From Parazoarcus communis (GTDB taxonomy: Bacteria > Pseudomonadota > Gammaproteobacteria > Burkholderiales > Rhodocyclaceae): DNA of 64,000 nt. Positions 1-64,000 of this stretch are shown piece after piece; positions within the stretch are counted from its first letter, which is position 1; each line of letters starts with the position of its first letter. The stretch spans positions 2,790,001 through 2,854,000 of the forward strand of contig NZ_CP022188.1 in the NCBI RefSeq assembly GCF_003111665.1, written 5' to 3'. The position numbers were made by a program, and so were the translations under genes. The notes below the pieces were generated by a model. That model ran no database searches. It saw only the letters and a program-made list of their open reading frames with translations, and had not been told where the DNA came from.

Positions 1-132
1 TTCGCGAACGGCGCCTCAATGGCTTCCGAGCTCGATTATGTTCCGCTGCCGGCTGAGACCATCAAGCTCATCAAGACGTCCTGGGGCATGATCAAGGATA
101 CGTCGGGCAAGACCCTGTATTCCGGTAAGTAA
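1..132 (+). CDS. pstS: Phosphate ABC transporter substrate-binding protein PstS, C-terminal fragment
   Basis: Only the last 43 codons are inside the window; the frame is open from base 1 and ends at TAA 130-132. The fragment carries a PstS-like tail ([17 protein letters not shown]) and sits directly before pstC, pstA and pstB. PstS is the periplasmic phosphate-binding protein that feeds the PstCAB importer. The call rests on the tail sequence plus gene order; the binding-site residues lie outside the window. A strong stem-loop follows the stop codon and probably protects the abundant pstS message or lowers read-through into the permease genes. Confidence 0.85.
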
Positions 133-165
133 TCGGAGCAGTCACGTGCTTCGCTCCAATGAGCA

Positions 166-190
166 ACCAAAGGCCGAGGAGGCCTTTGGT
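166..190 (+). terminator. pstS-pstC intercistronic stem-loop
   Basis: A perfect 10-bp inverted repeat, ACCAAAGGCC and GGCCTTTGGT, flanks the 5-nt loop GAGGA, and is followed by CTTGTTT. It lies 33 bases after the pstS stop. The short T tract suggests a partial terminator or an mRNA 3'-end stabiliser rather than a full stop, which fits the usual excess of binding protein over membrane subunits in ABC importers. It also argues against starting pstC at the GTG at 146, because the hairpin would then lie inside the coding region. Confidence 0.7.
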
Positions 191-238
191 CTTGTTTCCG
201 CGGGCGGCGGCGATGCCTCCGCCCTTTCGGGTGTCCGT

Positions 239-1201
239 ATGTCCACGAAAGAATTCAAAACGTCAGCCTGGAAGAAAATTGGCGACCGCATGTTTGCACT
301 GGCGGCGCGCTCTTTCGCCATCCTGACCCTGATTCTGCTCGCCGGGATCATCCTTTCGTTGATCTATGAATCCTGGCCAAGCATTCGCGAGTTCGGCATT
401 GGCTTCGTGTTCTCGACGGACTGGGATCCGCCGATGGAGAAGTTCGGGGCGCTGATCCCGGTGTACGGCACCCTGGTCACATCCGCAATCGCACTTCTGA
501 TTGCGGTGCCGGTGAGCTTCGGAATCGCCCTGTTTCTGACCGAGCTCTCCCCGCTGTGGCTGCGCCGCCCGCTGGGGACAGCCATCGAGTTGCTGGCCGC
601 CATTCCCAGCATTGTTTACGGCATGTGGGGTCTGCTGGTTTTTGCACCCATCTTTGCCAAGTACGTGCAACCGTTTCTCGGTGCAACACTCGGGAATGTT
701 CCTGTCATCGGTGCGCTCTTCTCGGGGCCGCCGATCGGCATTGGCTTGCTGTCCGCAGGGATCATCCTTGCGATCATGATCATCCCGTATATCGCATCAG
801 TCATGCGTGATGTGTTTGATGTGACTCCGCCGATGCTCAAGGAGTCCGCCTACGGCCTTGGTTGTACGACCTGGGAAGTAATGTGGGGTGTTGTGCTGCC
901 TTACACCAAGACCGGCGTGATTGGCGGTGTGATGCTTGGTCTCGGGCGCGCGCTGGGCGAGACGATGGCCGTCACCTTTGTCATCGGTAATACAAACTTC
1001 CTCAACTCGCCGTCGCTGTTCGATCCGGGCAACAGTATTACTTCCGCGCTTGCAAACGAGTTCGCCGAGGCGGATCCCGGCCTGCACACCGCTGCGCTGA
1101 TGGAACTGGGTCTGATTCTGTTCGTGATCACGATGATCGTGCTGGTGATCTCAAAACTGTTGCTGCTCCGTCTCGCCAAGGGCGAGGGCGCAAAGAGTTG
1201 A
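239..1201 (+). CDS. pstC: Phosphate ABC transporter permease PstC
   Basis: Inner-membrane subunit of the PstSCAB high-affinity phosphate importer. The 320-aa protein aligns from memory almost end to end with E. coli PstC (319 aa): a first transmembrane helix around residues 25-45, the stretch [14 protein letters not shown], the [16 protein letters not shown] segment and the permease coupling region with [13 protein letters not shown] chose the ATG at 239 because it gives the family length. An in-frame GTG at 146 has a GGAG motif upstream and would add 31 residues, but it places the intercistronic hairpin inside the gene. pstA follows after 10 bases. Expression would be expected under PhoB control from a promoter upstream of pstS, outside the window. 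Confidence 0.96.
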
Positions 1202-1211
1202 TAGGCAAATC

Positions 1212-2054
1212 ATGAATCTGCTGAAACGACGCAAGCTGGTCAACGCCGTCGCGCTCACACTGTCGCTGATGGCGATGATGTTCGGGTTGGTGTGGCTGAT
1301 CTGGATTCTGCTTACCGTGTTCAAACTCGGTATCTCAGGCCTGTCGCTCACGCTCTTTACCGAAATGACACCGCCTCCCGGCGATGATGTCGGTGGTCTG
1401 CTGAACGCAATTGTGGGCAGCCTGATGATGGTTGGCCTGGCAACACTGCTGGGTACGCCGATCGGTATCCTGGCGGGCGTGTACCTGGCCGAGTATGGGC
1501 GTTTCACTGCGCTCGGCAAGGCAACCCGGTTCATTAACGACCTGTTGCTGTCTGCGCCGTCCATCGTGATCGGTCTTTTCGTGTATGCGGTCGTGGTGGC
1601 CCAGACCGGTAAGTTTTCGGGGTGGTCGGGCGTGATCGCGCTGGCCCTGATCGTGCTGCCTGTGGTCGTGCGCACGACGGAAAACATGCTGCAACTGATT
1701 CCGGACACGCTGCGCGAAGCGGCCTTTGCACTCGGCGCGCCGAAAAGCGTGGTGATCTCGAAGGTCACCTTGCGTGCGGCGCGTGCTGGTGTGATGACCG
1801 GGGTGTTGCTCGCAGTTGCACGAATCGCCGGTGAAACCGCACCGCTGTTGTTTACAGCCTTGTCAAACCAGTTCTGGTCGATGGACATGAACGGTCCGGT
1901 CGCCAACCTCCCGGTCACGATCTACAAGTTCGCCATGAGTCCGTTCTCCAACTGGCAGGATCTGGCGTGGGCCGGCGTATTCCTGATTACGCTGGGTGTG
2001 CTGGTGCTGAACATTGTTGCCCGCGTGTTCCTGCGGGTGGAAAAGATCAACTAA
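1212..2054 (+). CDS. pstA: Phosphate ABC transporter permease PstA
   Basis: Second transmembrane subunit of the phosphate importer, pairing with PstC. The 280-aa product has about six hydrophobic helices and the permease coupling motif near [18 protein letters not shown], followed by [20 protein letters not shown], which is typical of PstA. Its length is close to the usual 280-300 aa. The start ATG lies 10 bases after the pstC stop, and pstB begins 22 bases after the pstA stop, so the three genes form one transcription unit. Confidence 0.96.
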
Positions 2055-2076
2055 GCCTCCTTGCGGGCCTATCGAG

Positions 2077-2847
2077 ATGACTATGGAAATCACCGACGCA
2101 CAGATCGAGTTCAAGGATTTCAACTTTTACTACGGCAAGTTCCACGCCCTGAAGAACATCAACTTCAAGATGGCGCGCCACAAAGTCACGGCCTTCATCG
2201 GCCCATCGGGGTGTGGAAAGTCGACATTGCTGCGCACGATCAACAGGATGTACGACCTTTATCCGGAGCAGCGGGCAGAGGGCGGGCTGATCTTCGATGG
2301 CAAGAACCTGCTCGATTCCGGTATCGATGTCAGCGTGCTTCGCGCCAAGATCGGCATGGTGTTCCAGAAGCCGACCCCGTTTCCGATGTCGATCTACGAC
2401 AACATTGCGTTCGGTGTGAAGCTGCACGAGAAACTGTCGGTGTCCGACATGGACGACCGGGTGGAGTGGGCGCTGCGCAAAGCCGCTCTGTGGGATGAGG
2501 TCAAGACCAAGTTGCACCAGAGCGGCATGAGCCTGTCGGGTGGGCAGCAGCAGCGTCTGTGCATTGCGCGCGGGATTGCGGTCAAGCCCCAGGTGATCCT
2601 GTTGGACGAGCCGACTTCGGCGCTCGATCCGATCTCGACGTCGCGTATCGAAGAACTGATCGGTGAACTGAAGGAAGAGTTCACTATCGTCATCGTGACC
2701 CACAACATGCAGCAGGCAGCACGGATCTCCGATTACACCGCCTACATGTATCTGGGCGAGATGGTTGAATTCGGCGTGACGGACGAGCTCTTCCTGAAGC
2801 CGAAGAAGAAGGAAACGGAGGACTACATCACCGGCCGTTTTGGCTGA
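2077..2847 (+). CDS. pstB: Phosphate import ATP-binding protein PstB
   Basis: ATPase that drives phosphate import through PstCA. Visible motifs are the Walker [10 protein letters not shown] near residue 42, the Q-loop region VFQKPTPFP typical of PstB, the ABC signature LSGGQQQR, the Walker [14 protein letters not shown] and the H-loop VTHNMQQA. The 256-aa length is normal. ATG 2077 and ATG 2083 are both plausible starts and differ by two codons. A strong terminator lies directly after the gene. The usual downstream partner phoU is absent here; the next gene is on the opposite strand. Confidence 0.97.
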
Positions 2848-2855
2848 ATGAGCAA

Positions 2856-2881
2856 AAAACGGAGCCTGATGGCTCCGTTTT
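2856..2881 (+). terminator. Rho-independent terminator of the pst operon
   Basis: Perfect 11-bp stem AAAACGGAGCC / GGCTCCGTTTT with a TGAT tetraloop, starting 9 bases after the pstB stop codon. The A-rich 5' arm and T-rich 3' arm mean it could work on both strands, also serving the DUF2789 gene that converges from the right. Confidence 0.88.
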
Positions 2882-3001
2882 CTCGCCCGCTTGGGGGCGT
2901 CGAGGAATTCCTGCCGCCTCGCGTTTCAGTGCCTTTGCCCTTTCAGGTCGCAGCACTCCGATGCTTCGCCATCGTCGCGCCAGAAAGAGATGGCGCAGCG
3001 C

Positions 3002-3238
3002 TCAGCTAGCCCTGAGTGCGACGTCGAGCCGATCCACGATTTCCGCCCAGTCGGCGTCTTCCAGCAGCTCTTCGCGCAGGAAGCTTGCCTGTGAATCACT
3101 CCAGAAAGGCGCTTCGGCGAGCTTGACGTCGTGAGACAGCGGCCGGTGGCTGTCGATAAAGGATGTGATCGAAGCCTTGTCGCCCGGAAGTCCCAGTTGT
3201 TCGAACAAGTCCTTGAATTCGTGAATCGGGTTTTCCAT
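3002..3238 (-). CDS. DUF2789 family small protein
   Basis: A 78-aa soluble acidic protein that I recognise as DUF2789 (features such as HEFKDLFEQLGL, the FIDSHRPL segment, and FWSDSQASFL). Its function is unknown. I chose the ATG at 3238 because AAGGAG lies just upstream at good spacing; an upstream in-frame start would add 13 residues without a ribosome site. It converges on pstB with the bidirectional terminator between them and is probably a single-gene unit. Confidence 0.8.
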   Translation of the reverse strand: MENPIHEFKDLFEQLGLPGDKASITSFIDSHRPLSHDVKLAEAPFWSDSQASFLREELLEDADWAEIVDRLDVALRAS

Positions 3239-3571
3239 CTCCGTCTCCTTGTTGTGTGCCTGAGTCCGTGAGGCCACTCTACGCGAAAAAGATTGTGGAA
3301 CCTTTCTTCATTTTGGCGACCTGCTGCGTGATGTCCAATCTGAATCGTAGTCCGGACCATAACCCCTTGCCGATCCGAATGCCCGCAAGCTGGTGCGAGT
3401 GGCGTCAGGATGAAGGTCCGCTCCCATGGCTGAGTCGCTGTCTCAGGTGCCGCCTGGCTTTCGAGCAGGGGGGGGCTTGTACGGGCAGTGATCGATCGCT
3501 GGCATGCGCTCTGTATGCGTAGTCAGCGCGATCTGCCCCAGTACCGACTTCCTCGTCTGCAACATGCGGCT
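3239..3571. other. Intergenic region without a supported gene
   Basis: About 330 bases between the DUF2789 start and the tpiA promoter. The only open frame of note is a + strand frame from 3256 with no ribosome site and a biased, Cys- and Arg-rich product, so I do not call it. I see no repeat or RNA gene here; the promoter of the DUF2789 gene must lie at its left edge. Confidence 0.5.
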
Positions 3572-3600
3572 TTGCTGCATTGCCCGTGGCGGCATATAAT
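3572..3600 (+). promoter_or_regulatory. Sigma70 promoter of tpiA-secG
   Basis: A -35 element TTGCTG (3572-3577), a 17-bp spacer and a perfect -10 TATAAT (3595-3600). Transcription would start near 3607, about 20 bases before the tpiA start codon. This is one of the two best consensus promoters in the window. Confidence 0.85.
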
Positions 3601-3627
3601 CCTCCGATTTATCGGACGGCTTTCCGC

Positions 3628-4371
3628 ATGTCGAAGAAACTGGTTGCCGGCAACTGGAAACTGAATGGCAGTCTCGGTGCGAATGAGCGCCTGCTTTCAG
3701 CACTCGCTGCGCTGCCCGGTGTCGAGATGGCTGTCTGTGTTCCGTATCCGTATCTTGCGCAGGCTGCATCGGCCTTGCAGGGTGTCTCGCTCGGCGCGCA
3801 GGATGTCAGCGAATATGCTTCGGGTGCGTTTACCGGTGAAGTCAGCGCTGCAATGCTTGCAGAGTTCGGTTGCCGCTACGCAATCGTTGGACATTCGGAA
3901 CGGCGCGCACTTTTCGCAGAGAGCGATGCAGTTGTGGGGCGTAAGGCCCTTGCAGCGCAGGCAGCGGGTCTGGTGCCGATTGTTTGCGTAGGCGAAACAA
4001 TCGCAGAGCGCGAGGCCGGGCAGGTGATGGATGTCGTCGGGCGCCAGCTTGCAGCGGTACTTGAGCTTGCGGGTGCCGATGCAATGGCACGAATGGTGAT
4101 CGCTTATGAGCCGGTGTGGGCGATCGGGACGGGGCTGTCGGCAACTGCGGACCAGGTCGGTGAGGTGCATGGCGGTGTGCGTTCATGGCTGCGCGCGCAG
4201 GGCGTTGATGCTGACGGTGTGCGCATCCTCTATGGCGGCAGTGTCAAGCCTGACAATGCCGCTGAATTGTTTGCGGTGAACGATGTCGATGGTGGGTTGA
4301 TTGGCGGCGCCTCGCTGGTGGCTGAAGATTTCATGGCCATTTGCCGTTCGGCGGTGGTTAAACAAAACTGA
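3628..4371 (+). CDS. tpiA: Triosephosphate isomerase
   Basis: Interconverts dihydroxyacetone phosphate and glyceraldehyde 3-phosphate in glycolysis and gluconeogenesis. The 247-aa protein begins with the canonical GNWK motif (catalytic Lys11). The catalytic His is at about residue 89 in VGHSERR, the catalytic Glu at about 161 in AYEPVWAIGTG, and the phosphate-binding loop is YGGSV plus GGLIGGAS near the C-terminus. The start ATG lies about 20 bases after the predicted transcription start. secG follows closely, so the two are cotranscribed. Confidence 0.98.
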   Translation: MSKKLVAGNWKLNGSLGANERLLSALAALPGVEMAVCVPYPYLAQAASALQGVSLGAQDVSEYASGAFTGEVSAAMLAEFGCRYAIVGHSERRALFAESDAVVGRKALAAQAAGLVPIVCVGETIAEREAGQVMDVVGRQLAAVLELAGADAMARMVIAYEPVWAIGTGLSATADQVGEVHGGVRSWLRAQGVDADGVRILYGGSVKPDNAAELFAVNDVDGGLIGGASLVAEDFMAICRSAVVKQN

Positions 4372-4398
4372 TGCAGGTTTCTTTCAAGGTCTGTTGTG

Positions 4399-4761
4399 AT
4401 GAGTGATGTCGTTTTTTCCCTGGTGCTGACGGTGCATGTGCTGGTCGGTCTTGGTGTGATCGGTCTGGTTCTTGTGCAGCACGGTAAAGGTGCTGACGCG
4501 GGTGCGGCTTTTGGCGGCGGATCGTCAGGCAGTCTGTTCGGTTCTTCGGGTTCAGCCAACTTTCTGAGCCGTACGACGGCAGCGATGGCGACGGTGTTTT
4601 TTATCACCAGCCTGAGTCTGAGCTATCTCGCAAGCAACAAGCCTGCAGCGCCTTCCAGTGTGATGGATGGTGCGGTGCAGAGCGCGCCCGCCGAGGCTGC
4701 AGTTGACGCAGTACCGGCCGCTCCGGTGGATGACTCCAAGGCTCAGGCCATCCCGAAGTAG
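4399..4761 (+). CDS. secG: Preprotein translocase subunit SecG
   Basis: Small membrane subunit of the SecYEG translocon. The 120-aa product has an N-terminal helix (VVFSLVLTVHVLVGLGVIGLVL), the family motif QHGKGADAGAAFGGG, a second helix around residues 55-75 and an Ala/Pro-rich tail common in betaproteobacteria. ATG 4399 is preferred; a GTG one codon earlier at 4396 is also possible, with AAGG upstream. The gene is linked to tpiA and is followed by a tRNA gene with its own promoter. Confidence 0.95.
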   Translation: MSDVVFSLVLTVHVLVGLGVIGLVLVQHGKGADAGAAFGGGSSGSLFGSSGSANFLSRTTAAMATVFFITSLSLSYLASNKPAAPSSVMDGAVQSAPAEAAVDAVPAAPVDDSKAQAIPK

Positions 4762-4775
4762 GTATAAGTATCACT

Positions 4776-4803
4776 TTGCGCAGTGCGGAAAACGTCGTAT
4801 AAT
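4776..4803 (+). promoter_or_regulatory. Sigma70 promoter of the tRNA-Leu gene
   Basis: A perfect -10 TATAAT at 4798-4803 with TTGCGC at 4776-4781 (16-bp spacer) or TTTGCG one base earlier (17-bp spacer). Transcription would start near 4810, some 14 bases before the mature 5' end of the tRNA. It lies after the secG stop, so the tRNA can be made independently of tpiA-secG. Confidence 0.78.
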
Positions 4804-4823
4804 TCTCGCGCTGTACGAAGTAA

Positions 4824-4908
4824 GCCGACGTGGTGAAATTGGTAGACACGCTATCTTGAGGGGGTAGTGGCTTCGGTCGTGTGAGTTCGAGTCTCACCGT
4901 CGGCACCA
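4824..4908 (+). tRNA. tRNA-Leu (anticodon GAG)
   Basis: An 85-base class II tRNA with encoded CCA (4906-4908). The acceptor stem GCCGACG pairs with CGTCGGC at the 3' end. The anticodon stem CTATC/GGTAG encloses the loop TTGAGGG, giving anticodon GAG at 4858-4860 (one G-T pair in the stem). The long variable arm and the T arm TGAGTTCGAGTCTCA are present. It closely resembles the E. coli tRNA-Leu(GAG) as I recall it. Confidence 0.96.
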
Positions 4909-4920
4909 GAATATAGAGAG

Positions 4921-4941
4921 CGCCCGCAACAGCGGGCGTTT
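4921..4941 (+). terminator. Terminator after tRNA-Leu
   Basis: 7-bp GC-only stem CGCCCGC / GCGGGCG with an AACA loop and TTT directly after, 12 bases after the tRNA CCA. The T tract is short, so some read-through into nuoA is possible. The remaining bases to nuoA at 5009 hold no clear promoter that I can name. Confidence 0.7.
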
Positions 4942-5008
4942 CCATGAAGGGCAGCTAAAACAATAATGGCAGCAATAAGTTGCCAAACTCAATAGGGGTC
5001 ATTGAGTC

Positions 5009-5383
5009 ATGTTGGAAAGCTATTTTCCCGTTCTGCTGTTCATCCTTGTAGGTCTGGGTTTCGGGGTTGTTCCCGTCCTGCTGGGTCGCATCATTGCACC
5101 CTATCGTCCCGACAGCGAAAAGCTGTCCCCGTATGAGTGCGGCTTCGAGGCGTTTGAAGACGCCCGTATGAAGTTCGACGTCCGCTACTATCTCATCGCC
5201 ATTCTCTTCATTCTGTTCGACCTTGAAATCGCCTTCCTGTTTCCGTGGGCGACTGTCTTCCAGGAGTTCATCGCTGCTGGTGAGGTGGCCTGGTTCGTCT
5301 TCGGGTCGGTGATGGTCTTTCTGGCTATCCTGGTTATCGGCTACATCGTCGAGTGGAAAAACGGCGCACTCGACTGGGAGTAA
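5009..5383 (+). CDS. nuoA: NADH-quinone oxidoreductase subunit A
   Basis: Membrane-arm subunit of respiratory complex I. The 124-aa protein has three transmembrane helices, the conserved loop [14 protein letters not shown] after helix 1 and [21 protein letters not shown] in helix 2. It is the first of 14 genes in the canonical nuoA-N order, all on the + strand and mostly overlapping or closely spaced. Confidence 0.97.
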
Positions 5384-5386
5384 GGC

Positions 5387-5863
5387 ATGAGCATAGAGGG
5401 CGTCTTTCGCGAAGGGTTTGTTACCACTTCGCTTGATGCGGTCATCAACTGGACGCGCACGGGCTCGCTGTGGCCCATGACTTTCGGTTTGGCCTGTTGT
5501 GCGGTCGAGATGATTCATGCGGGTTGTTCGCGCTATGACCTGGACCGCTTTGGTGTGGTTTTCCGCCCCAGTCCGCGGCAGTCTGATCTGATGATTGTTG
5601 CGGGTACGCTGTGCAACAAGATGGCGCCTGCACTGCGCAAGGTGTACGACCAGATGGCCGAGCCGCGCTGGGTGATCTCGATGGGTTCCTGCGCGAATGG
5701 TGGTGGCTACTATCACTACTCCTATTCGGTCGTGCGCGGCTGTGACCGCATCGTTCCCGTGGATGTCTATGTGCCGGGCTGTCCTCCGACGGCCGAGGCG
5801 CTGCTCTACGGCATCATCCAGCTTCAGAACAAGATCAAGCGCACCAATACGATTGCGCGCTGA
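5387..5863 (+). CDS. nuoB: NADH-quinone oxidoreductase subunit B
   Basis: Peripheral-arm subunit holding iron-sulfur cluster N2, which passes electrons to quinone. The 158-aa protein contains the tandem cysteines of cluster N2 (Cys37 and Cys38 in GLACCAVEM), plus Cys in GSCANGGG and in VPGCPP. Length is typical for the short proteobacterial form. It starts three bases after the nuoA stop. Confidence 0.98.
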
Positions 5864-5877
5864 CGAGGCTCCAGATC

Positions 5878-6483
5878 ATGAGTTCCAAGCTTGAACGTCT
5901 GAGCCAGTCTCTGCAGGAAGTGTTTGGCGAGAAACTGCAGTCGCTGGTTCTTGATCGCGGAGAGGTCACCATCGAGGTGTCCGCTGCCGATTATCTTCAC
6001 GTGGCGATTACGTTGCGTGATCATGAAAGTCTGCATTTTGAGCAATTGCTCGATGTGTCCGGGCTTGATTATTCCGCTTATGGAAATGGTGGCTGGGCAG
6101 GCAAGCGTTTTGCGTCTGTCGCCCACCTGATGTCGATTCGTCATAACTGGCGCGTGCGTCTTCGTGTTTTTGCCGAAGACGATGCCTTTCCGGTGCTTGA
6201 TTCCCTGTGCGAGCTGTGGCCGAGTGCAAACTGGTTCGAGCGTGAGTCCTTCGATCTGTACGGCATCATGTATGCCGGTCATCCGGACCTCCGCCGCATC
6301 CTGACCGACTACGGTTTTGTCGGTCACCCCTTCCGCAAGGATTTCCCTATTTCCGGCTACGTCGAGATGCGCTACGACCCGGAGCAGGGCAGGGTCGTCT
6401 ATCAGCCGGTCAGTATCGAGCCGCGTGAAAACACACCGCGCATCGTGCGTGAGGAAAGCTACGGGGACGTTGGTCATGGCTGA
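5878..6483 (+). CDS. nuoC: NADH-quinone oxidoreductase subunit C
   Basis: 30-kDa-type peripheral subunit of complex I, with no cofactor. The 201-aa product contains the signature around [20 protein letters not shown] and [11 protein letters not shown]. It is a separate gene here, not fused to nuoD as in E. coli. Its last codons overlap the start of nuoD by 8 bases, indicating translational coupling. Confidence 0.97.
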
Positions 6484-7729
6484 GATCCGCAACTACACGA
6501 TCAACTTTGGCCCGCAGCATCCTTCGGCACACGGCGTTTTGCGCCTCGTGCTCGAACTGGATGGCGAGGTGGTTGAGCGCGCCGATCCGCATATCGGCCT
6601 GCTGCATCGCGGCACCGAAAAGCTGGCTGAGACTCGCACCTGGGTGCAGTCTGTGCCCTACATGGACCGTCTCGACTACGTGTCGATGATGTGCAACGAG
6701 CATGCGTACTGCATGGCAATCGAGCGGCTGCTCGGCGTCGAAGTGCCCCTGCGTGCTCAGTACATCCGGGTAATGTTCGACGAAATTACCCGCGTCCTGA
6801 ATCACCTGCTGAACATCGGAACGCATGCGCTGGATATCGGCGCAATGACGATGGTGCTCTACACCTTCCGCGAGCGCGAAGACCTGATGGACGCCTACGA
6901 GGCAGTGTCGGGAGCGCGCATGCATGCCGCCTATTACCGGCCGGGTGGTGTTTATCGCGACCTTCCCGATCGTATGCCGCAGTACCAGGCAAACAAGTTC
7001 AAGAACGCAAAGGCAATCAAGGATCTCAATGCGAACCGTCAGGGCTCGCTGCTCGATTTTCTTGAAGATTTCACCGATCGTTTTCCGCGCTATTGCGACG
7101 AATACGAGACCCTGCTGACCGATAACCGTATCTGGAAGCAGCGCACGGTCGGGATTGGCGTGGTTTCGCCCGAGCAGGCGCTGGGATGGGGCTTTACCGG
7201 TCCGATGCTGCGTGGTTCGGGCATCGCGTGGGATTTGCGCAAGAAGCAGCCCTACGAGGTGTACGACAAGGTCGACTTCGATATTCCGGTGGGCAAGAAC
7301 GGTGACTGTTACGACCGCTACCTGTGCCGCATGGAAGAGATGCGCCAGTCGAACCGGATCATTCGTCAGTGCATCGACTGGCTGCGCAAGAATCCGGGTC
7401 CCGTGATTACCGATAATCACAAGGTTGCGCCTCCTGCTCGCGAGAACATGAAGGCCAACATGGAAGAGCTGATTCACCACTTCAAGCTCTTCACTGAAGG
7501 CATGCACGTCCCGAAGGGCGAGGTTTATGCCGCGGTAGAGCATCCGAAGGGCGAATTTGGCGTCTACGCCGTGTCGGACGGTGCAAACAAGCCTTATCGC
7601 CTGAAGCTGCGTGCGCCGGGCTTTGCTCACCTCGCAGCCATGGACGAACTGACCCGCGGGCACATGATTGCCGACGTTGTTGCAATCATCGGCACGATGG
7701 ACGTCGTGTTCGGCGAAATCGACAGATGA
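6476..7729 (+). CDS. nuoD: NADH-quinone oxidoreductase subunit D
   Basis: 49-kDa-type subunit that forms the quinone-binding site next to NuoB. The 417-aa product begins with [15 protein letters not shown], includes [12 protein letters not shown], and ends with the conserved FGEIDR. The start ATG at 6476 lies within the end of nuoC. The longer in-frame extension upstream is antisense-like noise inside nuoC and was not used. Confidence 0.98.
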
Positions 7730-7796
7730 GCGCTCACAGGCTGAAGGTGTGCGCCCCAACGAACAGACGGCAGGCTATCCGGAAAAAGAGTACGAC

Positions 7797-8276
7797 ATGC
7801 TGAGCCAGGAAACGCTGCAACAGATCGATCGCGAGATCGCAAAATATCCGTCAGACCAGAAGCAGTCGGCTGTCATGGCTGCGCTGCGCATTGCACAGGT
7901 CGAGAAGGGCTGGTTGCCCAAGGATGTCATCGAGTACGTCGCGAGCTATCTCGACATGCCGGCCATTGCCGCTTACGAGGTTGCGAGCTTCTACAACATG
8001 TACGACCTCAATCCGGTCGGACGCCACAAGATCACGGTATGTACCAATCTGCCCTGTGCGCTGTCCGGCGGTGTGCATGCGGCCGACTACCTGAAGAGCA
8101 AGCTGGGCATCGACTTCAACGAAACCACCCCTGACGGCAAGTTCACTCTCAAAGAGGGTGAGTGCATGGGTGCCTGTGGAGATGCCCCGGTGCTGCTGCA
8201 CAACAATCACAAGATGTGCAGCTGGATGACGACCGAGAAAATCGACCAAATGCTGGCCGATCTGGAAGACAAATGA
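7797..8276 (+). CDS. nuoE: NADH-quinone oxidoreductase subunit E
   Basis: 24-kDa-type subunit with the [2Fe-2S] cluster N1a, part of the NADH-oxidising module with NuoF and NuoG. In the 159-aa product the four ligands are Cys82 and Cys87 (CTNLPC) and Cys123 and Cys127 (CMGAC). The start ATG 7797 gives the family length. It ends in ATGA, overlapping the nuoF start by 4 bases. Confidence 0.97.
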
Positions 8277-9592
8277 GCGCGCACGGACTGATTCTCGCCG
8301 GAGTCGATGGCGACCGCACCTGGCGGCTCCAGGATTATGTGGCCCGCGGCGGATACGCAGCGTTGCGCAAGATCATTGCGGAAAAGACGCCACCCGAGAC
8401 CATCATTGCCGAACTCAAGGCGTCAGTGCTGCGAGGGCGTGGCGGTGCAGGCTTTCCGACGGGATTGAAGTGGAGCTTCATGCCGCGCTCCTTCCCGGGC
8501 GACAAGTATCTTGCATGCAACTCCGATGAAGGCGAGCCGGGAACGTTCAAGGATCGCGACATCCTGCGCTACAACCCGCATACCGTCATCGAAGGCATGA
8601 TCATTGCGGCCTATGCGATGGGCTGTGCCCGCGGGTACAACTACATCCACGGTGAGATCTTCGAGATCTACACCCGCTTCGAAGAGGCGCTCGACGAGGC
8701 TCGTGCTGCCGGACTTCTCGGTCAGAACATCCTCGGGTCGGACTTCTCCTTCGAACTGTTTGCCCACCACGGTTACGGCGCCTACATCTGCGGCGAAGAA
8801 ACCGCGCTGCTGGAGTCGATCGAAGGCAAGAAGGGGCAGCCGCGATTCAAGCCGCCGTTCCCGGCAAGCTACGGTCTGTACGGCAAGCCGACCACCATCA
8901 ACAACACTGAAACCTTTGCGTCGGTCCCGTTCATCATGAATATGGGCGGCGAGGGCTTCCTGAACCTTGGCAAGCCTAATAACGGCGGCACCAAGCTGTT
9001 TTCGATTTCCGGTCATGTCAATCGTCCGGGCAACTACGAGATCAATCTCGGTACGCCGTTCTCCGAGCTTCTCGAGATGGCCGGTGGCATGCGTGGCGGG
9101 CGTCAGCTGAAGGGCGTGATTCCGGGCGGCTCTTCGTCGCCGGTCATTCCCGGCGCGGTGATGATGGACTGTACGATGGACTACGACTCGATCTCCAAAG
9201 CCGGCTCGATGCTGGGTTCGGGGGCGGTGATCGTGATGGACGAGACCACCTGCATGGTGAAGGCGCTCGAGCGCCTGTCCTACTTCTACTTCGAAGAGTC
9301 CTGTGGTCAATGTACGCCGTGTCGCGAAGGCACCGGCTGGCTGTACCGGGTTGTGCACCGGATCGAAAACGGTCTTGGCCGTCCGGACGACCTTGATCTG
9401 CTGAACTCGGTGACCACCAACATCATGGGACGCACCATCTGTGCGCTCGGTGATGCGGCCTCGATGCCGGTGCAGAGCTTCATCAAGCACTTCGGCGATG
9501 AATTCGCGTATCACATCGAAAACAAGAAATGTCTGGTTCCGCCGGAAGTGCAGCGTGCCGGCAGCCAAATCTACGTGAGCCCCTCATGCTAG
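8273..9592 (+). CDS. nuoF: NADH-quinone oxidoreductase subunit F
   Basis: 51-kDa-type subunit that binds NADH and FMN and holds cluster N3. The 439-aa product shows the glycine-rich NADH/FMN region [11 protein letters not shown] at about residues 54-64, the segment [14 protein letters not shown] and the [4Fe-4S] ligands in [12 protein letters not shown] with a further Cys in TICALGDAA. It is coupled to nuoE by a 4-base overlap and to nuoG by a 7-base overlap. Confidence 0.98.
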
Positions 9593-11919
9593 AGATCGAA
9601 ATCGACGGAAAGCAGGTTCAGGTGCCGGATGGCAGCACCGTCATGGATGCCGCGTCCATGACAGGCTCCTACATCCCCCATTTCTGCTATCACAAGAAAC
9701 TCTCCATTGCGGCCAACTGCCGCATGTGCCTGGTGCAGGTGGAAAAGGCGCCCAAGCCCTTGCCCGCCTGTGCGACGCCCGTGACCAACGGCATGAAGGT
9801 CTGGACCCAGTCCGAACTTGCGGTCAAGGCGCAGAAGGGCGTGATGGAGTTCCTGCTCATCAACCATCCGCTGGACTGTCCGATCTGTGACCAGGGTGGT
9901 GAATGCCAATTGCAGGATCTGGCCGTGGGCTACGGTGGCAGCCAGTCCCGCTATCAGGAAGAAAAGCGGGTCGTGTTCAACAAGAACCTCGGCTCCCTCG
10001 TGTCGACCGACATGACGCGATGCATCAACTGCACGCGCTGCGTACGATTCACGACCGAGATTGCCGGCGAAATGGAGTTGGGCCAGGCCTTCCGCGGCGA
10101 GCACGCGGAGATCATGACCTTTGTCGAGAAGACGGTCGATTCCGAACTCTCCGGCAACATCATCGACCTGTGTCCGGTGGGTGCGCTGACCTCCAAGCCC
10201 TTCCGTTTTGCTGCACGCACGTGGGAGCTCTCGCGTCGCAAGTCGGTGAGCCCGCATGACGCCCTTGGCGCCAACCTCATCGTGCAAACCAAGCACGAAG
10301 TGGTCAAACGTGTGCTACCGCATGAGAACGAAGCGCTCAACGAGTGCTGGCTGTCGGACAAGGATCGCTTCTCGTACGAAGGCCTGTCCAGCGAAGACCG
10401 CCTTACGCAGCCCATGATCAAGCAGGGTGGCGAATGGAAGGCCACCGACTGGCAGACCGCGCTCGAATTCGTTGCGACCGGCCTCAAGGGAATCGTCAAG
10501 GATTACGGTCCCGCCTCGGTCGGCGCACTGGCCTCCCCGCACTCAACGGTGGAAGAACTCCACCTGCTGCAGAAGCTGGTTCGCGGCCTTGGCTCGGACA
10601 ACATCGACTTCCGCCTCCGTCAGACCGATTTCCGTGCCGATGCATCGCGCAGCGCTGCACCGTGGCTGGGCATGCCGGTGGCGGGCGTACCGGATCTTAA
10701 CCGCCTGTTGGTCGTCGGCAGTTTCCTGCGCAAGGACGCGCCGCTTCTGGCCCAGCGTGTCCGTCAGGCCGCCAAGCGCGGGCTGCACGTCAGTGCCGTC
10801 GGACCCACCGCAGAAGAATGGCTCATTCCGGTGCGGCAGCGCGCACTGGTCGCGCCCGATGCAATGGTTGCAAGCCTTGCCGGGATCGTGGTCGCGCTTG
10901 CTGCCGAGAAGGGCGTTGCTGTCAGCGAAGGCCTCAGTGCCCAGTTGCCTGCAAGCGCGTCGGAAGCGGAAACCGGAATCGCGCAGAGTCTTGCGAGCGG
11001 CCGCAAGGTCGCCGTGTGGCTAGGAAACCTGGCTGTCCAGCACCCGCGTGCTGCCGAGCTTCAGGTTCTTGCGCAGGAGATTGCCCGACTGTCGGATGGC
11101 GTCTTCGGCTTCATCGGTGAAGCGGCCAACAGCGTGGGGGCTTATCTCGCCGGGGCCGTTCCTTCGGGAACCGGACTCAACGCCCGCGCAATGCTCGAAG
11201 AGCCGCGCAAGGCATACATCGTAATGGGGGCTGAGCCGGCGCTCGATTTCGCTGATGGCGCACTGGCCACGTCAGCGCTTGCATCGGCACAGTTGGTGGT
11301 GGCGCTGTCCGCCTTCGGGTCGGACTCGCTGCGCGAGACGGCCGACGTGCTGCTGCCGATTGCGCCCTTCTCGGAAACGTCGGGGACTTTCGTCAACTGT
11401 GAGGGCACTGCGCAGAGTTTCAACGCAGTTGCCAAGCAGTTGGGTGATACGCGGCCGGGCTGGAAGGTGCTGCGCGTCCTCGGAAACCTGTTGCAGTTCG
11501 ACGGTTTCGATCAGGGTGACTCCGAAGCCGTGCGCGCCGAAGTGCTTGGTGCGATCACGCCCGCGTCTCTTGGTAACTCGGTCTCTGGCGTCGACATCGC
11601 CGGCTCGAGTGCCATCGCAGGCTTGCAGCGTGTTGCCGATGTGCCGATCTATTTCGCAGATCCCCTGGTACGTCGTGCGCCGTCCTTGCAAAAGACCAAA
11701 GACGCTGCGGCACCCGTGGCGCGCTTGTCCAATTCGACCCTTGCTGGTCTGAGCGTGAATGCGGGTGACCCCGTACGTGTCAGGGGAAGTGGCAGCGTCG
11801 AACTGACTGCGGTGGCAGACGATACGGTGGCTGACGGTTGCGTACGCATTGCTGCCGCGCACGTTTCGACCGTGGCGCTGGGCCCGATGTGCGGTGAATT
11901 GAGCGTGGAGCGAGTCTGA
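9586..11919 (+). CDS. nuoG: NADH-quinone oxidoreductase subunit G
   Basis: 75-kDa-type subunit that carries several iron-sulfur clusters between NADH dehydrogenase module and NuoB. The 777-aa protein starts with a ferredoxin-like [2Fe-2S] domain ([15 protein letters not shown]), then the NuoG-type segment [15 protein letters not shown], then a [4Fe-4S] CINCTRC motif, followed by a molybdopterin-oxidoreductase-like domain that lacks cofactor function in this family. The C-terminal third is less conserved, Ala-rich and typical of betaproteobacterial NuoG. Confidence 0.97.
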
Positions 11920-12968
11920 TGGAAGCGATGCTGCAACCGGTTGCCGACCTCTTCGGCCCCACCTGGCCCGCCGTCTGGACGCTGCTAAAGATCGTCGCGA
12001 TCATTGCGCCGCTGCTTGGCTGCGTGGCTTACCTGACGCTCGCCGAGCGCAAGGTCATCGGCTTCATGCAGGTCCGGATCGGCCCCAACCGCGTCGGTCC
12101 CTTCGGTCTGCTGCAGCCGATCGCCGACGGCATCAAGCTGCTGCTCAAGGAAATCATCGTCCCGAGCGGTGCGAACAAAGGCCTGTTCATTCTTGGACCG
12201 ATCCTCGCGATCGCTCCTTCGCTGGCTGCCTGGTCAGTGGTTCCGTTCAGCGACGGAATGGTGCTCGCTAACGTCAACGCAGGTCTGCTGTTCCTGCTCG
12301 CCATCACTTCGATGGAAGTCTATGGGGTGATCGTCGCAGGCTGGGCGTCGAACTCGAAGTATCCCTTCCTTGGATCGATGCGCGCTGCCGCGCAGATGGT
12401 TTCCTACGAAGTGTCGATGGGTTTCGCGCTGATCTGTGTGCTGCTGATTTCAGCCAGCCTGAACCTGACCGATATCGTGACCTCCCAGGGCGAGGGTCGT
12501 TTCCACGACATGGGGCTGTCCTTCCTGTCCTGGAACTGGCTGCCCCTGTTTCCGATGTTCGTGGTGTACGTGATCTCGGGTATCGCCGAGACCAACCGCG
12601 CTCCGTTCGACGTCGTTGAAGGCGAAGCCGAAGTCGTGGCCGGTCACATGGTTGAGTATTCGGGCATGGCGTTTGCACTGTTCTTCCTCGCCGAATACGC
12701 AAACATGATCCTGGTTTCGATTCTGACCTCGATCCTGTTCCTTGGTGGCTGGCTGTCGCCGGTGGGTTTCCTGCCCGACGGTTTCCCCTGGCTGGCGCTC
12801 AAGACGGCATGCATCCTGTTCCTGTTTCTGTGGGCACGAGCAACCTTTCCCCGGTTCCGTTACGACCACATCATGCGTCTGGGCTGGAAAGTTTTCATTC
12901 CGGTCACCCTGGTCTGGGTGGTCGTGGTGGCGGTGTGGATGATGTCTCCGCTGTCGATCTGGAAGTGA
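11919..12968 (+). CDS. nuoH: NADH-quinone oxidoreductase subunit H
   Basis: Membrane subunit at the junction of the two arms, contributing to the quinone chamber. The 349-aa product has about eight hydrophobic helices and the signatures [28 protein letters not shown] and [13 protein letters not shown]. The ATG overlaps the nuoG stop codon by one base (TGATG). Confidence 0.98.
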
Positions 12969-12981
12969 GGTACTGAAGATC

Positions 12982-13467
12982 ATGGGTGCCAACGAATACA
13001 TCGGAAGCCTGTTCCTGAAGGAACTGGTCAAGGGCCTTGCCCTGACCGGCAGGCATTTTTTCCAGCGCAAGATCACGGTTCAGTTCCCCGAGGAAAAAAC
13101 GCCGCAAAGCGCGCGTTTCCGAGGTCTGCATGCGCTGCGTCGCTATCCCAACGGAGAAGAGCGCTGTATCGCATGCAAGCTGTGCGAAGCGGTCTGTCCG
13201 GCGATGGCGATCACGATCGATTCCGATCAGCGCGATGACGGCTCCCGCCGGACCACGCGTTACGACATCGATCTGACCAAATGCATTTTCTGCGGCTTCT
13301 GCGAAGAGGCCTGCCCGGTTGACGCGATCGTCGAAACACGGGTGTTCGAGTATCACGGTGAGAAGCGTGGCGATCTCTACTACACCAAGCAGATGCTGCT
13401 TGCAGTGGGTGACCGGCATGAGGCTCAGATTGCGGCCGATCGCGAGCAGGAAGCGAAGTACAGATAA
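12982..13467 (+). CDS. nuoI: NADH-quinone oxidoreductase subunit I
   Basis: 23-kDa-type subunit with clusters N6a and N6b. The 161-aa protein has two ferredoxin motifs: Cys62, 65, 68, 72 ([12 protein letters not shown]) and Cys101, 104, 107, 111 ([12 protein letters not shown]). The N-terminal [13 protein letters not shown] region is the membrane-contacting part. It follows nuoH after 13 bases. Confidence 0.98.
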
Positions 13468-13502
13468 GGGGAGGGTGCCTGCGGGCACTGTGAAACGGAA
13501 CT

Positions 13503-14105
13503 ATGGAATTCAAGACCTTCGTTTTCTACTTTCTCGCGGCGATACTCGTATTCGCCGCCCTGAAAGTGATTACCGCGAGAAACCCGGTGCACGCCGCGCT
13601 CTATCTCGTACTCGCCTTCTTCAACGCCGGCGGCATCTGGCTGCTGCTGCACGCCGAGTTTCTCGCCATCACGCTGGTGATGGTCTACGTCGGGGCGGTC
13701 ATGGTCCTGTTCCTGTTTGTGGTGATGATGCTCGACATCAACCTCGAGCGCCTCAGACAGGGGTTCTGGAGTTACCTCCCGGTCGGTGCGCTGATCGGCG
13801 TGCTACTGGTGATCGAGATGGCGATGGTGCTCGGCGGTCAGTATTTCGGCCTCGATGCAATGCCCGTTCCGCCTGAGCCCCAGGCCGGTTTCAGCAATAC
13901 GCGCGAGCTGGGTCGTGTGCTCTACACCGACTACGTCTATCCGTTCGAACTGGCCTCGCTGGTGCTGCTGGTTGCAATGGTTGCGGCGGTCTCGCTCACG
14001 CTGCGCAAGCGCAAGAACACCAAATACATTGATCCGGCACTGCAGGTCTCGGTGAAGCGCGAAGGACGCGTGGAACTGGTGAAGATGCAAGCCGAGAAAG
14101 AGTGA
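13503..14105 (+). CDS. nuoJ: NADH-quinone oxidoreductase subunit J
   Basis: Membrane-arm subunit related to ND6. The 200-aa product has five predicted helices, the typical RNPVHAALYLVLAFFNAGGIWLL start (given here in part) and the helix with the pi-bulge region VMVYVGAVMVLFLFVVMML. The hydrophilic tail after residue 170 is Lys/Arg rich. A stem-loop separates it from nuoK. Confidence 0.96.
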   Translation: MEFKTFVFYFLAAILVFAALKVITARNPVHAALYLVLAFFNAGGIWLLLHAEFLAITLVMVYVGAVMVLFLFVVMMLDINLERLRQGFWSYLPVGALIGVLLVIEMAMVLGGQYFGLDAMPVPPEPQAGFSNTRELGRVLYTDYVYPFELASLVLLVAMVAAVSLTLRKRKNTKYIDPALQVSVKREGRVELVKMQAEKE

Positions 14106-14124
14106 TTCAGGCGCGAACAAGAAC

Positions 14125-14146
14125 CACGCCGGTTGCGGTCGGCGTG
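14125..14146 (+). other. Stem-loop between nuoJ and nuoK
   Basis: Perfect 7-bp repeat CACGCCG / CGGCGTG with an 8-nt loop in the 56-base gap between nuoJ and nuoK. There is no T tract, so it is unlikely to be a terminator; it may act in mRNA processing or stability. Confidence 0.5.
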
Positions 14147-14161
14147 ATCAGGGAGTCATAG

Positions 14162-14467
14162 ATGCTTTCGCTTTCCCATTACCTCATCCTGGGCGCGATC
14201 CTGTTCGCGATCAGTGTGGTCGGGATCTTCCTCAACCGGAAGAACCTCATTGTCCTGCTCATGGCCATCGAGCTGATGTTGCTCGCGGTCAATCTGAACT
14301 TCATCGCGTTCTCGCACTACATGGGCGATATCGCTGGTCAGGTTTTTGTTTTCTTCATCCTCACGGTGGCGGCTGCCGAATCGGCAATCGGTCTGGCGAT
14401 CCTGGTTGTGCTGTTCCGCAACCTGCGCACGATCCACGTGGATGATCTGGACAGCCTCAAGGGTTAA
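14162..14467 (+). CDS. nuoK: NADH-quinone oxidoreductase subunit K
   Basis: Smallest antiporter-like membrane subunit (ND4L type), 101 aa with three helices. The conserved glutamates lie in [14 protein letters not shown] and [19 protein letters not shown] ribosome site precedes the ATG. nuoL starts 12 bases after the stop. Confidence 0.97.
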
Positions 14468-14479
14468 GGAAGCGTCACG

Positions 14480-16501
14480 ATGACGGACATGCAGAAGCTT
14501 TACCTCCTTGTGCCGCTCGCGCCGCTTTTCGGCGCGATCATGGCAGGTCTCTTTGGCAAGGCGATCGGCCGCGCCGGGGCGCACATCGTCACCATTCTTG
14601 GTGTGGCGGTCGCACTGGCGGCGTCGGTGGTTATTTACCAGGACGTTCAGGCGGGCAACACGTTCAATGGAACGATCTACACCTGGATGCAGGCTGGGGG
14701 GATCGACTTCGAAGTCGGCTTCCAGATCGACGCACTGACCGTAATGATGATGCTGGTCGTGACCTTCGTCTCGCTGATGGTGCACATCTACACCATCGGC
14801 TACATGTCGGAAGACCCTGGCTACCAGCGTTTCTTCAGCTACATCTCGCTGTTCACCTTCTCCATGCTGATGCTGGTGATGTCGAACAACTTCCTTCAGC
14901 TGTTCTTCGGCTGGGAGGCGGTGGGTCTGGTGTCCTACCTGCTGATCGGCTTCTGGTACGAGCGTCCGACTGCGATCTACGCCAACCTGAAAGCCTTCCT
15001 GGTCAACCGCGTGGGTGATTTCGGCTTTCTGCTCGGTATCGGCCTGATCGTTGCCTACACCGGCAGCCTCAATTATGCGGAAGTGTTCGCCAAGGCAAAC
15101 GTGCTTTCCGGCATGACGATGGACGTCACCGGGTGGCCGCTGCTGACTGCAATCTGCATCTGTCTCTTCATCGGCGCGATGGGCAAGTCGGCCCAGGTGC
15201 CGCTGCATGTCTGGCTGCCTGACTCGATGGAAGGTCCGACGCCGATCTCTGCGCTGATCCACGCAGCGACCATGGTGACCGCCGGTATTTTCATGGTTGC
15301 GCGCATGTCTCCGCTGTTCGAGCTGTCGGATACCGCGCTGTCCTTCGTTCTCATCATCGGTGCCACGACGGCGCTGTTCATGGGCTTCCTCGGCATCATC
15401 CAGAACGACATCAAGCGGGTGGTGGCGTACTCGACGCTGTCGCAGCTCGGCTACATGACCGTGGCGCTCGGCGTTTCTGCTTACTCTGCCGCCGTGTTCC
15501 ATCTGATGACGCACGCCTTCTTCAAGGCCTTGCTGTTCCTCGGAGCGGGTTCGGTCATCATCGGGATGCATCACGATCAGGACATGCGCAACATGGGCGG
15601 CTTGTGGAAATACATGCCCATCACCTGGTTTACGTCGTTGCTGGGTTCGCTGGCGCTGATTGGCTTCCCGTTCTTCTCCGGCTTCTATTCCAAGGATTCG
15701 ATCATCGAGGCGGTCCATGCGTCGACGATCCCCGGTGCTGGCTACGCGCTGTTCTGCGTTTTGCTGGGCGTGTTCGTCACGGCCTTCTACTCCTTCCGCA
15801 TGTACTTCCTGGTCTTCCACGGCAAGGAACGCTTCGGCCAGGCCCACGGACATCACGATCACCATGGTGACCACGACGACGAGGAGCCTGCGTCCGATCA
15901 TCATCACGGGCTGGCACCAGGACAGAAACCGCACGAGTCGCCGCTGGTCGTGACGCTGCCGCTGATTCTGCTGGCAATTCCGTCGGTTCTGATCGGTTTC
16001 TTCACCATTGAACCGATGCTGTTCGGCGAGTGGTTCAAGGGCGTCATCTTCTTCGGTGAAAACCACGTCGGACTGAGCGAACTCGCCGAGCACTTCCATG
16101 GGCCTGTCGCCATGGCCTTGCACGGGCTGCAGACCGCACCGTTCTGGCTGGCAATGAGTGGTGTTGCAGTGGCCTGGTACTTCTACATGGTCAAGCCCGG
16201 GATTCCTGCTGCGATTCAACGCACCTTCAAGCCCTTGCATACGCTGCTCGAGAACAAGTACTACTTTGACCGTTTCAACGAGATTGTCTTTGCGGGCGGT
16301 GCTCGCCTGCTTGGCAAGGCATTGTGGAAGGGTGGAGATCAGGGCCTGATCGACGGTGTGGTCGTAAATGGCACTGCGAAGCTGGTGGGCTGGGTGTCGA
16401 GGATTTCCAGCCTGTTCCAGACCGGGCATCTGTATCAGTATGCCTTCACCATGATCATTGGCGTGTTCGTTCTGCTGACATTCTGGCTCAATCGTGCTTA
16501 A
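14480..16501 (+). CDS. nuoL: NADH-quinone oxidoreductase subunit L
   Basis: Largest antiporter-like proton-pumping subunit (ND5 type), 673 aa. Signatures include FFGWEAVGLVSYLLIGFWY, the HVWLPDSMEGPTPISALIHA segment with its catalytic-channel residues, and LTHAFFKALLFLGAGSV-like sequence. The cytoplasmic His/Asp-rich stretch near residues 450-475 (HGHHDHHGDHDDEE) is common in betaproteobacterial NuoL. The C-terminal long amphipathic helix region is present. Confidence 0.97.
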   Translation: MTDMQKLYLLVPLAPLFGAIMAGLFGKAIGRAGAHIVTILGVAVALAASVVIYQDVQAGNTFNGTIYTWMQAGGIDFEVGFQIDALTVMMMLVVTFVSLMVHIYTIGYMSEDPGYQRFFSYISLFTFSMLMLVMSNNFLQLFFGWEAVGLVSYLLIGFWYERPTAIYANLKAFLVNRVGDFGFLLGIGLIVAYTGSLNYAEVFAKANVLSGMTMDVTGWPLLTAICICLFIGAMGKSAQVPLHVWLPDSMEGPTPISALIHAATMVTAGIFMVARMSPLFELSDTALSFVLIIGATTALFMGFLGIIQNDIKRVVAYSTLSQLGYMTVALGVSAYSAAVFHLMTHAFFKALLFLGAGSVIIGMHHDQDMRNMGGLWKYMPITWFTSLLGSLALIGFPFFSGFYSKDSIIEAVHASTIPGAGYALFCVLLGVFVTAFYSFRMYFLVFHGKERFGQAHGHHDHHGDHDDEEPASDHHHGLAPGQKPHESPLVVTLPLILLAIPSVLIGFFTIEPMLFGEWFKGVIFFGENHVGLSELAEHFHGPVAMALHGLQTAPFWLAMSGVAVAWYFYMVKPGIPAAIQRTFKPLHTLLENKYYFDRFNEIVFAGGARLLGKALWKGGDQGLIDGVVVNGTAKLVGWVSRISSLFQTGHLYQYAFTMIIGVFVLLTFWLNRA

Positions 16502-16542
16502 GCAAGAACGCAACTCGCAGGGACACAACAACAAGGTCGAAC

Positions 16543-16558
16543 GCGCCGCTTGCGGCGC
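16543..16558 (+). other. Stem-loop between nuoL and nuoM
   Basis: GCGCCGC TT GCGGCGC, a perfect 7-bp GC-only hairpin in the 75-base nuoL-nuoM gap, 18 bases before the nuoM start. With no T tract it is more likely a processing or stability element than a terminator. Confidence 0.5.
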
Positions 16559-16576
16559 ACAGAACGGAAAGCAACG

Positions 16577-18058
16577 ATGACGGACATTCCCCTCCTCAGT
16601 CTGGCGGTTTGGGTGCCAATTATTGGCGGGCTGCTTGTGCTCGCCACCGGCTCCGACCGCAACGCCCCGATGGCACGTGCGCTTGCACTGCTGGTGGCGA
16701 TTGTCGGCCTCGTCGTGACGCTCCCTCTATACACCGGCTTCGACACCGGCACGAGTGCGATGCAGTTCGTTGAACTCATGCCCTGGGTGCCGCGATTCAA
16801 CATCAACTACCACCTCGGGGTCGACGGGATTTCGGTACTGTTCGTGATCCTCAATGCCTTCATCACCGTGATCGTGGTGGTTGCGGGGTGGCAGGTCATC
16901 GAGCAGAAGGTCGCCCAGTACATGGCAGCCTTCCTGATCATGTCGGGCCTGATGAACGGGATCTTCTCCGCGCTCGATGGCGTGCTGTTCTATGTCTTCT
17001 TCGAAGCGTCGCTGATTCCGCTGTATCTGGTGATCGGTATCTGGGGTGGCCCGAACCGGGTTTATGCCGCCATCAAGTTCTTCCTTTACACGCTGGCCGG
17101 TTCGCTGCTGATGCTGATCGCGCTGCTCTACCTCTTCATGGAATCGGGTGGCAGCTTCAACATCCTCGACTGGCACCAGTTGCCCCTCGGGATCGATGCG
17201 CAGACGCTGATCTTCTTTGCCTTCCTGGTGGCGTTTGGCGTGAAGGTGCCGATGTGGCCGGTGCATACGTGGTTGCCTGATGCCCACGTCGAGGCGCCTA
17301 CGGGTGGCTCGGTGGTGCTGGCTGCGATTGCACTGAAGCTCGGTGCCTACGGTTTTCTGCGCTTCTCGCTGCCGATCGTGCCGGATGCGGCGATGCAGCT
17401 GGCGCCACTGGTGATCACCCTGTCGCTGATCGCAGTCGTGTATATCGGCTTCGTTGCGCTGGCGCAGGCCGACATGAAGAAACTGGTGGCCTATTCTTCG
17501 ATCTCGCACATGGGTTTTGTGACCCTTGGCTTCTTCATGTTCAACCCGCTGGCGATGGAAGGTGCGCTCGTACAGATGATTTCGCACGGTTTCGTATCCG
17601 CCGCGATGTTCCTTTGTATCGGCGTGCTCTACGACCGGATGCACTCCCGTCAGATCGCCGATTACGGTGGCGTCGTGCATCGCATGCCGAAGTTCGCCGC
17701 GTTCTTCATGCTGTTTGCGATGGCCAACGCCGGCCTGCCGGCTACCAGCGGTTTCGTTGGTGAATTCATGGTCGTGCTGGGTGCGGTCCAGTTCAATTTC
17801 TGGGTGGCCTTCCTCGCCGCCACCACGCTGATCGTGGGTGCTGCCTACACCTTGTGGATGTACAAGCGCGTCGTGTTCGGACCGGTCGCGAACGACCATG
17901 TCGCCAAACTCGATGACATCAACGGTCGCGAGTTTGCCTTCCTTGGCATCCTGGCGCTGTTCGTGCTGGCGATGGGCCTCTACCCCTTCCCCTTTACCGA
18001 AGTGATGCATGCTTCGGTGGATGAACTCCTGCGGCATGTTGCCGTGAGCAAGCTCTGA
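16577..18058 (+). CDS. nuoM: NADH-quinone oxidoreductase subunit M
   Basis: Antiporter-like proton-pumping subunit (ND4 type), 493 aa with about 14 helices. Signatures include [39 protein letters not shown] and [16 protein letters not shown] 16577 matches family start [12 protein letters not shown]; an upstream in-frame ATG at 16550 lies in the hairpin and lacks a good ribosome site. Confidence 0.97.
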
Positions 18059-18095
18059 GCGAGCAGGCGAGACACTTAACCGGACTGGTCAGAAG

Positions 18096-19565
18096 ATGAA
18101 CTTTGTTGTCCCCGACTTCTACCCCGCAGCGGCCGAGATCTTCGTCGCCGTGATGGCGCTCGTGATCATGCTGACCACGACCTTTGCGCGCAGCATTGCA
18201 CGCTCACTCGGCTACTTCCTGAGTCAGTTCACACTGATTGCGGCGGCGTTCATCACCATCGCCACCATGGATGGTCAGGTGAGCTATACCTTCAGCAACA
18301 TGTTCATCAGCGATTTGATGGGCGACTTTCTGAAGGTGCTGATCTACTTTTCGATGGCCATCGCGCTCCTGTACGGTCGCAGCTACCTTGCAGACCGCAA
18401 CATCGACAAGCCCGAGTACTACCTGCTGGCGATTCTGATGACCCTCGGCATGATGGTCATGGTGACGTCCAACCACATGCTGACGATGTACATCGGTCTC
18501 GAAATGATGTCGCTGGCGCTGTACGCCCTGGTTGCCTTCGACCGTGACTCGGCACGCTCGACCGAAGCGGGCATGAAGTATTTCGTGCTCGGTGCGCTGG
18601 CCTCGGGTCTGCTGCTCTACGGCATGTCCATGGTGTACGGTGCGACCGGCACGCTTGAGTTCTCCGGTGTTGCCCAGTCGGTGTACAACCAGGCGGCGAA
18701 CAAGTCGGTACTGCTCTTCGGTCTGGTTTTCCTGGTTGCCGGTATCTCGTTCAAGCTCGGCGTGGTTCCCTTCCACATGTGGGTGCCCGATGTGTATCAG
18801 GGCGCGACGACGGCCGTGACCCTGATCATTGCGACGGCGCCCAAGCTGGCAGCCTTTGCAATGGCCGTGCGCCTGCTGATCTGGGGCCTGTTCGACATCG
18901 CCGAGCAGTGGCAGACGATGCTGATGTTCGTTGCCGTGGCATCGATCATTCTCGGTAACCTTGCTGCGATTTCGCAGACGAACATCAAGCGCATGCTGGC
19001 GTATTCCGGCATCTCGCACATGGGCTTCATGCTGCTCGGCCTGTTGTCGGGCGTAGTCGAAGGCGAGCGCCATTTCGCACTGAACGCCTACAGCTCTGCG
19101 ATGTTCTACGCGGTGGCCTACGTGATCATGAGCCTGGCATCGTTCGGCATGGTCATCCTGCTGTCGCGCGCCGGTTTCGAAGCCGAGCGCATCGACGATT
19201 TCAAGGGTCTCAACAAGCGCAGCCCGTGGTTTGCGGCGGTCATGATGTTCGTCATGTTCTCGATGGCCGGTGTTCCGTTCTTCATCGGCTTCTTCGCCAA
19301 GCTTTCGGTTCTGCAGGCGGTGGTTGCCGCAGGCTACTTCTGGATTGCTGCGGTCGCGGTGGTGATGTCGGTCATTGGTGCCTTCTACTACCTGCGCGTG
19401 GTCAAGGTGATGTACTTCGACGAACCGCTCGATACGGCGCCGATCCATGCGCCTGCTGAACTGCGCGTCATGCTCTCGGCCAACGGGATTGCCGTTGCGG
19501 CGCTCGGGATTGCTCCGCAGGCCTTGATGTCGATCTGTGCCTACGCGTTGCTTGCATCGCTCTGA
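18096..19565 (+). CDS. nuoN: NADH-quinone oxidoreductase subunit N
   Basis: Third antiporter-like proton-pumping subunit (ND2 type), 489 aa. It shows [39 protein letters not shown] and [13 protein letters not shown]. It is the last gene of the complete nuo operon, followed by a strong terminator. Confidence 0.97.
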
Positions 19566-19612
19566 CGCTTGACGGGTGGTGAAAGGGCGGTGGTAACTGC
19601 TGACTGAGCTTC

Positions 19613-19658
19613 GAAAGGGCGAACGACCGTGAATGGTGTTCGCCCTTTCTGTTTTTTT
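19613..19658 (+). terminator. Rho-independent terminator of the nuo operon
   Basis: Perfect 12-bp stem GAAAGGGCGAAC / GTTCGCCCTTTC with a 13-nt loop and the tract TGTTTTTTT. It begins 48 bases after the nuoN stop. Confidence 0.93.
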
Positions 19659-19789
19659 GACCGGTGCTTTCTGTTCGAACATCTGCCTCGAGCAGCTTGC
19701 AGCAGGAAGGGCCGTGCGTGCTGTGTGAAGGTGCGCTCATCCGACTGTGCTGTGGCGGACGGGCGCCTGTGAAATGAGGCGGCAAGAAC

Positions 19790-20341
19790 ATGAACAAGCA
19801 TGATCAGGACCCACTTGCGGAGACACCGCTCTCAACCGAGCGGGTTTTCGATGGCGTGCTGTTGAAGGTTTCGCGCGACAGAGTGCGTCTGCCTGATGGC
19901 GGAGAGTCGGTTCGCGAATACATCCGCCATCCAGGGGCCGTCGTCATCGTCGCGGTGATGCCCGATGGCGCGCTGATCTTCGAGCGGCAGTTCCGCTATC
20001 CGCTCAATCGCAGCTTCCTCGAACTTCCTGCAGGCAAGATTGACGCAGGGGAGGACATCCTCGACTGTGCGAAGCGTGAGCTCAGGGAAGAGACTGGATA
20101 TGTCGCCGACAATTGGCAGCACCTCGGCGTCATGTATCCCTGCATTGGCTATTCGGACGAGCGCATCGAGGTCTTCCTCGCCGCCGGGCTCACGCATGTA
20201 GGGCATCAGTGGGACGAAGGTGAGTTCCTCGAAATCATGGCGTTCTCGCCAACCGAAGCCACTGCCGCGGTACTCGACGGCCGGATTACCGACAGCAAGA
20301 CGGTCACGGCACTTTTCCTCGCGGCGCCCCATCTTAGCTGA
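19790..20341 (+). CDS. Nudix hydrolase, ADP-ribose pyrophosphatase type
   Basis: Probably hydrolyses ADP-ribose or related nucleotide-sugars to AMP and a sugar phosphate. The 183-aa product has a complete Nudix box at about residues 82-104 (G-x5-E-x7-REL-x-EETGY), with the preceding FLELPAGK and the N-terminal YIRHPGAVVIVAV region that are typical of the NudF/ADPRase branch. It stands alone after the nuo terminator and converges on ppk2. Exact substrate cannot be read from sequence. Confidence 0.88.
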   Translation: MNKHDQDPLAETPLSTERVFDGVLLKVSRDRVRLPDGGESVREYIRHPGAVVIVAVMPDGALIFERQFRYPLNRSFLELPAGKIDAGEDILDCAKRELREETGYVADNWQHLGVMYPCIGYSDERIEVFLAAGLTHVGHQWDEGEFLEIMAFSPTEATAAVLDGRITDSKTVTALFLAAPHLS

Positions 20342-20360
20342 GTCCAGCCGGTGCCTTGCT

Positions 20361-20390
20361 CGTGGCACACGGCTCCCACCGTGCGCCACG
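20361..20390. terminator. Stem-loop between convergent Nudix gene and ppk2
   Basis: CGTGGCACACGG and CCGTGCGCCACG form a 12-position stem with one A-C mismatch and a 6-nt loop, in the gap between two convergent genes. No T tract follows on either strand, so termination is uncertain. Confidence 0.4.
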
Positions 20391-20398
20391 CCACGATG

Positions 20399-21565
20399 CT
20401 AGAGAATCGGCGTGTCCTTTTCGCCGCGTTCGTACACCACGTTGGCACGGCCGACCAGCAGCGGATCGAGTGGGCCGATTCGGTCGAGGTCCTTGTTGGA
20501 GTAGGGCAGTTTGTGGAGGACGTAGCGCATTGCGTTCAGGCGCGCGCGTTTCTTGCAGTCGGACTTCACGACCGTCCACGGCGCGTCTGCGGTGTCGGTA
20601 TAGAAGAACATCGCTTCCTTGGCCTTGGTGTAGTCGTCCCACTTGTCGAGGGAGGCAAGGTCGATCGGTGAAAGTTTCCACTGCTTGAGCGGATGAGATT
20701 CGCGTTCCTTGAAGCGGCGGCGCTGCTCTTCACGGCTGACCGAGAACCAGAACTTGATCAGGTGGATTCCGCTGCGCACCAGATTTCGTTCGAATTCGGG
20801 CACCTGACGCATGAACTCGCCGTATTCATCGTTGGTGCAGAAGTCCATGACTCGTTCGACGCCTGCACGGTTGTACCAGGAGCGATCGAACAGCACGATT
20901 TCGCCTGCCGTGGGCAGGTGCTGGATGTAACGCTGGAAATACCACTGGCCGCGTTCCAGTTCCGAAGGTTTTTCCAGCGCGACCACGCGCGCACCGCGCG
21001 GGTTGAGATGTTCCATGTAACGCTTGATGGTGCCACCCTTGCCGGCCGCATCGCGTCCCTCGAAAAGAATCACGACGCGCTGGCCGGTTTCCTTGACCCA
21101 GGCCTGAAGTTTCAGCAGTTCGACCTGAAGGCGGTACTTCTGTTTTTCGTAATTGCGTCGGGACATGAGGTTCTTGTACGGGTAGGCGCCGATGCGCCAG
21201 TCGACTGCGAGTTCGTCATCCGGACGGGTGGATGCCGGCGCGGGACTTCCACCAACGGCTAGCAGGGTCTTGCGCAGCAACTGTGCATCGTCGGGGGATG
21301 CACCGGCGAGAATGGCCTCCAGCGACTTTGTCACATCGCTCACGCTGGCGCCTGCAGCCTTTGAAAGGATATCGCCGACAGCCATTTCAGTGCTTCCACG
21401 CGCGCCCTCGACAGCCTGTTCGATCTCGAACTGTTCCAGTGAGAGCGCGTCCAGCTTCGGCGAGGTGTCCCCTTCACTGACTGGTCTAGGTTTGCGGCTT
21501 TTTCCAGGAGGGGTGATGCGGTTGCCCGATTTCTTTGTGGCCGGCTTCGACGGGTTTGCACTCAT
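20399..21565 (-). CDS. ppk2: Polyphosphate kinase 2 family protein
   Basis: PPK2 enzymes transfer phosphate between polyphosphate and nucleotides. The 388-aa protein has a Walker A motif GRDAAGKGG at about residues 170-178, the segment NPRGARVVAL, a Walker B-like LFDRSWYNRAGVE near 225-237 and the lid region RFKERESHPLKQWKLSPID. The roughly 125 residues before the catalytic domain are Lys/Ser/Ala-rich and low in conservation. AAGGAG precedes the ATG. Class (GDP, ADP or AMP preference) is not decidable by eye. It is a single-gene unit. Confidence 0.92.
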   Translation of the reverse strand: MSANPSKPATKKSGNRITPPGKSRKPRPVSEGDTSPKLDALSLEQFEIEQAVEGARGSTEMAVGDILSKAAGASVSDVTKSLEAILAGASPDDAQLLRKTLLAVGGSPAPASTRPDDELAVDWRIGAYPYKNLMSRRNYEKQKYRLQVELLKLQAWVKETGQRVVILFEGRDAAGKGGTIKRYMEHLNPRGARVVALEKPSELERGQWYFQRYIQHLPTAGEIVLFDRSWYNRAGVERVMDFCTNDEYGEFMRQVPEFERNLVRSGIHLIKFWFSVSREEQRRRFKERESHPLKQWKLSPIDLASLDKWDDYTKAKEAMFFYTDTADAPWTVVKSDCKKRARLNAMRYVLHKLPYSNKDLDRIGPLDPLLVGRANVVYERGEKDTPIL

Positions 21566-21735
21566 TGAGTCTCCTTTATGGTGTGCGCTGATCCTTTTCT
21601 GACTTTCATTCTATGACTTTGTGGCCCCGGGCGGCCGCAACAATGGCGCCGGCCTTGCGGCGTACCGCACATTATCAGAGGTCATTTTGTGTGCCGGTGG
21701 TTACAATTCGGCCATCTGCAACCAATCCCATGATG

Positions 21736-21754
21736 CCCGGCGGGTGACGCCGGG
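21736..21754 (+). other. Stem-loop just upstream of the esterase gene
   Basis: CCCGGCG / CGCCGGG with a 5-nt loop, ending 12 bases before the ATG at 21767. No Shine-Dalgarno motif is seen between the hairpin and the ATG, so the stem may influence translation of the esterase. The rest of the 200-base divergent region between ppk2 and this gene shows no element I can name with confidence. Confidence 0.4.
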
Positions 21755-21766
21755 TATGTATTAACC

Positions 21767-22717
21767 ATGCCACTTTCGCCCCAGGCTCAGTCTCTTCTCG
21801 ATATGGTGTATCGGGTCGGCGCCCCTCGTTTTCATGAGCTTACGCACCTTCAGGCACGTCATTCATTCCAGAAGCTGCAGTTCGCTTTTCGTCCGGAAGC
21901 GCCGGCCGTCGCATCCGTAACCGAGGTTCCTATCGCGCGTCCCGATGGCAGCGCACTGCTGGCGCGATACTACCGCCCGTTGCAGGCAAGTCCCGCCACG
22001 GTGCTCCCGCTGCTGATCTATTACCACGGCGGTGGCTGGTGCGTCGGCGATGTCGAAAGCTATGATGTGCTCTGCCGCGAGCTTGCGAATGGCAGCGGTT
22101 GCGCCGTGTTGTCGGTCGATTACCGTCTGGCACCTGAGCACCCTTTTCCAGCTGCAGTCAATGATGCACGCCTCGCGTTCGACTGGACTGTCGATCAGGC
22201 CGAGCTGCTCGCCATCGACCCGGCGAGAATCGCGTTTGGCGGCGACAGCGCGGGCGGAAATCTTTCGGTGGTCACCGCGCTGGCCCTGCGGGATGCGGGC
22301 GGGGTGACGCCGGCATTCGTGCTCCTCATCTATCCGAGTACCGAGATCCTGAGCGAACGCCCGTCGCGACAGCGCTACAGTGACGGGTTCTTTCTGGACA
22401 AGGAAAGTCTGGAGTGGTTTTTCATCCGCTATTTGCCTGACGGCAACACTGAGGACTGGCGTGCTTCGCCGATGCGTGCAAGCTCCCTTGCGGGCCTGCC
22501 CCCAATGTTGCTGATCTCTGCTGAGTGCGATCCGCTGGTCGACGACTGCGCAGCTTTTGCCGCGCGAGTGTCAGAAGAGGGGGGAGAAATCGAACAGTTT
22601 CGGGCCGAAGGCATGGTTCACGGCTTCATCACCCTGGGCAAGTTCTTCCCCGAGGCAAATCTCGCCGTGGCGCATGCCGCGGCAAGTCTGCGCAGCCGTA
22701 TGTACGGGCCGGCCTGA
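21767..22717 (+). CDS. Alpha/beta hydrolase, HSL-type carboxylesterase
   Basis: The 316-aa protein is a hormone-sensitive-lipase-family esterase. It has the oxyanion-hole motif HGGGW at about residue 87, the nucleophile motif GDSAGGN with Ser161, an acid Asp255 in ECDPLVDD and the catalytic His285 in MVHGF. The substrate is unknown; family members usually cleave short-chain esters. It is encoded alone and converges on the HDOD gene, the two stop codons being directly adjacent. Confidence 0.9.
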   Translation: MPLSPQAQSLLDMVYRVGAPRFHELTHLQARHSFQKLQFAFRPEAPAVASVTEVPIARPDGSALLARYYRPLQASPATVLPLLIYYHGGGWCVGDVESYDVLCRELANGSGCAVLSVDYRLAPEHPFPAAVNDARLAFDWTVDQAELLAIDPARIAFGGDSAGGNLSVVTALALRDAGGVTPAFVLLIYPSTEILSERPSRQRYSDGFFLDKESLEWFFIRYLPDGNTEDWRASPMRASSLAGLPPMLLISAECDPLVDDCAAFAARVSEEGGEIEQFRAEGMVHGFITLGKFFPEANLAVAHAAASLRSRMYGPA

Positions 22718-23590
22718 TCAGCCGCAAACGGCAGCAAGCATTTCCATCTTTCCGGCACGTGCAGCGTCGAGCAGGGCGTCAAGCTTGTCCTTCTCGATGC
22801 CGGCGATGCAGGAGTCGAACAGCTCTGGGCGGCGCTGAATGCCAAGTGCCGAGTCGAAGGGGTTCGGCGTTTCGGCTGCAAGCGAGGCCACGAAAACGAG
22901 ATCGGCGAGGTTTTCCGGGGGCCAGGAGCCACCATAAGGATTTTCATACTCGAACGCGTCGAGCACGTCTTCAGGCAACTCGAAGACTTCGAGAATTGCA
23001 CGACCAACCGGTTCGTTCCAGACCGAAACGAATTCGGCGAAACGTTCGAGGTTTTCTTCCAGAGCAGGGTAGGCCGAAGCGCGAGCGAGCAGGAAGAACT
23101 GTCCGATATCGACCATCATGCCAGCAAGCATGGCGGTATCCGGATTCACGGTGCGCAGGTGGCGTGCGAGGGCATAGGACCACGACGCCACATCGACTGA
23201 ATGCATCCACAGCCCGCTCGCGATCAGGCGCATGTGTTTGGAGCGATGGTCTTGCGAGAGTTGCTCTGCTGCGACGGCGAAGGCGAGGCAGCGCAGTGAT
23301 GCCAACCCGATGCGCTTGACGGCGGTATTGACGTCTGCGATGCGCGAGCCGTAGGGATTGAGCAGGACGGCATTGGCCATGCGGACGGCCTTTGCACTGA
23401 GGACAGGCTCGGCCTTGACCACCGAGGCAATTGCGTCGAGCGATGAGTCGGGGTCGTCGGCGAGGCGCTTGACTCTCAATGACACGTCGAGCGAGGTCGG
23501 AAAGTTCAGTCGTCCGTCTTCGAGCTCGGCTTCGATCTGCTCAGAGAAGGCCTGTGCCTGCGCGTCAAAGTCTTGCATCTTGCTTTCCAT
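22718..23590 (-). CDS. HDOD domain signalling protein
   Basis: A 290-aa protein with one HDOD domain, a degenerate HD-phosphohydrolase-like fold used in bacterial signalling. The region FPTSLDVSLRVKRLADDPDSS, the helix with KAEPVLSAKAVRMANAVLLN (in part) and GLASLRCLAFAVAAEQL are characteristic. The HD catalytic pair is not intact, as usual in this family. There is no output domain. ATG 23590 or the second ATG at 23578 may be used; the latter has GGAAAG upstream. Confidence 0.82.
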   Translation of the reverse strand: MESKMQDFDAQAQAFSEQIEAELEDGRLNFPTSLDVSLRVKRLADDPDSSLDAIASVVKAEPVLSAKAVRMANAVLLNPYGSRIADVNTAVKRIGLASLRCLAFAVAAEQLSQDHRSKHMRLIASGLWMHSVDVASWSYALARHLRTVNPDTAMLAGMMVDIGQFFLLARASAYPALEENLERFAEFVSVWNEPVGRAILEVFELPEDVLDAFEYENPYGGSWPPENLADLVFVASLAAETPNPFDSALGIQRRPELFDSCIAGIEKDKLDALLDAARAGKMEMLAAVCG

Positions 23591-23699
23591 CCAGCATGAG
23601 GTTGCTGCAGTTTAGCGCGGGTGGCAGGAACGAGGGAGTATCGAGGCGAAATTCCCCCGCCCTTTGCTGCAGTTTGCGCTGCCTGCGTCGGCCCCGGGC

Positions 23700-24308
23700 T
23701 CAGCGTGCCGGTTGATGGAGGATGGCCTTGCCGTTTTCCAGCCGTTCGACCTGGGCCAGCGTGGCGACGGGTACTTCGAGCGCGGCGATGGACTCATGTC
23801 CAAGCTTGAAACGCTTTTCGACCACAAAGCCTGCGCCGAGCACCACCGCTCCTGCCTCGCGGGCCATCTCGACCAGCGCAACTGCGGTACGGCCATTGGA
23901 GAGGAAGTCGTCAACGATTACGACACGCGCGCCCGGCTGGATGTAGCGTTGGGACAGCACGAGCTTGGTTTCGCCGCCCTTGGTCGGCGACGGGATGACA
24001 CGGGAGATGAAAGGCGATTCGACCTGCGGTGCGTATTTTTTTGCATACACGAGGGGGACGTTCAGGGCCTGTGCCACGACCAGTCCCGGGGCGATACCGC
24101 TGGCTTCTGCGGTCAGGATCACCGAAGGCTGGTAGGCGGAGAGACGGCGGGCAAGCTCGCGGCCCAGCTCCATGATGAATGCGGGCTCGATACGGTGATT
24201 CAGAAAATGATCGATCTTCAGAATCTGGTCACCAATGATCGTTGCTTCGCTCTCGATCCGGGATACCAGCGGGCCATAGGGGGCGTTGAGTTCGGTGTAA
24301 TTGGTCAT
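23700..24308 (-). CDS. xpt: Xanthine/purine phosphoribosyltransferase
   Basis: Type I phosphoribosyltransferase for purine salvage: base plus PRPP gives nucleotide. The 202-aa protein has the PRPP-binding motif VVIVDDFLSNGRTA at about residues 129-142, and the segments TAEASGIAPG and YAKKYAPQ that resemble Bacillus-type xanthine phosphoribosyltransferase more than adenine Apt. I chose ATG 24308 because it gives family length; a longer frame to 24434 adds an unconserved stretch. It is divergent from the export operon. Confidence 0.83.
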   Translation of the reverse strand: MTNYTELNAPYGPLVSRIESEATIIGDQILKIDHFLNHRIEPAFIMELGRELARRLSAYQPSVILTAEASGIAPGLVVAQALNVPLVYAKKYAPQVESPFISRVIPSPTKGGETKLVLSQRYIQPGARVVIVDDFLSNGRTAVALVEMAREAGAVVLGAGFVVEKRFKLGHESIAALEVPVATLAQVERLENGKAILHQPAR

Positions 24309-24420
24309 GTAGCAGGCTCGTGAACGGAAATGCCCCGAGACTCGGGGCCGGACGGCGCATTCTAGCGCACGGGGAGGAGCCTGCCGACCTGCAGCGGCAA
24401 AGCCGTTGTCTGCGCAATGT

Positions 24421-24434
24421 TTGATGAGCATCAA
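24421..24434 (+). promoter_or_regulatory. FNR/ANR-type box upstream of the yhiI-rbbA-yhhJ-like operon
   Basis: TTGATGAGCATCAA matches the FNR/ANR consensus TTGAT-N4-ATCAA without mismatch. A candidate -10 (TCAAAT, 24457-24462) starts 22 bases after the box, exactly the spacing of a class II promoter where the box is centred at -41.5. This predicts activation when oxygen is low by an FNR-family regulator; the gene for it is not in the window. Confidence 0.7.
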
Positions 24435-24444
24435 TGCAAGGTTT

Positions 24445-24466
24445 TGAATAATTCATTCAAATGAAT
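24445..24466. promoter_or_regulatory. Candidate TetR-family operator overlapping the -10
   Basis: Two overlapping perfect palindromes: TGAATAATTCA (24445-24455) and ATTCATTCAAATGAAT (24451-24466). The second covers the predicted -10 hexamer. A TetR-family gene is the last gene of the operon downstream, so it is the natural candidate to bind here. Binding is inferred from symmetry and position only. Confidence 0.5.
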
Positions 24467-24538
24467 GGCAACAGATGCCGGTCGGAACGCAATGCTTTGC
24501 GACCGGCACCACGCGCCACCCATTCAAGGGGATGCATC

Positions 24539-25525
24539 ATGGTTTCCCACGCTTCTTCGCACAAGTCAGCCTGGCTGGTGCTCGTTCTAGTCATCGCGCT
24601 TGCCGGTGCCGTCGCTGTCTGGCAGGGCATGGCGGCGTCCGAGTCGCAGCCCAATCTCGTGTCTGGCAACGGCCGCCTCGAGTCGACCTCCTACGATGTC
24701 GCAACCCGACTGTCGGGGCGTCTGATAGCGCTCGGTCCAAAGGAGGGCGATCTCGTTAAACAGGGTGATGAGCTTGCCCTGATCGACGCCCGCGATATAC
24801 AGGCGCAATTACTGCAGTCTGAGGCGCTGGTTCAGCAGGCCCGTCAGACCGCTGCGGAGGCGCGTGCGACCGTGTTCCGCTACCAGAGCGAACGTGCCCT
24901 CGCGGCGACCACACTGAAGCGCACGCAGGAACTGGTGGCACGCAAGTTCCTGTCACCGCAGCGGCTTGACCAGGACCGCAATGCGGTGCAACAGGCCGAT
25001 GCTGCGCTGGCTGCGAGCCGCCTGCGGGTGGAGGCTGCAGATGCTGCTGTGCTTGCCGCCGAGGCCAATGTGACCCGCATCCGCAGCAACCTGGACGACG
25101 CCCGGCTCGTGGCGCCGGTAAGCGGTCGGGTGCTGTACCGGCTTGCCGAACCCGGCGAAGTGCTGGCGTCCGGTGCGCGGGTGCTGACCGTGCTCGATCC
25201 GTCTGATGTCTTCATGACCGTATTCGTGCCTGCGGAGACGGCAGGTCAGGTGCAGTTGGGTGCCGAGGCGCGCCTGCAGGTCGATGCGCTTGGAGCGGAA
25301 GCGGTGCCTGCTCGGGTCAGCTTCGTAGCCGAGCGTGCGCAATTCACGCCGCGCGAGGTCGAAACCCGAAATGAGCGCGAGAAGCTCATGTTCAGGGTCA
25401 AGCTCCAGCTCGATGCCGACTGGCTTGCCGCCCATCCCGATGTGATCAAGCCGGGGATGCCGGCAGTGGGCTGGTTGCGCCTCGATGCCACGCTGCCCTG
25501 GCCAGACAGCCTGCCCGCGAGGTAA
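24539..25525 (+). CDS. HlyD-type membrane fusion protein (YhiI-like)
   Basis: Periplasmic adaptor of an ABC export system. The 328-aa product has an N-terminal signal-anchor helix (about residues 12-32), the first half-lipoyl strand with [21 protein letters not shown], a coiled-coil hairpin around residues 85-180 rich in Gln/Ala/Arg, and the second lipoyl half [27 protein letters not shown] lies upstream of ATG 24539. It is followed after 4 bases by the RbbA-like gene, an order that matches E. coli yhiI-rbbA-yhhJ. Confidence 0.88.
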
Positions 25526-25529
25526 TGCC

Positions 25530-28310
25530 ATGTCTGCCGCACTCGACCATCCTCCCGTTGCCCGCCTGAGTGGCGTCACGCTGCGTTATCGTGCCTTGGC
25601 CGCGATCGAGGACATCGATCTCGAGGTTCCCGGAGGGTGCATGGCGGGCTTCATCGGGCCGGATGGCGTTGGCAAGTCATCACTGCTGGCCCTGCTCGCC
25701 GGCGCGCGAAAGATCCAGACGGGTGAGGTGGAGGTGCTCGGCGGTGACATGGGCGACCGCCATTTCCGCAGTCGGGTGCAGCCGCGTATTGCCTACATGC
25801 CGCAAGGTCTGGGGCGCAATCTTTACCCCACCCTGTCCGTGTTCGAGAACGTCGACTTCTTCGGCCGCCTGTTTGGCCAAGGCGCACAGGAGCGCGAGCG
25901 TCGCATCACCGAACTGCTTGCGGCGACCGGCCTGTCGCCCTTCCGTGATCGTCCTGCGGCCAAGCTTTCTGGCGGCATGAAGCAGAAGCTCGGGCTGTGC
26001 TGTGCGCTGATCCACGATCCCGACCTGTTGATCCTCGACGAGCCGACCACCGGCGTCGATCCCTTGTCACGCCGCCAGTTCTGGGAGTTGATCGACCGTA
26101 TCCGCAGCGGTCGTCCGGGCATGAGCGTGCTGGTGGCGACGGCCTATATGGAAGAGGCTGCGCGCTTCGACTGGCTGGCGGCGATGGACGACGGCAAGGT
26201 GCTCGGCTCGGGCAGCCCTGACGCACTGCGCGCCATGACCGGTAAGGACACGCTGGAAGAGGTGTTCATCGCCTTGCTGCCCGAAGCCCGGCGCGGCGCG
26301 CACCATGCGTTGACGATTCCGCCACGACCCGGGAATGACGATAACTGGGTGATCGAGGCCGAAGGCCTGACCCAGCGCTTCGGCGACTTCACCGCCGTCG
26401 ATCATGTGAGCTTCCGCATCGGCGAGGGCGAGATCTTTGGCTTTCTCGGCTCCAACGGTTGTGGCAAGACCACGACGATGAAGATGCTCACCGGCTTGCT
26501 GCCGCCGAGCGAAGGCAGTGCCCGACTGTTCGGGAAAGTCATCGACGCACACTCGCTCGAAACGCGGCGTCAGGTCGGCTACATGTCACAGGCATTCTCG
26601 CTGTACGGCGAGCTGACGGTACGTCAGAACCTCGATCTGCATGCGCATCTCTTCCATCTGCCGCGTGAGCGGATTGTGCCCCGGGTCGAATCGCTGCTGC
26701 AGCGCTTTGGGCTGGAAGAGCACGCCGACTCGGTTTCCGGGAATCTGCCACTTGGCATCCGTCAGCGTCTGTCGCTCGCCGTCGCGGTGGTGCACGAACC
26801 CCGGCTCCTGATCCTGGATGAACCCACATCCGGGGTCGATCCCGTGGCACGCGATGCATTCTGGGCGCTGCTGATCGAGCTGTCGCGCGAGCAGCGAGTG
26901 ACCATCTTCATCTCCACCCACTTCATGAACGAAGCCGAGCGCTGCGACCGCATCAGCCTGATGCACGCTGGCCGGGTGCTGGCCAGCGACACACCGGCAG
27001 CCCTCAAGGCCGCGCACGCAACCGACGTGCTGGAGACGGCCTTCATCGAAGTGCTGGAGGAGGCGATCGGCCCCGACAGCAGCAAGGCCGAGGCCCCTTC
27101 GCCGCAGGTCGCTGCCACAGCGAACGAGGTACTGACCCCACCCGTTGCAGCCACGGTTTCCGCAGCGGACGCCCGGCCCGCGGCGTTCAGCCTGAGACGG
27201 CTGCTTGGCTATGCCTACCGCGAGATGCTGGAGCTGCGCCGCGATCCGATCCGTCTCACCTTCGCGCTGCTGGGCTCGGTGTTGCTGATGCTGATTCTCG
27301 GTTTCGGCATCACGCTCGACGTCGAGAACCTGCGCTTCGCCGTGCTCGACCGCGACGACAGCCCGGAAAGCCGGATGGTGATCGAGAACATCGGCGGCAG
27401 CCGCTATTTCATCGAACAGCCGCCGATCCGGGATTCGGCCGAGCTCGACCGCCGCATGCAAAGCGGGGAGCTTGCGCTCGCGCTGGAGATCCCGGCCGGC
27501 TTCGGACGTGACCTGCGTCGGGGCGACGTGCCCAGCCTGGCGGCGTGGATCGATGGTGCCATGCCATTCCGTGGCGAGACCTTGCGCGGCTATGTGCTTG
27601 GCCTGCACGCGCAGACCATGGCGGAGCTTGTTGCCAGCCGCACTGGACGCCTGCCGGTGTCCTTGCCGGTGAGCATCGAAACCCGCTACCGCTACAACCA
27701 GGACTTCAAGAGCCTGAATGCGATGGTGCCGGCAGTGATCCCGTTGCTGCTGGTGTTCATTCCCGCCATCCTCACCGCCTTGTCGGTGGTGCGCGAGAAA
27801 GAGCTGGGCTCCATCACCAACCTTTACGTCACCCCCGTTACCCGGCTCGAGTTCCTGCTCGGCAAGCAACTGCCCTATGTCGGGCTGTCGATGGTCAGCT
27901 ACTTCGGCCTCGTGCTGCTGGCGGTGCTGGTGTTCCAGGTGCCGGTCAAGGGCAGCGTGCTGCTGCTCTCCGGCGCAGCGCTGATCTATGTCACCGCGAC
28001 CACCGGAATCGGACTGCTGGTTTCGAGTTTCACCCGTACCCAGATCGCTGCGCTCGCCGCCACCGCGATCCTGACCATGCTGCCGACCATCCAGTTTGCC
28101 GGCCTGACCGATCCGGTGTCCTCGCTCGACGGCTTCGGCCGGGTGGTGGGTGAGCTGTGGCCGGCAACCTATTTTCTGCTGATCAGCCGCGGCATCTTCA
28201 CCAAGGATCTGGGGCTCGCCAGCCTGCAGGGGCCGATCGGCATGCTGGTGCTGTTCGTGCCGGTTCTGATCGGGCTGTGCGTGCTCTTGCTCCGCAAGCA
28301 GGAGGATTGA
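25530..28310 (+). CDS. rbbA: ABC transporter with two ATPase domains fused to an ABC-2 permease (RbbA-like)
   Basis: A 926-aa fusion with two nucleotide-binding domains and one membrane domain. The first ATPase has Walker [10 protein letters not shown] at about 43-51, the signature LSGGMKQK and Walker [14 protein letters not shown]. The second has Walker [10 protein letters not shown] near 307-315, a degenerate signature region ([11 protein letters not shown]) and [14 protein letters not shown] linker near 530-555 is Ala/Pro-rich, then an ABC-2 permease with about six helices ends the protein. Length and architecture match E. coli RbbA (about 911 aa), described as a ribosome-associated ATPase; the export role is inferred from the MFP and permease partners. 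Confidence 0.88.
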
Positions 28311-28313
28311 GTC

Positions 28314-29453
28314 ATGGCTGAAATCCGTCGTGGTCGACTTGCAAACATCGGGCGCCTTGGTGTCAAGGAGTTGCGCAGCCTTGCGGCCGATCGCATCTTG
28401 CTCATCGTCATCGTGTGGGCCTTCACGGTTGGCCTTTACGTTGCGGCAACCGGCATGTCGCGCGAGCTGCACAACGCGCCGGTCGCGGTCGTCGATGAGG
28501 ATGGTTCGCAGCTGTCGGCGCAGATTGTCGATGCGCTCTATCCGCCGTACTTCCGGGTGCCGCAATTGATCGACGCGAGCCGGATGGATGAGGGGCTCGA
28601 TCGCGGCGAGTACTCGTTCGCCATCGTTATTCCTGCCCACTTTCAGCGCGATCTGGTGGCCGGCAGGCAGCCGGTGGTACAGCTCAACATCGACGCCACC
28701 ATCATGTCGCAGTCCTTCATCGGTTCGGGCTACATCCAGAGCATCATCGCCGGTGAAGTGATCAACTTTGTCGGTCACGGTGCGGACGTGAGTGCGGTCT
28801 CGCCTGTGAAACTTTTGCCGCGGGTCCGCTTCAATCCCAATCTGAACGGGATGTGGTTCGGCGGCATGATGGAGGTCATCAACAACATCACCATGCTGTC
28901 CATCATTCTGGTCGGAGCCGCATTCATCCGTGAGCGCGAGCACGGCACGCTTGAGCACCTGCTGGTGATGCCCCTGAGTGCATTCGAGATCATGGCGGCC
29001 AAGGTCTGGGCCAACGGGCTGGTTGTATTACTGGCAGCAAGCGTCGGCCTGCTCGTGGTCGTGCACCGTCTGCTTGAAGTGCCGATCGCGGGTTCGGTTC
29101 CACTGTTCCTGCTGGCCGCGGCGCTCTATCTGTTTTCCACCGCTTCGATCGGCATCTTTCTCGGCACCCTGGCGCGCTCGATGCCGCAGTTCGGCCTGCT
29201 GATCATCCTGGTGATCATCCCGCTGCAACTGCTGTCGGGCGGGGTGACGCCGCAGGAGAGCATGCCGGTGCTGGTGCAGCAGGTGATGACGGTCGCGCCA
29301 ACACCGCATTTCATCAAGCTTGCTCAAGGGGTGCTCTACCGTGGCGCGGGATTTGAGGCGGTGTGGCCACAGTTTCTTGCCATCGGCGTGATTGGCGCGG
29401 TGTTCTTTGCGGCCGCGCAGCATCGCTTCCGCAAATCGGTGACGCAGGGCTGA
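28314..29453 (+). CDS. ABC-2 type permease (YhhJ-like)
   Basis: Membrane subunit of the same export system. The 379-aa protein has one N-terminal helix (about residues 27-47), a large periplasmic domain, then five helices from about residue 180 to 370; GAAFIREREHGTLEHLLVMP is a typical ABC-2 permease segment. It starts 3 bases after the rbbA-like stop. Both its size and its position correspond to yhhJ in the yhiI-rbbA-yhhJ arrangement. Confidence 0.88.
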   Translation: MAEIRRGRLANIGRLGVKELRSLAADRILLIVIVWAFTVGLYVAATGMSRELHNAPVAVVDEDGSQLSAQIVDALYPPYFRVPQLIDASRMDEGLDRGEYSFAIVIPAHFQRDLVAGRQPVVQLNIDATIMSQSFIGSGYIQSIIAGEVINFVGHGADVSAVSPVKLLPRVRFNPNLNGMWFGGMMEVINNITMLSIILVGAAFIREREHGTLEHLLVMPLSAFEIMAAKVWANGLVVLLAASVGLLVVVHRLLEVPIAGSVPLFLLAAALYLFSTASIGIFLGTLARSMPQFGLLIILVIIPLQLLSGGVTPQESMPVLVQQVMTVAPTPHFIKLAQGVLYRGAGFEAVWPQFLAIGVIGAVFFAAAQHRFRKSVTQG

Positions 29454-29469
29454 ATGGGGAGGACAGATC

Positions 29470-30123
29470 ATGACCTCGAATGACCGGGCATTGCCGGAGG
29501 TTCCCGGCGAAGCCACCCGTGCGCGGCTGGTTGCGGCCGGGCTTGAACTCTTTGGCAGCGGGGGTTACGACGCAGTCACCACGCGTTCGCTGGCAGCGCG
29601 CGCCGGGGTGAATCAGGCTGCAATCCCTTATCACTTCGGCGGCAAGCAGGGCGTCTACCTGGCGGTGGCCCAGTATCTGTGCGACGCCAATGGTGGCAAG
29701 ATCAGGGAGGCCGTCTTCACTGCGCGTTCGGGGCTCGAGGACCCCGGCGCGGACGTCGGTGCGCTGTTGGCCGACTTCATCGTTTCCTGTGTCGATATCG
29801 TTGCAGGCAGCGAGCAGGGGCTGCTTCACTATGCGTTCTTCGTGCGTGAGCAACTGTCGCCTTCGGCCGCCTTCGACATCATCTTCGATCAGATGCTGCT
29901 TCCGGTTCATCAACTGGTATGCGATCTCGTCGCTCACCTCAAGGGCGCAGCGTCGGACGCGGAGGAAACCATCTTGCTCGCACAGGCTTTTCTCGCACAG
30001 GTGTCGGGCTTCGTCACCGGGAGGCTGCTGATCCAGCGCCGCCTGAAGGCCGACGCGCTTGATCTCGGTGCCGTTCTCGGCACAGTTCGCAATTTTACGA
30101 TTGCCGCCGCTCGCGGGCTTTAA
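29470..30123 (+). CDS. TetR-family transcriptional regulator with DUF1956-type C-terminus
   Basis: 217-aa regulator with an N-terminal TetR helix-turn-helix (about residues 14-60: ARLVAAGLELFGSGGYDAVTTRSLAARAGV in part, then AIPYHFGGKQGVYLAVAQYL in part). The C-terminal half resembles the YbiH/CecR type (DUF1956), a group often linked to HlyD-ABC-2 export operons. It starts 16 bases after the permease gene and likely regulates the operon, perhaps through the palindromes at 24445-24466. Confidence 0.88.
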   Translation: MTSNDRALPEVPGEATRARLVAAGLELFGSGGYDAVTTRSLAARAGVNQAAIPYHFGGKQGVYLAVAQYLCDANGGKIREAVFTARSGLEDPGADVGALLADFIVSCVDIVAGSEQGLLHYAFFVREQLSPSAAFDIIFDQMLLPVHQLVCDLVAHLKGAASDAEETILLAQAFLAQVSGFVTGRLLIQRRLKADALDLGAVLGTVRNFTIAAARGL

Positions 30124-30249
30124 GCGCCGAAATCAACGGAACTTACGTGTCAGATCGACAGATGGCGCCCCGTTTTGGGCTGCTATTCTGGGCACACTGC
30201 CGCCACGCGCAAATCGCGACGTGGTGCGTCGACTGCAGGAGTGCGCGCA

Positions 30250-32274
30250 ATGGATACACTGTTTCGTCCCGTGATGGGGCTGCTTGATCGATTTCGTTAT
30301 CCATGGAAGTTCGCGATCATCGCCTTCGTCTGTGCGCTGGGCACTGCGGTCCTGCTGTCACAGGTCTATGTTGGGCTGCGTCAGAATATTGCCTTTACCG
30401 AGCGCGAAGTGGTCGGCCTCGGTGTGCTCGACAAGGCGTTCTCGGTACTTGTGCTGAGCCAGCAGCACCGTGGATTGTCGGCCGGCTTGCTGGGTGGAAG
30501 CGAGGACCTGAGGCCACAAGTGGCGCAGAAGGCGCTTGGGCTGCAGGAGGCCATGGCAGCCGTCGATGCCGAACTCGGCAGCAGACCCGAGTGGGATGTG
30601 CTGCAGGTGCGGTGGCGCGCGATCCGCAAGGAACTGCAGGCGTTGACCGCCGATGGCCTGACACTCCCGGCACCTGACAACTTCCGTGCACATTCACAGG
30701 CCATCGAGGCCATGCTCGCCTGGATCGGCGATATTGGCGATGCCTCCAACCTCTCCCTCGACCCGGAAAGCGCCACTTACAACCTGATTGATCCGATGCT
30801 GCGTTCCGCGCCCGACCTCACAGAGCGTCTCGGACGTTTACGTGGACGGGCGACCGGGATCATTGCCCGTGGCGTGCTGGAGCCTGCGGACGAACGTCAT
30901 GTTGTGGCCCAGCTGGCCGAGCTTGCGATGACCGAGGCCCAGTTCCGCGACCGCCTGGGCCGCGCGATACGTGACAACGCCTCCCTGAAGGGCGCGCTGG
31001 GTGCGGCACTCGACGACGTCGATGTCGGTGTCGGACGCTTTCGCGATGCCGCGCGAACCGAGGTCCTGGATCAGGGATTTGGCGTGACGGCATCGGCGTT
31101 CTTCGGCATTGGAACCGGCGCAATAGATGTTGTGCTCAAGCACTACCGCGAATCCCTGCGTCCCGAGGCGGAGCGTTTGCTGCTCGAGCGCCTCGACAGG
31201 CTCTGGAGCAAGCTCTACTTCGAGGCAGCGGTTGCAGCAGTCGCGCTGCTGATCGCCGGCTATCTCTTCTGCGGGATCTATTTTTCGATTCTGCGCTCGG
31301 TGCGCGAGCTCGCCTCGGGCGCGAAGCAGCTCGCGGGGGGGGATTACCGTACGCGGGTGTCCTTCACCGCGCGGGATGAGCTGCTTGAAGTGGCCGACGG
31401 ATTCAATGCGATTGCAACGGATGTCGGGGATCTGATCGGCGAAATTCAGCACGGTGGGCAGCGCCTCGTGCGAGCCGCCACGGATATGTCGGATGCAGCC
31501 AGGAATGTCGCAGCCGGTTCCTCGTCGCAGAGTGAAGCGGCCGCCGGAATGGCTGCGGCAATCGAGGAAATGACGGTCGGGATCGACGAGATCTCGCGTC
31601 ATGCAGCAACTGCACAAGGTCTTGCGGAGACGTCCGACCGGCTCTCCAACGAGGGCGGGGAGGTCATGCAGCAGACCGTGAGCGAGATGGAGCGGATTGC
31701 CGAAGCCGTCCATTCGTCAGCGGCGGCAATCGGTGAGCTGGGCGAAAAGGCGCGCCAGATCGGTTCGATGGTCGTCGTCATCAAGCAGATCGCGGATCAG
31801 ACCAATCTGCTCGCGCTCAACGCAGCGATCGAAGCTGCACGTGCGGGCGAGAGCGGGCGCGGCTTTGCGGTTGTGGCCGACGAAGTGCGCAAGCTGGCCG
31901 AGCGAACTGCCGCGGCAACCGAAGAGATCACGGAGATGGCATCGTCGATCGGGCAGGGCACCGAACACGCGGTGGATTCCATGCAGGCCGGTGTGGCCCG
32001 GGTGCGCGACGGAGCGGAACTGACGACCCGCGCGGGACAATCGATGGCGCAGATCAATGATGGCGCCCGCGAAGTGTTGCGCGCAGTAAGCGATATATCG
32101 TTTGCCTTGCGCGAACAAAGCAGTGCCAGTGCCGAGATTGCCCGCAATGTGGAGCGGATTGCCCAACGGGCCGAGGAAAACAGTGCAGCGGTAAGCGACA
32201 CCGCAGACACTGCATCGTCCCTGCGCACGCTGGCGACTGACCTCGAACAGAAAGTTGTGCGCTTCAGGGTCTGA
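30250..32274 (+). CDS. Methyl-accepting chemotaxis protein
   Basis: A 674-aa transmembrane chemoreceptor. It has an N-terminal helix (about residues 20-42), a periplasmic helical sensor domain of about 285 residues with the NIT-like phrase [14 protein letters not shown], a second helix (about 325-348), a HAMP domain (about 350-400) and a long cytoplasmic signalling coil whose hairpin tip contains [20 protein letters not shown] near residue 515. There is no C-terminal CheR-docking pentapeptide. The ligand is unknown. A TATTCT -10-like element lies at 30184-30189, with no convincing -35. Confidence 0.93.
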
Positions 32275-32285
32275 TCAGCAGTGTG

Positions 32286-32753
32286 TCAGGAAGCGTTCGT
32301 TGTCGCGCGCGCTCTTTGCTTGGCGCCAATGTAGTCGGCATGAGAAACATACAGCAGGTCGGCAATCTTGCGCATCAAGTGGTTCTCGTGATTGCTGAGG
32401 TGGCCGTCCGCATAGGCAACCTCCCACATCAGTTCGATCACGCGGGTCTTCTCTCCGGCGTCGAATCCACTGTTGATGCGTGACGTAAAGCGGTGAAAAT
32501 CCACCGCTTCACTCGATGCGGTTTCGGCGAGTTCGAGCAGGCGTGCGCGCTCGTCGCTGCCCAGTCCGAAGCGCTTGCCGAGTGCGGCAAGAATTGCAGC
32601 GCGTTCGCTCTCACCCACTTCGGCATCGCTGCGCATCACTTCCACCAGCAGCACCGCCGTGGCCAGTTGCAGCGTATGTTCGTCGTGACCGCCGACCGCG
32701 CCCTCGCTGGCCGGCACGAAGGCGTTGAAGAGGTCTTTCAGCGTGTGAAACAT
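32286..32753 (-). CDS. TerB-like (tellurite resistance B / DjlA-N) domain protein, first copy
   Basis: 155-aa soluble helical protein. The phrases TAVLLVEVMRSDAEVGESER and ELMWEVAYADGHLSNHENHLMRKIADLL (in part) are diagnostic of TerB-like domains, with acidic residues that could bind metal. The function of stand-alone TerB proteins is not established. It converges on the chemoreceptor gene. A second, diverged TerB gene lies at 50980-51462 in this window. Confidence 0.82.
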   Translation of the reverse strand: MFHTLKDLFNAFVPASEGAVGGHDEHTLQLATAVLLVEVMRSDAEVGESERAAILAALGKRFGLGSDERARLLELAETASSEAVDFHRFTSRINSGFDAGEKTRVIELMWEVAYADGHLSNHENHLMRKIADLLYVSHADYIGAKQRARATTNAS

Positions 32754-32866
32754 CGTCTTGTCCGTTTGGAGTACTGGTAGGCAGAGCCCATTGTGCCCGC
32801 AGAGGTTCCTGAGGCTGGCGTTCTTTCCATTGGGAACCAGACGCCAGCCGCCCTGCGGCGCTTATA

Positions 32867-33730
32867 TCAGCTGCGCATGCCAACCTTGCCGACGAGTCCG
32901 CGCAGGGTTTCCTGCAGGTCCGCAGGGAGTACGACGACCTTTGCATTGCTGGATTCGCTGAGGCTCTCCATGGCCGCAATGTACTTCTCGCCAAGCAGAT
33001 AGAGCATTGGCGTGGTCTGGTCGCCGATCGAGTTGCTCACGCGGCGGATGGACTCTGCCGACGCTTCGGCCAGCATCACCTGAGCGCTGGCATCGCGCTT
33101 GGCTGCTTCAAGGCGGGCCTCTGCCTCGAGAATTGCTGCCTGCTTGGCGCCCTCGGCCTTCGTGACCGCAGCCTTTCGCTCGCGTTCTGCCGCGGCCTGC
33201 ATTTCCATGGCGCGCTGCATCGATTCGGACGGGTTGATGTCCTGGATCTCGACAGACTTCACCGTCAGGCCCCAATCCACCGCTTCGTCGGCGATGCTCT
33301 CGCGCAGGCGCGCCTTGATCTTGTCGCGCGATGACAGCGCCTCGTCGAGCTCCATTTCACCGACGATCGAGCGCAGCGTGGTCATGATCAGGTTACGGAT
33401 GGCCTCGGAGAAATCAGTGACGCCATAGACTGCCTTCACCGGGTCGGTGATCTTGACGAAGGCAATGGCGTTCGTACGGATCACCGCGTTATCGCGGGTA
33501 ATCACCTCCTGCTCCTGCACGTCGAGGATGAGATCCTTGGTGATCAACTTGTAGGCGACGTTATCCAGGTAGGGAATCAGGATGTTGAGGCCGGGACGCA
33601 GGGTGCCGTAGTACTTGCCCAGACGCTCGACGACCCATTCTTCGCCTTGCGGCACAAGGCGGACGCCCTTGGCGATGGTGATGACGACAAAAACCAGTAG
33701 TGCCAGCGCGATTGCCAGACCCGATGTCAT
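32867..33730 (-). CDS. qmcA: SPFH/stomatin-family membrane protease-associated protein QmcA
   Basis: 287-aa stomatin-like protein with one N-terminal membrane helix (about residues 4-22), an SPFH domain (from VPQGEEWVVERLGKYYG to about residue 180) and an Ala/Glu-rich coiled coil (AERERKAAVTKAEGAKQAAI in part) before a C-terminal oligomerisation segment. Such proteins form ring assemblies in membrane microdomains and pair with NfeD proteins. I chose ATG 33730, which starts directly before the membrane helix; a longer frame adds 18 residues. The NfeD gene lies just upstream on the same strand. Confidence 0.9.
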   Translation of the reverse strand: MTSGLAIALALLVFVVITIAKGVRLVPQGEEWVVERLGKYYGTLRPGLNILIPYLDNVAYKLITKDLILDVQEQEVITRDNAVIRTNAIAFVKITDPVKAVYGVTDFSEAIRNLIMTTLRSIVGEMELDEALSSRDKIKARLRESIADEAVDWGLTVKSVEIQDINPSESMQRAMEMQAAAERERKAAVTKAEGAKQAAILEAEARLEAAKRDASAQVMLAEASAESIRRVSNSIGDQTTPMLYLLGEKYIAAMESLSESSNAKVVVLPADLQETLRGLVGKVGMRS

Positions 33731-33808
33731 GAATGCTTTCTCCGTGTGTTGTGTGTTCAGAGGCGGACGCGCCGGGTTCGCCAATGCGATGGAGGCGTCC
33801 GCCGTCGA

Positions 33809-34252
33809 TCAGGCCTTCGCCACCTTGACGAAACTGCCCTCGATGCTGACGACCTTGACGCGCTCGCCCGCCGCAATGTCCGACTCTGCCGTGCACGCCC
33901 ATTCTTCTGCGCCGAGGATAGGGCGCTGGAAGCGCACCTTGCCGCGCTGGTATGGCGCGACGGCGTTGACGAGCAGTCCGGCCTCGCCGATCACATCGCC
34001 CGCGGCCGTGCCGACCAGCGTCTTGTGTGCGTTGCGTTTGAATACCCGGAACCACAGGATCATCATCGCAATGGATGCCGCCAGCCACAGCAGGATCTGG
34101 GCGGTGATCGGCATGGAAGGGACGGCGAGCATCAGCAGGCTCACCAGCAGCGCGCCAAAGCCGAACCAGATTACAAAGAAGGCCGGGATGGCCAGTTCAA
34201 GCAGGACGAGGGCGATGCCGCCGACGGTCCAGTGCCACCATTCAATAGTCAT
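33809..34252 (-). CDS. NfeD-like membrane protein
   Basis: 147-aa short-form NfeD: three to four membrane helices in the first 75 residues and a C-terminal OB-fold domain (about 90-147: GEAGLLVNAVAPYQRGKVRF then ERVKVVSIEGSFVKV). It has no ClpP-like protease domain. It is the first gene of a two-gene unit with qmcA, the equivalent of E. coli ybbK-qmcA. The ATG at 34252 gives the typical MTIEWWHW start. Confidence 0.9.
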   Translation of the reverse strand: MTIEWWHWTVGGIALVLLELAIPAFFVIWFGFGALLVSLLMLAVPSMPITAQILLWLAASIAMMILWFRVFKRNAHKTLVGTAAGDVIGEAGLLVNAVAPYQRGKVRFQRPILGAEEWACTAESDIAAGERVKVVSIEGSFVKVAKA

Positions 34253-34337
34253 GAAGTCCTCCGTGCGCGCATTGTAGCGCGACCTCATGACGCCCAACCG
34301 TGCGCAATACCGCCGCGCGGGCCGGAAAACGGCGGGC

Positions 34338-34372
34338 CCCCGCCTGTGCGAGCCGGGCCCGGACAGGCGGGG
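34338..34372 (-). terminator. GC-rich stem-loop after the amino-acid ABC operon
   Basis: 10-bp perfect stem CCCCGCCTGT / ACAGGCGGGG with a 15-nt loop, 15 bases beyond the stop codon of the last gene of the minus-strand operon. On the minus strand a short T run follows about 11 bases further on, so this is a plausible but not canonical terminator. Confidence 0.5.
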
Positions 34373-34387
34373 CTCTGCGAGTGCTTC

Positions 34388-35122
34388 TCAGACGCTCAGC
34401 ACCGAGCCCACGAAGTTTGCCAGCTCCGGTGTCTGCGGCGCGGCGAAGATGGCCTTCGGGTCGCCGCTCTCGTGGATGCGGCCGTGGTGCATGAAGATCA
34501 GCTTGTTGCCCACATCGCGGGCGAAGCGCATCTCGTGGGTAACCATGATCAGTGTCATGCCTTCGGTGGCGAGCTGGCGCACGACGGCAAGCACTTCGCT
34601 GACCAGTTCCGGGTCGAGTGCCGAGGTGATCTCGTCGCACAGCAGCACCTTGGGCTGCATCGCCAGCGCACGCGCAATCGCCACGCGCTGCTGCTGACCA
34701 CCGGAGAGCTGATCCGGGAAACTGTCGAACTTGTCTGAGAGCCCGACCTTGAGCATCATTTCCCGCGCGATGTCTTCCACCTCCTTCTTTGCCATGCCCT
34801 TGACCACGGTGGGTGCAAGCATCACGTTCTGACCGGCGGTCAGATGCGGGAAGAGGTTGAACTGCTGGAAGACCATGCCGACCTTCTGCCGCAGCGCGCG
34901 CAAGTCGCCCTTGCCGTCGTGGAGCGCGGTGCCGTCCACCATCAGCTCGCCCTTGTCGATGGTCTCCAGCCCGTTGATGGTGCGCAGCAGGGTACTCTTG
35001 CCCGAACCGCTGCGACCGATCAGGGCGATGACGTCCCCCTGGGCAACCTCAAGGTCGATGCCCTTGAGGACATGGTTGCTGCCGAAGTGTTTGTGCAGGC
35101 CGGTGATCTTAACGAGCGACAT
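34388..35122 (-). CDS. Polar amino acid ABC transporter ATP-binding protein
   Basis: 244-aa ATPase of the GlnQ/HisP type, with Walker A GRSGSGKST, Q-loop VFQQFNLFPHLTAGQNV, signature LSGGQQQR and Walker B VLLCDEITSALDPE. It energises uptake through the two permeases encoded upstream. Its start overlaps the end of the preceding permease gene by 14 bases. It is the last gene of a five-gene unit: gntR, binding protein, two permeases, ATPase. Confidence 0.94.
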   Translation of the reverse strand: MSLVKITGLHKHFGSNHVLKGIDLEVAQGDVIALIGRSGSGKSTLLRTINGLETIDKGELMVDGTALHDGKGDLRALRQKVGMVFQQFNLFPHLTAGQNVMLAPTVVKGMAKKEVEDIAREMMLKVGLSDKFDSFPDQLSGGQQQRVAIARALAMQPKVLLCDEITSALDPELVSEVLAVVRQLATEGMTLIMVTHEMRFARDVGNKLIFMHHGRIHESGDPKAIFAAPQTPELANFVGSVLSV

Positions 35123-35762
35123 GGAATTTTTTCTCCAGGCTTTTTGCGTACAGCGAGAGCGGATAACAGAGGATGAAGTAGCCCACCGCGACCAGACCGA
35201 ACACGAGGAAGGGCTGGAAGGTGGCGTTGGCGAGCATCGAGCCGGTCTTGGTCAGCTCGGTAAAACCGATGATGGAGGTGACCGCTGTTCCCTTCACGAC
35301 CTGAACCGAGAAACCCACCGTCGGCGCGATGGCGATGCGCAATGCCTGCGGCAGCACGATGTAACGCATCTGCTGCGGGTAGGACAGGGCCAGGCTGGTC
35401 GAGGCTTCCCACTGCCCCTTGGGCACGGACTCCACGCAACCGCGCCAGATCTCCGCAAGATAGGCGCTGGTAAACAGCGTGAGTCCGGTCGCGGCGGCAA
35501 ACCAGGGCGAGATATCCACGCCCACAAGCGACAACCCGAAGAACACGATGAAGAGCTGCATCAGCAGCGGCGTGCCCTGGAAGATTTCTATATAGGCCTT
35601 GGCGAGGGATTGCAGCAGTCGGTTGTGGGCGATGCGGGCAAACAGGACCACAAGGCCGACGCCGCCGCCGAGGATGAAGGCGATCAGGGACAGACCGAGG
35701 GTCCATTTCCCGCCTTCGAGCAGATTGCGGACAATGTCCCAGGTGGAGAACTGGACGAACAT
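35109..35762 (-). CDS. Polar amino acid ABC transporter permease (second)
   Basis: 217-aa inner-membrane permease of the HisMQ type with about five helices and the coupling motif EASTSLALSYPQQMRYIVLPQAL. The sequence EIFQGTPLLMQLFIVFFGL is typical of the family. I start at ATG 35762, which overlaps the stop codon of the upstream permease by one base; the longer in-frame reading to 36290 is antiparallel noise through the other permease. Confidence 0.93.
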   Translation of the reverse strand: MFVQFSTWDIVRNLLEGGKWTLGLSLIAFILGGGVGLVVLFARIAHNRLLQSLAKAYIEIFQGTPLLMQLFIVFFGLSLVGVDISPWFAAATGLTLFTSAYLAEIWRGCVESVPKGQWEASTSLALSYPQQMRYIVLPQALRIAIAPTVGFSVQVVKGTAVTSIIGFTELTKTGSMLANATFQPFLVFGLVAVGYFILCYPLSLYAKSLEKKFHVAR

Positions 35763-36430
35763 CAGCGTGCCCTCCCGACGACGAAGCGTTGTCCCAGTTG
35801 CATCAGCAGCTGGCGGATCAGCAGGGCCATAACGAAGTAGATGGCCGTGGTCACGAAGTAGGTTTCGAACGCGCGGAAGCTGCGCGACTGGATGAAGTTG
35901 GCGGCGAAGGTCAGCTCTTCGGTGGCGATCTGCGAACACACGGCCGAGCCGAGCATGACGATGATCACCTGGCTCGTCAGCGCCGGCCAGACCTTGGCCA
36001 GGGCCGGGCGCAACACCACATGCTTGAAGGTCTGAGCACGTGTCATCGCCAGCGATTCTGCCGCTTCGATCTGGCCGCGGGGGGTGGCCTGGATGCCGGC
36101 ACGGATGATCTCGGTGGAATAGGCGCCGAGGTTGATCACCATGGCGAGCACAGCGGCCTGCCACTCGGTCATCTTGATGCCGAGCGCGGGCAGGCCGAAG
36201 AAAATGAAGAACAGCTGGACCAGAAAAGGCGTGTTGCGGATCACTTCGACGTAGAGGCCGAAGAGTCGGTCGAACGGAGCGAGTTTCCATGCGCGACAGA
36301 CCGCGCCAACGACGCCGAGGCCGATGCCGAGAATGGCGCCCACGGCCGTAAGGGCGAGGGTGAAGCCTGCGCCTGTCAGCAGCAGGTCTGCGTTGTCGAA
36401 TACCGGGGTGAAATCGAATTGATATGCCAT
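35762..36430 (-). CDS. Polar amino acid ABC transporter permease (first)
   Basis: 222-aa permease paralogous to its downstream neighbour, with EVIRNTPFLVQLFFIFFGLP and the coupling motif EAAESLAMTRAQTFKHVVL. Five helices are visible. The two permeases probably form a heterodimer. It follows the binding-protein gene after a 75-base gap that contains two stem-loops. Confidence 0.93.
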   Translation of the reverse strand: MAYQFDFTPVFDNADLLLTGAGFTLALTAVGAILGIGLGVVGAVCRAWKLAPFDRLFGLYVEVIRNTPFLVQLFFIFFGLPALGIKMTEWQAAVLAMVINLGAYSTEIIRAGIQATPRGQIEAAESLAMTRAQTFKHVVLRPALAKVWPALTSQVIIVMLGSAVCSQIATEELTFAANFIQSRSFRAFETYFVTTAIYFVMALLIRQLLMQLGQRFVVGRAR

Positions 36431-36464
36431 CGCGGGTTCCGGAAGCAGCGGGTCAGAAGGGCAT

Positions 36465-36506
36465 CCGGGACGGCTGTCACACCGCCCCGGAGCAGCTCAG
36501 GCTGCT
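36465..36506 (-). other. Tandem stem-loops between binding-protein and permease genes
   Basis: AGCAGC/GCTGCT with a TCAG loop (36491-36506) touches the binding-protein stop codon, and CCGGGACGG/CCGCCCCGG (36465-36490, one mismatch) follows. Such elements commonly leave the binding protein more abundant than the permeases; here this is inferred from position. Confidence 0.5.
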
Positions 36507-37312
36507 TACAGATCCTTGGGCAGCGCGGCGTTGAGCCAGCGCTGGGAGATCTCGTTGAGTGCGCCATCCTGCTTGGCCTTGGCGATGATTGCGTTCACCT
36601 TGGCCGTCAGCGCGGTTTCACCCTTGGCAACGCCGACGTAGCACGGCGAGTTCTTGATCAGGAACTTGGCGCTGAGGCGGCGCAGCTTGGTCATGTCATT
36701 GACCGCTGCGGCCACCACGTTGCCCGTGGCGATGAACTGCACCTGGCCGGTGAGGTAGGCCGAGATGGTCGAGTTGTTATCCTCGAAGCGCTTGATCGTC
36801 AGCGAGGCCGGTGCAATCTTGGTCAGTTCGAGGTCTTCCACCGAGCCGCGGGTCACGCCGATCGTCTTGCCGGCCAGCTCTTCAGCCTTGGTCAGCTTGA
36901 CGTCTTCCGGGCCGAACACGCCATTGAAGAAGGGGGCGTAGGCGTCGCTGAAGTCGATCACCTTCTCGCGGTCGGGGTTCTTGCCCAGGCTGGAGATCAC
37001 CAGATCGGCCTTGCCGGTAGTCAGATAGGGGATGCGGTTGGTGCTGGTGACCGGAATCAGCTCGACCTTGACGCCGAGTTCCTTGCCGATCAGCTTGGCC
37101 ATGTCGATATCGTAGCCACGGGGCTGGAGATCCGTACCCACGCTGCCGAAGGGCGGGAAATCCTGCGGTACGGCGACGCGCAATGTGCCGGCTTGCTGAA
37201 TGCCTGCGAGTACATCGGCCTGCGCATCAGTGGTGCCGATCACGCTGGCAACGGCAACACCGGCAACGAGGCCACACAGGCTGCGAAGGAAGGGGCGGCG
37301 GCTGGACTTCAT
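36506..37312 (-). CDS. Family 3 extracellular solute-binding protein, amino-acid type
   Basis: 268-aa periplasmic protein with a signal peptide (RRPFLRSLCGLVAGVAVASV..., cleaved near ADAQA, about residue 32). It then shows the SBP-family-3 pattern: LRVAVPQDFPPFG, GYDIDMAKLIGKELG, and TTGKADLVISSLGKNPDREK. The substrate is probably a polar amino acid or an amino-acid derivative, not decidable by eye. AAGGAG precedes the ATG 37312. The gene follows the GntR regulator gene after 34 bases. Confidence 0.92.
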   Translation of the reverse strand: MKSSRRPFLRSLCGLVAGVAVASVIGTTDAQADVLAGIQQAGTLRVAVPQDFPPFGSVGTDLQPRGYDIDMAKLIGKELGVKVELIPVTSTNRIPYLTTGKADLVISSLGKNPDREKVIDFSDAYAPFFNGVFGPEDVKLTKAEELAGKTIGVTRGSVEDLELTKIAPASLTIKRFEDNNSTISAYLTGQVQFIATGNVVAAAVNDMTKLRRLSAKFLIKNSPCYVGVAKGETALTAKVNAIIAKAKQDGALNEISQRWLNAALPKDL

Positions 37313-37346
37313 GTGATAACTCCTTGGGGTTGATGTGAGGAAAGGG

Positions 37347-38024
37347 TCAGAACTCGGGTGAATCGATGCCGACGCGACGTGCGGCGGCGCTAAGGTGTGC
37401 GCGCATTGCTGCACCGGCCGCGGCTGTATCGCCCGCCGAGATTGCAGCGATGATGCGGCGGTGTTCGTCGGCCGGCTCCCAGACCCCGGCAGGATCGGAA
37501 AAGGGCAGGCGCAGGGAGTGGCCGATCTGTTCGCTGAACTGGTTTGCAATGCTCGCCAGGCCAGGGTTGCCGCACAGCTCGGCAAGCAGCAGGTGAAACT
37601 GCAGGTCCCAGTCGGCGGCCATCACCAGGTCGCAGGCTTTGAGTGCATGTTCCATGCCGGTTTGTATCGCCTCGAGCTGCGCCAGCCCTTCGGCGTCGAT
37701 ATGGCGTGCGGCCAGGCTGGCCCAGGCCGGTTCGAGCACGGCACGGAACTCGATCAGCGCCTGAGGCGTCATGTTCGCGATGCCACGCGGCGGGTGCGCA
37801 GGGTCGCGGCGGCTGCCGGCGGTGACGAAAACACCTTTTCCCGGTTGTGTGCGCACCAGACCCAGCGCTTCGAGCGTGGAGATCGCTTCGCGCAGCGATG
37901 CACGGCTGATCGACAGCTGCTCGGCAAGCTCGCGCTGCGAGGGCAGGGCGCTGCCGTTAGGGAACTCCCGGTCGATGATGCGGCGCTGAAGCGCCTGGGC
38001 TGCGAGGTTGGCAATGCTTGGCAT
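37347..38024 (-). CDS. GntR-family regulator, FadR/FCD subfamily
   Basis: 225-aa regulator with an N-terminal winged helix (about residues 8-70: LPSQRELAEQLSISRASLREAI in part, GLVRTQPGKGVFV) and an all-helical FCD ligand domain (residues about 90-215) with typical metal-binding His residues. It is the first gene of the ABC-transporter operon and lies directly below a long palindrome, so it most likely autoregulates the operon and responds to the transported compound or a product of it. Confidence 0.93.
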   Translation of the reverse strand: MPSIANLAAQALQRRIIDREFPNGSALPSQRELAEQLSISRASLREAISTLEALGLVRTQPGKGVFVTAGSRRDPAHPPRGIANMTPQALIEFRAVLEPAWASLAARHIDAEGLAQLEAIQTGMEHALKACDLVMAADWDLQFHLLLAELCGNPGLASIANQFSEQIGHSLRLPFSDPAGVWEPADEHRRIIAAISAGDTAAAGAAMRAHLSAAARRVGIDSPEF

Positions 38025-38042
38025 CGGGGTCTCTGAGTGTGA

Positions 38043-38071
38043 TGGCCTGACTGGTCAGACCAGTTAGGCCA
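38043..38071. promoter_or_regulatory. GntR/FCD operator (extended palindrome)
   Basis: A 29-bp near-perfect palindrome 19 to 47 bases upstream of the gntR start. The core ACTGGTCAGACCAGT (38050-38064) is a perfect 15-bp palindrome with the TGGTC-N-GACCA layout typical of FadR-subfamily sites. TGGCCT (38043-38048) and AGGCCA (38066-38071) extend the symmetry, with a single mismatch pair at 38049/38065. Confidence 0.8.
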
Positions 38072-38349
38072 GTCTTAGCAGGAGCCGTGCCAGGTCCCGA
38101 ACTGCCCCTTTTTGCGCTGATTTCTGCGGGTGAGACCGTTACGAGGCGTTTCTTTTGAGCCGCTTCCGCCCCGACATGGGGACTGTTGTGACCCTGGATG
38201 AACCACCATGGGGCGCAATCCGGAGCGGTGGCGTCAGACCGGAAGAAGCGGCCAAGTCGATCGAGACGTTTGCGTTGCGGCTGATTCAGGGACAACTACA
38301 CAAGCGCCATGATCCGATCCTGCTATTCTTGGCGCTGACAAACCTACGG

Positions 38350-39195
38350 ATGACAAGCATGAACAGTGGCCCTGCTCCTGGGTGCAATCGCTGCCGTGAT
38401 ATCGCAGCGCTCGACTTCTCCTTCTCGATGGCATTTCAGCCGATCTACGACTTTGCCGCCGCTGATGTCTGGGGCTGGGAAGCGCTTGTTCGAGGGGTCA
38501 ATGGGGAAGGGGCATTTTCGGTTCTGTCCAAGGTGACCGACGAAAATCGCTACGCCTTCGATCAACAGTGCCGCATCCGCGCAATCGAGCTTGCCCACAG
38601 CCTCGGCATGCCCGGACGTCTGAGCATCAACTTTCTGCCCAATGCGGTGTATGAGCCGAAGGCCTGCATCCGCGCGACGGTCGAGGCCGCTGCGCGGGTC
38701 GGCTTTCCGCTCGAGCGTCTGCAGTTCGAGATTACGGAGGTTGAGGAGGTGCGCGCTGATGGGCATCTGCGGCGCATCGTCGACGAGTATCGCGCGATGG
38801 GCATGGGCACGGCAGTGGATGACTTCGGTGCGGGCTATGCGGGCCTCAACCTGCTTATCCGCCTGCAGCCCGATGTGCTCAAGCTCGACATGGACCTGAT
38901 CCGCAATATCGACAAGGATCGCGTGCGCCGGATCATCGTTGCCCACATGGTGTCCCTTGCGCGCGAGCTGCCATGCACCCTGATCGCCGAGGGCGTGGAA
39001 ACGCTGGAAGAGGCGCGCTGCCTGCTTGATCTCGGTATCACGCTGCACCAGGGCTATCTGTATGCGCGTCCTGCTTTCGAAGCGATTCCAAGGCCGGATC
39101 CGGCCGTGCTGGCTGAACTCCTCGGTGCCTTTCCGGACGTAATCGGACTGCGCGCGCTGACATCCGCAGGTCTTGGGACGGATATCGGCAAGTGA
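38350..39195 (+). CDS. Stand-alone EAL-domain protein, putative c-di-GMP phosphodiesterase
   Basis: 281-aa protein consisting of an EAL domain after a short Cys-containing lead (CNRCRD). The residues expected for activity are visible: EALVR, the Asn in SINFLPN, Glu in FEITEVEE, the DD pair in VDDFGAGYAG, Lys in LKLDMDL, Glu in AEGVET and QGYLYARP. It should hydrolyse c-di-GMP. The start is uncertain: ATG 38350 and 38359 both lie close to the domain, while a longer frame from 38155 adds unconserved residues. A -10-like TATTCT lies at 38334-38339. There is no GGDEF or sensor domain. Confidence 0.85.
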   Translation: MTSMNSGPAPGCNRCRDIAALDFSFSMAFQPIYDFAAADVWGWEALVRGVNGEGAFSVLSKVTDENRYAFDQQCRIRAIELAHSLGMPGRLSINFLPNAVYEPKACIRATVEAAARVGFPLERLQFEITEVEEVRADGHLRRIVDEYRAMGMGTAVDDFGAGYAGLNLLIRLQPDVLKLDMDLIRNIDKDRVRRIIVAHMVSLARELPCTLIAEGVETLEEARCLLDLGITLHQGYLYARPAFEAIPRPDPAVLAELLGAFPDVIGLRALTSAGLGTDIGK

Positions 39196-39351
39196 TCCGC
39201 CCCTGCCGATTGCCGATTTGGGCTACTCGCTGAAGGTCTGGGCGGGTTTCGTGTGGCGGCCCTTGCCAAGCGGTGTCGGTCATGCACGCGGCTGGTGCTC
39301 ATGCTGCGTTGCGCGAATCCGTATGGTGCATCAGCACCCGTGATTTTTGCG

Positions 39352-40344
39352 TCAGCCGAGCCGGAGCGTCGTGTTTCGCAGCGTTTCCGACGGTAGTTCG
39401 CCAAACATCGCCTTGTAGTCCGAGGCGAAGTGGGACAGGTGCCAGAATCCCCATTTTGCAGCCACGTCTGCGACCGAAGTCGACACCGCAGGGGCCGCCT
39501 TGAGCGCTCTGCGCACGCCATTCAGGCGCAGCGCCCGCAGGAAGCTCACCGGGTTGAGGTTGAGTACGTCCTGAAAACTGTACTGCAGGGTGCGGCGCGA
39601 AACCCGGAGTTCGGCGCACAGGTCGGCGATGGTGAAGGGCTCCTCGATGTGCGCCTGCATGTATTCGCGGGTGCGCTCAACAACGAGTTGCCGGGCACGG
39701 CATGACGGGGTGGAGCGATTCTCGAGCGCTGGCTTGATGGTGGATAGCAGGCTCCCGTAGACGGCCTGCTCAAGCGCTTTGCGCATTGCTGCATGCTTGA
39801 GCATCTCGGGCGTGGCGCGCAGGCTCGAAATCACGGTTCCGAGGAAATCCCGCAGCGCAGCGGCCTGCTCGGGTGAAGTCGGCAGAACCCGCTTGCCCTC
39901 GAGTTCGGCTTCGAGGTCGCGATGCTCGACCTGCAACGCGTAGTTGTTCAGTGCCTTGGCATCGGCCGTTACCCCGAGAATCTCCTGCAGTTTCGGCGTA
40001 CGGAAATCCATCTCTTCGCCGCCTTTGAGCGTCACGAACGAATTGATGTCGAGTATTTCTCCGCAGTACCAGCCATTGCCGTCGATCTCCACCGGTACGC
40101 CGAAGGTGCGCGACCCCTTCCAGCTCTGGCCAACTTCATGCACGGACTGGTTGGTCCGCTCGCGGAAGATCTGCAGACTCTCGAAACAGTATTCTTCGAA
40201 ATGCCCTGAAAAAGCGCCTGCAGTGAGCTGGTCGTACTGCTGTTTCCAGTTCCTGAGGCAGGACGCATGATCGTCCGCATCGTGCGTTGTGCGGCGCTGC
40301 GCACTGAAGGCTTCTTCTGCACCCGTGGAGGCGGAGGATGTCAT
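39352..40344 (-). CDS. AraC-family transcriptional regulator
   Basis: 330-aa regulator with a C-terminal double helix-turn-helix (about residues 225-325: FTIADLCAELRVSRRTLQYSF and VADVAAKWGFWHLSHFASDYKAMFGE in part). The N-terminal half (DADDHASCLRNWKQQYDQL, then IFRERTNQSVHE) resembles, from memory, EutR-type amine-related AraC regulators. Its ATG overlaps the stop codon of a small upstream ORF (ATGA), which supports this start over in-frame ATGs further up. It is divergent from aauB and is the best candidate for an aromatic-amine-responsive regulator of the aau cluster. Confidence 0.88.
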   Translation of the reverse strand: MTSSASTGAEEAFSAQRRTTHDADDHASCLRNWKQQYDQLTAGAFSGHFEEYCFESLQIFRERTNQSVHEVGQSWKGSRTFGVPVEIDGNGWYCGEILDINSFVTLKGGEEMDFRTPKLQEILGVTADAKALNNYALQVEHRDLEAELEGKRVLPTSPEQAAALRDFLGTVISSLRATPEMLKHAAMRKALEQAVYGSLLSTIKPALENRSTPSCRARQLVVERTREYMQAHIEEPFTIADLCAELRVSRRTLQYSFQDVLNLNPVSFLRALRLNGVRRALKAAPAVSTSVADVAAKWGFWHLSHFASDYKAMFGELPSETLRNTTLRLG

Positions 40345-40601
40345 GCGTTCGGTACTCCGCTCGGGCGAAAGGATCTGCTCTCGAAGCACCATTTGTGCCA
40401 TGCCAATGGCAAGGCATCGGCCAACTGCATGCAGTCCTGAAGGCTGGATGGCGCCTTGAGGTAAGGGCTTTGCCGCAAGGCGGTCAAGGTGGGCCGGGTC
40501 TTGTTGCCGAGGCGCCAGTCCGTGCGACGTGAGCTGCGGGTGGACGGGTCGCGCACGATGAGCTCGCCGTCTGCGCGGACGGCGAGTGCAGGATGCTCCA
40601 T
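40341..40601 (-). CDS. Small hypothetical protein upstream of the AraC regulator
   Basis: An 86-residue open frame whose stop codon overlaps the AraC start as ATGA, a layout of translational coupling. A purine-rich GGGAAGAGAG lies before its ATG. The sequence (VRADGELIVRDP, then WRLGNKTRPTLTALRQSPYLKA in part) looks like a normal soluble protein, with no signal or membrane helix. I do not recognise a family. It could also be a leader ORF that sets the level of the regulator, or spurious. Confidence 0.45.
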   Translation of the reverse strand: MEHPALAVRADGELIVRDPSTRSSRRTDWRLGNKTRPTLTALRQSPYLKAPSSLQDCMQLADALPLAWHKWCFESRSFRPSGVPNA

Positions 40602-40993
40602 GGTCAGTCTCTCTTCCCCGTGAATCAGGAATATTTATCGTTATATAAAGCAATGTGTTTTAAGACTAAACCGAATTTTCGCGCTTGAAAACCACTTTCT
40701 GTTCGCGCCCGAAGTTTTCTCGGGGCGCGCCATGATGGTGCGCTGCACTATCACTTTGGGGGCGTCGCCCCCTCGTCTTCAGCCGAATCGGGCTTTGCCG
40801 TTTTCGGTTACCGGGCTGTTCCTGTCTCGTCCCAGAATCCGCTCACCCCGTCATTTTGATCTGGATCAAATCTGACGGTGATGAGAAGCGGGTCCGGCTG
40901 GTTGCAAAAACCGGTCGGGCAATACGAGAAACGCCGGCGATCACCAGGGTCCGTTCGCGAGACCAGGTGTGCCGGGTTGCAAGGAGCTCAGTC
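40602..40993. other. Divergent control region between the AraC unit and aauB
   Basis: About 390 bases without a supported gene. The left 80 bases are AT-rich against the window average (ATATTTATCGTTATATAAAG at 40630-40650) and probably hold the promoter of the small ORF and araC. The right half holds an FNR/ANR-type box (40856-40869) and the aauB ribosome site. AraC-type direct half-sites are expected here, but I could not pick a convincing pair by eye. Confidence 0.6.
40856..40869 (+). promoter_or_regulatory. FNR/ANR-type box upstream of aauB
   Basis: TTGATCTGGATCAA matches TTGAT-N4-ATCAA without mismatch, and the symmetry extends one more base on each side. It lies 125 bases upstream of the aauB GTG. 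No good -10 is found at class II spacing (40892-40897), so an activator site at a more distant position or a repressor role must be considered. Confidence 0.65.
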
Positions 40994-40996
40994 GTG
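40981..40996 (+). promoter_or_regulatory. Ribosome site that sets the GTG start of aauB
   Basis: AAGGAG at 40981-40986 lies 7 bases before GTG 40994-40996. This decides the start: an in-frame upstream ATG at 40856 lies inside the FNR-type box and has no ribosome site. Confidence 0.8.
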
Positions 40997-42148
40997 GTTC
41001 GATATCGCGCCCTGAAGACCTGCGCGGCCGCATTGCTGATTGCCCTGTCGGGTGCATCCGCAAACGCCGAGCTGGCCGTGGAAATTCCCTCGGTGGAGAA
41101 GCTTGCGCCACCCGATCCCTACCGCATTTACCTGTCCGATATCGCGATCAACCACATCGTCGATGGACGTCTGCATGTGCTCGACGGCAAGAACATGAAG
41201 TACCTCGGCGTGATCGCTGCCGGCTATGCCGGGCAGGCTGTGTTGTCGGCAGACCGCAGCGAGGTCTATGTCGCGACCACCTACTACTCGCGGCTGTCGT
41301 CAGGCGAGCGCACCGATACGGTGGACATCCATGATGCGCAGACGCTGGTGAAGACCGGCGAGATCGTGATTCCGCCCATTCATGCGCAATCCCTGCATTA
41401 CAAGGGCACCATCCGCACCTCCGCCGATGGGCGCTGGCTGTACGTGCTCAATGCCACCCCAGCGATATCGGTGACGGTCATCGATCTGAAAGCGCGCAGC
41501 GTGATGTCGCAGATTGATCTGCCCGGGTGCTGGATCCTGCTGCCTGCCGAGTCGGTTTCCAACCGCTTCTCCACCATTTGCGGCGACGGCACCATGCTCA
41601 CCGTAAGTCTCGACGACAAGGGGCAGGCGGTCGATCAGCAGCGCAGCGCCAAGTTCTTCGATCCCGACATCGATCCCATCTTCATCCACGGTGAGCAGGA
41701 CGGCGATACCTATCGCTTCGTGTCCTACGGCGGCGATATCTACACGGCACACCTTGGCGCTGCGGTCGCCACCTTCGACCCCAAGTGGTCGCTGCTCACG
41801 GCCGCCGAACGCAAGGCGGGCTGGCGCCCTGGCGGCTACCAGTTGCTGGCCCAGCACAACGCCAGCGGGCGCGTATTCGTCGGCATGCATGACGGCGCCA
41901 AGGCAGGCAGCCACAAGTACCCGGCCAAGGAGATCTGGGGCTTCGATCTGAAGACGCAGAAGCGTGTGACGCGGGCGCCGGGCAGCAACGCGATCGCACT
42001 GGCGGTGAGCAAAGGCGACAAGCCCCGGCTCTTTGCCTATGACGGCGTCACCGGCGCAATGGCCGCCTACGATGCCAGCGCAGCGCTGAAGCTGATTGGT
42101 CGCATGGAAGGCGTCGGCGTGACACCGACCATGATGGAGCTGCACTGA
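40994..42148 (+). CDS. aauB: Aromatic amine dehydrogenase large (heavy) chain
   Basis: Beta-propeller subunit of the periplasmic TTQ enzyme that oxidises primary aromatic amines (such as tyramine, phenylethylamine, tryptamine) to aldehydes with release of ammonia. The 384-aa product, started at GTG 40994, has a signal peptide (AAALLIALSGASANA, cleavage near residue 25). Motifs shared with known large chains are GCWILLP, FSTICGDGTMLT, FVSYGGDIYTA and WRPGGYQL. The heavy chain alone does not separate aromatic from methylamine dehydrogenase; the light chain does. It overlaps aauE by one base. Confidence 0.92.
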   Translation: MVRYRALKTCAAALLIALSGASANAELAVEIPSVEKLAPPDPYRIYLSDIAINHIVDGRLHVLDGKNMKYLGVIAAGYAGQAVLSADRSEVYVATTYYSRLSSGERTDTVDIHDAQTLVKTGEIVIPPIHAQSLHYKGTIRTSADGRWLYVLNATPAISVTVIDLKARSVMSQIDLPGCWILLPAESVSNRFSTICGDGTMLTVSLDDKGQAVDQQRSAKFFDPDIDPIFIHGEQDGDTYRFVSYGGDIYTAHLGAAVATFDPKWSLLTAAERKAGWRPGGYQLLAQHNASGRVFVGMHDGAKAGSHKYPAKEIWGFDLKTQKRVTRAPGSNAIALAVSKGDKPRLFAYDGVTGAMAAYDASAALKLIGRMEGVGVTPTMMELH

Positions 42149-42699
42149 TGGACGCCCTTGCCATCGACCCGGTGCTGGCGCGTGCCTGTGGCGCCGCACT
42201 GGCGGTCATCCTGATCGTGGGGGCGTGGCAGAAGCTGCGCGACCTGGTGGTGTTCGAGGCTTCGGTCGAGCTGTACCGGCTGCTGCCCGAATCGCTCGTG
42301 CCGCTGTTTGCCCGTCTGTTTCCGGTGCTTGAAGCGATGGCCGGCGTCGCGCTGCTGTTCGATGCGTCACGTCCGCTGGGCCTTGTACTCGGCGTGCTCG
42401 TGCTCGGCAGCGCAACGGCCGGCGTCGCAATCAATGTTGCCCGCGGTCACACCGAGATCGACTGCGGTTGCGGCGGTGCCGAAGGCCACACGCGCCTGTC
42501 CTGGCTGCTCGTGGCGCGCAATGCGGTGCTTCTGGGCCTGCTTGTGGTCGGCGCACAACTCGGCACCGATCGCGGCCTGGTGTGGATCGACTACCTCTCC
42601 GTTGCCGGCGGCACCCTGATGCTGCTCACCCTTTACGCGGCAGCCAACCAGCTGCTCGCAAACCAACCCCATCTCGCCCAAATGAGGAGCGGATCATGA
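42148..42699 (+). CDS. aauE: MauE/AauE-family membrane protein for amine dehydrogenase maturation
   Basis: 183-aa inner-membrane protein with four predicted helices and a Cys106-x-Cys108 pair in DCGCGG. MauE-type proteins are needed, with MauD, for correct formation of the light chain and its six disulfides in studied organisms. It sits between the heavy-chain gene and aauD, the conserved B-E-D-A order, with one-base and 4-base overlaps to its neighbours. Confidence 0.9.
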   Translation: MDALAIDPVLARACGAALAVILIVGAWQKLRDLVVFEASVELYRLLPESLVPLFARLFPVLEAMAGVALLFDASRPLGLVLGVLVLGSATAGVAINVARGHTEIDCGCGGAEGHTRLSWLLVARNAVLLGLLVVGAQLGTDRGLVWIDYLSVAGGTLMLLTLYAAANQLLANQPHLAQMRSGS

Positions 42700-43298
42700 A
42701 TGAAGCCCTGATGATTTCGAACGTCCTGTTGTGGATTGCGGTGCTTGCCGCACTGGTCGGACTGTTTGCCCTGGCGCGGCAGATTGGTGTGCTCTACGAG
42801 CGTGTTGCACCGATGGGCGCGCTGATGCTCGATACCGGCCCGCAGGTGGGTGAGGCCGCACCGGTGTTCGATCTCCCGCACCTCACCAATAGCCGCGATC
42901 GCATCTCGCTCGGCCTGCCCGGTGACAAGAGCACGCTGCTGTTCTTCCTGTCGCCGACCTGCCCGGTGTGCAAGAAGCTGCTGCCGATCCTGCGCTCGGC
43001 CAATCAGACCGAGCGCAGCTGGATGCGGGTGGTGCTCACCTCGGATGGCGAGCAGCCGGAACACCTCGCCTTCTACGACAAGGCCGGGCTGCAGGACTTC
43101 CCCTATGCGCTCTCGCGCGAGCTCGGCATTGCCTATCGAGTGGCAAAGCTCCCGTATGCGGTGCTGATCAACGAGCAGGGCCGGATCGCCGCCAAGGGGC
43201 TGGTCAACTCCCGCGAGCAGCTCGAAAGCCTTTTCACCGCCAAGGAAATGGGTGTGGCCTCGGTACAGGCCTACCTCGATCAGCCGGGCAAGGCCTGA
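42696..43298 (+). CDS. aauD: MauD/AauD thioredoxin-like disulfide maturation protein
   Basis: 200-aa periplasmic protein anchored by an N-terminal helix (residues about 7-27), with a thioredoxin-like domain and the active-site motif Cys89-Pro-Val-Cys92 in SPTCPVCKK. It is expected to help form the disulfide bonds of the light chain. A GAGGAG ribosome site precedes ATG 42696, which overlaps the aauE stop. The light-chain gene follows after 25 bases. Confidence 0.92.
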   Translation: MNEALMISNVLLWIAVLAALVGLFALARQIGVLYERVAPMGALMLDTGPQVGEAAPVFDLPHLTNSRDRISLGLPGDKSTLLFFLSPTCPVCKKLLPILRSANQTERSWMRVVLTSDGEQPEHLAFYDKAGLQDFPYALSRELGIAYRVAKLPYAVLINEQGRIAAKGLVNSREQLESLFTAKEMGVASVQAYLDQPGKA

Positions 43299-43323
43299 TT
43301 CCGAAGAGACAAGGAGAACGCAA

Positions 43324-43860
43324 ATGAAATGGCTGGATGAATTCTTCGAACGCAAGACGCGCAAGGTTGCGCAAAGCGCCTCACGGCGCAGCGCATTGAT
43401 CGGCATCGGCAAGCTGCTTGTCGGTTCGGCCTTCGTGCTGCCGGTGCTGCCTTTCGATCGCACGGCCCAGGCTGCAGGCGCCACCGCGTCCAAGAAGACG
43501 GCGGGCAAGTTGCCGACCGATCAGGACTGCGAATACTGGCGCTACTGCGCACAGGACGGCTACCTGTGCAACTGTTGCGGCGGCACCGCGTCGAGCTGCC
43601 CGCCGGGTACCGAGGCGTCGAAGGTGTCGTGGATCGGCACCTGTCATAACCCCGAGGACGGCAAGGACTACCTCATCAGCTACAACGATTGCTGCGGCAA
43701 GACCTCCTGCGGGCGTTGCTTCTGCAACACCAACGAACGCGAGATGCCGGGCTACCGCATGGGCCTGCATAACGACATCAACTGGTGCATGGCCAACGAC
43801 TCGACGATGTTCCACTGCACGATGGCCACGGTGGTCGGCCTGGCAGACGTCAAGAGCTGA
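43324..43860 (+). CDS. aauA: Aromatic amine dehydrogenase small (light) chain carrying TTQ
   Basis: 178-aa catalytic subunit. The two tryptophans that form tryptophan tryptophylquinone are present: Trp103 (SWIGTC) and Trp154 (NDINWC), as are the aspartates equivalent to Asp32 and Asp76 of the Paracoccus enzyme (Asp78 in QDGYLC, Asp122 in YNDCCG) and the dense Cys pattern. Stretches such as SWIGTCHNP and DGKDYLISY match Alcaligenes faecalis aromatic amine dehydrogenase as I recall it, not methylamine dehydrogenase. A long leader with twin Arg (SRRSALIGIG) indicates Tat-type export. The protein becomes functional only after TTQ synthesis; a mauG-like gene is not in the window. Confidence 0.95.
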   Translation: MKWLDEFFERKTRKVAQSASRRSALIGIGKLLVGSAFVLPVLPFDRTAQAAGATASKKTAGKLPTDQDCEYWRYCAQDGYLCNCCGGTASSCPPGTEASKVSWIGTCHNPEDGKDYLISYNDCCGKTSCGRCFCNTNEREMPGYRMGLHNDINWCMANDSTMFHCTMATVVGLADVKS

Positions 43861-43868
43861 GGGCGGAC

Positions 43869-44333
43869 ATGAACAGGCTGCTTGCGGCGGGTCGGACAGG
43901 CGTACTGGTTTGGGCCGCACTGCTGGGTGCTTCCCTGACAGCAGGCGCAGCGCACGCGTCCGAAGCGGGTAAGGCGCGCTACCAGTACATCCTGAATTGT
44001 GCGGGTTGCCATCAGGCCGACGGCAGTGGCGCGAAGTCAGGCGGTGTTCCGACCATGCGCGGGCAGATCGGGCACTTTGCCGGCATTCCGGAGGGGCGCG
44101 ACTTTCTGGTGAAGGTGCCCGGCACTTCGAACTCGGCATTAAACAATGCCGATATCGCCCGCATGTTGAACTGGATGCTGCAGGCATTTTCCGCAGAAAC
44201 GCTGCCTGCCGATCTGGCGCCATACACCGAAGCCGAAGTTTCCCGTTTGCGCAGTCAGCCGCTGAGTGACGTCAGCGCCGCCCGGCGCGCCATCGTCAGC
44301 AAGCTGGCAGAGCGTGGGGTTCGCATCGAGTAG
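43869..44333 (+). CDS. Periplasmic monoheme c-type cytochrome
   Basis: 154-aa protein with a signal peptide (cleavage near AHA-S, residue 30) and one heme motif Cys44-x-x-Cys47-His48; Met63 in PTMRGQ is a candidate distal ligand. It starts 8 bases after aauA. By position it is the likely electron acceptor of the amine dehydrogenase or the next carrier. No azurin or amicyanin gene is nearby. Confidence 0.88.
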   Translation: MNRLLAAGRTGVLVWAALLGASLTAGAAHASEAGKARYQYILNCAGCHQADGSGAKSGGVPTMRGQIGHFAGIPEGRDFLVKVPGTSNSALNNADIARMLNWMLQAFSAETLPADLAPYTEAEVSRLRSQPLSDVSAARRAIVSKLAERGVRIE

Positions 44334-44382
44334 GGGCCGGTGCAGATCGATTCTTCTTTCTACCTTGTAAGGACCGAGCAAC

Positions 44383-45762
44383 ATGGACAAAACGACAAGA
44401 AATCCGATGCGCCCTGCAGTTCTGGCGCTGTTGATTGCAGGTTTGCTGGGCAGTGGCCTGAGCCATGCGGCCCCAACCGACGCCGAAGTGGCCAGTCTGG
44501 GAAAGACGCTGACCCCGATTGGTGCCGAGGCGGGCAAGAATGCAGATGGCAGCATTCCCGCCTGGACCGGGGGCATGACGCAGGTTCCGGCGGGCTGGAA
44601 GGCGGGCAGTGTTGATCCGTACAAGGACGACAAGCCGCTGTTTTCAATCGACGCTTCGAACGTGGACAAGCATGCGGACAAGTTGTCGCCCGGCCAGCTC
44701 GCACTGATCAAGGCCTACAAGGGCTACCGCATGGACATCTACCCTAGCCGGCGCAGTTGTCCGGTGCCGGATGTGGTCGCCCAGCAGACAAAGAAGAACG
44801 CGAGCGCGGCGAAACTCGGTGCCGATGGCTGGCAGCTCGAGCAGGTGCTCGGCGGCGGCATCCCGTTTGCCATCCCCAAGACCGGGGCCGAGGCGATGTG
44901 GAACTACAAGCTGCGCTATACCGGAATGGGGCGCAGGGCGCAGATCTCGGCCCTGTTGCCGGACAAGGATGGCGGCTACTCCGAGAACAAGCAGTGGGCC
45001 TTCGAGCTCTATCCGTTCAACGATCCTGCGGTCACCGGGCCGGCCGATGTCGAAGGGGTCGAATCGATGCTGCTGTACGAAGTCCTGTCCCCCGCATCGC
45101 GTGCGGGTGAGGGCTATCTGATTCATGCCTACCTCGACAAGCCGCAAGACGCCTGGATCTACTTCCCCGGTCAGCGTCGCGTGCGCCGCTCGCCAACCTT
45201 TGCTTACGACAACCCGATTGCGGGTTTCGACAACCTGTATTTCGTGGACCAGATCAACGTCTTCACCGGCGCGCTCGACCGCTACGACTACAAGCTCGTC
45301 GGCAAGAAGGAGATGTTCGTTCCGTACAACTCCTACAAGCTGATCGACAAGAAGAACAAGTTCAAGGATATGGTCGGCCCGGACTACGTCAATCGTGACT
45401 TCATGCGCTACGAGCCGCACCGCGTATGGGTGGTCGAGGCCACGGTGAAAGCCGACAAGCGCCACTCCTTCGCCAAGCGCGTGTTCCACTTCGATGAGGA
45501 CTCCTGGGCACTGCTGCAGGTCGACATGTACGACGCCAAGGGCAATCTGTGGCGGGTACAGGAGGGCAGCCTGTGGGCGGCACCCGATGTCGGTGCCTGC
45601 ATCACCTATGAAACCCAGATGTATGACCTCGTCGCCCGACGCTACGTGGTGGACAACTGGACGGCCGAAGGCGAAGTCATCGACCTGACCGCGGCGAAGG
45701 AGGGGCGTATCAACCAGGCCACCTTCAGCCCCGACCAGATGCGTCGCCGCGGCGAGCGCTGA
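44383..45762 (+). CDS. DUF1329 family periplasmic/outer-membrane protein
   Basis: 459-aa protein with a signal peptide (LLIAGLLGSGLSHAA, cleavage near residue 30). The family signature is visible in the segments PNGAEAG-like ITPIGAEAGKNADGSIPAWTGG (in part), WIYFPGQRRVRRSPTFAYD and FVPYNSYKL. DUF1329 proteins are thought to have a LolA/LolB-like lipid-handling fold; their role is not established. They occur next to DUF1302 genes, as here. Confidence 0.88.
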   Translation: MDKTTRNPMRPAVLALLIAGLLGSGLSHAAPTDAEVASLGKTLTPIGAEAGKNADGSIPAWTGGMTQVPAGWKAGSVDPYKDDKPLFSIDASNVDKHADKLSPGQLALIKAYKGYRMDIYPSRRSCPVPDVVAQQTKKNASAAKLGADGWQLEQVLGGGIPFAIPKTGAEAMWNYKLRYTGMGRRAQISALLPDKDGGYSENKQWAFELYPFNDPAVTGPADVEGVESMLLYEVLSPASRAGEGYLIHAYLDKPQDAWIYFPGQRRVRRSPTFAYDNPIAGFDNLYFVDQINVFTGALDRYDYKLVGKKEMFVPYNSYKLIDKKNKFKDMVGPDYVNRDFMRYEPHRVWVVEATVKADKRHSFAKRVFHFDEDSWALLQVDMYDAKGNLWRVQEGSLWAAPDVGACITYETQMYDLVARRYVVDNWTAEGEVIDLTAAKEGRINQATFSPDQMRRRGER

Positions 45763-45789
45763 CCCGACCCCAGACCCAAGGAGACTTCC

Positions 45790-47574
45790 ATGAAGACACA
45801 GACGATTTCACATCGTCGGGCGGCGTTCGCCCTCGCTCCCTCAACCCTTGCGCTCGCGGTGGCCGCGACATTGTGGGCACCAAGCAGTCATGCCTTTCGT
45901 TTCGGCTCGGAGGAAGGCCTGTCGGGCGCTTTTGACAGTACGGTGTCCTTCGGTGTGAGCGCCCGCACTTCGTCTGCCGGCTGCTCCACGCTGGGCAACG
46001 ACAGCGGGGGGTGCAACAACGGCACCAACAACGACCTGTCGAACGTCTACAGCCTGGCCAAGGGTACCGGCTACGCCAATGCAGACTTCAACTTTACCAA
46101 CTTCGATGACGGTAATCTGAACTACAAGAAGGGCGATGTGTTCTCGGCTGCGCTGAAGGGCACGCACGATCTCGCCCTGAAGTACCCCGGCGGCTGGAGC
46201 GCGCTGGCCCGCTTTACCTGGTTCAATGACTTCAAGGCCGACGATACCCGCCGCACCGACGTCGCTGGCGAAGCGTCCGGTGACGTGACCCTGCTCGACG
46301 CCTGGGTGGCGAAGAGCTTTTCCATCGGTGATCAGTACGGCAAGGTCAAGCTCGGCAACCAGGTGATCTCCTGGGGAGAGGACATCTTCATCCTCGGTGG
46401 TGTGAACCAGATCAACGCGATCGACCTGCAGAAGTTCCATGTTCCGGGCACGCAGTTGAAGGAGATCTTCATCCCGGCGCCGATGCTGTCCGGTTCCTTC
46501 GGCATCACCGAGTCGCTGGGCATGGAGGCCTACTACCAGTTCGGCTGGAACAGCTTCAAGTTCGACCCCTCCGGTACCTTCTTCTCTGCGGCCGACGTGC
46601 TGGGCAAGGGGCGGCGCGTCGCCTACCTGCCGACGTCGATCTGTAACGATTTCGGTATTCCGGGGCCCTGTGGCGACAGTTCCGGCCTGACCGACGCGCA
46701 GATGCTCGCCAACGGCACGGCAGTCCCCTATGTCGGCACCGAGAAGCCGCGTGACAGCGGCCAGTACGGGGTGAACTTCCGCTACAACGCGGAAGAGATT
46801 GATACCGAGTTTGCCTTCACCTATCAGCGCTACCACGACAAGCTGCCCTTCCTCGGTTTCACCGGCAATCGCAGTGGCGCGGTGACCGGCTATTACGTCG
46901 CCTACGGCGAGGACAAGGATCTCTACGCGATCTCGGCCAACACCAAGCTGCTGAACGTGGCGGTGGGCGCGGAGCTGTCCTACCGTCCGCGCGACAGCGT
47001 CGGTATCGACCCGACCGTACCCTTCGGCTCGATCTTCGGCGGCAGCTACGACAAGAACAGCGTGTACGACGTGGGCAGCCATCCGGGCTTTGTGGAAGAA
47101 GAGAAGTATCAGTTCCACCTGACCGGCTTCTACACCTTCTCGCACAACGACCCCCTGGGTGGTCTGGCCAAGGCCGTCGGCGCCAGCGATGGCTTCATTC
47201 TCACCGAAGCGGCCGTCACCCATTACCCGGGCCTCGACCGCAGCGGACGCACGCCTTACTTCCTGCCTGACTACTCGCTGCCGGACAAGACGTCGTGGGG
47301 CTACGTGTTCGAGATGGGCCTGAACTACCCCAACGCCTTTGGCAGCGGGGTGACGCTGACGCCGCAGATCGACTGGTATCACGACGTCTCGGGCACCAGC
47401 CCGAACGCGATTCCCTTTGTCGAGGGGCGCAAGGCGCTCACGCTTTCCTTGTTCGCGAACTACCGCGATGCGTGGAAGGGGGCCATCCAGTGGGTGAACT
47501 TCCATGGAGGCGGTGCCAACAACCTGATGCGTGATCGCGACTTCATTTCCGCGAGCATTTCCTACTCGTTCTGA
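45790..47574 (+). CDS. DUF1302 family outer-membrane beta-barrel protein
   Basis: 594-aa protein with a signal peptide (cleavage near SHA-F, residue 36). The mature part alternates polar and aromatic residues and ends in SISYSF, with terminal Phe, a classic outer-membrane barrel ending. Repeated phrases such as YGKVKLGNQVISWGEDIFI and WGYVFEMGLNYPNAFG are family hallmarks. It is likely a porin or secretion-related barrel for hydrophobic or aromatic compounds. AAGGAG lies 7 bases before the ATG. Confidence 0.88.
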   Translation: MKTQTISHRRAAFALAPSTLALAVAATLWAPSSHAFRFGSEEGLSGAFDSTVSFGVSARTSSAGCSTLGNDSGGCNNGTNNDLSNVYSLAKGTGYANADFNFTNFDDGNLNYKKGDVFSAALKGTHDLALKYPGGWSALARFTWFNDFKADDTRRTDVAGEASGDVTLLDAWVAKSFSIGDQYGKVKLGNQVISWGEDIFILGGVNQINAIDLQKFHVPGTQLKEIFIPAPMLSGSFGITESLGMEAYYQFGWNSFKFDPSGTFFSAADVLGKGRRVAYLPTSICNDFGIPGPCGDSSGLTDAQMLANGTAVPYVGTEKPRDSGQYGVNFRYNAEEIDTEFAFTYQRYHDKLPFLGFTGNRSGAVTGYYVAYGEDKDLYAISANTKLLNVAVGAELSYRPRDSVGIDPTVPFGSIFGGSYDKNSVYDVGSHPGFVEEEKYQFHLTGFYTFSHNDPLGGLAKAVGASDGFILTEAAVTHYPGLDRSGRTPYFLPDYSLPDKTSWGYVFEMGLNYPNAFGSGVTLTPQIDWYHDVSGTSPNAIPFVEGRKALTLSLFANYRDAWKGAIQWVNFHGGGANNLMRDRDFISASISYSF

Positions 47575-47583
47575 TGCGCAGTG

Positions 47584-47614
47584 CCGGGGCCGGTTGTATC
47601 CGGTCCGGCCCCGG
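47584..47614 (+). other. Strong stem-loop between DUF1302 and MMPL genes
   Basis: A perfect 10-bp GC-only stem, CCGGGGCCGG / CCGGCCCCGG, with an 11-nt loop, lies in the 58-base gap, 18 bases before the next ATG. It lacks a T tract, so it probably modulates translation or stability rather than ending transcription. Confidence 0.6.
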
Positions 47615-47632
47615 ACCAATGGACTCCCCAAC

Positions 47633-49996
47633 ATGATCGAGAAATCAGTCCTGGCCCTGCAGCGTTTCTGCTTCAGGTTCCGTTTGCCGATCCTGCTTGC
47701 GCTGCTGGTGTTTACCGCGGTGATGGCGACCTTCGCCGCGCGGCTTCACATGAGCGCCGGCTTCGACAAGCAGCTGCCGCAGGACCACGAATACATTCAG
47801 ACCTTCAACCAGTACCGTGAGGTGCTGTTCGGGGCCAACCGCATCATCGTCACGGTCGAGGCGAAGAGCGGCGACATCTGGAACGAGAAGGCGCTGACCA
47901 GACTGTACGACGTTACCCAGGCCCTGTTCTTCATGAAGGGGGTTGATCGGCGTACGGTGAGTTCGCTGTGGACGCCGAACACCCGGGCGGTACAGATCAC
48001 CGAAGAAGGGATGAAGGCCGAAGACGTGATCGGCGGCGATGTCACGGTGAAGGCGCTGACGCCGGAGAACATCTCCGCGATCCGCGAGCGCACCATCATC
48101 GGTGGCTTTGTCGGCAGTCTGGTGGCCAACGATTCGTCATCGGCGATGGTGGTGGCCGAACTGGCCGACCCCGACCCCCAGACCGGCGAACGCCTCGACT
48201 ATTTCGAGTTCAGCCAGCGTCTGGAAAAGGAGTTGCGCACTGCCTTCTCGGATGACGATATCCGTATCCGCATCATCGGATTCGCCAAGCAGATGGGCGA
48301 CATCTCCGAAGGCGCTACCAGCGTGATCGAGTTCTTTGCGCTCGCCTTCCTCCTCACCACCGCCGCCGTCTACTGGTATACGCGCTCGTGGCTGCTCACC
48401 TTTCTGCCCTTGTCGTGCTCACTGGTGTCCGTGGTGTGGCAGTTCGGCACAATCACGCTGCTGGGCTTCGGGCTCGACCCGCTGGCCATTCTCGTGCCCT
48501 TCCTGGTGTTCGCCATTGGTGTGTCTCACGGCATCCAGCAGGTGAACTACATCGCCAAGGAGGTGATCAACGGCGCCGACGGCTATACCGCGGCCAGCCG
48601 CAGTTTCACCGGCTTGCTGGTGCCGGGCACGCTGGCACTGATCACGGCCTTCGTCGGCTTCGCCACCCTGGTGCTGGTGCCGATCCCGATGATCCGCGAG
48701 CTGGCGATCACGGCCTCGGTAGGGGTGGCGTACAAGATCGTCACCAACCTGATCATGCTGCCAGTGCTGGCAAGCTATTTCCGCTTCGACGATGCCTTCG
48801 TGCTGCGTGCGGGCAAGGTCGAACACCTGCGCAACCGCATGATGGCTTCGCTCGGCGTGCATATTGCCAGCCCACGCAATGCCGCCATCGGCACCCTCGT
48901 GTGTGCGCTGCTGATGGGCGTGGCGGTGTGGCAGAGCCAGGGCCGTCACGTTGGGCATGTGCTGCCAGGTGCGCCCGAGCTGCATGACGATTCGCGCTAC
49001 AACCAGGATGTGGAAGCCGTCGTCGATCACTACAGCCTGGGCCTCGATCTGCTGACGGTGGTGGTGGAGACACCGACTGACGGCTGCTACCGCCACGACA
49101 TCATGAGCCATGTGGACCGCCTGACCTGGCAGCTGGCCAATGTGCCCGGCGTGCTCTCGGCGCAGTCGCTGCCGACGCTGGCCAAACTTGCGGCCTCGGG
49201 TGTGAATGAGGGTAACCCGAAGTGGGCGGCGTTGCCGCTGGACGAACTGACGATGGGCGAAGCGGTGCGTCAGGTGCCCGAGGGGCTGCGGCTGTTCAAT
49301 GCCGACTGCACCGTGCTGCCGGTGAATCTCTACCTTTCGGACCACAAGGCATCGACAATCGAAGGCGTGGTCGCCGCCGTAAAGCACTTCCGCGACACCC
49401 AGCCCTTCGACGGCGTCACCGTCAGGCTCGCCAGCGGCAACGCCGGGGTGCAGGCGGCAACCAACGAGATCGTCGAGCATTCCGAGTTGCCGATGATGCT
49501 CTACGTATACGCGACGATCCTGGTGCTGGTGTTCCTGGTGTATCGCGATTGGCGGGCCATGATCGCCTGTTGCGTACCGCTCACCCTGGCCACCTTCCTC
49601 GGCTACTGGTTCATGAAGGAGCTCGACATCGGCCTGACCGTGGCGACCTTACCGGTGATGGTGCTGGCGGTGGGGATCGGCGTCGATTACGCCTTCTACA
49701 TCTATAACCGGCTGCAGATGCACATGGCCCATGGCGAGGACATCGTCACCGCCTTCAAGCAGGCCTTGCGCGAGATCGGCGTCGCCACCGTATTCACCGC
49801 TGTGACGCTGTCGATCGGGGTCGCCACCTGGTCCTTCTCCGCGCTCAAGTTCCAGGCCGACATGGGCATGCTGCTGACCTTCATGTTCATGATGAACATG
49901 ATCATGGCCATCACGCTGCTGCCAGCGCTCGCGGTCACGATCGACATGCTGATTCCGCGCCGGGGGCCGGTGCGCGCCCCGCTGATGGCGCATTGA
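47633..49996 (+). CDS. MMPL/RND-superfamily transporter
   Basis: 787-aa inner-membrane protein with the duplicated layout of RND/MMPL transporters: one helix near residue 15-35, a periplasmic domain of about 200 residues, five helices (about 240-430), then a repeat of this pattern in the second half. The segment VGIGVDYAFYIYNRLQ carries an Asp in the helix used for proton coupling in this family. No adaptor protein is encoded next to it, as usual for MMPL-type proteins. The substrate is unknown; neighbours point to aromatic or hydrophobic compounds. Confidence 0.88.
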   Translation: MIEKSVLALQRFCFRFRLPILLALLVFTAVMATFAARLHMSAGFDKQLPQDHEYIQTFNQYREVLFGANRIIVTVEAKSGDIWNEKALTRLYDVTQALFFMKGVDRRTVSSLWTPNTRAVQITEEGMKAEDVIGGDVTVKALTPENISAIRERTIIGGFVGSLVANDSSSAMVVAELADPDPQTGERLDYFEFSQRLEKELRTAFSDDDIRIRIIGFAKQMGDISEGATSVIEFFALAFLLTTAAVYWYTRSWLLTFLPLSCSLVSVVWQFGTITLLGFGLDPLAILVPFLVFAIGVSHGIQQVNYIAKEVINGADGYTAASRSFTGLLVPGTLALITAFVGFATLVLVPIPMIRELAITASVGVAYKIVTNLIMLPVLASYFRFDDAFVLRAGKVEHLRNRMMASLGVHIASPRNAAIGTLVCALLMGVAVWQSQGRHVGHVLPGAPELHDDSRYNQDVEAVVDHYSLGLDLLTVVVETPTDGCYRHDIMSHVDRLTWQLANVPGVLSAQSLPTLAKLAASGVNEGNPKWAALPLDELTMGEAVRQVPEGLRLFNADCTVLPVNLYLSDHKASTIEGVVAAVKHFRDTQPFDGVTVRLASGNAGVQAATNEIVEHSELPMMLYVYATILVLVFLVYRDWRAMIACCVPLTLATFLGYWFMKELDIGLTVATLPVMVLAVGIGVDYAFYIYNRLQMHMAHGEDIVTAFKQALREIGVATVFTAVTLSIGVATWSFSALKFQADMGMLLTFMFMMNMIMAITLLPALAVTIDMLIPRRGPVRAPLMAH

Positions 49997-50007
49997 GGAG
50001 ATTCACG

Positions 50008-50964
50008 ATGAAGAAGTGTTTTCCATTGATGCGTCTGATCTGCGCGCTGCTGGTGATCGCGGCGCCCGGCGCAGGCGTGCAGGCCGCAGATCCAGCCCCG
50101 GTGCCGGCCATGAAGGCCCGGCTGGCAGCAAAGGTCGCGCTGACCGGCCTGGTACGGGCCGGCGATGCGCTGGTGGCAACCGGTGCGTATGGCACCGTGG
50201 TGCGTTCCACCGACAATGGCCAGACCTGGCAGCAGGCCGAGGTGCCGGTGAGCACGCTGCTCACTGCGCTGCATTTCGTCGATGCCGAGCGCGGCTGGGC
50301 GGTGGGGCATGGCGGCGTGGTGCTGGCCACCACCGATGGCGGCGTCAAGTGGACCCTGCAACAGCAGCTTGCAGACAAGCCGGTGCTGTTGTCGGTGCAT
50401 TTCGTCTCTGCGGAAAAGGGCTTTGCCGTCGGGGCCTACGGCAGCGCATGGCGCACAGTCGATGGCGGTCGCAACTGGTCGCCGATGGTGGTCGGCAGCG
50501 GTCGCGATACCGACATGCACCTCAACCATATCTTTGCCACCAGGAACGGCGTGCTCTTTGCGACGGCCGAGTTCGGGCTCGCGTTTCGCTCTGCCGACGG
50601 TGGCGACTCCTGGCATCCGCTCACGACCGGCGTCTCGGGTTCGCTGTGGAACGGGCTGGAAGGTGCGAACGGAGAAATCGTGCTGCTCGGCATGAGTGGC
50701 AGGGTGCTGGTCAGCGCCAATGGGGGCGACAGCTTTCAGGTGTTCGAGCACGACAGCGGGCAGTCGCTGAGTGCTGCGGTCGTCGATGCCAATGGCGGCC
50801 TGATCGTGGTCGGTTCAGGTGGGCTGGTGCTGCGCGGGCGCGAGCGTTTCGCGACCGAAATTCGTGCCGATCGCCAGAACCTCGCTGCGGTGGCGCTCGC
50901 GGCGGACGGTGGCCTGATTGTGGCCGGACAACTCGGTGTAGAGCGCGTTGGCGGCGGGAACTGA
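50008..50964 (+). CDS. YCF48-like beta-propeller protein, exported
   Basis: 318-aa protein with a signal peptide (cleavage near VQA-A, residue 26) and at least five propeller repeats, each with a (T/A)-x-GG-x-x-W-like element: STDNGQTW, TTDGGVKW, TVDGGRNW, SADGGDSW, SANGGDSF. YCF48 proteins in phototrophs help assemble photosystem II; in this non-phototroph the role must differ. Its place beside the MMPL transporter suggests a periplasmic partner. Confidence 0.85.
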   Translation: MKKCFPLMRLICALLVIAAPGAGVQAADPAPVPAMKARLAAKVALTGLVRAGDALVATGAYGTVVRSTDNGQTWQQAEVPVSTLLTALHFVDAERGWAVGHGGVVLATTDGGVKWTLQQQLADKPVLLSVHFVSAEKGFAVGAYGSAWRTVDGGRNWSPMVVGSGRDTDMHLNHIFATRNGVLFATAEFGLAFRSADGGDSWHPLTTGVSGSLWNGLEGANGEIVLLGMSGRVLVSANGGDSFQVFEHDSGQSLSAAVVDANGGLIVVGSGGLVLRGRERFATEIRADRQNLAAVALAADGGLIVAGQLGVERVGGGN

Positions 50965-50979
50965 CAAGGAGAGGTGCAG

Positions 50980-51462
50980 ATGTTGAACCGATTAATTGCC
51001 CTGCTGCGTGGGGATCTCGAAGCAGAGGCGACCGAGGCCGGCCCCTTCGAGCGGCGTCACATCGCCGTTGCGGCGCTGCTGCTCGAAGCCATGTACGTCG
51101 ACCACAAGGCAAGCGCAGACGAGCATGCCGCCGTTACCCGCCTGCTGCGGGACCACTTCCACCTGCGTGGCGCTACGGCGGAGCAACTGGTCAGGGTCGC
51201 CGACGAGCGTTTCGCCGAGGTGCTCGACGACTGGGAGTTTGGCGAGGCCGTGCGGACGGGTTTCAATCCGGCCGAACGCCAGGAAATTCTGACCCTGCTG
51301 TGGGAGGTCGCGTATGCCGATGGCGTGCTTGCGGGGATGGAGCGCCGCCTGCTGAACCGACTGGCACGTCAGCTCGATCTCGGCCTGCCGGCCATCGAGC
51401 AGGCGCGTGCGACTGCTGCGGCGCGTGGTGGCCTGATTCGCACAGGGCCCGAGGACGACTGA
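50980..51462 (+). CDS. TerB-like domain protein, second copy
   Basis: 160-aa soluble helical protein: VAALLLEAMYVDHKASADEH and LLWEVAYADGVLAGMERRLL are TerB-like. It shares this architecture with the protein at 32286-32753 but is clearly diverged. AAGGAG lies 8 bases before ATG 50980. It is inserted between the YCF48-like and aldehyde dehydrogenase genes on the same strand, and its role in the operon is unknown. Confidence 0.8.
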   Translation: MLNRLIALLRGDLEAEATEAGPFERRHIAVAALLLEAMYVDHKASADEHAAVTRLLRDHFHLRGATAEQLVRVADERFAEVLDDWEFGEAVRTGFNPAERQEILTLLWEVAYADGVLAGMERRLLNRLARQLDLGLPAIEQARATAAARGGLIRTGPEDD

Positions 51463-51515
51463 GTTATATCCGTTTAACCGCAACATCATCAAAAACAACA
51501 CCAGGAGACATGTGA

Positions 51516-53018
51516 ATGGAACGATATCAAGGGCAGTTCATCAGTGAGGCTACCCGCCAGTTTCTGGCGCGACCGAAGCGCATGCTGATTGGCGCCGAAT
51601 GGCTCGATGCCCAGAGTGGTGAGACGCTCGAGGTGATTGACCCGGCCAGCGGCCAGCCCTTTACGGCGGTGCCGGCCGGTGCGGCAGCGGATATCGACCG
51701 CGCGGTGGCGGCTGCCCGTCAGGCCTTCGAGTCTGGCGAGTGGTCGAAGATGCGTCCGGTCGACCGTGAGCGCCTGCTGCTGAAATTTGCCGATCTGGTC
51801 GAGGCCAACGCGCAGGAGCTCGCCGAAATCGAGGCGCTCGACAACGGCAAGCCGGTGGTGATGGCGCGCCACGTGGATGTGGCCCTTGCAGTCGACTTCC
51901 TGCGCTACATGGCAGGCTGGGCGACCAAGATCGAAGGCTCGACCATGGATCTCTCGGTGCCGCTGATGCGCGAGCGTGAGCTGTTCGGCTTTACCCGGCG
52001 CGAGGCTGTCGGCGTGGTCGGTGCGATCATTCCGTGGAATTTCCCCCTGCTGATGGCTGCATGGAAGGTGGCCCCGGCGCTGACCTGCGGCTGCACCATG
52101 GTGCTCAAGCCGGCCGAGGAAACGCCGCTGACCGCGCTGCGTTTTGCGGAACTGGCGCTCGAAGCGGGCTATCCCCCCGGTGTGCTCAACGTGGTGACTG
52201 GTCATGGCCATACCGCCGGTGCGGCGCTGGCCGGACACAAGGGCATCGAGAAGGTCGCCTTTACCGGATCGACCGAGATTGGAAAACTGGTCGGCAAGGC
52301 GGCGCTGGACAACATGACCCGGGTTTCGCTTGAGCTTGGTGGCAAGAGCCCGGTGATCGTGCTCGATGACGCCGATCCGGCGAAAGCGGCCGCAGGTGCC
52401 GCGCAGGCCATCTTCTTCAACCAGGGCCAGGTGTGTACAGCGGGTTCGCGCCTGTTCATCCACAAGAGCCGTTTTGACGAGGTGGTCGAAGGGCTGTCGG
52501 GCATCGCGTCGGCCATGAAGCTCGGGCCGGGTATCGATCCCTCGACCCAGGTCGGGCCGCTGGTCTCGGCCATTCAGCAGCAGCGCGTGCTCGGCTACAT
52601 CCAGAGCGGATACGACGAGGGCGCACGGGCGGCCGTCGGCGGCGCAGCCGGTGGCGGCGAGGGCTACTTCGTCAAACCCACGGTGCTGGTCGATACGCGC
52701 GACGACATGAAGGTGGTGCGCGAGGAGATCTTCGGCCCGGTGGTGGTGGCGATGCCGTATGACGACCTGGACGAAGTCGCGCGTCGCGCCAACGATACGC
52801 CTTACGGCCTTGCCGCCAGCATCTGGTCCAACGACCTGTCACGCGTTCATCGCCTGATCCCCAGAATCAAGGCGGGCACGGTCTGGGTGAACTGTCACAA
52901 CATCCTGGACAACGCGATGCCCTTCGGCGGTTACAAGCAGTCCGGCATCGGGCGCGAGATGGGGCGTGCCGTGCTCGACATGTACACCGAATCCAAGTCG
53001 GTGATCATGGCGCTCTGA
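51516..53018 (+). CDS. Aldehyde dehydrogenase, probable phenylacetaldehyde dehydrogenase
   Basis: 500-aa NAD(P)-dependent cytoplasmic enzyme. Catalytic Cys307 is in GQVCTAG, Glu273 in SLELGGKSP and Asn175 in IPWNFP. The length and stretches such as GSTMDLSVPL resemble E. coli FeaB (phenylacetaldehyde dehydrogenase). In this operon it should oxidise the arylacetaldehydes released by the amine dehydrogenase to arylacetates. A 53-base gap separates it from the TerB gene; a terminator follows. Confidence 0.92.
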   Translation: MERYQGQFISEATRQFLARPKRMLIGAEWLDAQSGETLEVIDPASGQPFTAVPAGAAADIDRAVAAARQAFESGEWSKMRPVDRERLLLKFADLVEANAQELAEIEALDNGKPVVMARHVDVALAVDFLRYMAGWATKIEGSTMDLSVPLMRERELFGFTRREAVGVVGAIIPWNFPLLMAAWKVAPALTCGCTMVLKPAEETPLTALRFAELALEAGYPPGVLNVVTGHGHTAGAALAGHKGIEKVAFTGSTEIGKLVGKAALDNMTRVSLELGGKSPVIVLDDADPAKAAAGAAQAIFFNQGQVCTAGSRLFIHKSRFDEVVEGLSGIASAMKLGPGIDPSTQVGPLVSAIQQQRVLGYIQSGYDEGARAAVGGAAGGGEGYFVKPTVLVDTRDDMKVVREEIFGPVVVAMPYDDLDEVARRANDTPYGLAASIWSNDLSRVHRLIPRIKAGTVWVNCHNILDNAMPFGGYKQSGIGREMGRAVLDMYTESKSVIMAL

Positions 53019-53035
53019 GCAAACAGGTCATGGTG

Positions 53036-53085
53036 TTGCAGCCGGCTGTCGACGCGCAGTTTTCGATGGCCGGCTGCAATTTTTT
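53036..53085 (+). terminator. Rho-independent terminator after the aldehyde dehydrogenase gene
   Basis: 11-bp perfect stem TTGCAGCCGGC / GCCGGCTGCAA with a 22-nt loop and TTTTTT directly after. It closes the + strand unit that begins with aauB and separates it from the convergent lrp gene. Confidence 0.85.
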
Positions 53086-53098
53086 CCTGGTGCTGTTT

Positions 53099-53596
53099 TC
53101 AGGTGGCTTTTGCCTTCGGCGCATTGCCGAGGTGATCAAGCGGCAGTCTCGTGCTGCGCTTGAGTTCGGTCAGCGCGATATTCGATTTGACGCTGCGCAC
53201 CCCGCCGATCCGCATCAGGCGGTGCAGCATGAAATCCGACAGTGCGGGCAGGCTCGGGGTCATGACCCGCAGCAGGTAGTCTGCCTCGCCACTGATGGCG
53301 AAGCATTCGAGCACTTCTTCCATGTCGCGAATTGCGTCGGTGAAGGCATCGGTGTGGACCTCGCCATGACGTTCCAGCGAAACATTGACGAACGCGGTCA
53401 CTCCGAGACCGATGGCGGCCGGGCGCAGTAGCGCGACGTAGCGCTCGATGAATCCGGACTGCTCCAGTCGTTGCACCCGACGACTGACCTGTGAGGGTGA
53501 CAGATGGATGCGTTCGGCGAGCACCGCATTGGACGCCTGGCCGTCGGTTTGCAGTTCGGACAGCAGTTGCAGGTCGTATTTGTCGAGATCGATCAT
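53099..53596 (-). CDS. Lrp/AsnC-family transcriptional regulator
   Basis: 165-aa regulator: an N-terminal helix-turn-helix (residues about 5-55: LDKYDLQLLSELQTDG, then SPSQVSRRVQRLEQSGFI) and a RAM/AsnC ligand domain (FVNVSLERH, GEADYLLRV, GVRSVKSNIALTELK). Such proteins often bind amino acids; the divergent oxidoreductase acts on 2-oxoacids made from aromatic amino acids. Four GTGCA-type half-sites lie in the shared promoter region, so it likely controls itself and the oxidoreductase gene. Confidence 0.93.
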   Translation of the reverse strand: MIDLDKYDLQLLSELQTDGQASNAVLAERIHLSPSQVSRRVQRLEQSGFIERYVALLRPAAIGLGVTAFVNVSLERHGEVHTDAFTDAIRDMEEVLECFAISGEADYLLRVMTPSLPALSDFMLHRLMRIGGVRSVKSNIALTELKRSTRLPLDHLGNAPKAKAT

Positions 53597-53600
53597 GGTT

Positions 53601-53668
53601 CGTGCATCTTGTTTGGATTTGATGCACGAAATCTTCGTCGATCCCGTGTTTTGGTGCAAACAATGCAC
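53601..53668. promoter_or_regulatory. Candidate Lrp/AsnC operators between lrp and the oxidoreductase gene
   Basis: Two palindromes built on the same half-site: CGTGCATC (53601-53608) with GATGCACG (53621-53628), spaced by 12 bases, and GTGCA (53654-53658) with TGCAC (53664-53668), spaced by 5. The first begins 4 bases upstream of the lrp ATG, a position suited to autorepression. Confidence 0.6.
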
Positions 53669-53808
53669 GCACCGTGGGCGCGCATGGGCCTACGATAACC
53701 CTGTTGCTCGTATCGCCGGGAGCCAAATCCGGCAATACGAATCAAAGCTGATAAAAGCAGGCCGGTGCGCTGTGGGCAGTGTGCCGGACCACAACAGGAG
53801 ACACGCCC

Positions 53809-56800
53809 ATGAACACGCTCACCGTGGCTGCGACCACGTCGGTGACGATGGTGAATCGCGATTACCGTCTCGCCGACAATCTCGAGGCCGTCCGCGGCCA
53901 GGTCTTCCTGACCGGTACCCAGGCGCTGGTGCGCCTGCCGCTGATGCAGGCTGCGCTCGATCATGCTGCAGGGCTCAACACCGGCGGCTTCATCAGCGGT
54001 TACCGCGGGTCGCCGCTCGGCGCCTACGACCAGCAGCTGTGGAAAGTGAAGCCACTGCTCGATGCCAACCGCATCCGCTTTCTGCCTGCCGTCAATGAAG
54101 AACTCGGCGCGACTGCCGTGCTGGGTTCTCAGCAGGTTGAGCGCGATGCCGAGCGCACTGTCGATGGCGTGTTTGCGATCTGGTACGGCAAGGGGCCGGG
54201 CGTCGATCGGGCCGGCGACGCACTGCGCCACGGCAATGCCTATGGTGCTTCGCCGCATGGCGGCGTGCTTGCGGTGATCGGTGACGATCATGGCTGCGTG
54301 TCGTCGTCGATGCCGCACCAGAGCGACTTCACCCTGCAGGCGTGGAGCCTGCCGGTGCTCAATCCGGCCTCGGTGGCGGAGATGATCGAGTTTGGTCTGT
54401 ATGGCTGGGCACTGTCGCGCTTTTCCGGTTGCTGGGTAGGCTTGAAGGCGATCTCGGAGATGGTCGAGAGCGGCTCTACGGTGGATCTGGATGCGATCCG
54501 GGCCCGCTTCGAGGCGCCAGCGGACTACACGCCGCCAGAAGGCGGGCTGCACTATCGCTGGCCCGATCTGCCAAGCCTGGTGATTGAGCAGCGCCTCGCC
54601 GCCAAGCTCGACGCTGCGCGTCATTTCGCGCGCCACAACTCGATCGACCGCCTGCTGTGTCCGGCGACGTCGGCCGACGTCGGCATCGTCACCTGTGGCA
54701 AGGCGCACCTCGACCTGCTCGAAGCGCTGCGCCGACTCGGGCTTGGCATGGACGATCTGGAAGCCAATGGCATCCGCCTGTACAAGGTGGGGCAGAGCTT
54801 TCCGCTCGAGCCGGGGCGCATGCGTGCTTTTGCCACTGGCCTGAAGGAAATCCTGGTGGTCGAGGAGAAGGGGCCTTTTGTCGAGCAGCAGATCAAGAAC
54901 CTGTTCTATAACGACGACCCTGCGCGCCGACCGCAAGTGTTTGGCAAGACCGCGCAGTGCGGTGCGCCCTTGCTGTCCGCGCTGGGTGAGTTGCGGCCGT
55001 CGCGGGTGATGCCGGTGCTGGCCGACTGGCTGGCGCGCCATCGTCCGGTGCTGGATCGCCGCGAGCATGTCGAGGATTTCACCGCGCCGACGCTGCTGTC
55101 GAATGTGGCCGACGGCGTGCGCCGGGTGCCGTACTTCTGCTCCGGCTGTCCGCACAACACCTCGACCCGTGTGCCCGAGGGCTCGCATGCGCAGGCCGGC
55201 ATCGGCTGCCACTTCATGGCCTCGTGGATGCCCGACCGCGAGACCACCGGCCTCATTCAGATGGGTGGGGAAGGTGTCGACTGGGTGGCGCACTCGGGCT
55301 TTACCCGCACTCCGCACGTGTTCCAGAACCTGGGTGACGGCACCTATTTTCACTCCGGCTTTCTCGCCATCCGCCAGGCAATTGCGGCACGGACCAACGT
55401 CACCTACAAGATTCTCTACAACGACGCGGTGGCGATGACGGGCGGCCAGCCGGTAGACGGCACGGTGACGGTCGACGCCATCGCGCGTCAGGTCGAGGCC
55501 GAAGGCGCACGCAGGGTGGTGGTGGTCAGCGACGAGCCGGAGAAGTTCAAGGGCCACGAAGGCCAGTTTCCGCGTGGCACGAGCTTTCATCACCGCAGCG
55601 AACTCGACACCGTGCAGCGCGAACTGCGCGAGGTGAAGGGCGTCAGTGTGCTGATCTACGATCAGACCTGCGCGGCTGAGAAGCGGCGCCGGCGCAAGAA
55701 GAAGGCTTACCCCGACCCCGACCGCAGGCTGTTCATCAACGCAGCGGTGTGCGAAGGCTGTGGCGATTGCGGCAAGCAGTCCAACTGCCTGTCCATCGTG
55801 CCGCTGGATACGCCGCTGGGGCGCAAGCGCATGATCGACCAGTCCTCGTGCAACAAGGACTATTCCTGTGTCGAGGGCTTCTGCCCCAGCTTCGTGTCGG
55901 TGATCGGTGGCAAGGTGCGCAAGGCGGTCGGTGCCAGCTTCGACGAGGACAGGCTGCAGGCGCGGGTGGCGGCGCTTGCGCTGCCGGCGAAGCACGAATG
56001 GAGCGGCCCCTACGATCTGCTGGTGACGGGTGTCGGTGGCACCGGCGTCGTGACCGTGGGTGCGCTCGTCACCATGGCGGCGCACCTGGAGGGCAAGTCT
56101 GCGTCTGTGCTCGACTTCATGGGCTTCGCGCAGAAGGGCGGGCAGGTGCTGTCCTTCGTGCGCATGGCGACCGATTCCGGCGCGCTCAATCAGGTGCGGA
56201 TCGACACCCAGCAGGCCGATGCGGTGATTGCCTGCGATCTGGTGGTGGGCGCGAGCAACGATGCGCTGCAGACGATCAAGCATGGGCGCACCCGTGTCGT
56301 TGCCAATCTGCACGAGATTCAGACCGCGAAGTTCGTGCTCGATCCCGAGGCCGACCTTCATGTTGAGGCGCTGCTGGAAAAGATCCGCTATGCCGCAGGC
56401 GCGGCACAGCTCAGTACCTGTGATGCACAGGCGCTGTCGGTGCGCATGCTCGGCGACACCATCGGCGCGAACATCCTGCTGCTCGGATTCGCCTGGCAGC
56501 AGGGGCTGGTGCCGGTTTCGCTCGAGGCGCTGGCGCGCGCGATCGAGCTCAACGGGGTGGCGGTGGCCACCAATCTCACCGCGTTCAGCCTCGGGCGCCT
56601 CGCCGCGGGCGATCCGCAAGGGCTGGCGGCGCTTGCCGGCACGACGCCCGATTCCGCTGTGCAGCCCGACGAGGGGCAGGGCGAATCCCTGGCGGCACTG
56701 GTCGATGCACGGGTCGCGATGCTCACCGCCTATCAGAGTGCCGCCTATGCCAGTCAGTACCGGGCGCTGGTGGACGAGGTCGAACGGGCCGAGCGCAAGC

Positions 56801-57411
56801 TCGTGGGCGAGCTTGGCGTCCTGCGCTTGAGCCCGGTGGTGGCGCGTGTCCATGCCCGCTTGCTGGCGATAAAGGATGAGTACGAAGTTGCGCGGCTGTT
56901 TACCGACGGGCAGTTCGATGCAGCGCTGAACGAGCAGTTCGAGGATGAATTCAGTCTGCAGTTTCACATGGCGCCGCCGCTGCTGTCGCGTCCCGGCCCC
57001 AGCGGGCGTCCGCGCAAGCTCACCTTCGGGCCGCGTCTGATGCCGCTCCTCCGGTTGCTGGCACGGGCCAAGGTCGTGCGTGGCACGATGTTCGATATCT
57101 TCGGGCGCAGCGAGGAGCGTCGCATGGAACGCGAACTGGCTGCGGACTACGCCCGGACCATCCGGGCGCTGCTGCCGCGCCTCACGAGCGCGAACATTTC
57201 ACAGGCAGTCGAGCTGGCAGGTCTGGCCGACGGTATCAGAGGCTTTGGCCCGGTGAAGCTTGCGAACCTGCGCCGCATCAAGCAGCAGGAGCGCACGCTC
57301 GTGCATGCGCTGGGTCTCGATTTCGTGGCCGGTCCGACGGTTCTGCACCTGTGCGAGCCGGTCCGCGGGCGTGCTGCACTGCAAGAGATTTCGGTCGTAA
57401 AGGCACCTTGA
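53809..57411 (+). CDS. ior: Indolepyruvate:ferredoxin oxidoreductase, fused alpha-beta-type
   Basis: A 1200-aa fusion that decarboxylates aromatic 2-oxoacids (indolepyruvate, phenylpyruvate) to arylacetyl-CoA and reduces ferredoxin. The N-terminal part holds the transketolase-like and thiamine diphosphate regions (SGYRGSPLGAYDQQLW, IGDDHGC, QMGGEGVDWVAHSGF). A ferredoxin-like Cys cluster follows at about residues 648-690 (CEGCGDCGKQSNC, then CNKDYSCVEGFCP). The C-terminal third is the IorB-like domain starting at LLVTGVGGTGVVTVG. Single-chain Ior is normal in many proteobacteria. AGGAG precedes the ATG. It is divergent from the lrp gene. Confidence 0.93.
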   Translation: MNTLTVAATTSVTMVNRDYRLADNLEAVRGQVFLTGTQALVRLPLMQAALDHAAGLNTGGFISGYRGSPLGAYDQQLWKVKPLLDANRIRFLPAVNEELGATAVLGSQQVERDAERTVDGVFAIWYGKGPGVDRAGDALRHGNAYGASPHGGVLAVIGDDHGCVSSSMPHQSDFTLQAWSLPVLNPASVAEMIEFGLYGWALSRFSGCWVGLKAISEMVESGSTVDLDAIRARFEAPADYTPPEGGLHYRWPDLPSLVIEQRLAAKLDAARHFARHNSIDRLLCPATSADVGIVTCGKAHLDLLEALRRLGLGMDDLEANGIRLYKVGQSFPLEPGRMRAFATGLKEILVVEEKGPFVEQQIKNLFYNDDPARRPQVFGKTAQCGAPLLSALGELRPSRVMPVLADWLARHRPVLDRREHVEDFTAPTLLSNVADGVRRVPYFCSGCPHNTSTRVPEGSHAQAGIGCHFMASWMPDRETTGLIQMGGEGVDWVAHSGFTRTPHVFQNLGDGTYFHSGFLAIRQAIAARTNVTYKILYNDAVAMTGGQPVDGTVTVDAIARQVEAEGARRVVVVSDEPEKFKGHEGQFPRGTSFHHRSELDTVQRELREVKGVSVLIYDQTCAAEKRRRRKKKAYPDPDRRLFINAAVCEGCGDCGKQSNCLSIVPLDTPLGRKRMIDQSSCNKDYSCVEGFCPSFVSVIGGKVRKAVGASFDEDRLQARVAALALPAKHEWSGPYDLLVTGVGGTGVVTVGALVTMAAHLEGKSASVLDFMGFAQKGGQVLSFVRMATDSGALNQVRIDTQQADAVIACDLVVGASNDALQTIKHGRTRVVANLHEIQTAKFVLDPEADLHVEALLEKIRYAAGAAQLSTCDAQALSVRMLGDTIGANILLLGFAWQQGLVPVSLEALARAIELNGVAVATNLTAFSLGRLAAGDPQGLAALAGTTPDSAVQPDEGQGESLAALVDARVAMLTAYQSAAYASQYRALVDEVERAERKLVGELGVLRLSPVVARVHARLLAIKDEYEVARLFTDGQFDAALNEQFEDEFSLQFHMAPPLLSRPGPSGRPRKLTFGPRLMPLLRLLARAKVVRGTMFDIFGRSEERRMERELAADYARTIRALLPRLTSANISQAVELAGLADGIRGFGPVKLANLRRIKQQERTLVHALGLDFVAGPTVLHLCEPVRGRAALQEISVVKAP

Positions 57412-57555
57412 TCTACCCGCGAAGGCGGCGAGCGTTTATCCTTCTGTGCTGGCGTGGCGATCAGACCGGTGTGTCCGGGGTGATCTGCTGCGGGTGCGCA
57501 GGGCCGTGGCGCTGCTGCAAGCCTGTTGATCAACGACAACGAGAGAACGAGAGAC

Positions 57556-59733
57556 ATGACCGAACGCGTGAACTGCGGGCGCCTGCAGGTGGCTGCCAAG
57601 CTCAAGACATTCATCGAAACCGAAGCCCTGCCGGGTACCGGCGTCGATGTAGCCGCCTTCTGGGCCGGATTTGATGCGCTGGTGCATGATCTTGCGCCGA
57701 AAAATCGTGCGCTGCTCGCTGAGCGCGACCGTTTGCAGACTGAACTGGACAACTGGCATCGCGAACATCCGGGTCCGATCGAAGACATGGGGGGGTATCG
57801 TGCCTTCCTGACGTCGATCGGCTATCTGCTGCCGCCCCCGGCTGAGGTCAGCGTTGATACCGCCAACGTGGACAGCGAGATCACCTCGCAGGCCGGCCCG
57901 CAACTGGTGGTGCCGGTGATGAACGCGCGCTATGCGCTCAATGCCGCAAACGCACGCTGGGGTTCGCTGTACGACGCCCTCTACGGCACCGATGCCATCG
58001 CCCAGACCGACGGCGCAGAGATCACCAAGGGCTACAACCCGGTTCGCGGCGCCAAGGTCATCGCTTTTGCGCGTCAGGTGCTCGATCAGGCCGCGCCGCT
58101 GGCCGGTGCTTCGCATGCCGACGCTGCCGCTTACGCCGTCGTCGATGGCAAGCTCGCGGTCAGGCTCGCGAACGGCAGTACCGTCGGCCTGCAGCAAGCC
58201 GAGAAGTTCGTCGGTTTCGTCGGTGAGGCCACTGCCCCCACGGCCGTGCTGCTCAAGAACAACGGCATGCATATCGAAGTCCAGATCGATCGCGAAGGCA
58301 TGATCGGCAAGACCGATGCGGCCGGCATCAACGACCTGCTGATGGAAGCTGCACTGTCGACCATCATGGACTGCGAAGACTCGATCGCTGCGGTCGACGC
58401 TGAAGACAAGGTGGTGGTGTATCGCAACTGGCTGGGCCTGATGCAGGGTACGCTGACCGAAGAAGTGGCCAAGGGCGACAAGACCATCGTCCGCCGTCTC
58501 AACGCCGATCGCGAATACACCGCTGCAGACGGCGGCGCGCTGCGTCTGCATGGCCGTGCGCTGCTGTTCATCCGCAACGTCGGTCATCTGATGACCAACC
58601 CGGCCATCATCGACGGCGAAGGCCACGAGATTCCGGAAGGCATTCTGGATGGCGTCGTCACCACCCTGATTTCGCTGCACGACCGTGAGCGCAAGGGCAA
58701 CTCGCGCACCGGCAGCATGTACATCGTCAAACCCAAGATGCACGGACCGCTCGAAGTCGCGTTTGCCGACGAGTTGTTCGGACGTGTCGAGGACCTGCTC
58801 GGGCTGCCGCGCTACACCATGAAGATGGGCATCATGGATGAGGAGCGTCGCACCAGTATCAACCTCAAGGCCTGTATCGCAGCGGCCAGCCATCGCGTGG
58901 CCTTCATCAACACCGGCTTCCTCGACCGCACTGGCGACGAGATGCACACCGCGATGGAAGCGGGCCCGATGATGCGCAAGGGCGACATGAAGTCCTCGGC
59001 CTGGATTCAGGCGTATGAGCGCAGCAACGTGCTGGTCGGTCTGGCCTGCGGCCTGCGCGGCAAGGCCCAGATCGGTAAGGGCATGTGGGCGATGCCCGAC
59101 CTGATGGCCGCGATGCTCGAACAGAAGATCGGCCATCCGAAGGCCGGTGCCAACACCGCCTGGGTGCCGTCGCCGACCGCCGCCGTGCTGCATGCGCTGC
59201 ACTACCACCAGGTCAATGTTCAGGCCGTGCAGCAGGAACTCGAAAAGATCGATCTTGATGCCGAGTACGACAGCCTGCTGGACGGTCTGCTGACCGTACC
59301 GGTGGTTGCGGAAGCAAAGTGGTCGGCGGAAGAGCGCCAGCAGGAACTCGACAACAACTGTCAGGGCATCCTGGGTTATGTGGTGCGCTGGGTGGAGCAG
59401 GGCGTGGGCTGCTCCAAGGTGCCGGATATCAACAACGTCGGCCTGATGGAAGACCGTGCGACGCTGCGCATCTCCAGCCAGCACATCGCCAACTGGCTGC
59501 GTCATGGCGTGGTGCAGCCGGCGGAAGTCGAGGAAACCCTGCGCCGGATGGCTGCGGTGGTGGACGGCCAGAATGCCGGCGATCCCGCCTATCGCCCGAT
59601 GGCGCCGGATTTTGCGGCCTCGGTTGCATTCCGTGCCGCACGCGACCTGATCTTTGAAGGTTGCGTGCAGCCAAGCGGTTACACCGAGCCGCTGCTGCAT
59701 CACTACCGTCAGGTGTTCAAGGCCACGCACTAA
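57556..59733 (+). CDS. glcB: Malate synthase G
   Basis: Condenses glyoxylate with acetyl-CoA to malate (glyoxylate route). The 725-aa protein is of the long G type. Signatures are [15 protein letters not shown], the Mg/glyoxylate region [10 protein letters not shown] and IVKPKMHGP, and [14 protein letters not shown]; the catalytic base region [15 protein letters not shown] is present. A hairpin terminator follows. The 144-base gap before it shows no strong promoter by eye. Confidence 0.97.
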
Positions 59734-59756
59734 GCGGCCCTGAGCCGGAAGACGGC

Positions 59757-59784
59757 AAAGCCGGCCCGTGTGGCCGGCTTTTTT
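59757..59784 (+). terminator. Rho-independent terminator of glcB
   Basis: Perfect 10-bp stem AAAGCCGGCC / GGCCGGCTTT with a CGTGT loop and a T tract of six, 24 bases after the glcB stop. Confidence 0.92.
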
Positions 59785-59868
59785 ACGCCTTGCCGTGGAC
59801 GATCCGGCGCCATCCGGGCCGGGCGTGATAGCCTTGAACCCACGCCAGAATGCCAGATTCGCCAGAAA

Positions 59869-60789
59869 ATGACCCTGCCTGCCGACGTTCGCTTCCCTTC
59901 CATCGACGGATTGCGCGCCTTCGAGGCGGCGGCGCGGCTGGGCAGCTTCGAGCGCGCGGCCGACGAGCTCAACGTGACAGCGAGCGCGGTGAGCAAACGC
60001 GTGTCTACTGTCGAAGATCTGCTCGGCGCGAGCCTGCTGGTCCGTGGCGGCAAGGTGCTCGGGCTCAGTGCGCTGGGCAAGGAGTATCTGGAACAGGTGC
60101 GGGCGGCGCTTGGCCTGCTCGCTGCAGTGCCCTTGCACCGGCGCGCCTCGCAGCGTGTCGAGCGTTTGCGCGTGTGTGCGCCGCCGACGTTTGCGCGACA
60201 GATTCTGGTGCCCGCGCTCGCGTCCTTCACCGGCGCACATCCGCAGATCGAACTCGAAATCGTGCTCAGCGTGCCCTACCTTGACCAGGGCGCAGACGAT
60301 GCCCAGATCGAGGTGCGCCATGGCGACCTTGCGGCCCATGGCGGCGATGTGCTGATGCAGGACAGGGTCGTGCCGCTGGCATCGCCGTCGCTGCTGAGCA
60401 CGCTTGGACCGCTGAGCGCCGCGGCCGACCTCGCCGGTTTGCCCCTGTTGCGCACGCCACTCGAACCCTGGGCGCCGCTGTTCGAGGCAGCGGGGCTCTG
60501 GTCTCTGGAAGAGCCTGCAACCGGCCCGCGACTGGTCGATCTCGGCTTGCTGCTCGAGGCCGCGGCGAGCGGGCAGGGCGTGGCGCCGGGCCGGCCGTCG
60601 CTGGCGCGGCAATGGTTGCGCAGTGGCGCGCTGCAGCCCTTGTTCGGGATTCAGGCCGAGGCGCGCACCCAGTACTACATCGCCACCGCGTCGCCGCAGG
60701 GGCCGGCTTCGGTTTTTGCAGACTGGCTGCGCGAGGTGTGTGCCGCAGCGGCGCAGGAAGGAGCGGAACTTCTTTCCCGTCGCAGCTGA
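59869..60789 (+). CDS. LysR-family transcriptional regulator
   Basis: 306-aa regulator with an N-terminal winged helix-turn-helix (residues about 10-67: IDGLRAFEAAARLGSFERAA, then LNVTASAVSKRVSTVEDLLG) and a periplasmic-binding-like effector domain. The Gly-cleavage/GcvA-like PSIDGLRAFEAAARLGSF start suggests the GcvA subgroup. The effector cannot be read from the sequence. It may control lldD, 94 bases downstream, or glcB upstream. Confidence 0.9.
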   Translation: MTLPADVRFPSIDGLRAFEAAARLGSFERAADELNVTASAVSKRVSTVEDLLGASLLVRGGKVLGLSALGKEYLEQVRAALGLLAAVPLHRRASQRVERLRVCAPPTFARQILVPALASFTGAHPQIELEIVLSVPYLDQGADDAQIEVRHGDLAAHGGDVLMQDRVVPLASPSLLSTLGPLSAAADLAGLPLLRTPLEPWAPLFEAAGLWSLEEPATGPRLVDLGLLLEAAASGQGVAPGRPSLARQWLRSGALQPLFGIQAEARTQYYIATASPQGPASVFADWLREVCAAAAQEGAELLSRRS

Positions 60790-60883
60790 AAATCCTTCCG
60801 ACCGCCGCGAGCGTTTCCGGGCGACGATCAAGGCCTGACAGTTTCAGTCCATCCAATCCAAAAAGAACACCCGGAGACCTCAT

Positions 60884-62041
60884 ATGCCCGTGATCACCTG
60901 CATCGAAGACCTGCGACGCCTTGCCGAAAAGCGCGTGCCACGCATGTTCTACGATTACGCCGACTCCGGCTCATGGACCGAGAGCACCTACCGCGCCAAC
61001 GAATCCGATTTTCAGCCGATCAAGTTGCGCCAGCGTGTGGCGGTCAACATGGAAGGTCGCAGTCTGCGCACGAAGATGGTCGGGCAGGACGTCGCCATGC
61101 CGGTGGCGATCGCCCCCACCGGGCTGACGGGCATGCAGCATGCCGACGGCGAGATCCTGGCGGCGCGTGCCGCAGAGAAGTTCGGCGTGCCCTTCACCCT
61201 GTCGACGATGAGCATCTGCTCGATCGAGGACATCGCTGCGCACACGACTTCACCATTCTGGTTTCAGGTGTACATGATGCGCGACCGCGATTTCATCGTC
61301 CGCCTCATCGAGCGCGCACGTGCGGCAAAGTGCTCAGCCCTGATGCTCACACTTGACCTGCAGATCCTCGGCCAGCGTCACAAGGACCTCAAGAACGGTC
61401 TTTCAGCACCGCCGCGTCCGACCATCGCGAACATGATCAACCTCGCGACCAAGCCGCGCTGGTGTCTCGGCATGCTCGGCACGAAGCGTCGCAGTTTCGG
61501 CAACATCGTCGGTCATGCCAAGGGCGTGGGCGACATGTCCTCGCTGTCGAGCTGGACCGCCGAGCAGTTCGACCCGGCGCTGAGCTGGGCCGACGTCGAG
61601 TGGGTCAAGAAGCAGTGGGGTGGCAAGCTGATCCTGAAAGGGATCATGGACGAAGAAGACGCGCGCCTCGCCGCCGACAGCGGCGCGGATGCGCTGATCG
61701 TCTCCAACCACGGCGGCCGTCAGCTCGACGGTGCGCCGTCGTCGATTCATGCCCTGCCGGGCATCGTCGAGGCCGTGGGTGACCGCATCGAGGTGTGGAT
61801 GGACGGTGGCATCCGCAGCGGGCAGGACGTACTGAAAGCCGTTGCGCTCGGCGCGAAGGGCACGCTGATCGGTCGTCCCTTCCTTTACGGGTTGGGTGCC
61901 ATGGGCGAGGCGGGCGTAAGCAAGTGCCTGGAACTCATTGCCAACGAGATGGACATCACCATGGCATTCTGCGGCCACACCGACATTCGCAATGTCGGGC
62001 GTGATGTGCTGATTCCGGGGACGTATCCGCAGGGAACGTGA
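60884..62041 (+). CDS. lldD: FMN-dependent alpha-hydroxy-acid dehydrogenase, L-lactate dehydrogenase-like
   Basis: 385-aa flavoprotein of the glycolate oxidase / L-lactate dehydrogenase family that oxidises an L-2-hydroxyacid to the 2-oxoacid and feeds electrons to the quinone pool or oxygen. The FMN and substrate motif SNHGGRQLDGAPSS with the catalytic His is near residue 277; MFYDYADSGSWTE and DGGIRSGQDV are typical. Mandelate or glycolate as substrate is possible. GGAG precedes the ATG. It shares a bidirectional terminator with bamD. Confidence 0.88.
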   Translation: MPVITCIEDLRRLAEKRVPRMFYDYADSGSWTESTYRANESDFQPIKLRQRVAVNMEGRSLRTKMVGQDVAMPVAIAPTGLTGMQHADGEILAARAAEKFGVPFTLSTMSICSIEDIAAHTTSPFWFQVYMMRDRDFIVRLIERARAAKCSALMLTLDLQILGQRHKDLKNGLSAPPRPTIANMINLATKPRWCLGMLGTKRRSFGNIVGHAKGVGDMSSLSSWTAEQFDPALSWADVEWVKKQWGGKLILKGIMDEEDARLAADSGADALIVSNHGGRQLDGAPSSIHALPGIVEAVGDRIEVWMDGGIRSGQDVLKAVALGAKGTLIGRPFLYGLGAMGEAGVSKCLELIANEMDITMAFCGHTDIRNVGRDVLIPGTYPQGT

Positions 62042-62140
62042 CGGCACCGGTGCTCCGCTGTCGAACCGGTGCGGCATGCGCGAACGGTCGTCGGCCTGGC
62101 AGTCCGGGCCAGATGTTTGTGACACACAACGCGACATAAA

Positions 62141-62171
62141 AAAGAGGGCGCCCCGACGGGGCGCCCTCTTT
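62141..62171. terminator. Bidirectional terminator between lldD and bamD
   Basis: Perfect 14-bp stem AAAGAGGGCGCCCC / GGGGCGCCCTCTTT with a GAC loop; an A-run precedes it (ATAAAAAA) and T residues follow, so it can serve both convergent genes. Confidence 0.93.
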
Positions 62172-62190
62172 CAATCTGGAGCAGCCGTAA

Positions 62191-63000
62191 TTACCAGAGC
62201 TGCCACCACGGCCGGTCATCTGCCGGGCCGCCTGAGTAATACACGCTGTTGGGAAAGTTCTTGCGCATCACGCGGTTGGCGTCATCGCGCAGGTCGGTCA
62301 TGCCCAGGGCGTCGTAGCTCTTGACCATCAGGAACAGTGCCTCTTCGTTCGCAGGTGCGCGCGGATAGGTCGTGATGGCGGCCTGGGCGCGGTTGGCTGC
62401 AGCGATATAGGCGCCACGGTTGTAGTAGTAGCGCGCGACGTGCACTTCATGGGACGCCAGCGCGTTTACCAGATACTGCATGCGCTGACGGGCGTCTTCC
62501 GCGTAGCGGCTTTCCGGGAAGCGGGTAATGAGGTCGTTGAAGGTGTCGAAAGCTTCGCGTGCACCACGTGGGTCACGTTCGGACATGTCCTGGTTGGAGA
62601 AGCCGGCGAAGATCCCGAGATCTTCGTTGAAGTTGACCAGGCCCTTCAGGTAATAGACGTAATCGACGTTGGGGTGGTTGGGGTGCAGCTTGATGAAACG
62701 GTCGGCCGCAGCAAGGGCCAGCGCCGATTCGTTGGACTTGTAATAGGCGTAGGCAGACTCGATCTGCGCCTGCTGGGCAAAGCGACCGTAGGGATAACGA
62801 GCCTCAAGCTTCTCGAACATCTTGATGGCCTGGTCGTAGCCGCCCTCAGACATTGAAGCCTTGGCTTCGGAATACAGCTTTTGTGCACTCCAGCCTGCCG
62901 TTTCGTCGATCTGCTCCGGCAGCAGACCGCAGCCGCCAAGCAGCAAGGCGCCGATCAGGGCAGCATTTCCCGCTAAACTTCCGAAGGTGAACCTGGACAT
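62191..63000 (-). CDS. bamD: Outer membrane protein assembly factor BamD
   Basis: Lipoprotein of the BAM complex that folds outer-membrane beta-barrels. The 269-aa product has a signal with lipobox LLGG-Cys24 and five TPR-like repeats (WSAQKLYSEAKASMSEGGYD, FEKLEARYPYGRFAQQAQIE, DRFIKLHPNHPNVDYVYYLKG in part). ATG 63000 gives the normal lipoprotein leader; a GTG three codons earlier is possible. The rluD gene is transcribed divergently and lies directly next to it, the common arrangement in proteobacteria. Confidence 0.95.
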   Translation of the reverse strand: MSRFTFGSLAGNAALIGALLLGGCGLLPEQIDETAGWSAQKLYSEAKASMSEGGYDQAIKMFEKLEARYPYGRFAQQAQIESAYAYYKSNESALALAAADRFIKLHPNHPNVDYVYYLKGLVNFNEDLGIFAGFSNQDMSERDPRGAREAFDTFNDLITRFPESRYAEDARQRMQYLVNALASHEVHVARYYYNRGAYIAAANRAQAAITTYPRAPANEEALFLMVKSYDALGMTDLRDDANRVMRKNFPNSVYYSGGPADDRPWWQLW

Positions 63001-63013
63001 CGATAACACTCGC

Positions 63014-63976
63014 GTGAATGAACTGAAAGATTATAGCCTAGCGGAAGCCGCCGACTCGCGCACCGAAGTGATGATTCCTCGGGATTTTGCCGGTATGAGG
63101 ATCGATCAGGCCCTCGCCAGGCTGTTTCCCGAGCACTCGCGCAGCCGCCTGCAGGCGTGGTTGCGGGATGGACGCATCCTCGTTGATGGCGGTTCGCCCG
63201 ATGCAAAGCACAAGGTGTGGGGGGGAGAGCGGCTGGTGGTCGAGGCTGCGCCCGAGCCGCAGGCGAGTGCCGAAGCCGCCGAGGACATCCCCCTGCATAT
63301 CGTCTTCGAAGACGAGGCCTTGCTGGTGATCGACAAGCCGGCCGGACTCGTCGTCCATCCTGGCAGCGGAAACTGGAGCGGCACCCTGCTCAATGCGCTG
63401 CTGCATCATGCGCCTGCGCTGGCGGGCATCCCGCGGGCGGGCATCGTGCATCGGCTGGACAAGGACACTAGCGGTCTGCTGGTGGTCGCCAAAACACTCG
63501 AGGCGCAGACCGACCTGATTCGCCAGTTGCAGGCGCGCACGGTGAAACGCCACTATCTTGCGCTGGTTCATGGCGGAGTGAAGGGGCCGGGAGAGGTGGA
63601 TGCGCCAATTGCGCGCCATCCGACCCAGCGCACCAGAATGGCTGTTGTGGGCGGTGGACGTCAGGCGCTGACCCGCTACGTCGTGCGTGAGCGTCTGGCG
63701 CACACGACGCTGGTCGAGTGCAGGCTAGAAACCGGGCGCACACATCAGATTCGGGTGCACATGGCGCACATCGGGCATCCGTTGGTCGGCGACCCGGTCT
63801 ATGGCCTCAAACGCAGTGCCGATCCATTGCTCGACGCTTTTTCGCGCCAGGCCCTGCATGCATTCCGGCTGGGCTTGGTGCATCCTGCGTCAGGGGATGA
63901 GATGGCATGGTTCGCGCCGCTTCCTGATGATTTTTCTGTGCTGTTGCACAGCCTTGGAGGGAGTTTCAAACCATGA
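63014..63976 (+). CDS. rluD: 23S rRNA pseudouridine synthase RluD
   Basis: Makes pseudouridines in helix 69 of 23S rRNA. The 320-aa product has an S4-like N-terminal domain (MRIDQALARLFPEHSRSRLQAWLRDG) and the RluA-family catalytic motif HRLDKDTSGLLVVAK with the catalytic Asp. GRTHQIRVH is present. The start is uncertain: GTG 63014 is chosen because it does not overlap bamD; GTG 62987 would overlap the bamD start and ATG 63071 would shorten the protein. It overlaps the next gene (ATGA). Confidence 0.92.
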   Translation: MNELKDYSLAEAADSRTEVMIPRDFAGMRIDQALARLFPEHSRSRLQAWLRDGRILVDGGSPDAKHKVWGGERLVVEAAPEPQASAEAAEDIPLHIVFEDEALLVIDKPAGLVVHPGSGNWSGTLLNALLHHAPALAGIPRAGIVHRLDKDTSGLLVVAKTLEAQTDLIRQLQARTVKRHYLALVHGGVKGPGEVDAPIARHPTQRTRMAVVGGGRQALTRYVVRERLAHTTLVECRLETGRTHQIRVHMAHIGHPLVGDPVYGLKRSADPLLDAFSRQALHAFRLGLVHPASGDEMAWFAPLPDDFSVLLHSLGGSFKP

Positions 63977-64000
63977 CCCGTTCCTTGATCGTGCCCGACT
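63973..64000 (+). CDS. pgeF: Polyphenol oxidase / purine nucleosidase-type PgeF (YfiH) protein, N-terminal fragment
   Basis: Nine complete codons (MTRSLIVPD) remain before the window ends. The start overlaps the rluD stop (ATGA). The beginning and the position after rluD match the pgeF/yfiH family (typical start ...IVPDWP). The rest is not visible, so the call rests on context. Confidence 0.6.

Follow-up and report, generated by a model that had tools for sequence, protein, structure and literature searches.

Why would a soil-type betaproteobacterium, Parazoarcus communis, carry genes for aromatic-amine oxidation and genes for a four-part envelope transporter in a single run? The window, which is the whole stretch of 64,000 nucleotides that was analyzed, had been read in a preliminary description as holding a periplasmic amine oxidation system coupled to dedicated transport or efflux of the amine or the toxic aldehyde. 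To our knowledge, little is known about how bacteria handle reactive aldehydes that are made in the periplasm.

All of the genes named in that description were recovered intact on the plus strand by profile searches, in the order aauB-E-D-A, cytochrome c, DUF1329, DUF1302, MMPL, YCF48, TerB, and phenylacetaldehyde-type aldehyde dehydrogenase (ALDH), with intergenic gaps of -4 to 58 nt. The strong terminator that had been placed at 53036 was also found, at positions 53035 to 53085 of the plus strand between the convergent ALDH and AsnC genes; it comprises an 18-pair stem (approximately 53035 to 53080) and a T6 run (53080 to 53085), and its 80-nt stretch folds at -42.4 kcal/mol (z = -5.9 versus shuffles). 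A pattern scan, which allowed loops of 3 to 8 nt only and hence missed this site, returned no terminator-like sites between the genes of the run. Because the counts from that scan were at chance level, we go only so far as to infer a single transcript from aauB to the terminator. Matches to sigma-54 promoters over the window were likewise at chance level (36 found versus 40 expected), and a sigma-70 scan gave 2 promoter-like sites versus 3.2 expected. Divergent from aauB is the gene for an AraC-family regulator that is EutR/AndR/FeaR-like (aauR; 39352 to 40344, minus strand; HTH_18, 80 bits), with EutR as its top NCBIfam match at 208 bits, under the cut-off of 319. Homologs of this regulator are divergent and upstream of aau at many loci.

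By sequence, the run encodes an aromatic amine dehydrogenase (AADH). The heavy chain, AauB (40994 to 42148, plus strand; PF06433, 157 bits), scored 267 bits against AADH 2h3x_A versus 134 bits for the top MADH, and the light chain, AauA (43324 to 43860, plus strand; PF02975, 181 bits), scored 190.6 bits versus 160.5 bits. Trp103 and Trp154 of AauA, which we take to be the TTQ tryptophans, and Asp122, presumably the catalytic Asp, share alignment columns with the corresponding residues of 2agl_D, the AADH light chain of Alcaligenes faecalis, whose structure is solved; this alignment is the basis of the assignment and bears out the earlier claim that aauBEDA has the TTQ-forming tryptophans and the key Asp. 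The close relative L002 falls in the AADH part of the AauA tree, in which the window itself is not a row. Between the two chains lie genes for the MauE-like membrane protein AauE (42148 to 42699, plus strand; PF07291, 92 bits) and the MauD-like thioredoxin-fold protein AauD (42696 to 43298, plus strand, with the ATG at 42696 taken as the start; TIGR02661, 204 bits, above the cut-off). The small monoheme cytochrome c that follows (43869 to 44333, plus strand; PF00034, 27 bits; CAGCH motif) is the likely electron acceptor of AADH. The ALDH (51516 to 53018, plus strand; PF00171, 592 bits) scored 751 bits against NCBIfam NF045735 StyD, whose cut-off is 850; a StyD-like ALDH and the presence of PaaK in the genome are consistent with aromatic-amine oxidation.

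The genes between the cytochrome and the ALDH resemble AmeABCD of Castellaniella defragrans, which is described in the available part of its report as a DUF1302 outer membrane protein, a DUF1329 periplasmic protein, a COG4447 protein, and an HAE3 RND protein (PMC6394551). All four AmeABCD-type components are encoded together here. The DUF1329 protein (44383 to 45762, plus strand; 455 bits; AmeB-like) was modeled with a LolA fold, as expected of a periplasmic shuttle. The DUF1302 protein (45790 to 47574, plus strand; 476 bits; AmeA-like) is a predicted outer membrane beta-barrel of the OprD/AlgE-like kind, matching OprD/Occ porins slightly better than the exporter AlgE; TolC-like ducts were not among the Foldseek matches listed for this model, although a family missing from such a list is not thereby disproved. 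The inner membrane component is an MMPL/HAE3-like RND transporter (47633 to 49996, plus strand; PF03176, 89 bits; AmeD-like) with TIGR00921 HAE3 as its top NCBIfam match at 167 bits, below the curated cut-off of 352. A YCF48/BNR protein (50008 to 50964, plus strand; PF14870, 62 bits; AmeC-like) is probably periplasmic, as its N terminus looks by eye like a signal peptide. The TerB-domain protein (50974 to 51462, plus strand; PF05099, 96 bits) showed neither a signal nor a TM segment in its sequence.

Among near relatives, DUF1329, DUF1302, and MMPL were all present at 45 of 54 well-flanked aauA loci, a figure biased to near relatives because, of 197 matching loci, the set took in the best 80. 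The nearest DUF1329 gene was co-oriented with aau in all 58 loci with a DUF1329 score above 200 (59 had any DUF1329 call); only strand was used in this count, as stop-to-stop open reading frame distances were wrong for loci such as L034, L039, L041, L053, and L075. TerB occurred at just 22 of the 54 loci and is a lineage-specific extra outside the core of the block. In a sample of 300 genomes from the order (the order sample), four blocks lay within 10 kb of aauA versus 0.034 expected by chance; 4 of 16 AADH loci adjoined a block and 12 did not. The search for the gene string in relatives, which the preliminary description had proposed as its own check, argues against universal pairing, since 32 of 36 full-length DUF1302 loci in the order sample were not beside aau. 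Plasmids point the same way: 1 of 30 TTQ-light-chain records (E value of 1e-20), from Cupriavidus pinatubonensis, had an MMPL match (E value of 1e-60) at a position less than 10 kb away. Counted by genome in the order sample, AADH was only weakly associated with full-length DUF1302 (4/15 versus 28/285, P = 0.06). In one genome, G091, AADH and a 62% identical MMPL protein were both present on different contigs. Pairing with aau was confined to the window's clade of blocks (4/11 versus 0/25 elsewhere in the order sample). Quinohemoprotein amine dehydrogenase, considered as another periplasmic enzyme for amines, was found in 2 of the 300 genomes, numbers too small to interpret, and neither had full-length DUF1302 within 10 kb. 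The proposed tie between amine oxidation and the transport unit thus holds as a real, lineage-restricted coupling and fails as a universal one.

The block in the window falls in a separate clade that is marked by the order DUF1329-DUF1302-MMPL-YCF48, which is common to nearly all rows of the clade in a tree of MMPL rows with at least 600 bits and DUF1302/DUF1329 nearby. The aau-linked blocks fall within this one clade, in different sublineages. Distances for AauA and MMPL are correlated (n = 36, r = 0.73, 0 of 9,999 permutations). An AU test rejected monophyly of the 36 aau-linked MMPL rows in the careful tree (P = 3.9e-5), and another rejected grouping the window's half together with the block of L026 (P = 8e-7); the groups of both tests were named after inspection of the tree. 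The AauA of L026 groups with the AADHs of the window's half (the Burkholderiaceae/TerB lineage), and together these placements indicate that its block was swapped in place. One of the trees was built without the plasmid locus L184, which has its block split over two strands. The linkage changed at least seven times on the MMPL tree. On the AauA tree it changed seven times (63 rows with a block and 30 without, leaving out 24 of 117 rows, two of them references, whose state could not be determined); neither count separates gain from loss. The block lies upstream of aau in L020 and L022, 3' of the ALDH gene in L031, L044, and L045, and kilobases downstream in L028, L059, L060, and L069. One ancient joining followed by descent only is rejected by the AU test, the L026 swap, and these differing arrangements. 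The link between block and aau has changed several times and looks to be under selection, and the joining of enzyme and transporter more than once in relatives suggests that the pathway includes handling of the amine or of its toxic aldehyde.

The favored reading, held tentatively and at a little short of even confidence, is of an operon for aromatic-amine catabolism that includes a Lol-like envelope unit, most likely clearing aldehyde or surplus amine outward. In the periplasm, AADH would oxidize an aryl-ethylamine (phenylethylamine, tyramine, or tryptamine class), with cytochrome c receiving the electrons. In the cytoplasm, the StyD-like ALDH would complete the conversion of the aldehyde, together with PaaK in the case of phenylacetate. 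The HAE3-like RND protein may draw a hydrophobic ligand out of either the inner membrane or the periplasm, with the LolA-fold DUF1329 protein as its carrier, the DUF1302 barrel as its passage through the outer membrane, and the YCF48 protein as an assembly or coupling factor. Outward clearance would keep periplasmic aldehyde output from outrunning the cytoplasmic ALDH. We infer the ligand, the direction of transport, and the roles of the YCF48 and TerB proteins. The 12 AADH loci without a block, which indicate that AADH is able to work alone, and the HAE3 score both count against this mechanism.

The same parts might instead import a bulky or hydrophobic amine, or its precursor, to AADH and the inner membrane, which we regard as possible but somewhat unlikely. 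OprD/Occ porins serve mostly uptake, and the likeness of the DUF1302 model to these substrate channels (OpdK with vanillate and a BenF-like porin among them) counts against export. APC amino acid permeases near some same-clade blocks favor import. On the other hand, small aryl amines would be expected to pass through general porins, and most RND proteins whose function is known are exporters. Published phenotypes, taken from the available parts of the reports, are divided: PP_0765, PP_0766, PP_2018, and PP_2019 of Pseudomonas putida are required for growth on Tween 20 and were proposed to transport substrate, which reads as uptake (PMC10866462), whereas deletion of ameABCD lowered monoterpene tolerance and raised Nile Red accumulation, which counts for export (PMC6394551). 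Efflux is modestly favored over uptake.

Some blocks of the window's clade that are not linked to aau adjoin genes that form aldehydes or concern amines (EutBC, PQQ alcohol dehydrogenase, OYE-type fusions with a DmmA-like protein, and ALDH), which counts for the favored reading. Against it, ALDH was near 4 of 15 non-aau blocks in the clade versus 2 of 25 other blocks (P = 0.17), and with lipid-like contexts (PhyH and AMP-ligase) around other same-clade blocks, the ligand could be something other than an aldehyde. A broader proposal, which we hold to be unlikely, is that the clade as a whole is a proton-driven Lol-like shuttle specialized for reactive small aldehydes, amine-derived or otherwise metabolic, and recruited several times (by AADH, ethanolamine ammonia-lyase, and PQQ alcohol dehydrogenase). 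A general solvent-stress unit, protecting the envelope from aromatics and sharing the operon for co-regulation only, would account for the many order-sample blocks that adjoin other genes and for the same four genes in phenol regulons, but seems improbable given that aau-linked blocks keep to one clade and track AauA and that 0 of 9 MADH loci had a block alongside; these observations tie the block to the substrate class of the enzyme. It is very improbable that the block helps to assemble AADH, TTQ, or the cytochrome. There is no mauG next to aau, and the genome has just two CCP/MauG-family matches, both about a megabase or farther away, but the block-less AADH loci, including those of the A. 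faecalis lineage, speak against such a factor, as do related blocks that belong to loci for terpenes, phenol, and ethanolamine, where TTQ is absent.

In Pfam, DUF1302 and DUF1329 are still without a name that denotes function. By linking a chemically defined enzyme to this transporter, a conserved operon that has been put together repeatedly supplies a testable ligand class for the family and makes the question of transport direction answerable.

Compared with known systems, the enzyme matches A. faecalis AADH (PDB 2agl and 2h3x) in its heavy and light chains and TTQ residues; unlike the window, the sampled loci nearest to A. faecalis AADH (L128 and L135) are without a block. The preliminary description had called the coupled system the most likely undescribed one in the window, but the block family is already published. 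AmeABCD has the same four parts inside a catabolic island but serves monoterpenes, not amines, in the order DUF1302-DUF1329-COG4447-RND, according to the available part of its report (PMC6394551); blocks with this order fall outside the window's clade in a tree without AmeD itself. The P. putida set likewise combines DUF1302 and DUF1329 proteins with a periplasmic protein and a transporter of the efflux type, which act jointly by mutant phenotype in the part of the report available but are two separate gene pairs by locus tags (PMC10866462). DUF1302-PF07044-COG1033-COG4447 operons under AphS/AphR/AphT in Betaproteobacteria, Azoarcus included, share the block and its association with aromatic catabolism, and a role in solvent stress has been proposed for them; these are phenol-type regulons, in the available text of which amine dehydrogenase is absent by word count, whereas the window has an AraC regulator (PMC6449761). 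What is new here is the aau-linked form, which differs within this known family in its gene order.

Eleven genes on the plus strand (positions 40994 to 53018 of the window), with intergenic gaps of -4 to 58 nt, encode the aromatic amine dehydrogenase (AADH) proteins AauB (heavy chain), AauE, AauD, and AauA (light chain), followed by a cytochrome c, DUF1329, DUF1302, MMPL, YCF48, and TerB proteins and an aldehyde dehydrogenase (ALDH). A gene for an AraC-family regulator (aauR) diverges upstream of aauB, and a strong terminator (53035 to 53085), located where the ALDH gene and an AsnC-type gene converge, ends the run. Promoter and terminator scans, which perform at chance level, found none in the gaps inside it. 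The genome is a single contig of 4.89 Mb, and the closest relatives of its AauA among genome contigs are from Azoarcus sp. L1K30 (96% identity) and from an Azoarcus MAG and Parazoarcus communis (93%). The AsnC-type regulator gene diverges (53099 to 57411) from one encoding a 1,210-aa fused indolepyruvate-ferredoxin-oxidoreductase-like protein (POR, DUF6537), possibly another arylacetate-forming route; complex I (nuo) genes are at 6305 to 19562.

Both AADH chains score higher against the solved Alcaligenes faecalis AADH than against methylamine dehydrogenase (MADH) (heavy chain, 267 versus 134 bits; light chain, 190.6 versus 160.5 bits at best). Trp103, Trp154, and Asp122 of AauA align with counterparts in the A. 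faecalis enzyme; we take the two tryptophans to form the TTQ cofactor and the aspartate to be the active-site residue. The ALDH is closest to the StyD phenylacetaldehyde dehydrogenases, at 751 bits, under the curated cutoff of 850, and the genome contains one phenylacetate-CoA ligase above its cutoff. Because AADH-like chains, a StyD-like ALDH, and this ligase are all present, a route from phenylethylamine to phenylacetyl-CoA is plausible at the level of sequence. No mauG gene was found beside the aau genes (40994 to 43860); across the genome just two CCP/MauG-family matches turned up, both distant (C1:266891 and C1:3916407).

From the layout, the preliminary description had suggested that periplasmic amine oxidation is coupled to a dedicated transport or efflux system. 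Among the best 80 of 197 aauA matches in genome contigs, onto which the window's genes were mapped, 54 loci had aauA flanked by at least 9 kb in each direction. DUF1329, DUF1302, and MMPL genes occurred together in 45 of these 54 loci, the YCF48 gene in 42, the ALDH gene in 37, and the TerB gene in 22; the full DUF1329/DUF1302/MMPL set was missing from nine (L029, L033, L043, L056, L057, L066, L067, L072, and L080). Among the best 80 loci, 58 had a DUF1329 call that exceeded 200 bits, and in all 58 the DUF1329 gene nearest to aauA shared its strand.

Samples with less bias than this set of near relatives put bounds on the association. The 300 genomes of the order yielded 16 AADH-clade loci, spread over 15 genomes, together with 7 MADH-clade loci and 2 weak matches; certain fetched stretches end at contig edges (e.g., L121, L122, and L126). 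The DUF1329/DUF1302/MMPL/YCF48 block adjoined 4 of the 16 AADH loci (the window, L131, L133, and L136) and none of the 7 MADH loci; with the order and class samples taken together, the fetched stretches of all 9 MADH-clade loci lacked it. It was likewise not found at L128 and L135, the two loci nearest the characterized A. faecalis enzyme. Full-length DUF1302 genes (at least 300 bits) numbered 36, in 32 genomes, and 4 of them lay beside aauA, 32 away from it; given the gene positions, 0.034 such neighbors within 10 kb would be expected. The four AADH genomes that own a full-length DUF1302 gene all have one adjoining aau, and none was seen anywhere in the remaining 11 AADH-carrying genomes. Of 369 genomes of the class, 13 had a light-chain match (one, G312, partial and with its flanks left out), with the block adjoining in 2 (the window and G213); in G091 the AADH and a close MMPL gene are on different contigs. 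On plasmids, the block was within 10 kb in 1 of 30 light-chain records. The layout is real and more than coincidence, but the coupling is lineage restricted.

In a first tree of 83 MMPL proteins, a 63-row clade (SH-aLRT, 99) contained every aau-linked row except the second block of L051; a careful tree that included nine plasmid rows supported the clade at 100/100 (51 rows). For 56 of the 63 rows aauA is in the same locus; since most aau-linked rows had been located by way of aauA, this proportion is not a frequency. Within the order sample, aauA adjoined 4 of the clade's 11 blocks versus 0 of 25 other DUF1302 loci (P = 0.006). Gene order also differs: DUF1329-DUF1302-MMPL-YCF48 holds in nearly all 63 rows (exceptions being L169 and cut or oddly called loci such as L150), against the plain AmeABCD order DUF1302-DUF1329-YCF48-MMPL in 17 of 20 rows outside. 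In L051, two blocks (892 to about 7500 and 14715 to the end) flank a single aau cluster: one, encoded on the opposite strand, is of the other MMPL clade, and the downstream one is of the aau-linked clade. The window's own genome carries a second, very divergent DUF1329/DUF1302/MMPL/YCF48 set (C1:3594196-3599464; MMPL 27% identical), with an aauR-like AraC gene nearby.

Seven clade blocks of the order sample are away from aau: L150 (which stops at a contig edge), L157 (aauR-like regulator and ALDH), L159 (ALDH), L160 (PQQ alcohol dehydrogenase and a flavin-monooxygenase-like protein), L161, L164 (two OYE-type fusions with a DmmA-like protein and an APC permease), and L169 (EutBC, APC permeases, and an aauR-like regulator). 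Of ten plasmid regions retrieved, five came unannotated; neighbors were labeled with our own profiles, and the tenth region (L184) was set aside. Neighbors were ALDH and an APC permease in Azoarcus KH32C, an aauR-like regulator and ALDH in Variovorax, AADH in Cupriavidus pinatubonensis (aauB about 5 kb past the YCF48 gene), phytanoyl-CoA dioxygenase and alcohol dehydrogenase in Pseudomonas aeruginosa, and lipid-like sets in two Cupriavidus plasmids and one from Caballeronia (phytanoyl-CoA dioxygenase, AMP-ligase, or acyl-CoA dehydrogenase); the Burkholderia arboris and Paraburkholderia blocks had no neighbor from the query profile set. Amine or aldehyde chemistry beside clade blocks is frequent, not universal, and the enrichment of ALDH, taken by itself, falls short of significance (4 of 15 clade blocks away from aau versus 2 of 25 other blocks; P = 0.17). 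The C. pinatubonensis HN-2 plasmid also carries arylsulfatase, formylglycine-generating enzyme, and FAD-dependent oxidoreductase genes (L179, 3148 to 7067) on the block side away from its AADH cluster.

Inside the clade, aau linkage changes at least seven times on the careful MMPL tree, and a single grouping of all 36 aau-linked MMPL rows was rejected (p-AU, 3.9e-5). The AauA of L026 groups with the Burkholderiaceae/TerB lineage, yet the block directly downstream of its aau genes belongs to the other sublineage; placing that block with the window's half was rejected (p-AU, 8e-7). For both AU tests, the groups were chosen with the tree already in view. AauA and MMPL distances nonetheless correlate overall (n = 36; r = 0.73; 0 of 9,999 permutations). 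The coupling is thus kept over long spans, and the transporter has also been swapped for a different member of its type. In a Dechloromonas MAG (L028, 12534 to 14216), a gene for a methyl-accepting chemotaxis protein separates the aau genes from the block, a possible link between chemotaxis and the use of amines.

Since the coupling recurs, we infer that the ligand class is an amine or aldehyde. Export of the aldehyde is our tentative first choice of direction, a reading we hold at just short of even; uptake by the block comes second and seems rather unlikely.

The preliminary description singled this run out as the most likely undescribed system in the window, but its transporter kind is already known and tied to catabolism (PMC6394551, PMC10866462, and PMC6449761). 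What is new is a lineage-restricted variant of it coupled to aromatic amine oxidation; a search of open-license literature found no link between an amine dehydrogenase and the block. In A. aromaticum EbN1, an efflux cluster that may belong to the block family is coregulated with p-ethylphenol genes (PMC4630880). A phenol hydroxylase cluster of Zoogloea oleivorans also has DUF1302 and DUF1329 genes (PMC7012976), and the four genes of the block have been assigned to betaproteobacterial phenol regulons, including that of Azoarcus, where a role against toxic aromatics and solvent stress was proposed (PMC6449761). Pseudomonas putida needs PP_0765/0766 and PP_2018/2019 on Tween 20, and these genes were proposed to form a transport system (PMC10866462). 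AmeABCD of Castellaniella defragrans, whose deletion lowers monoterpene tolerance, has the same four parts as the block in the window (PMC6394551).
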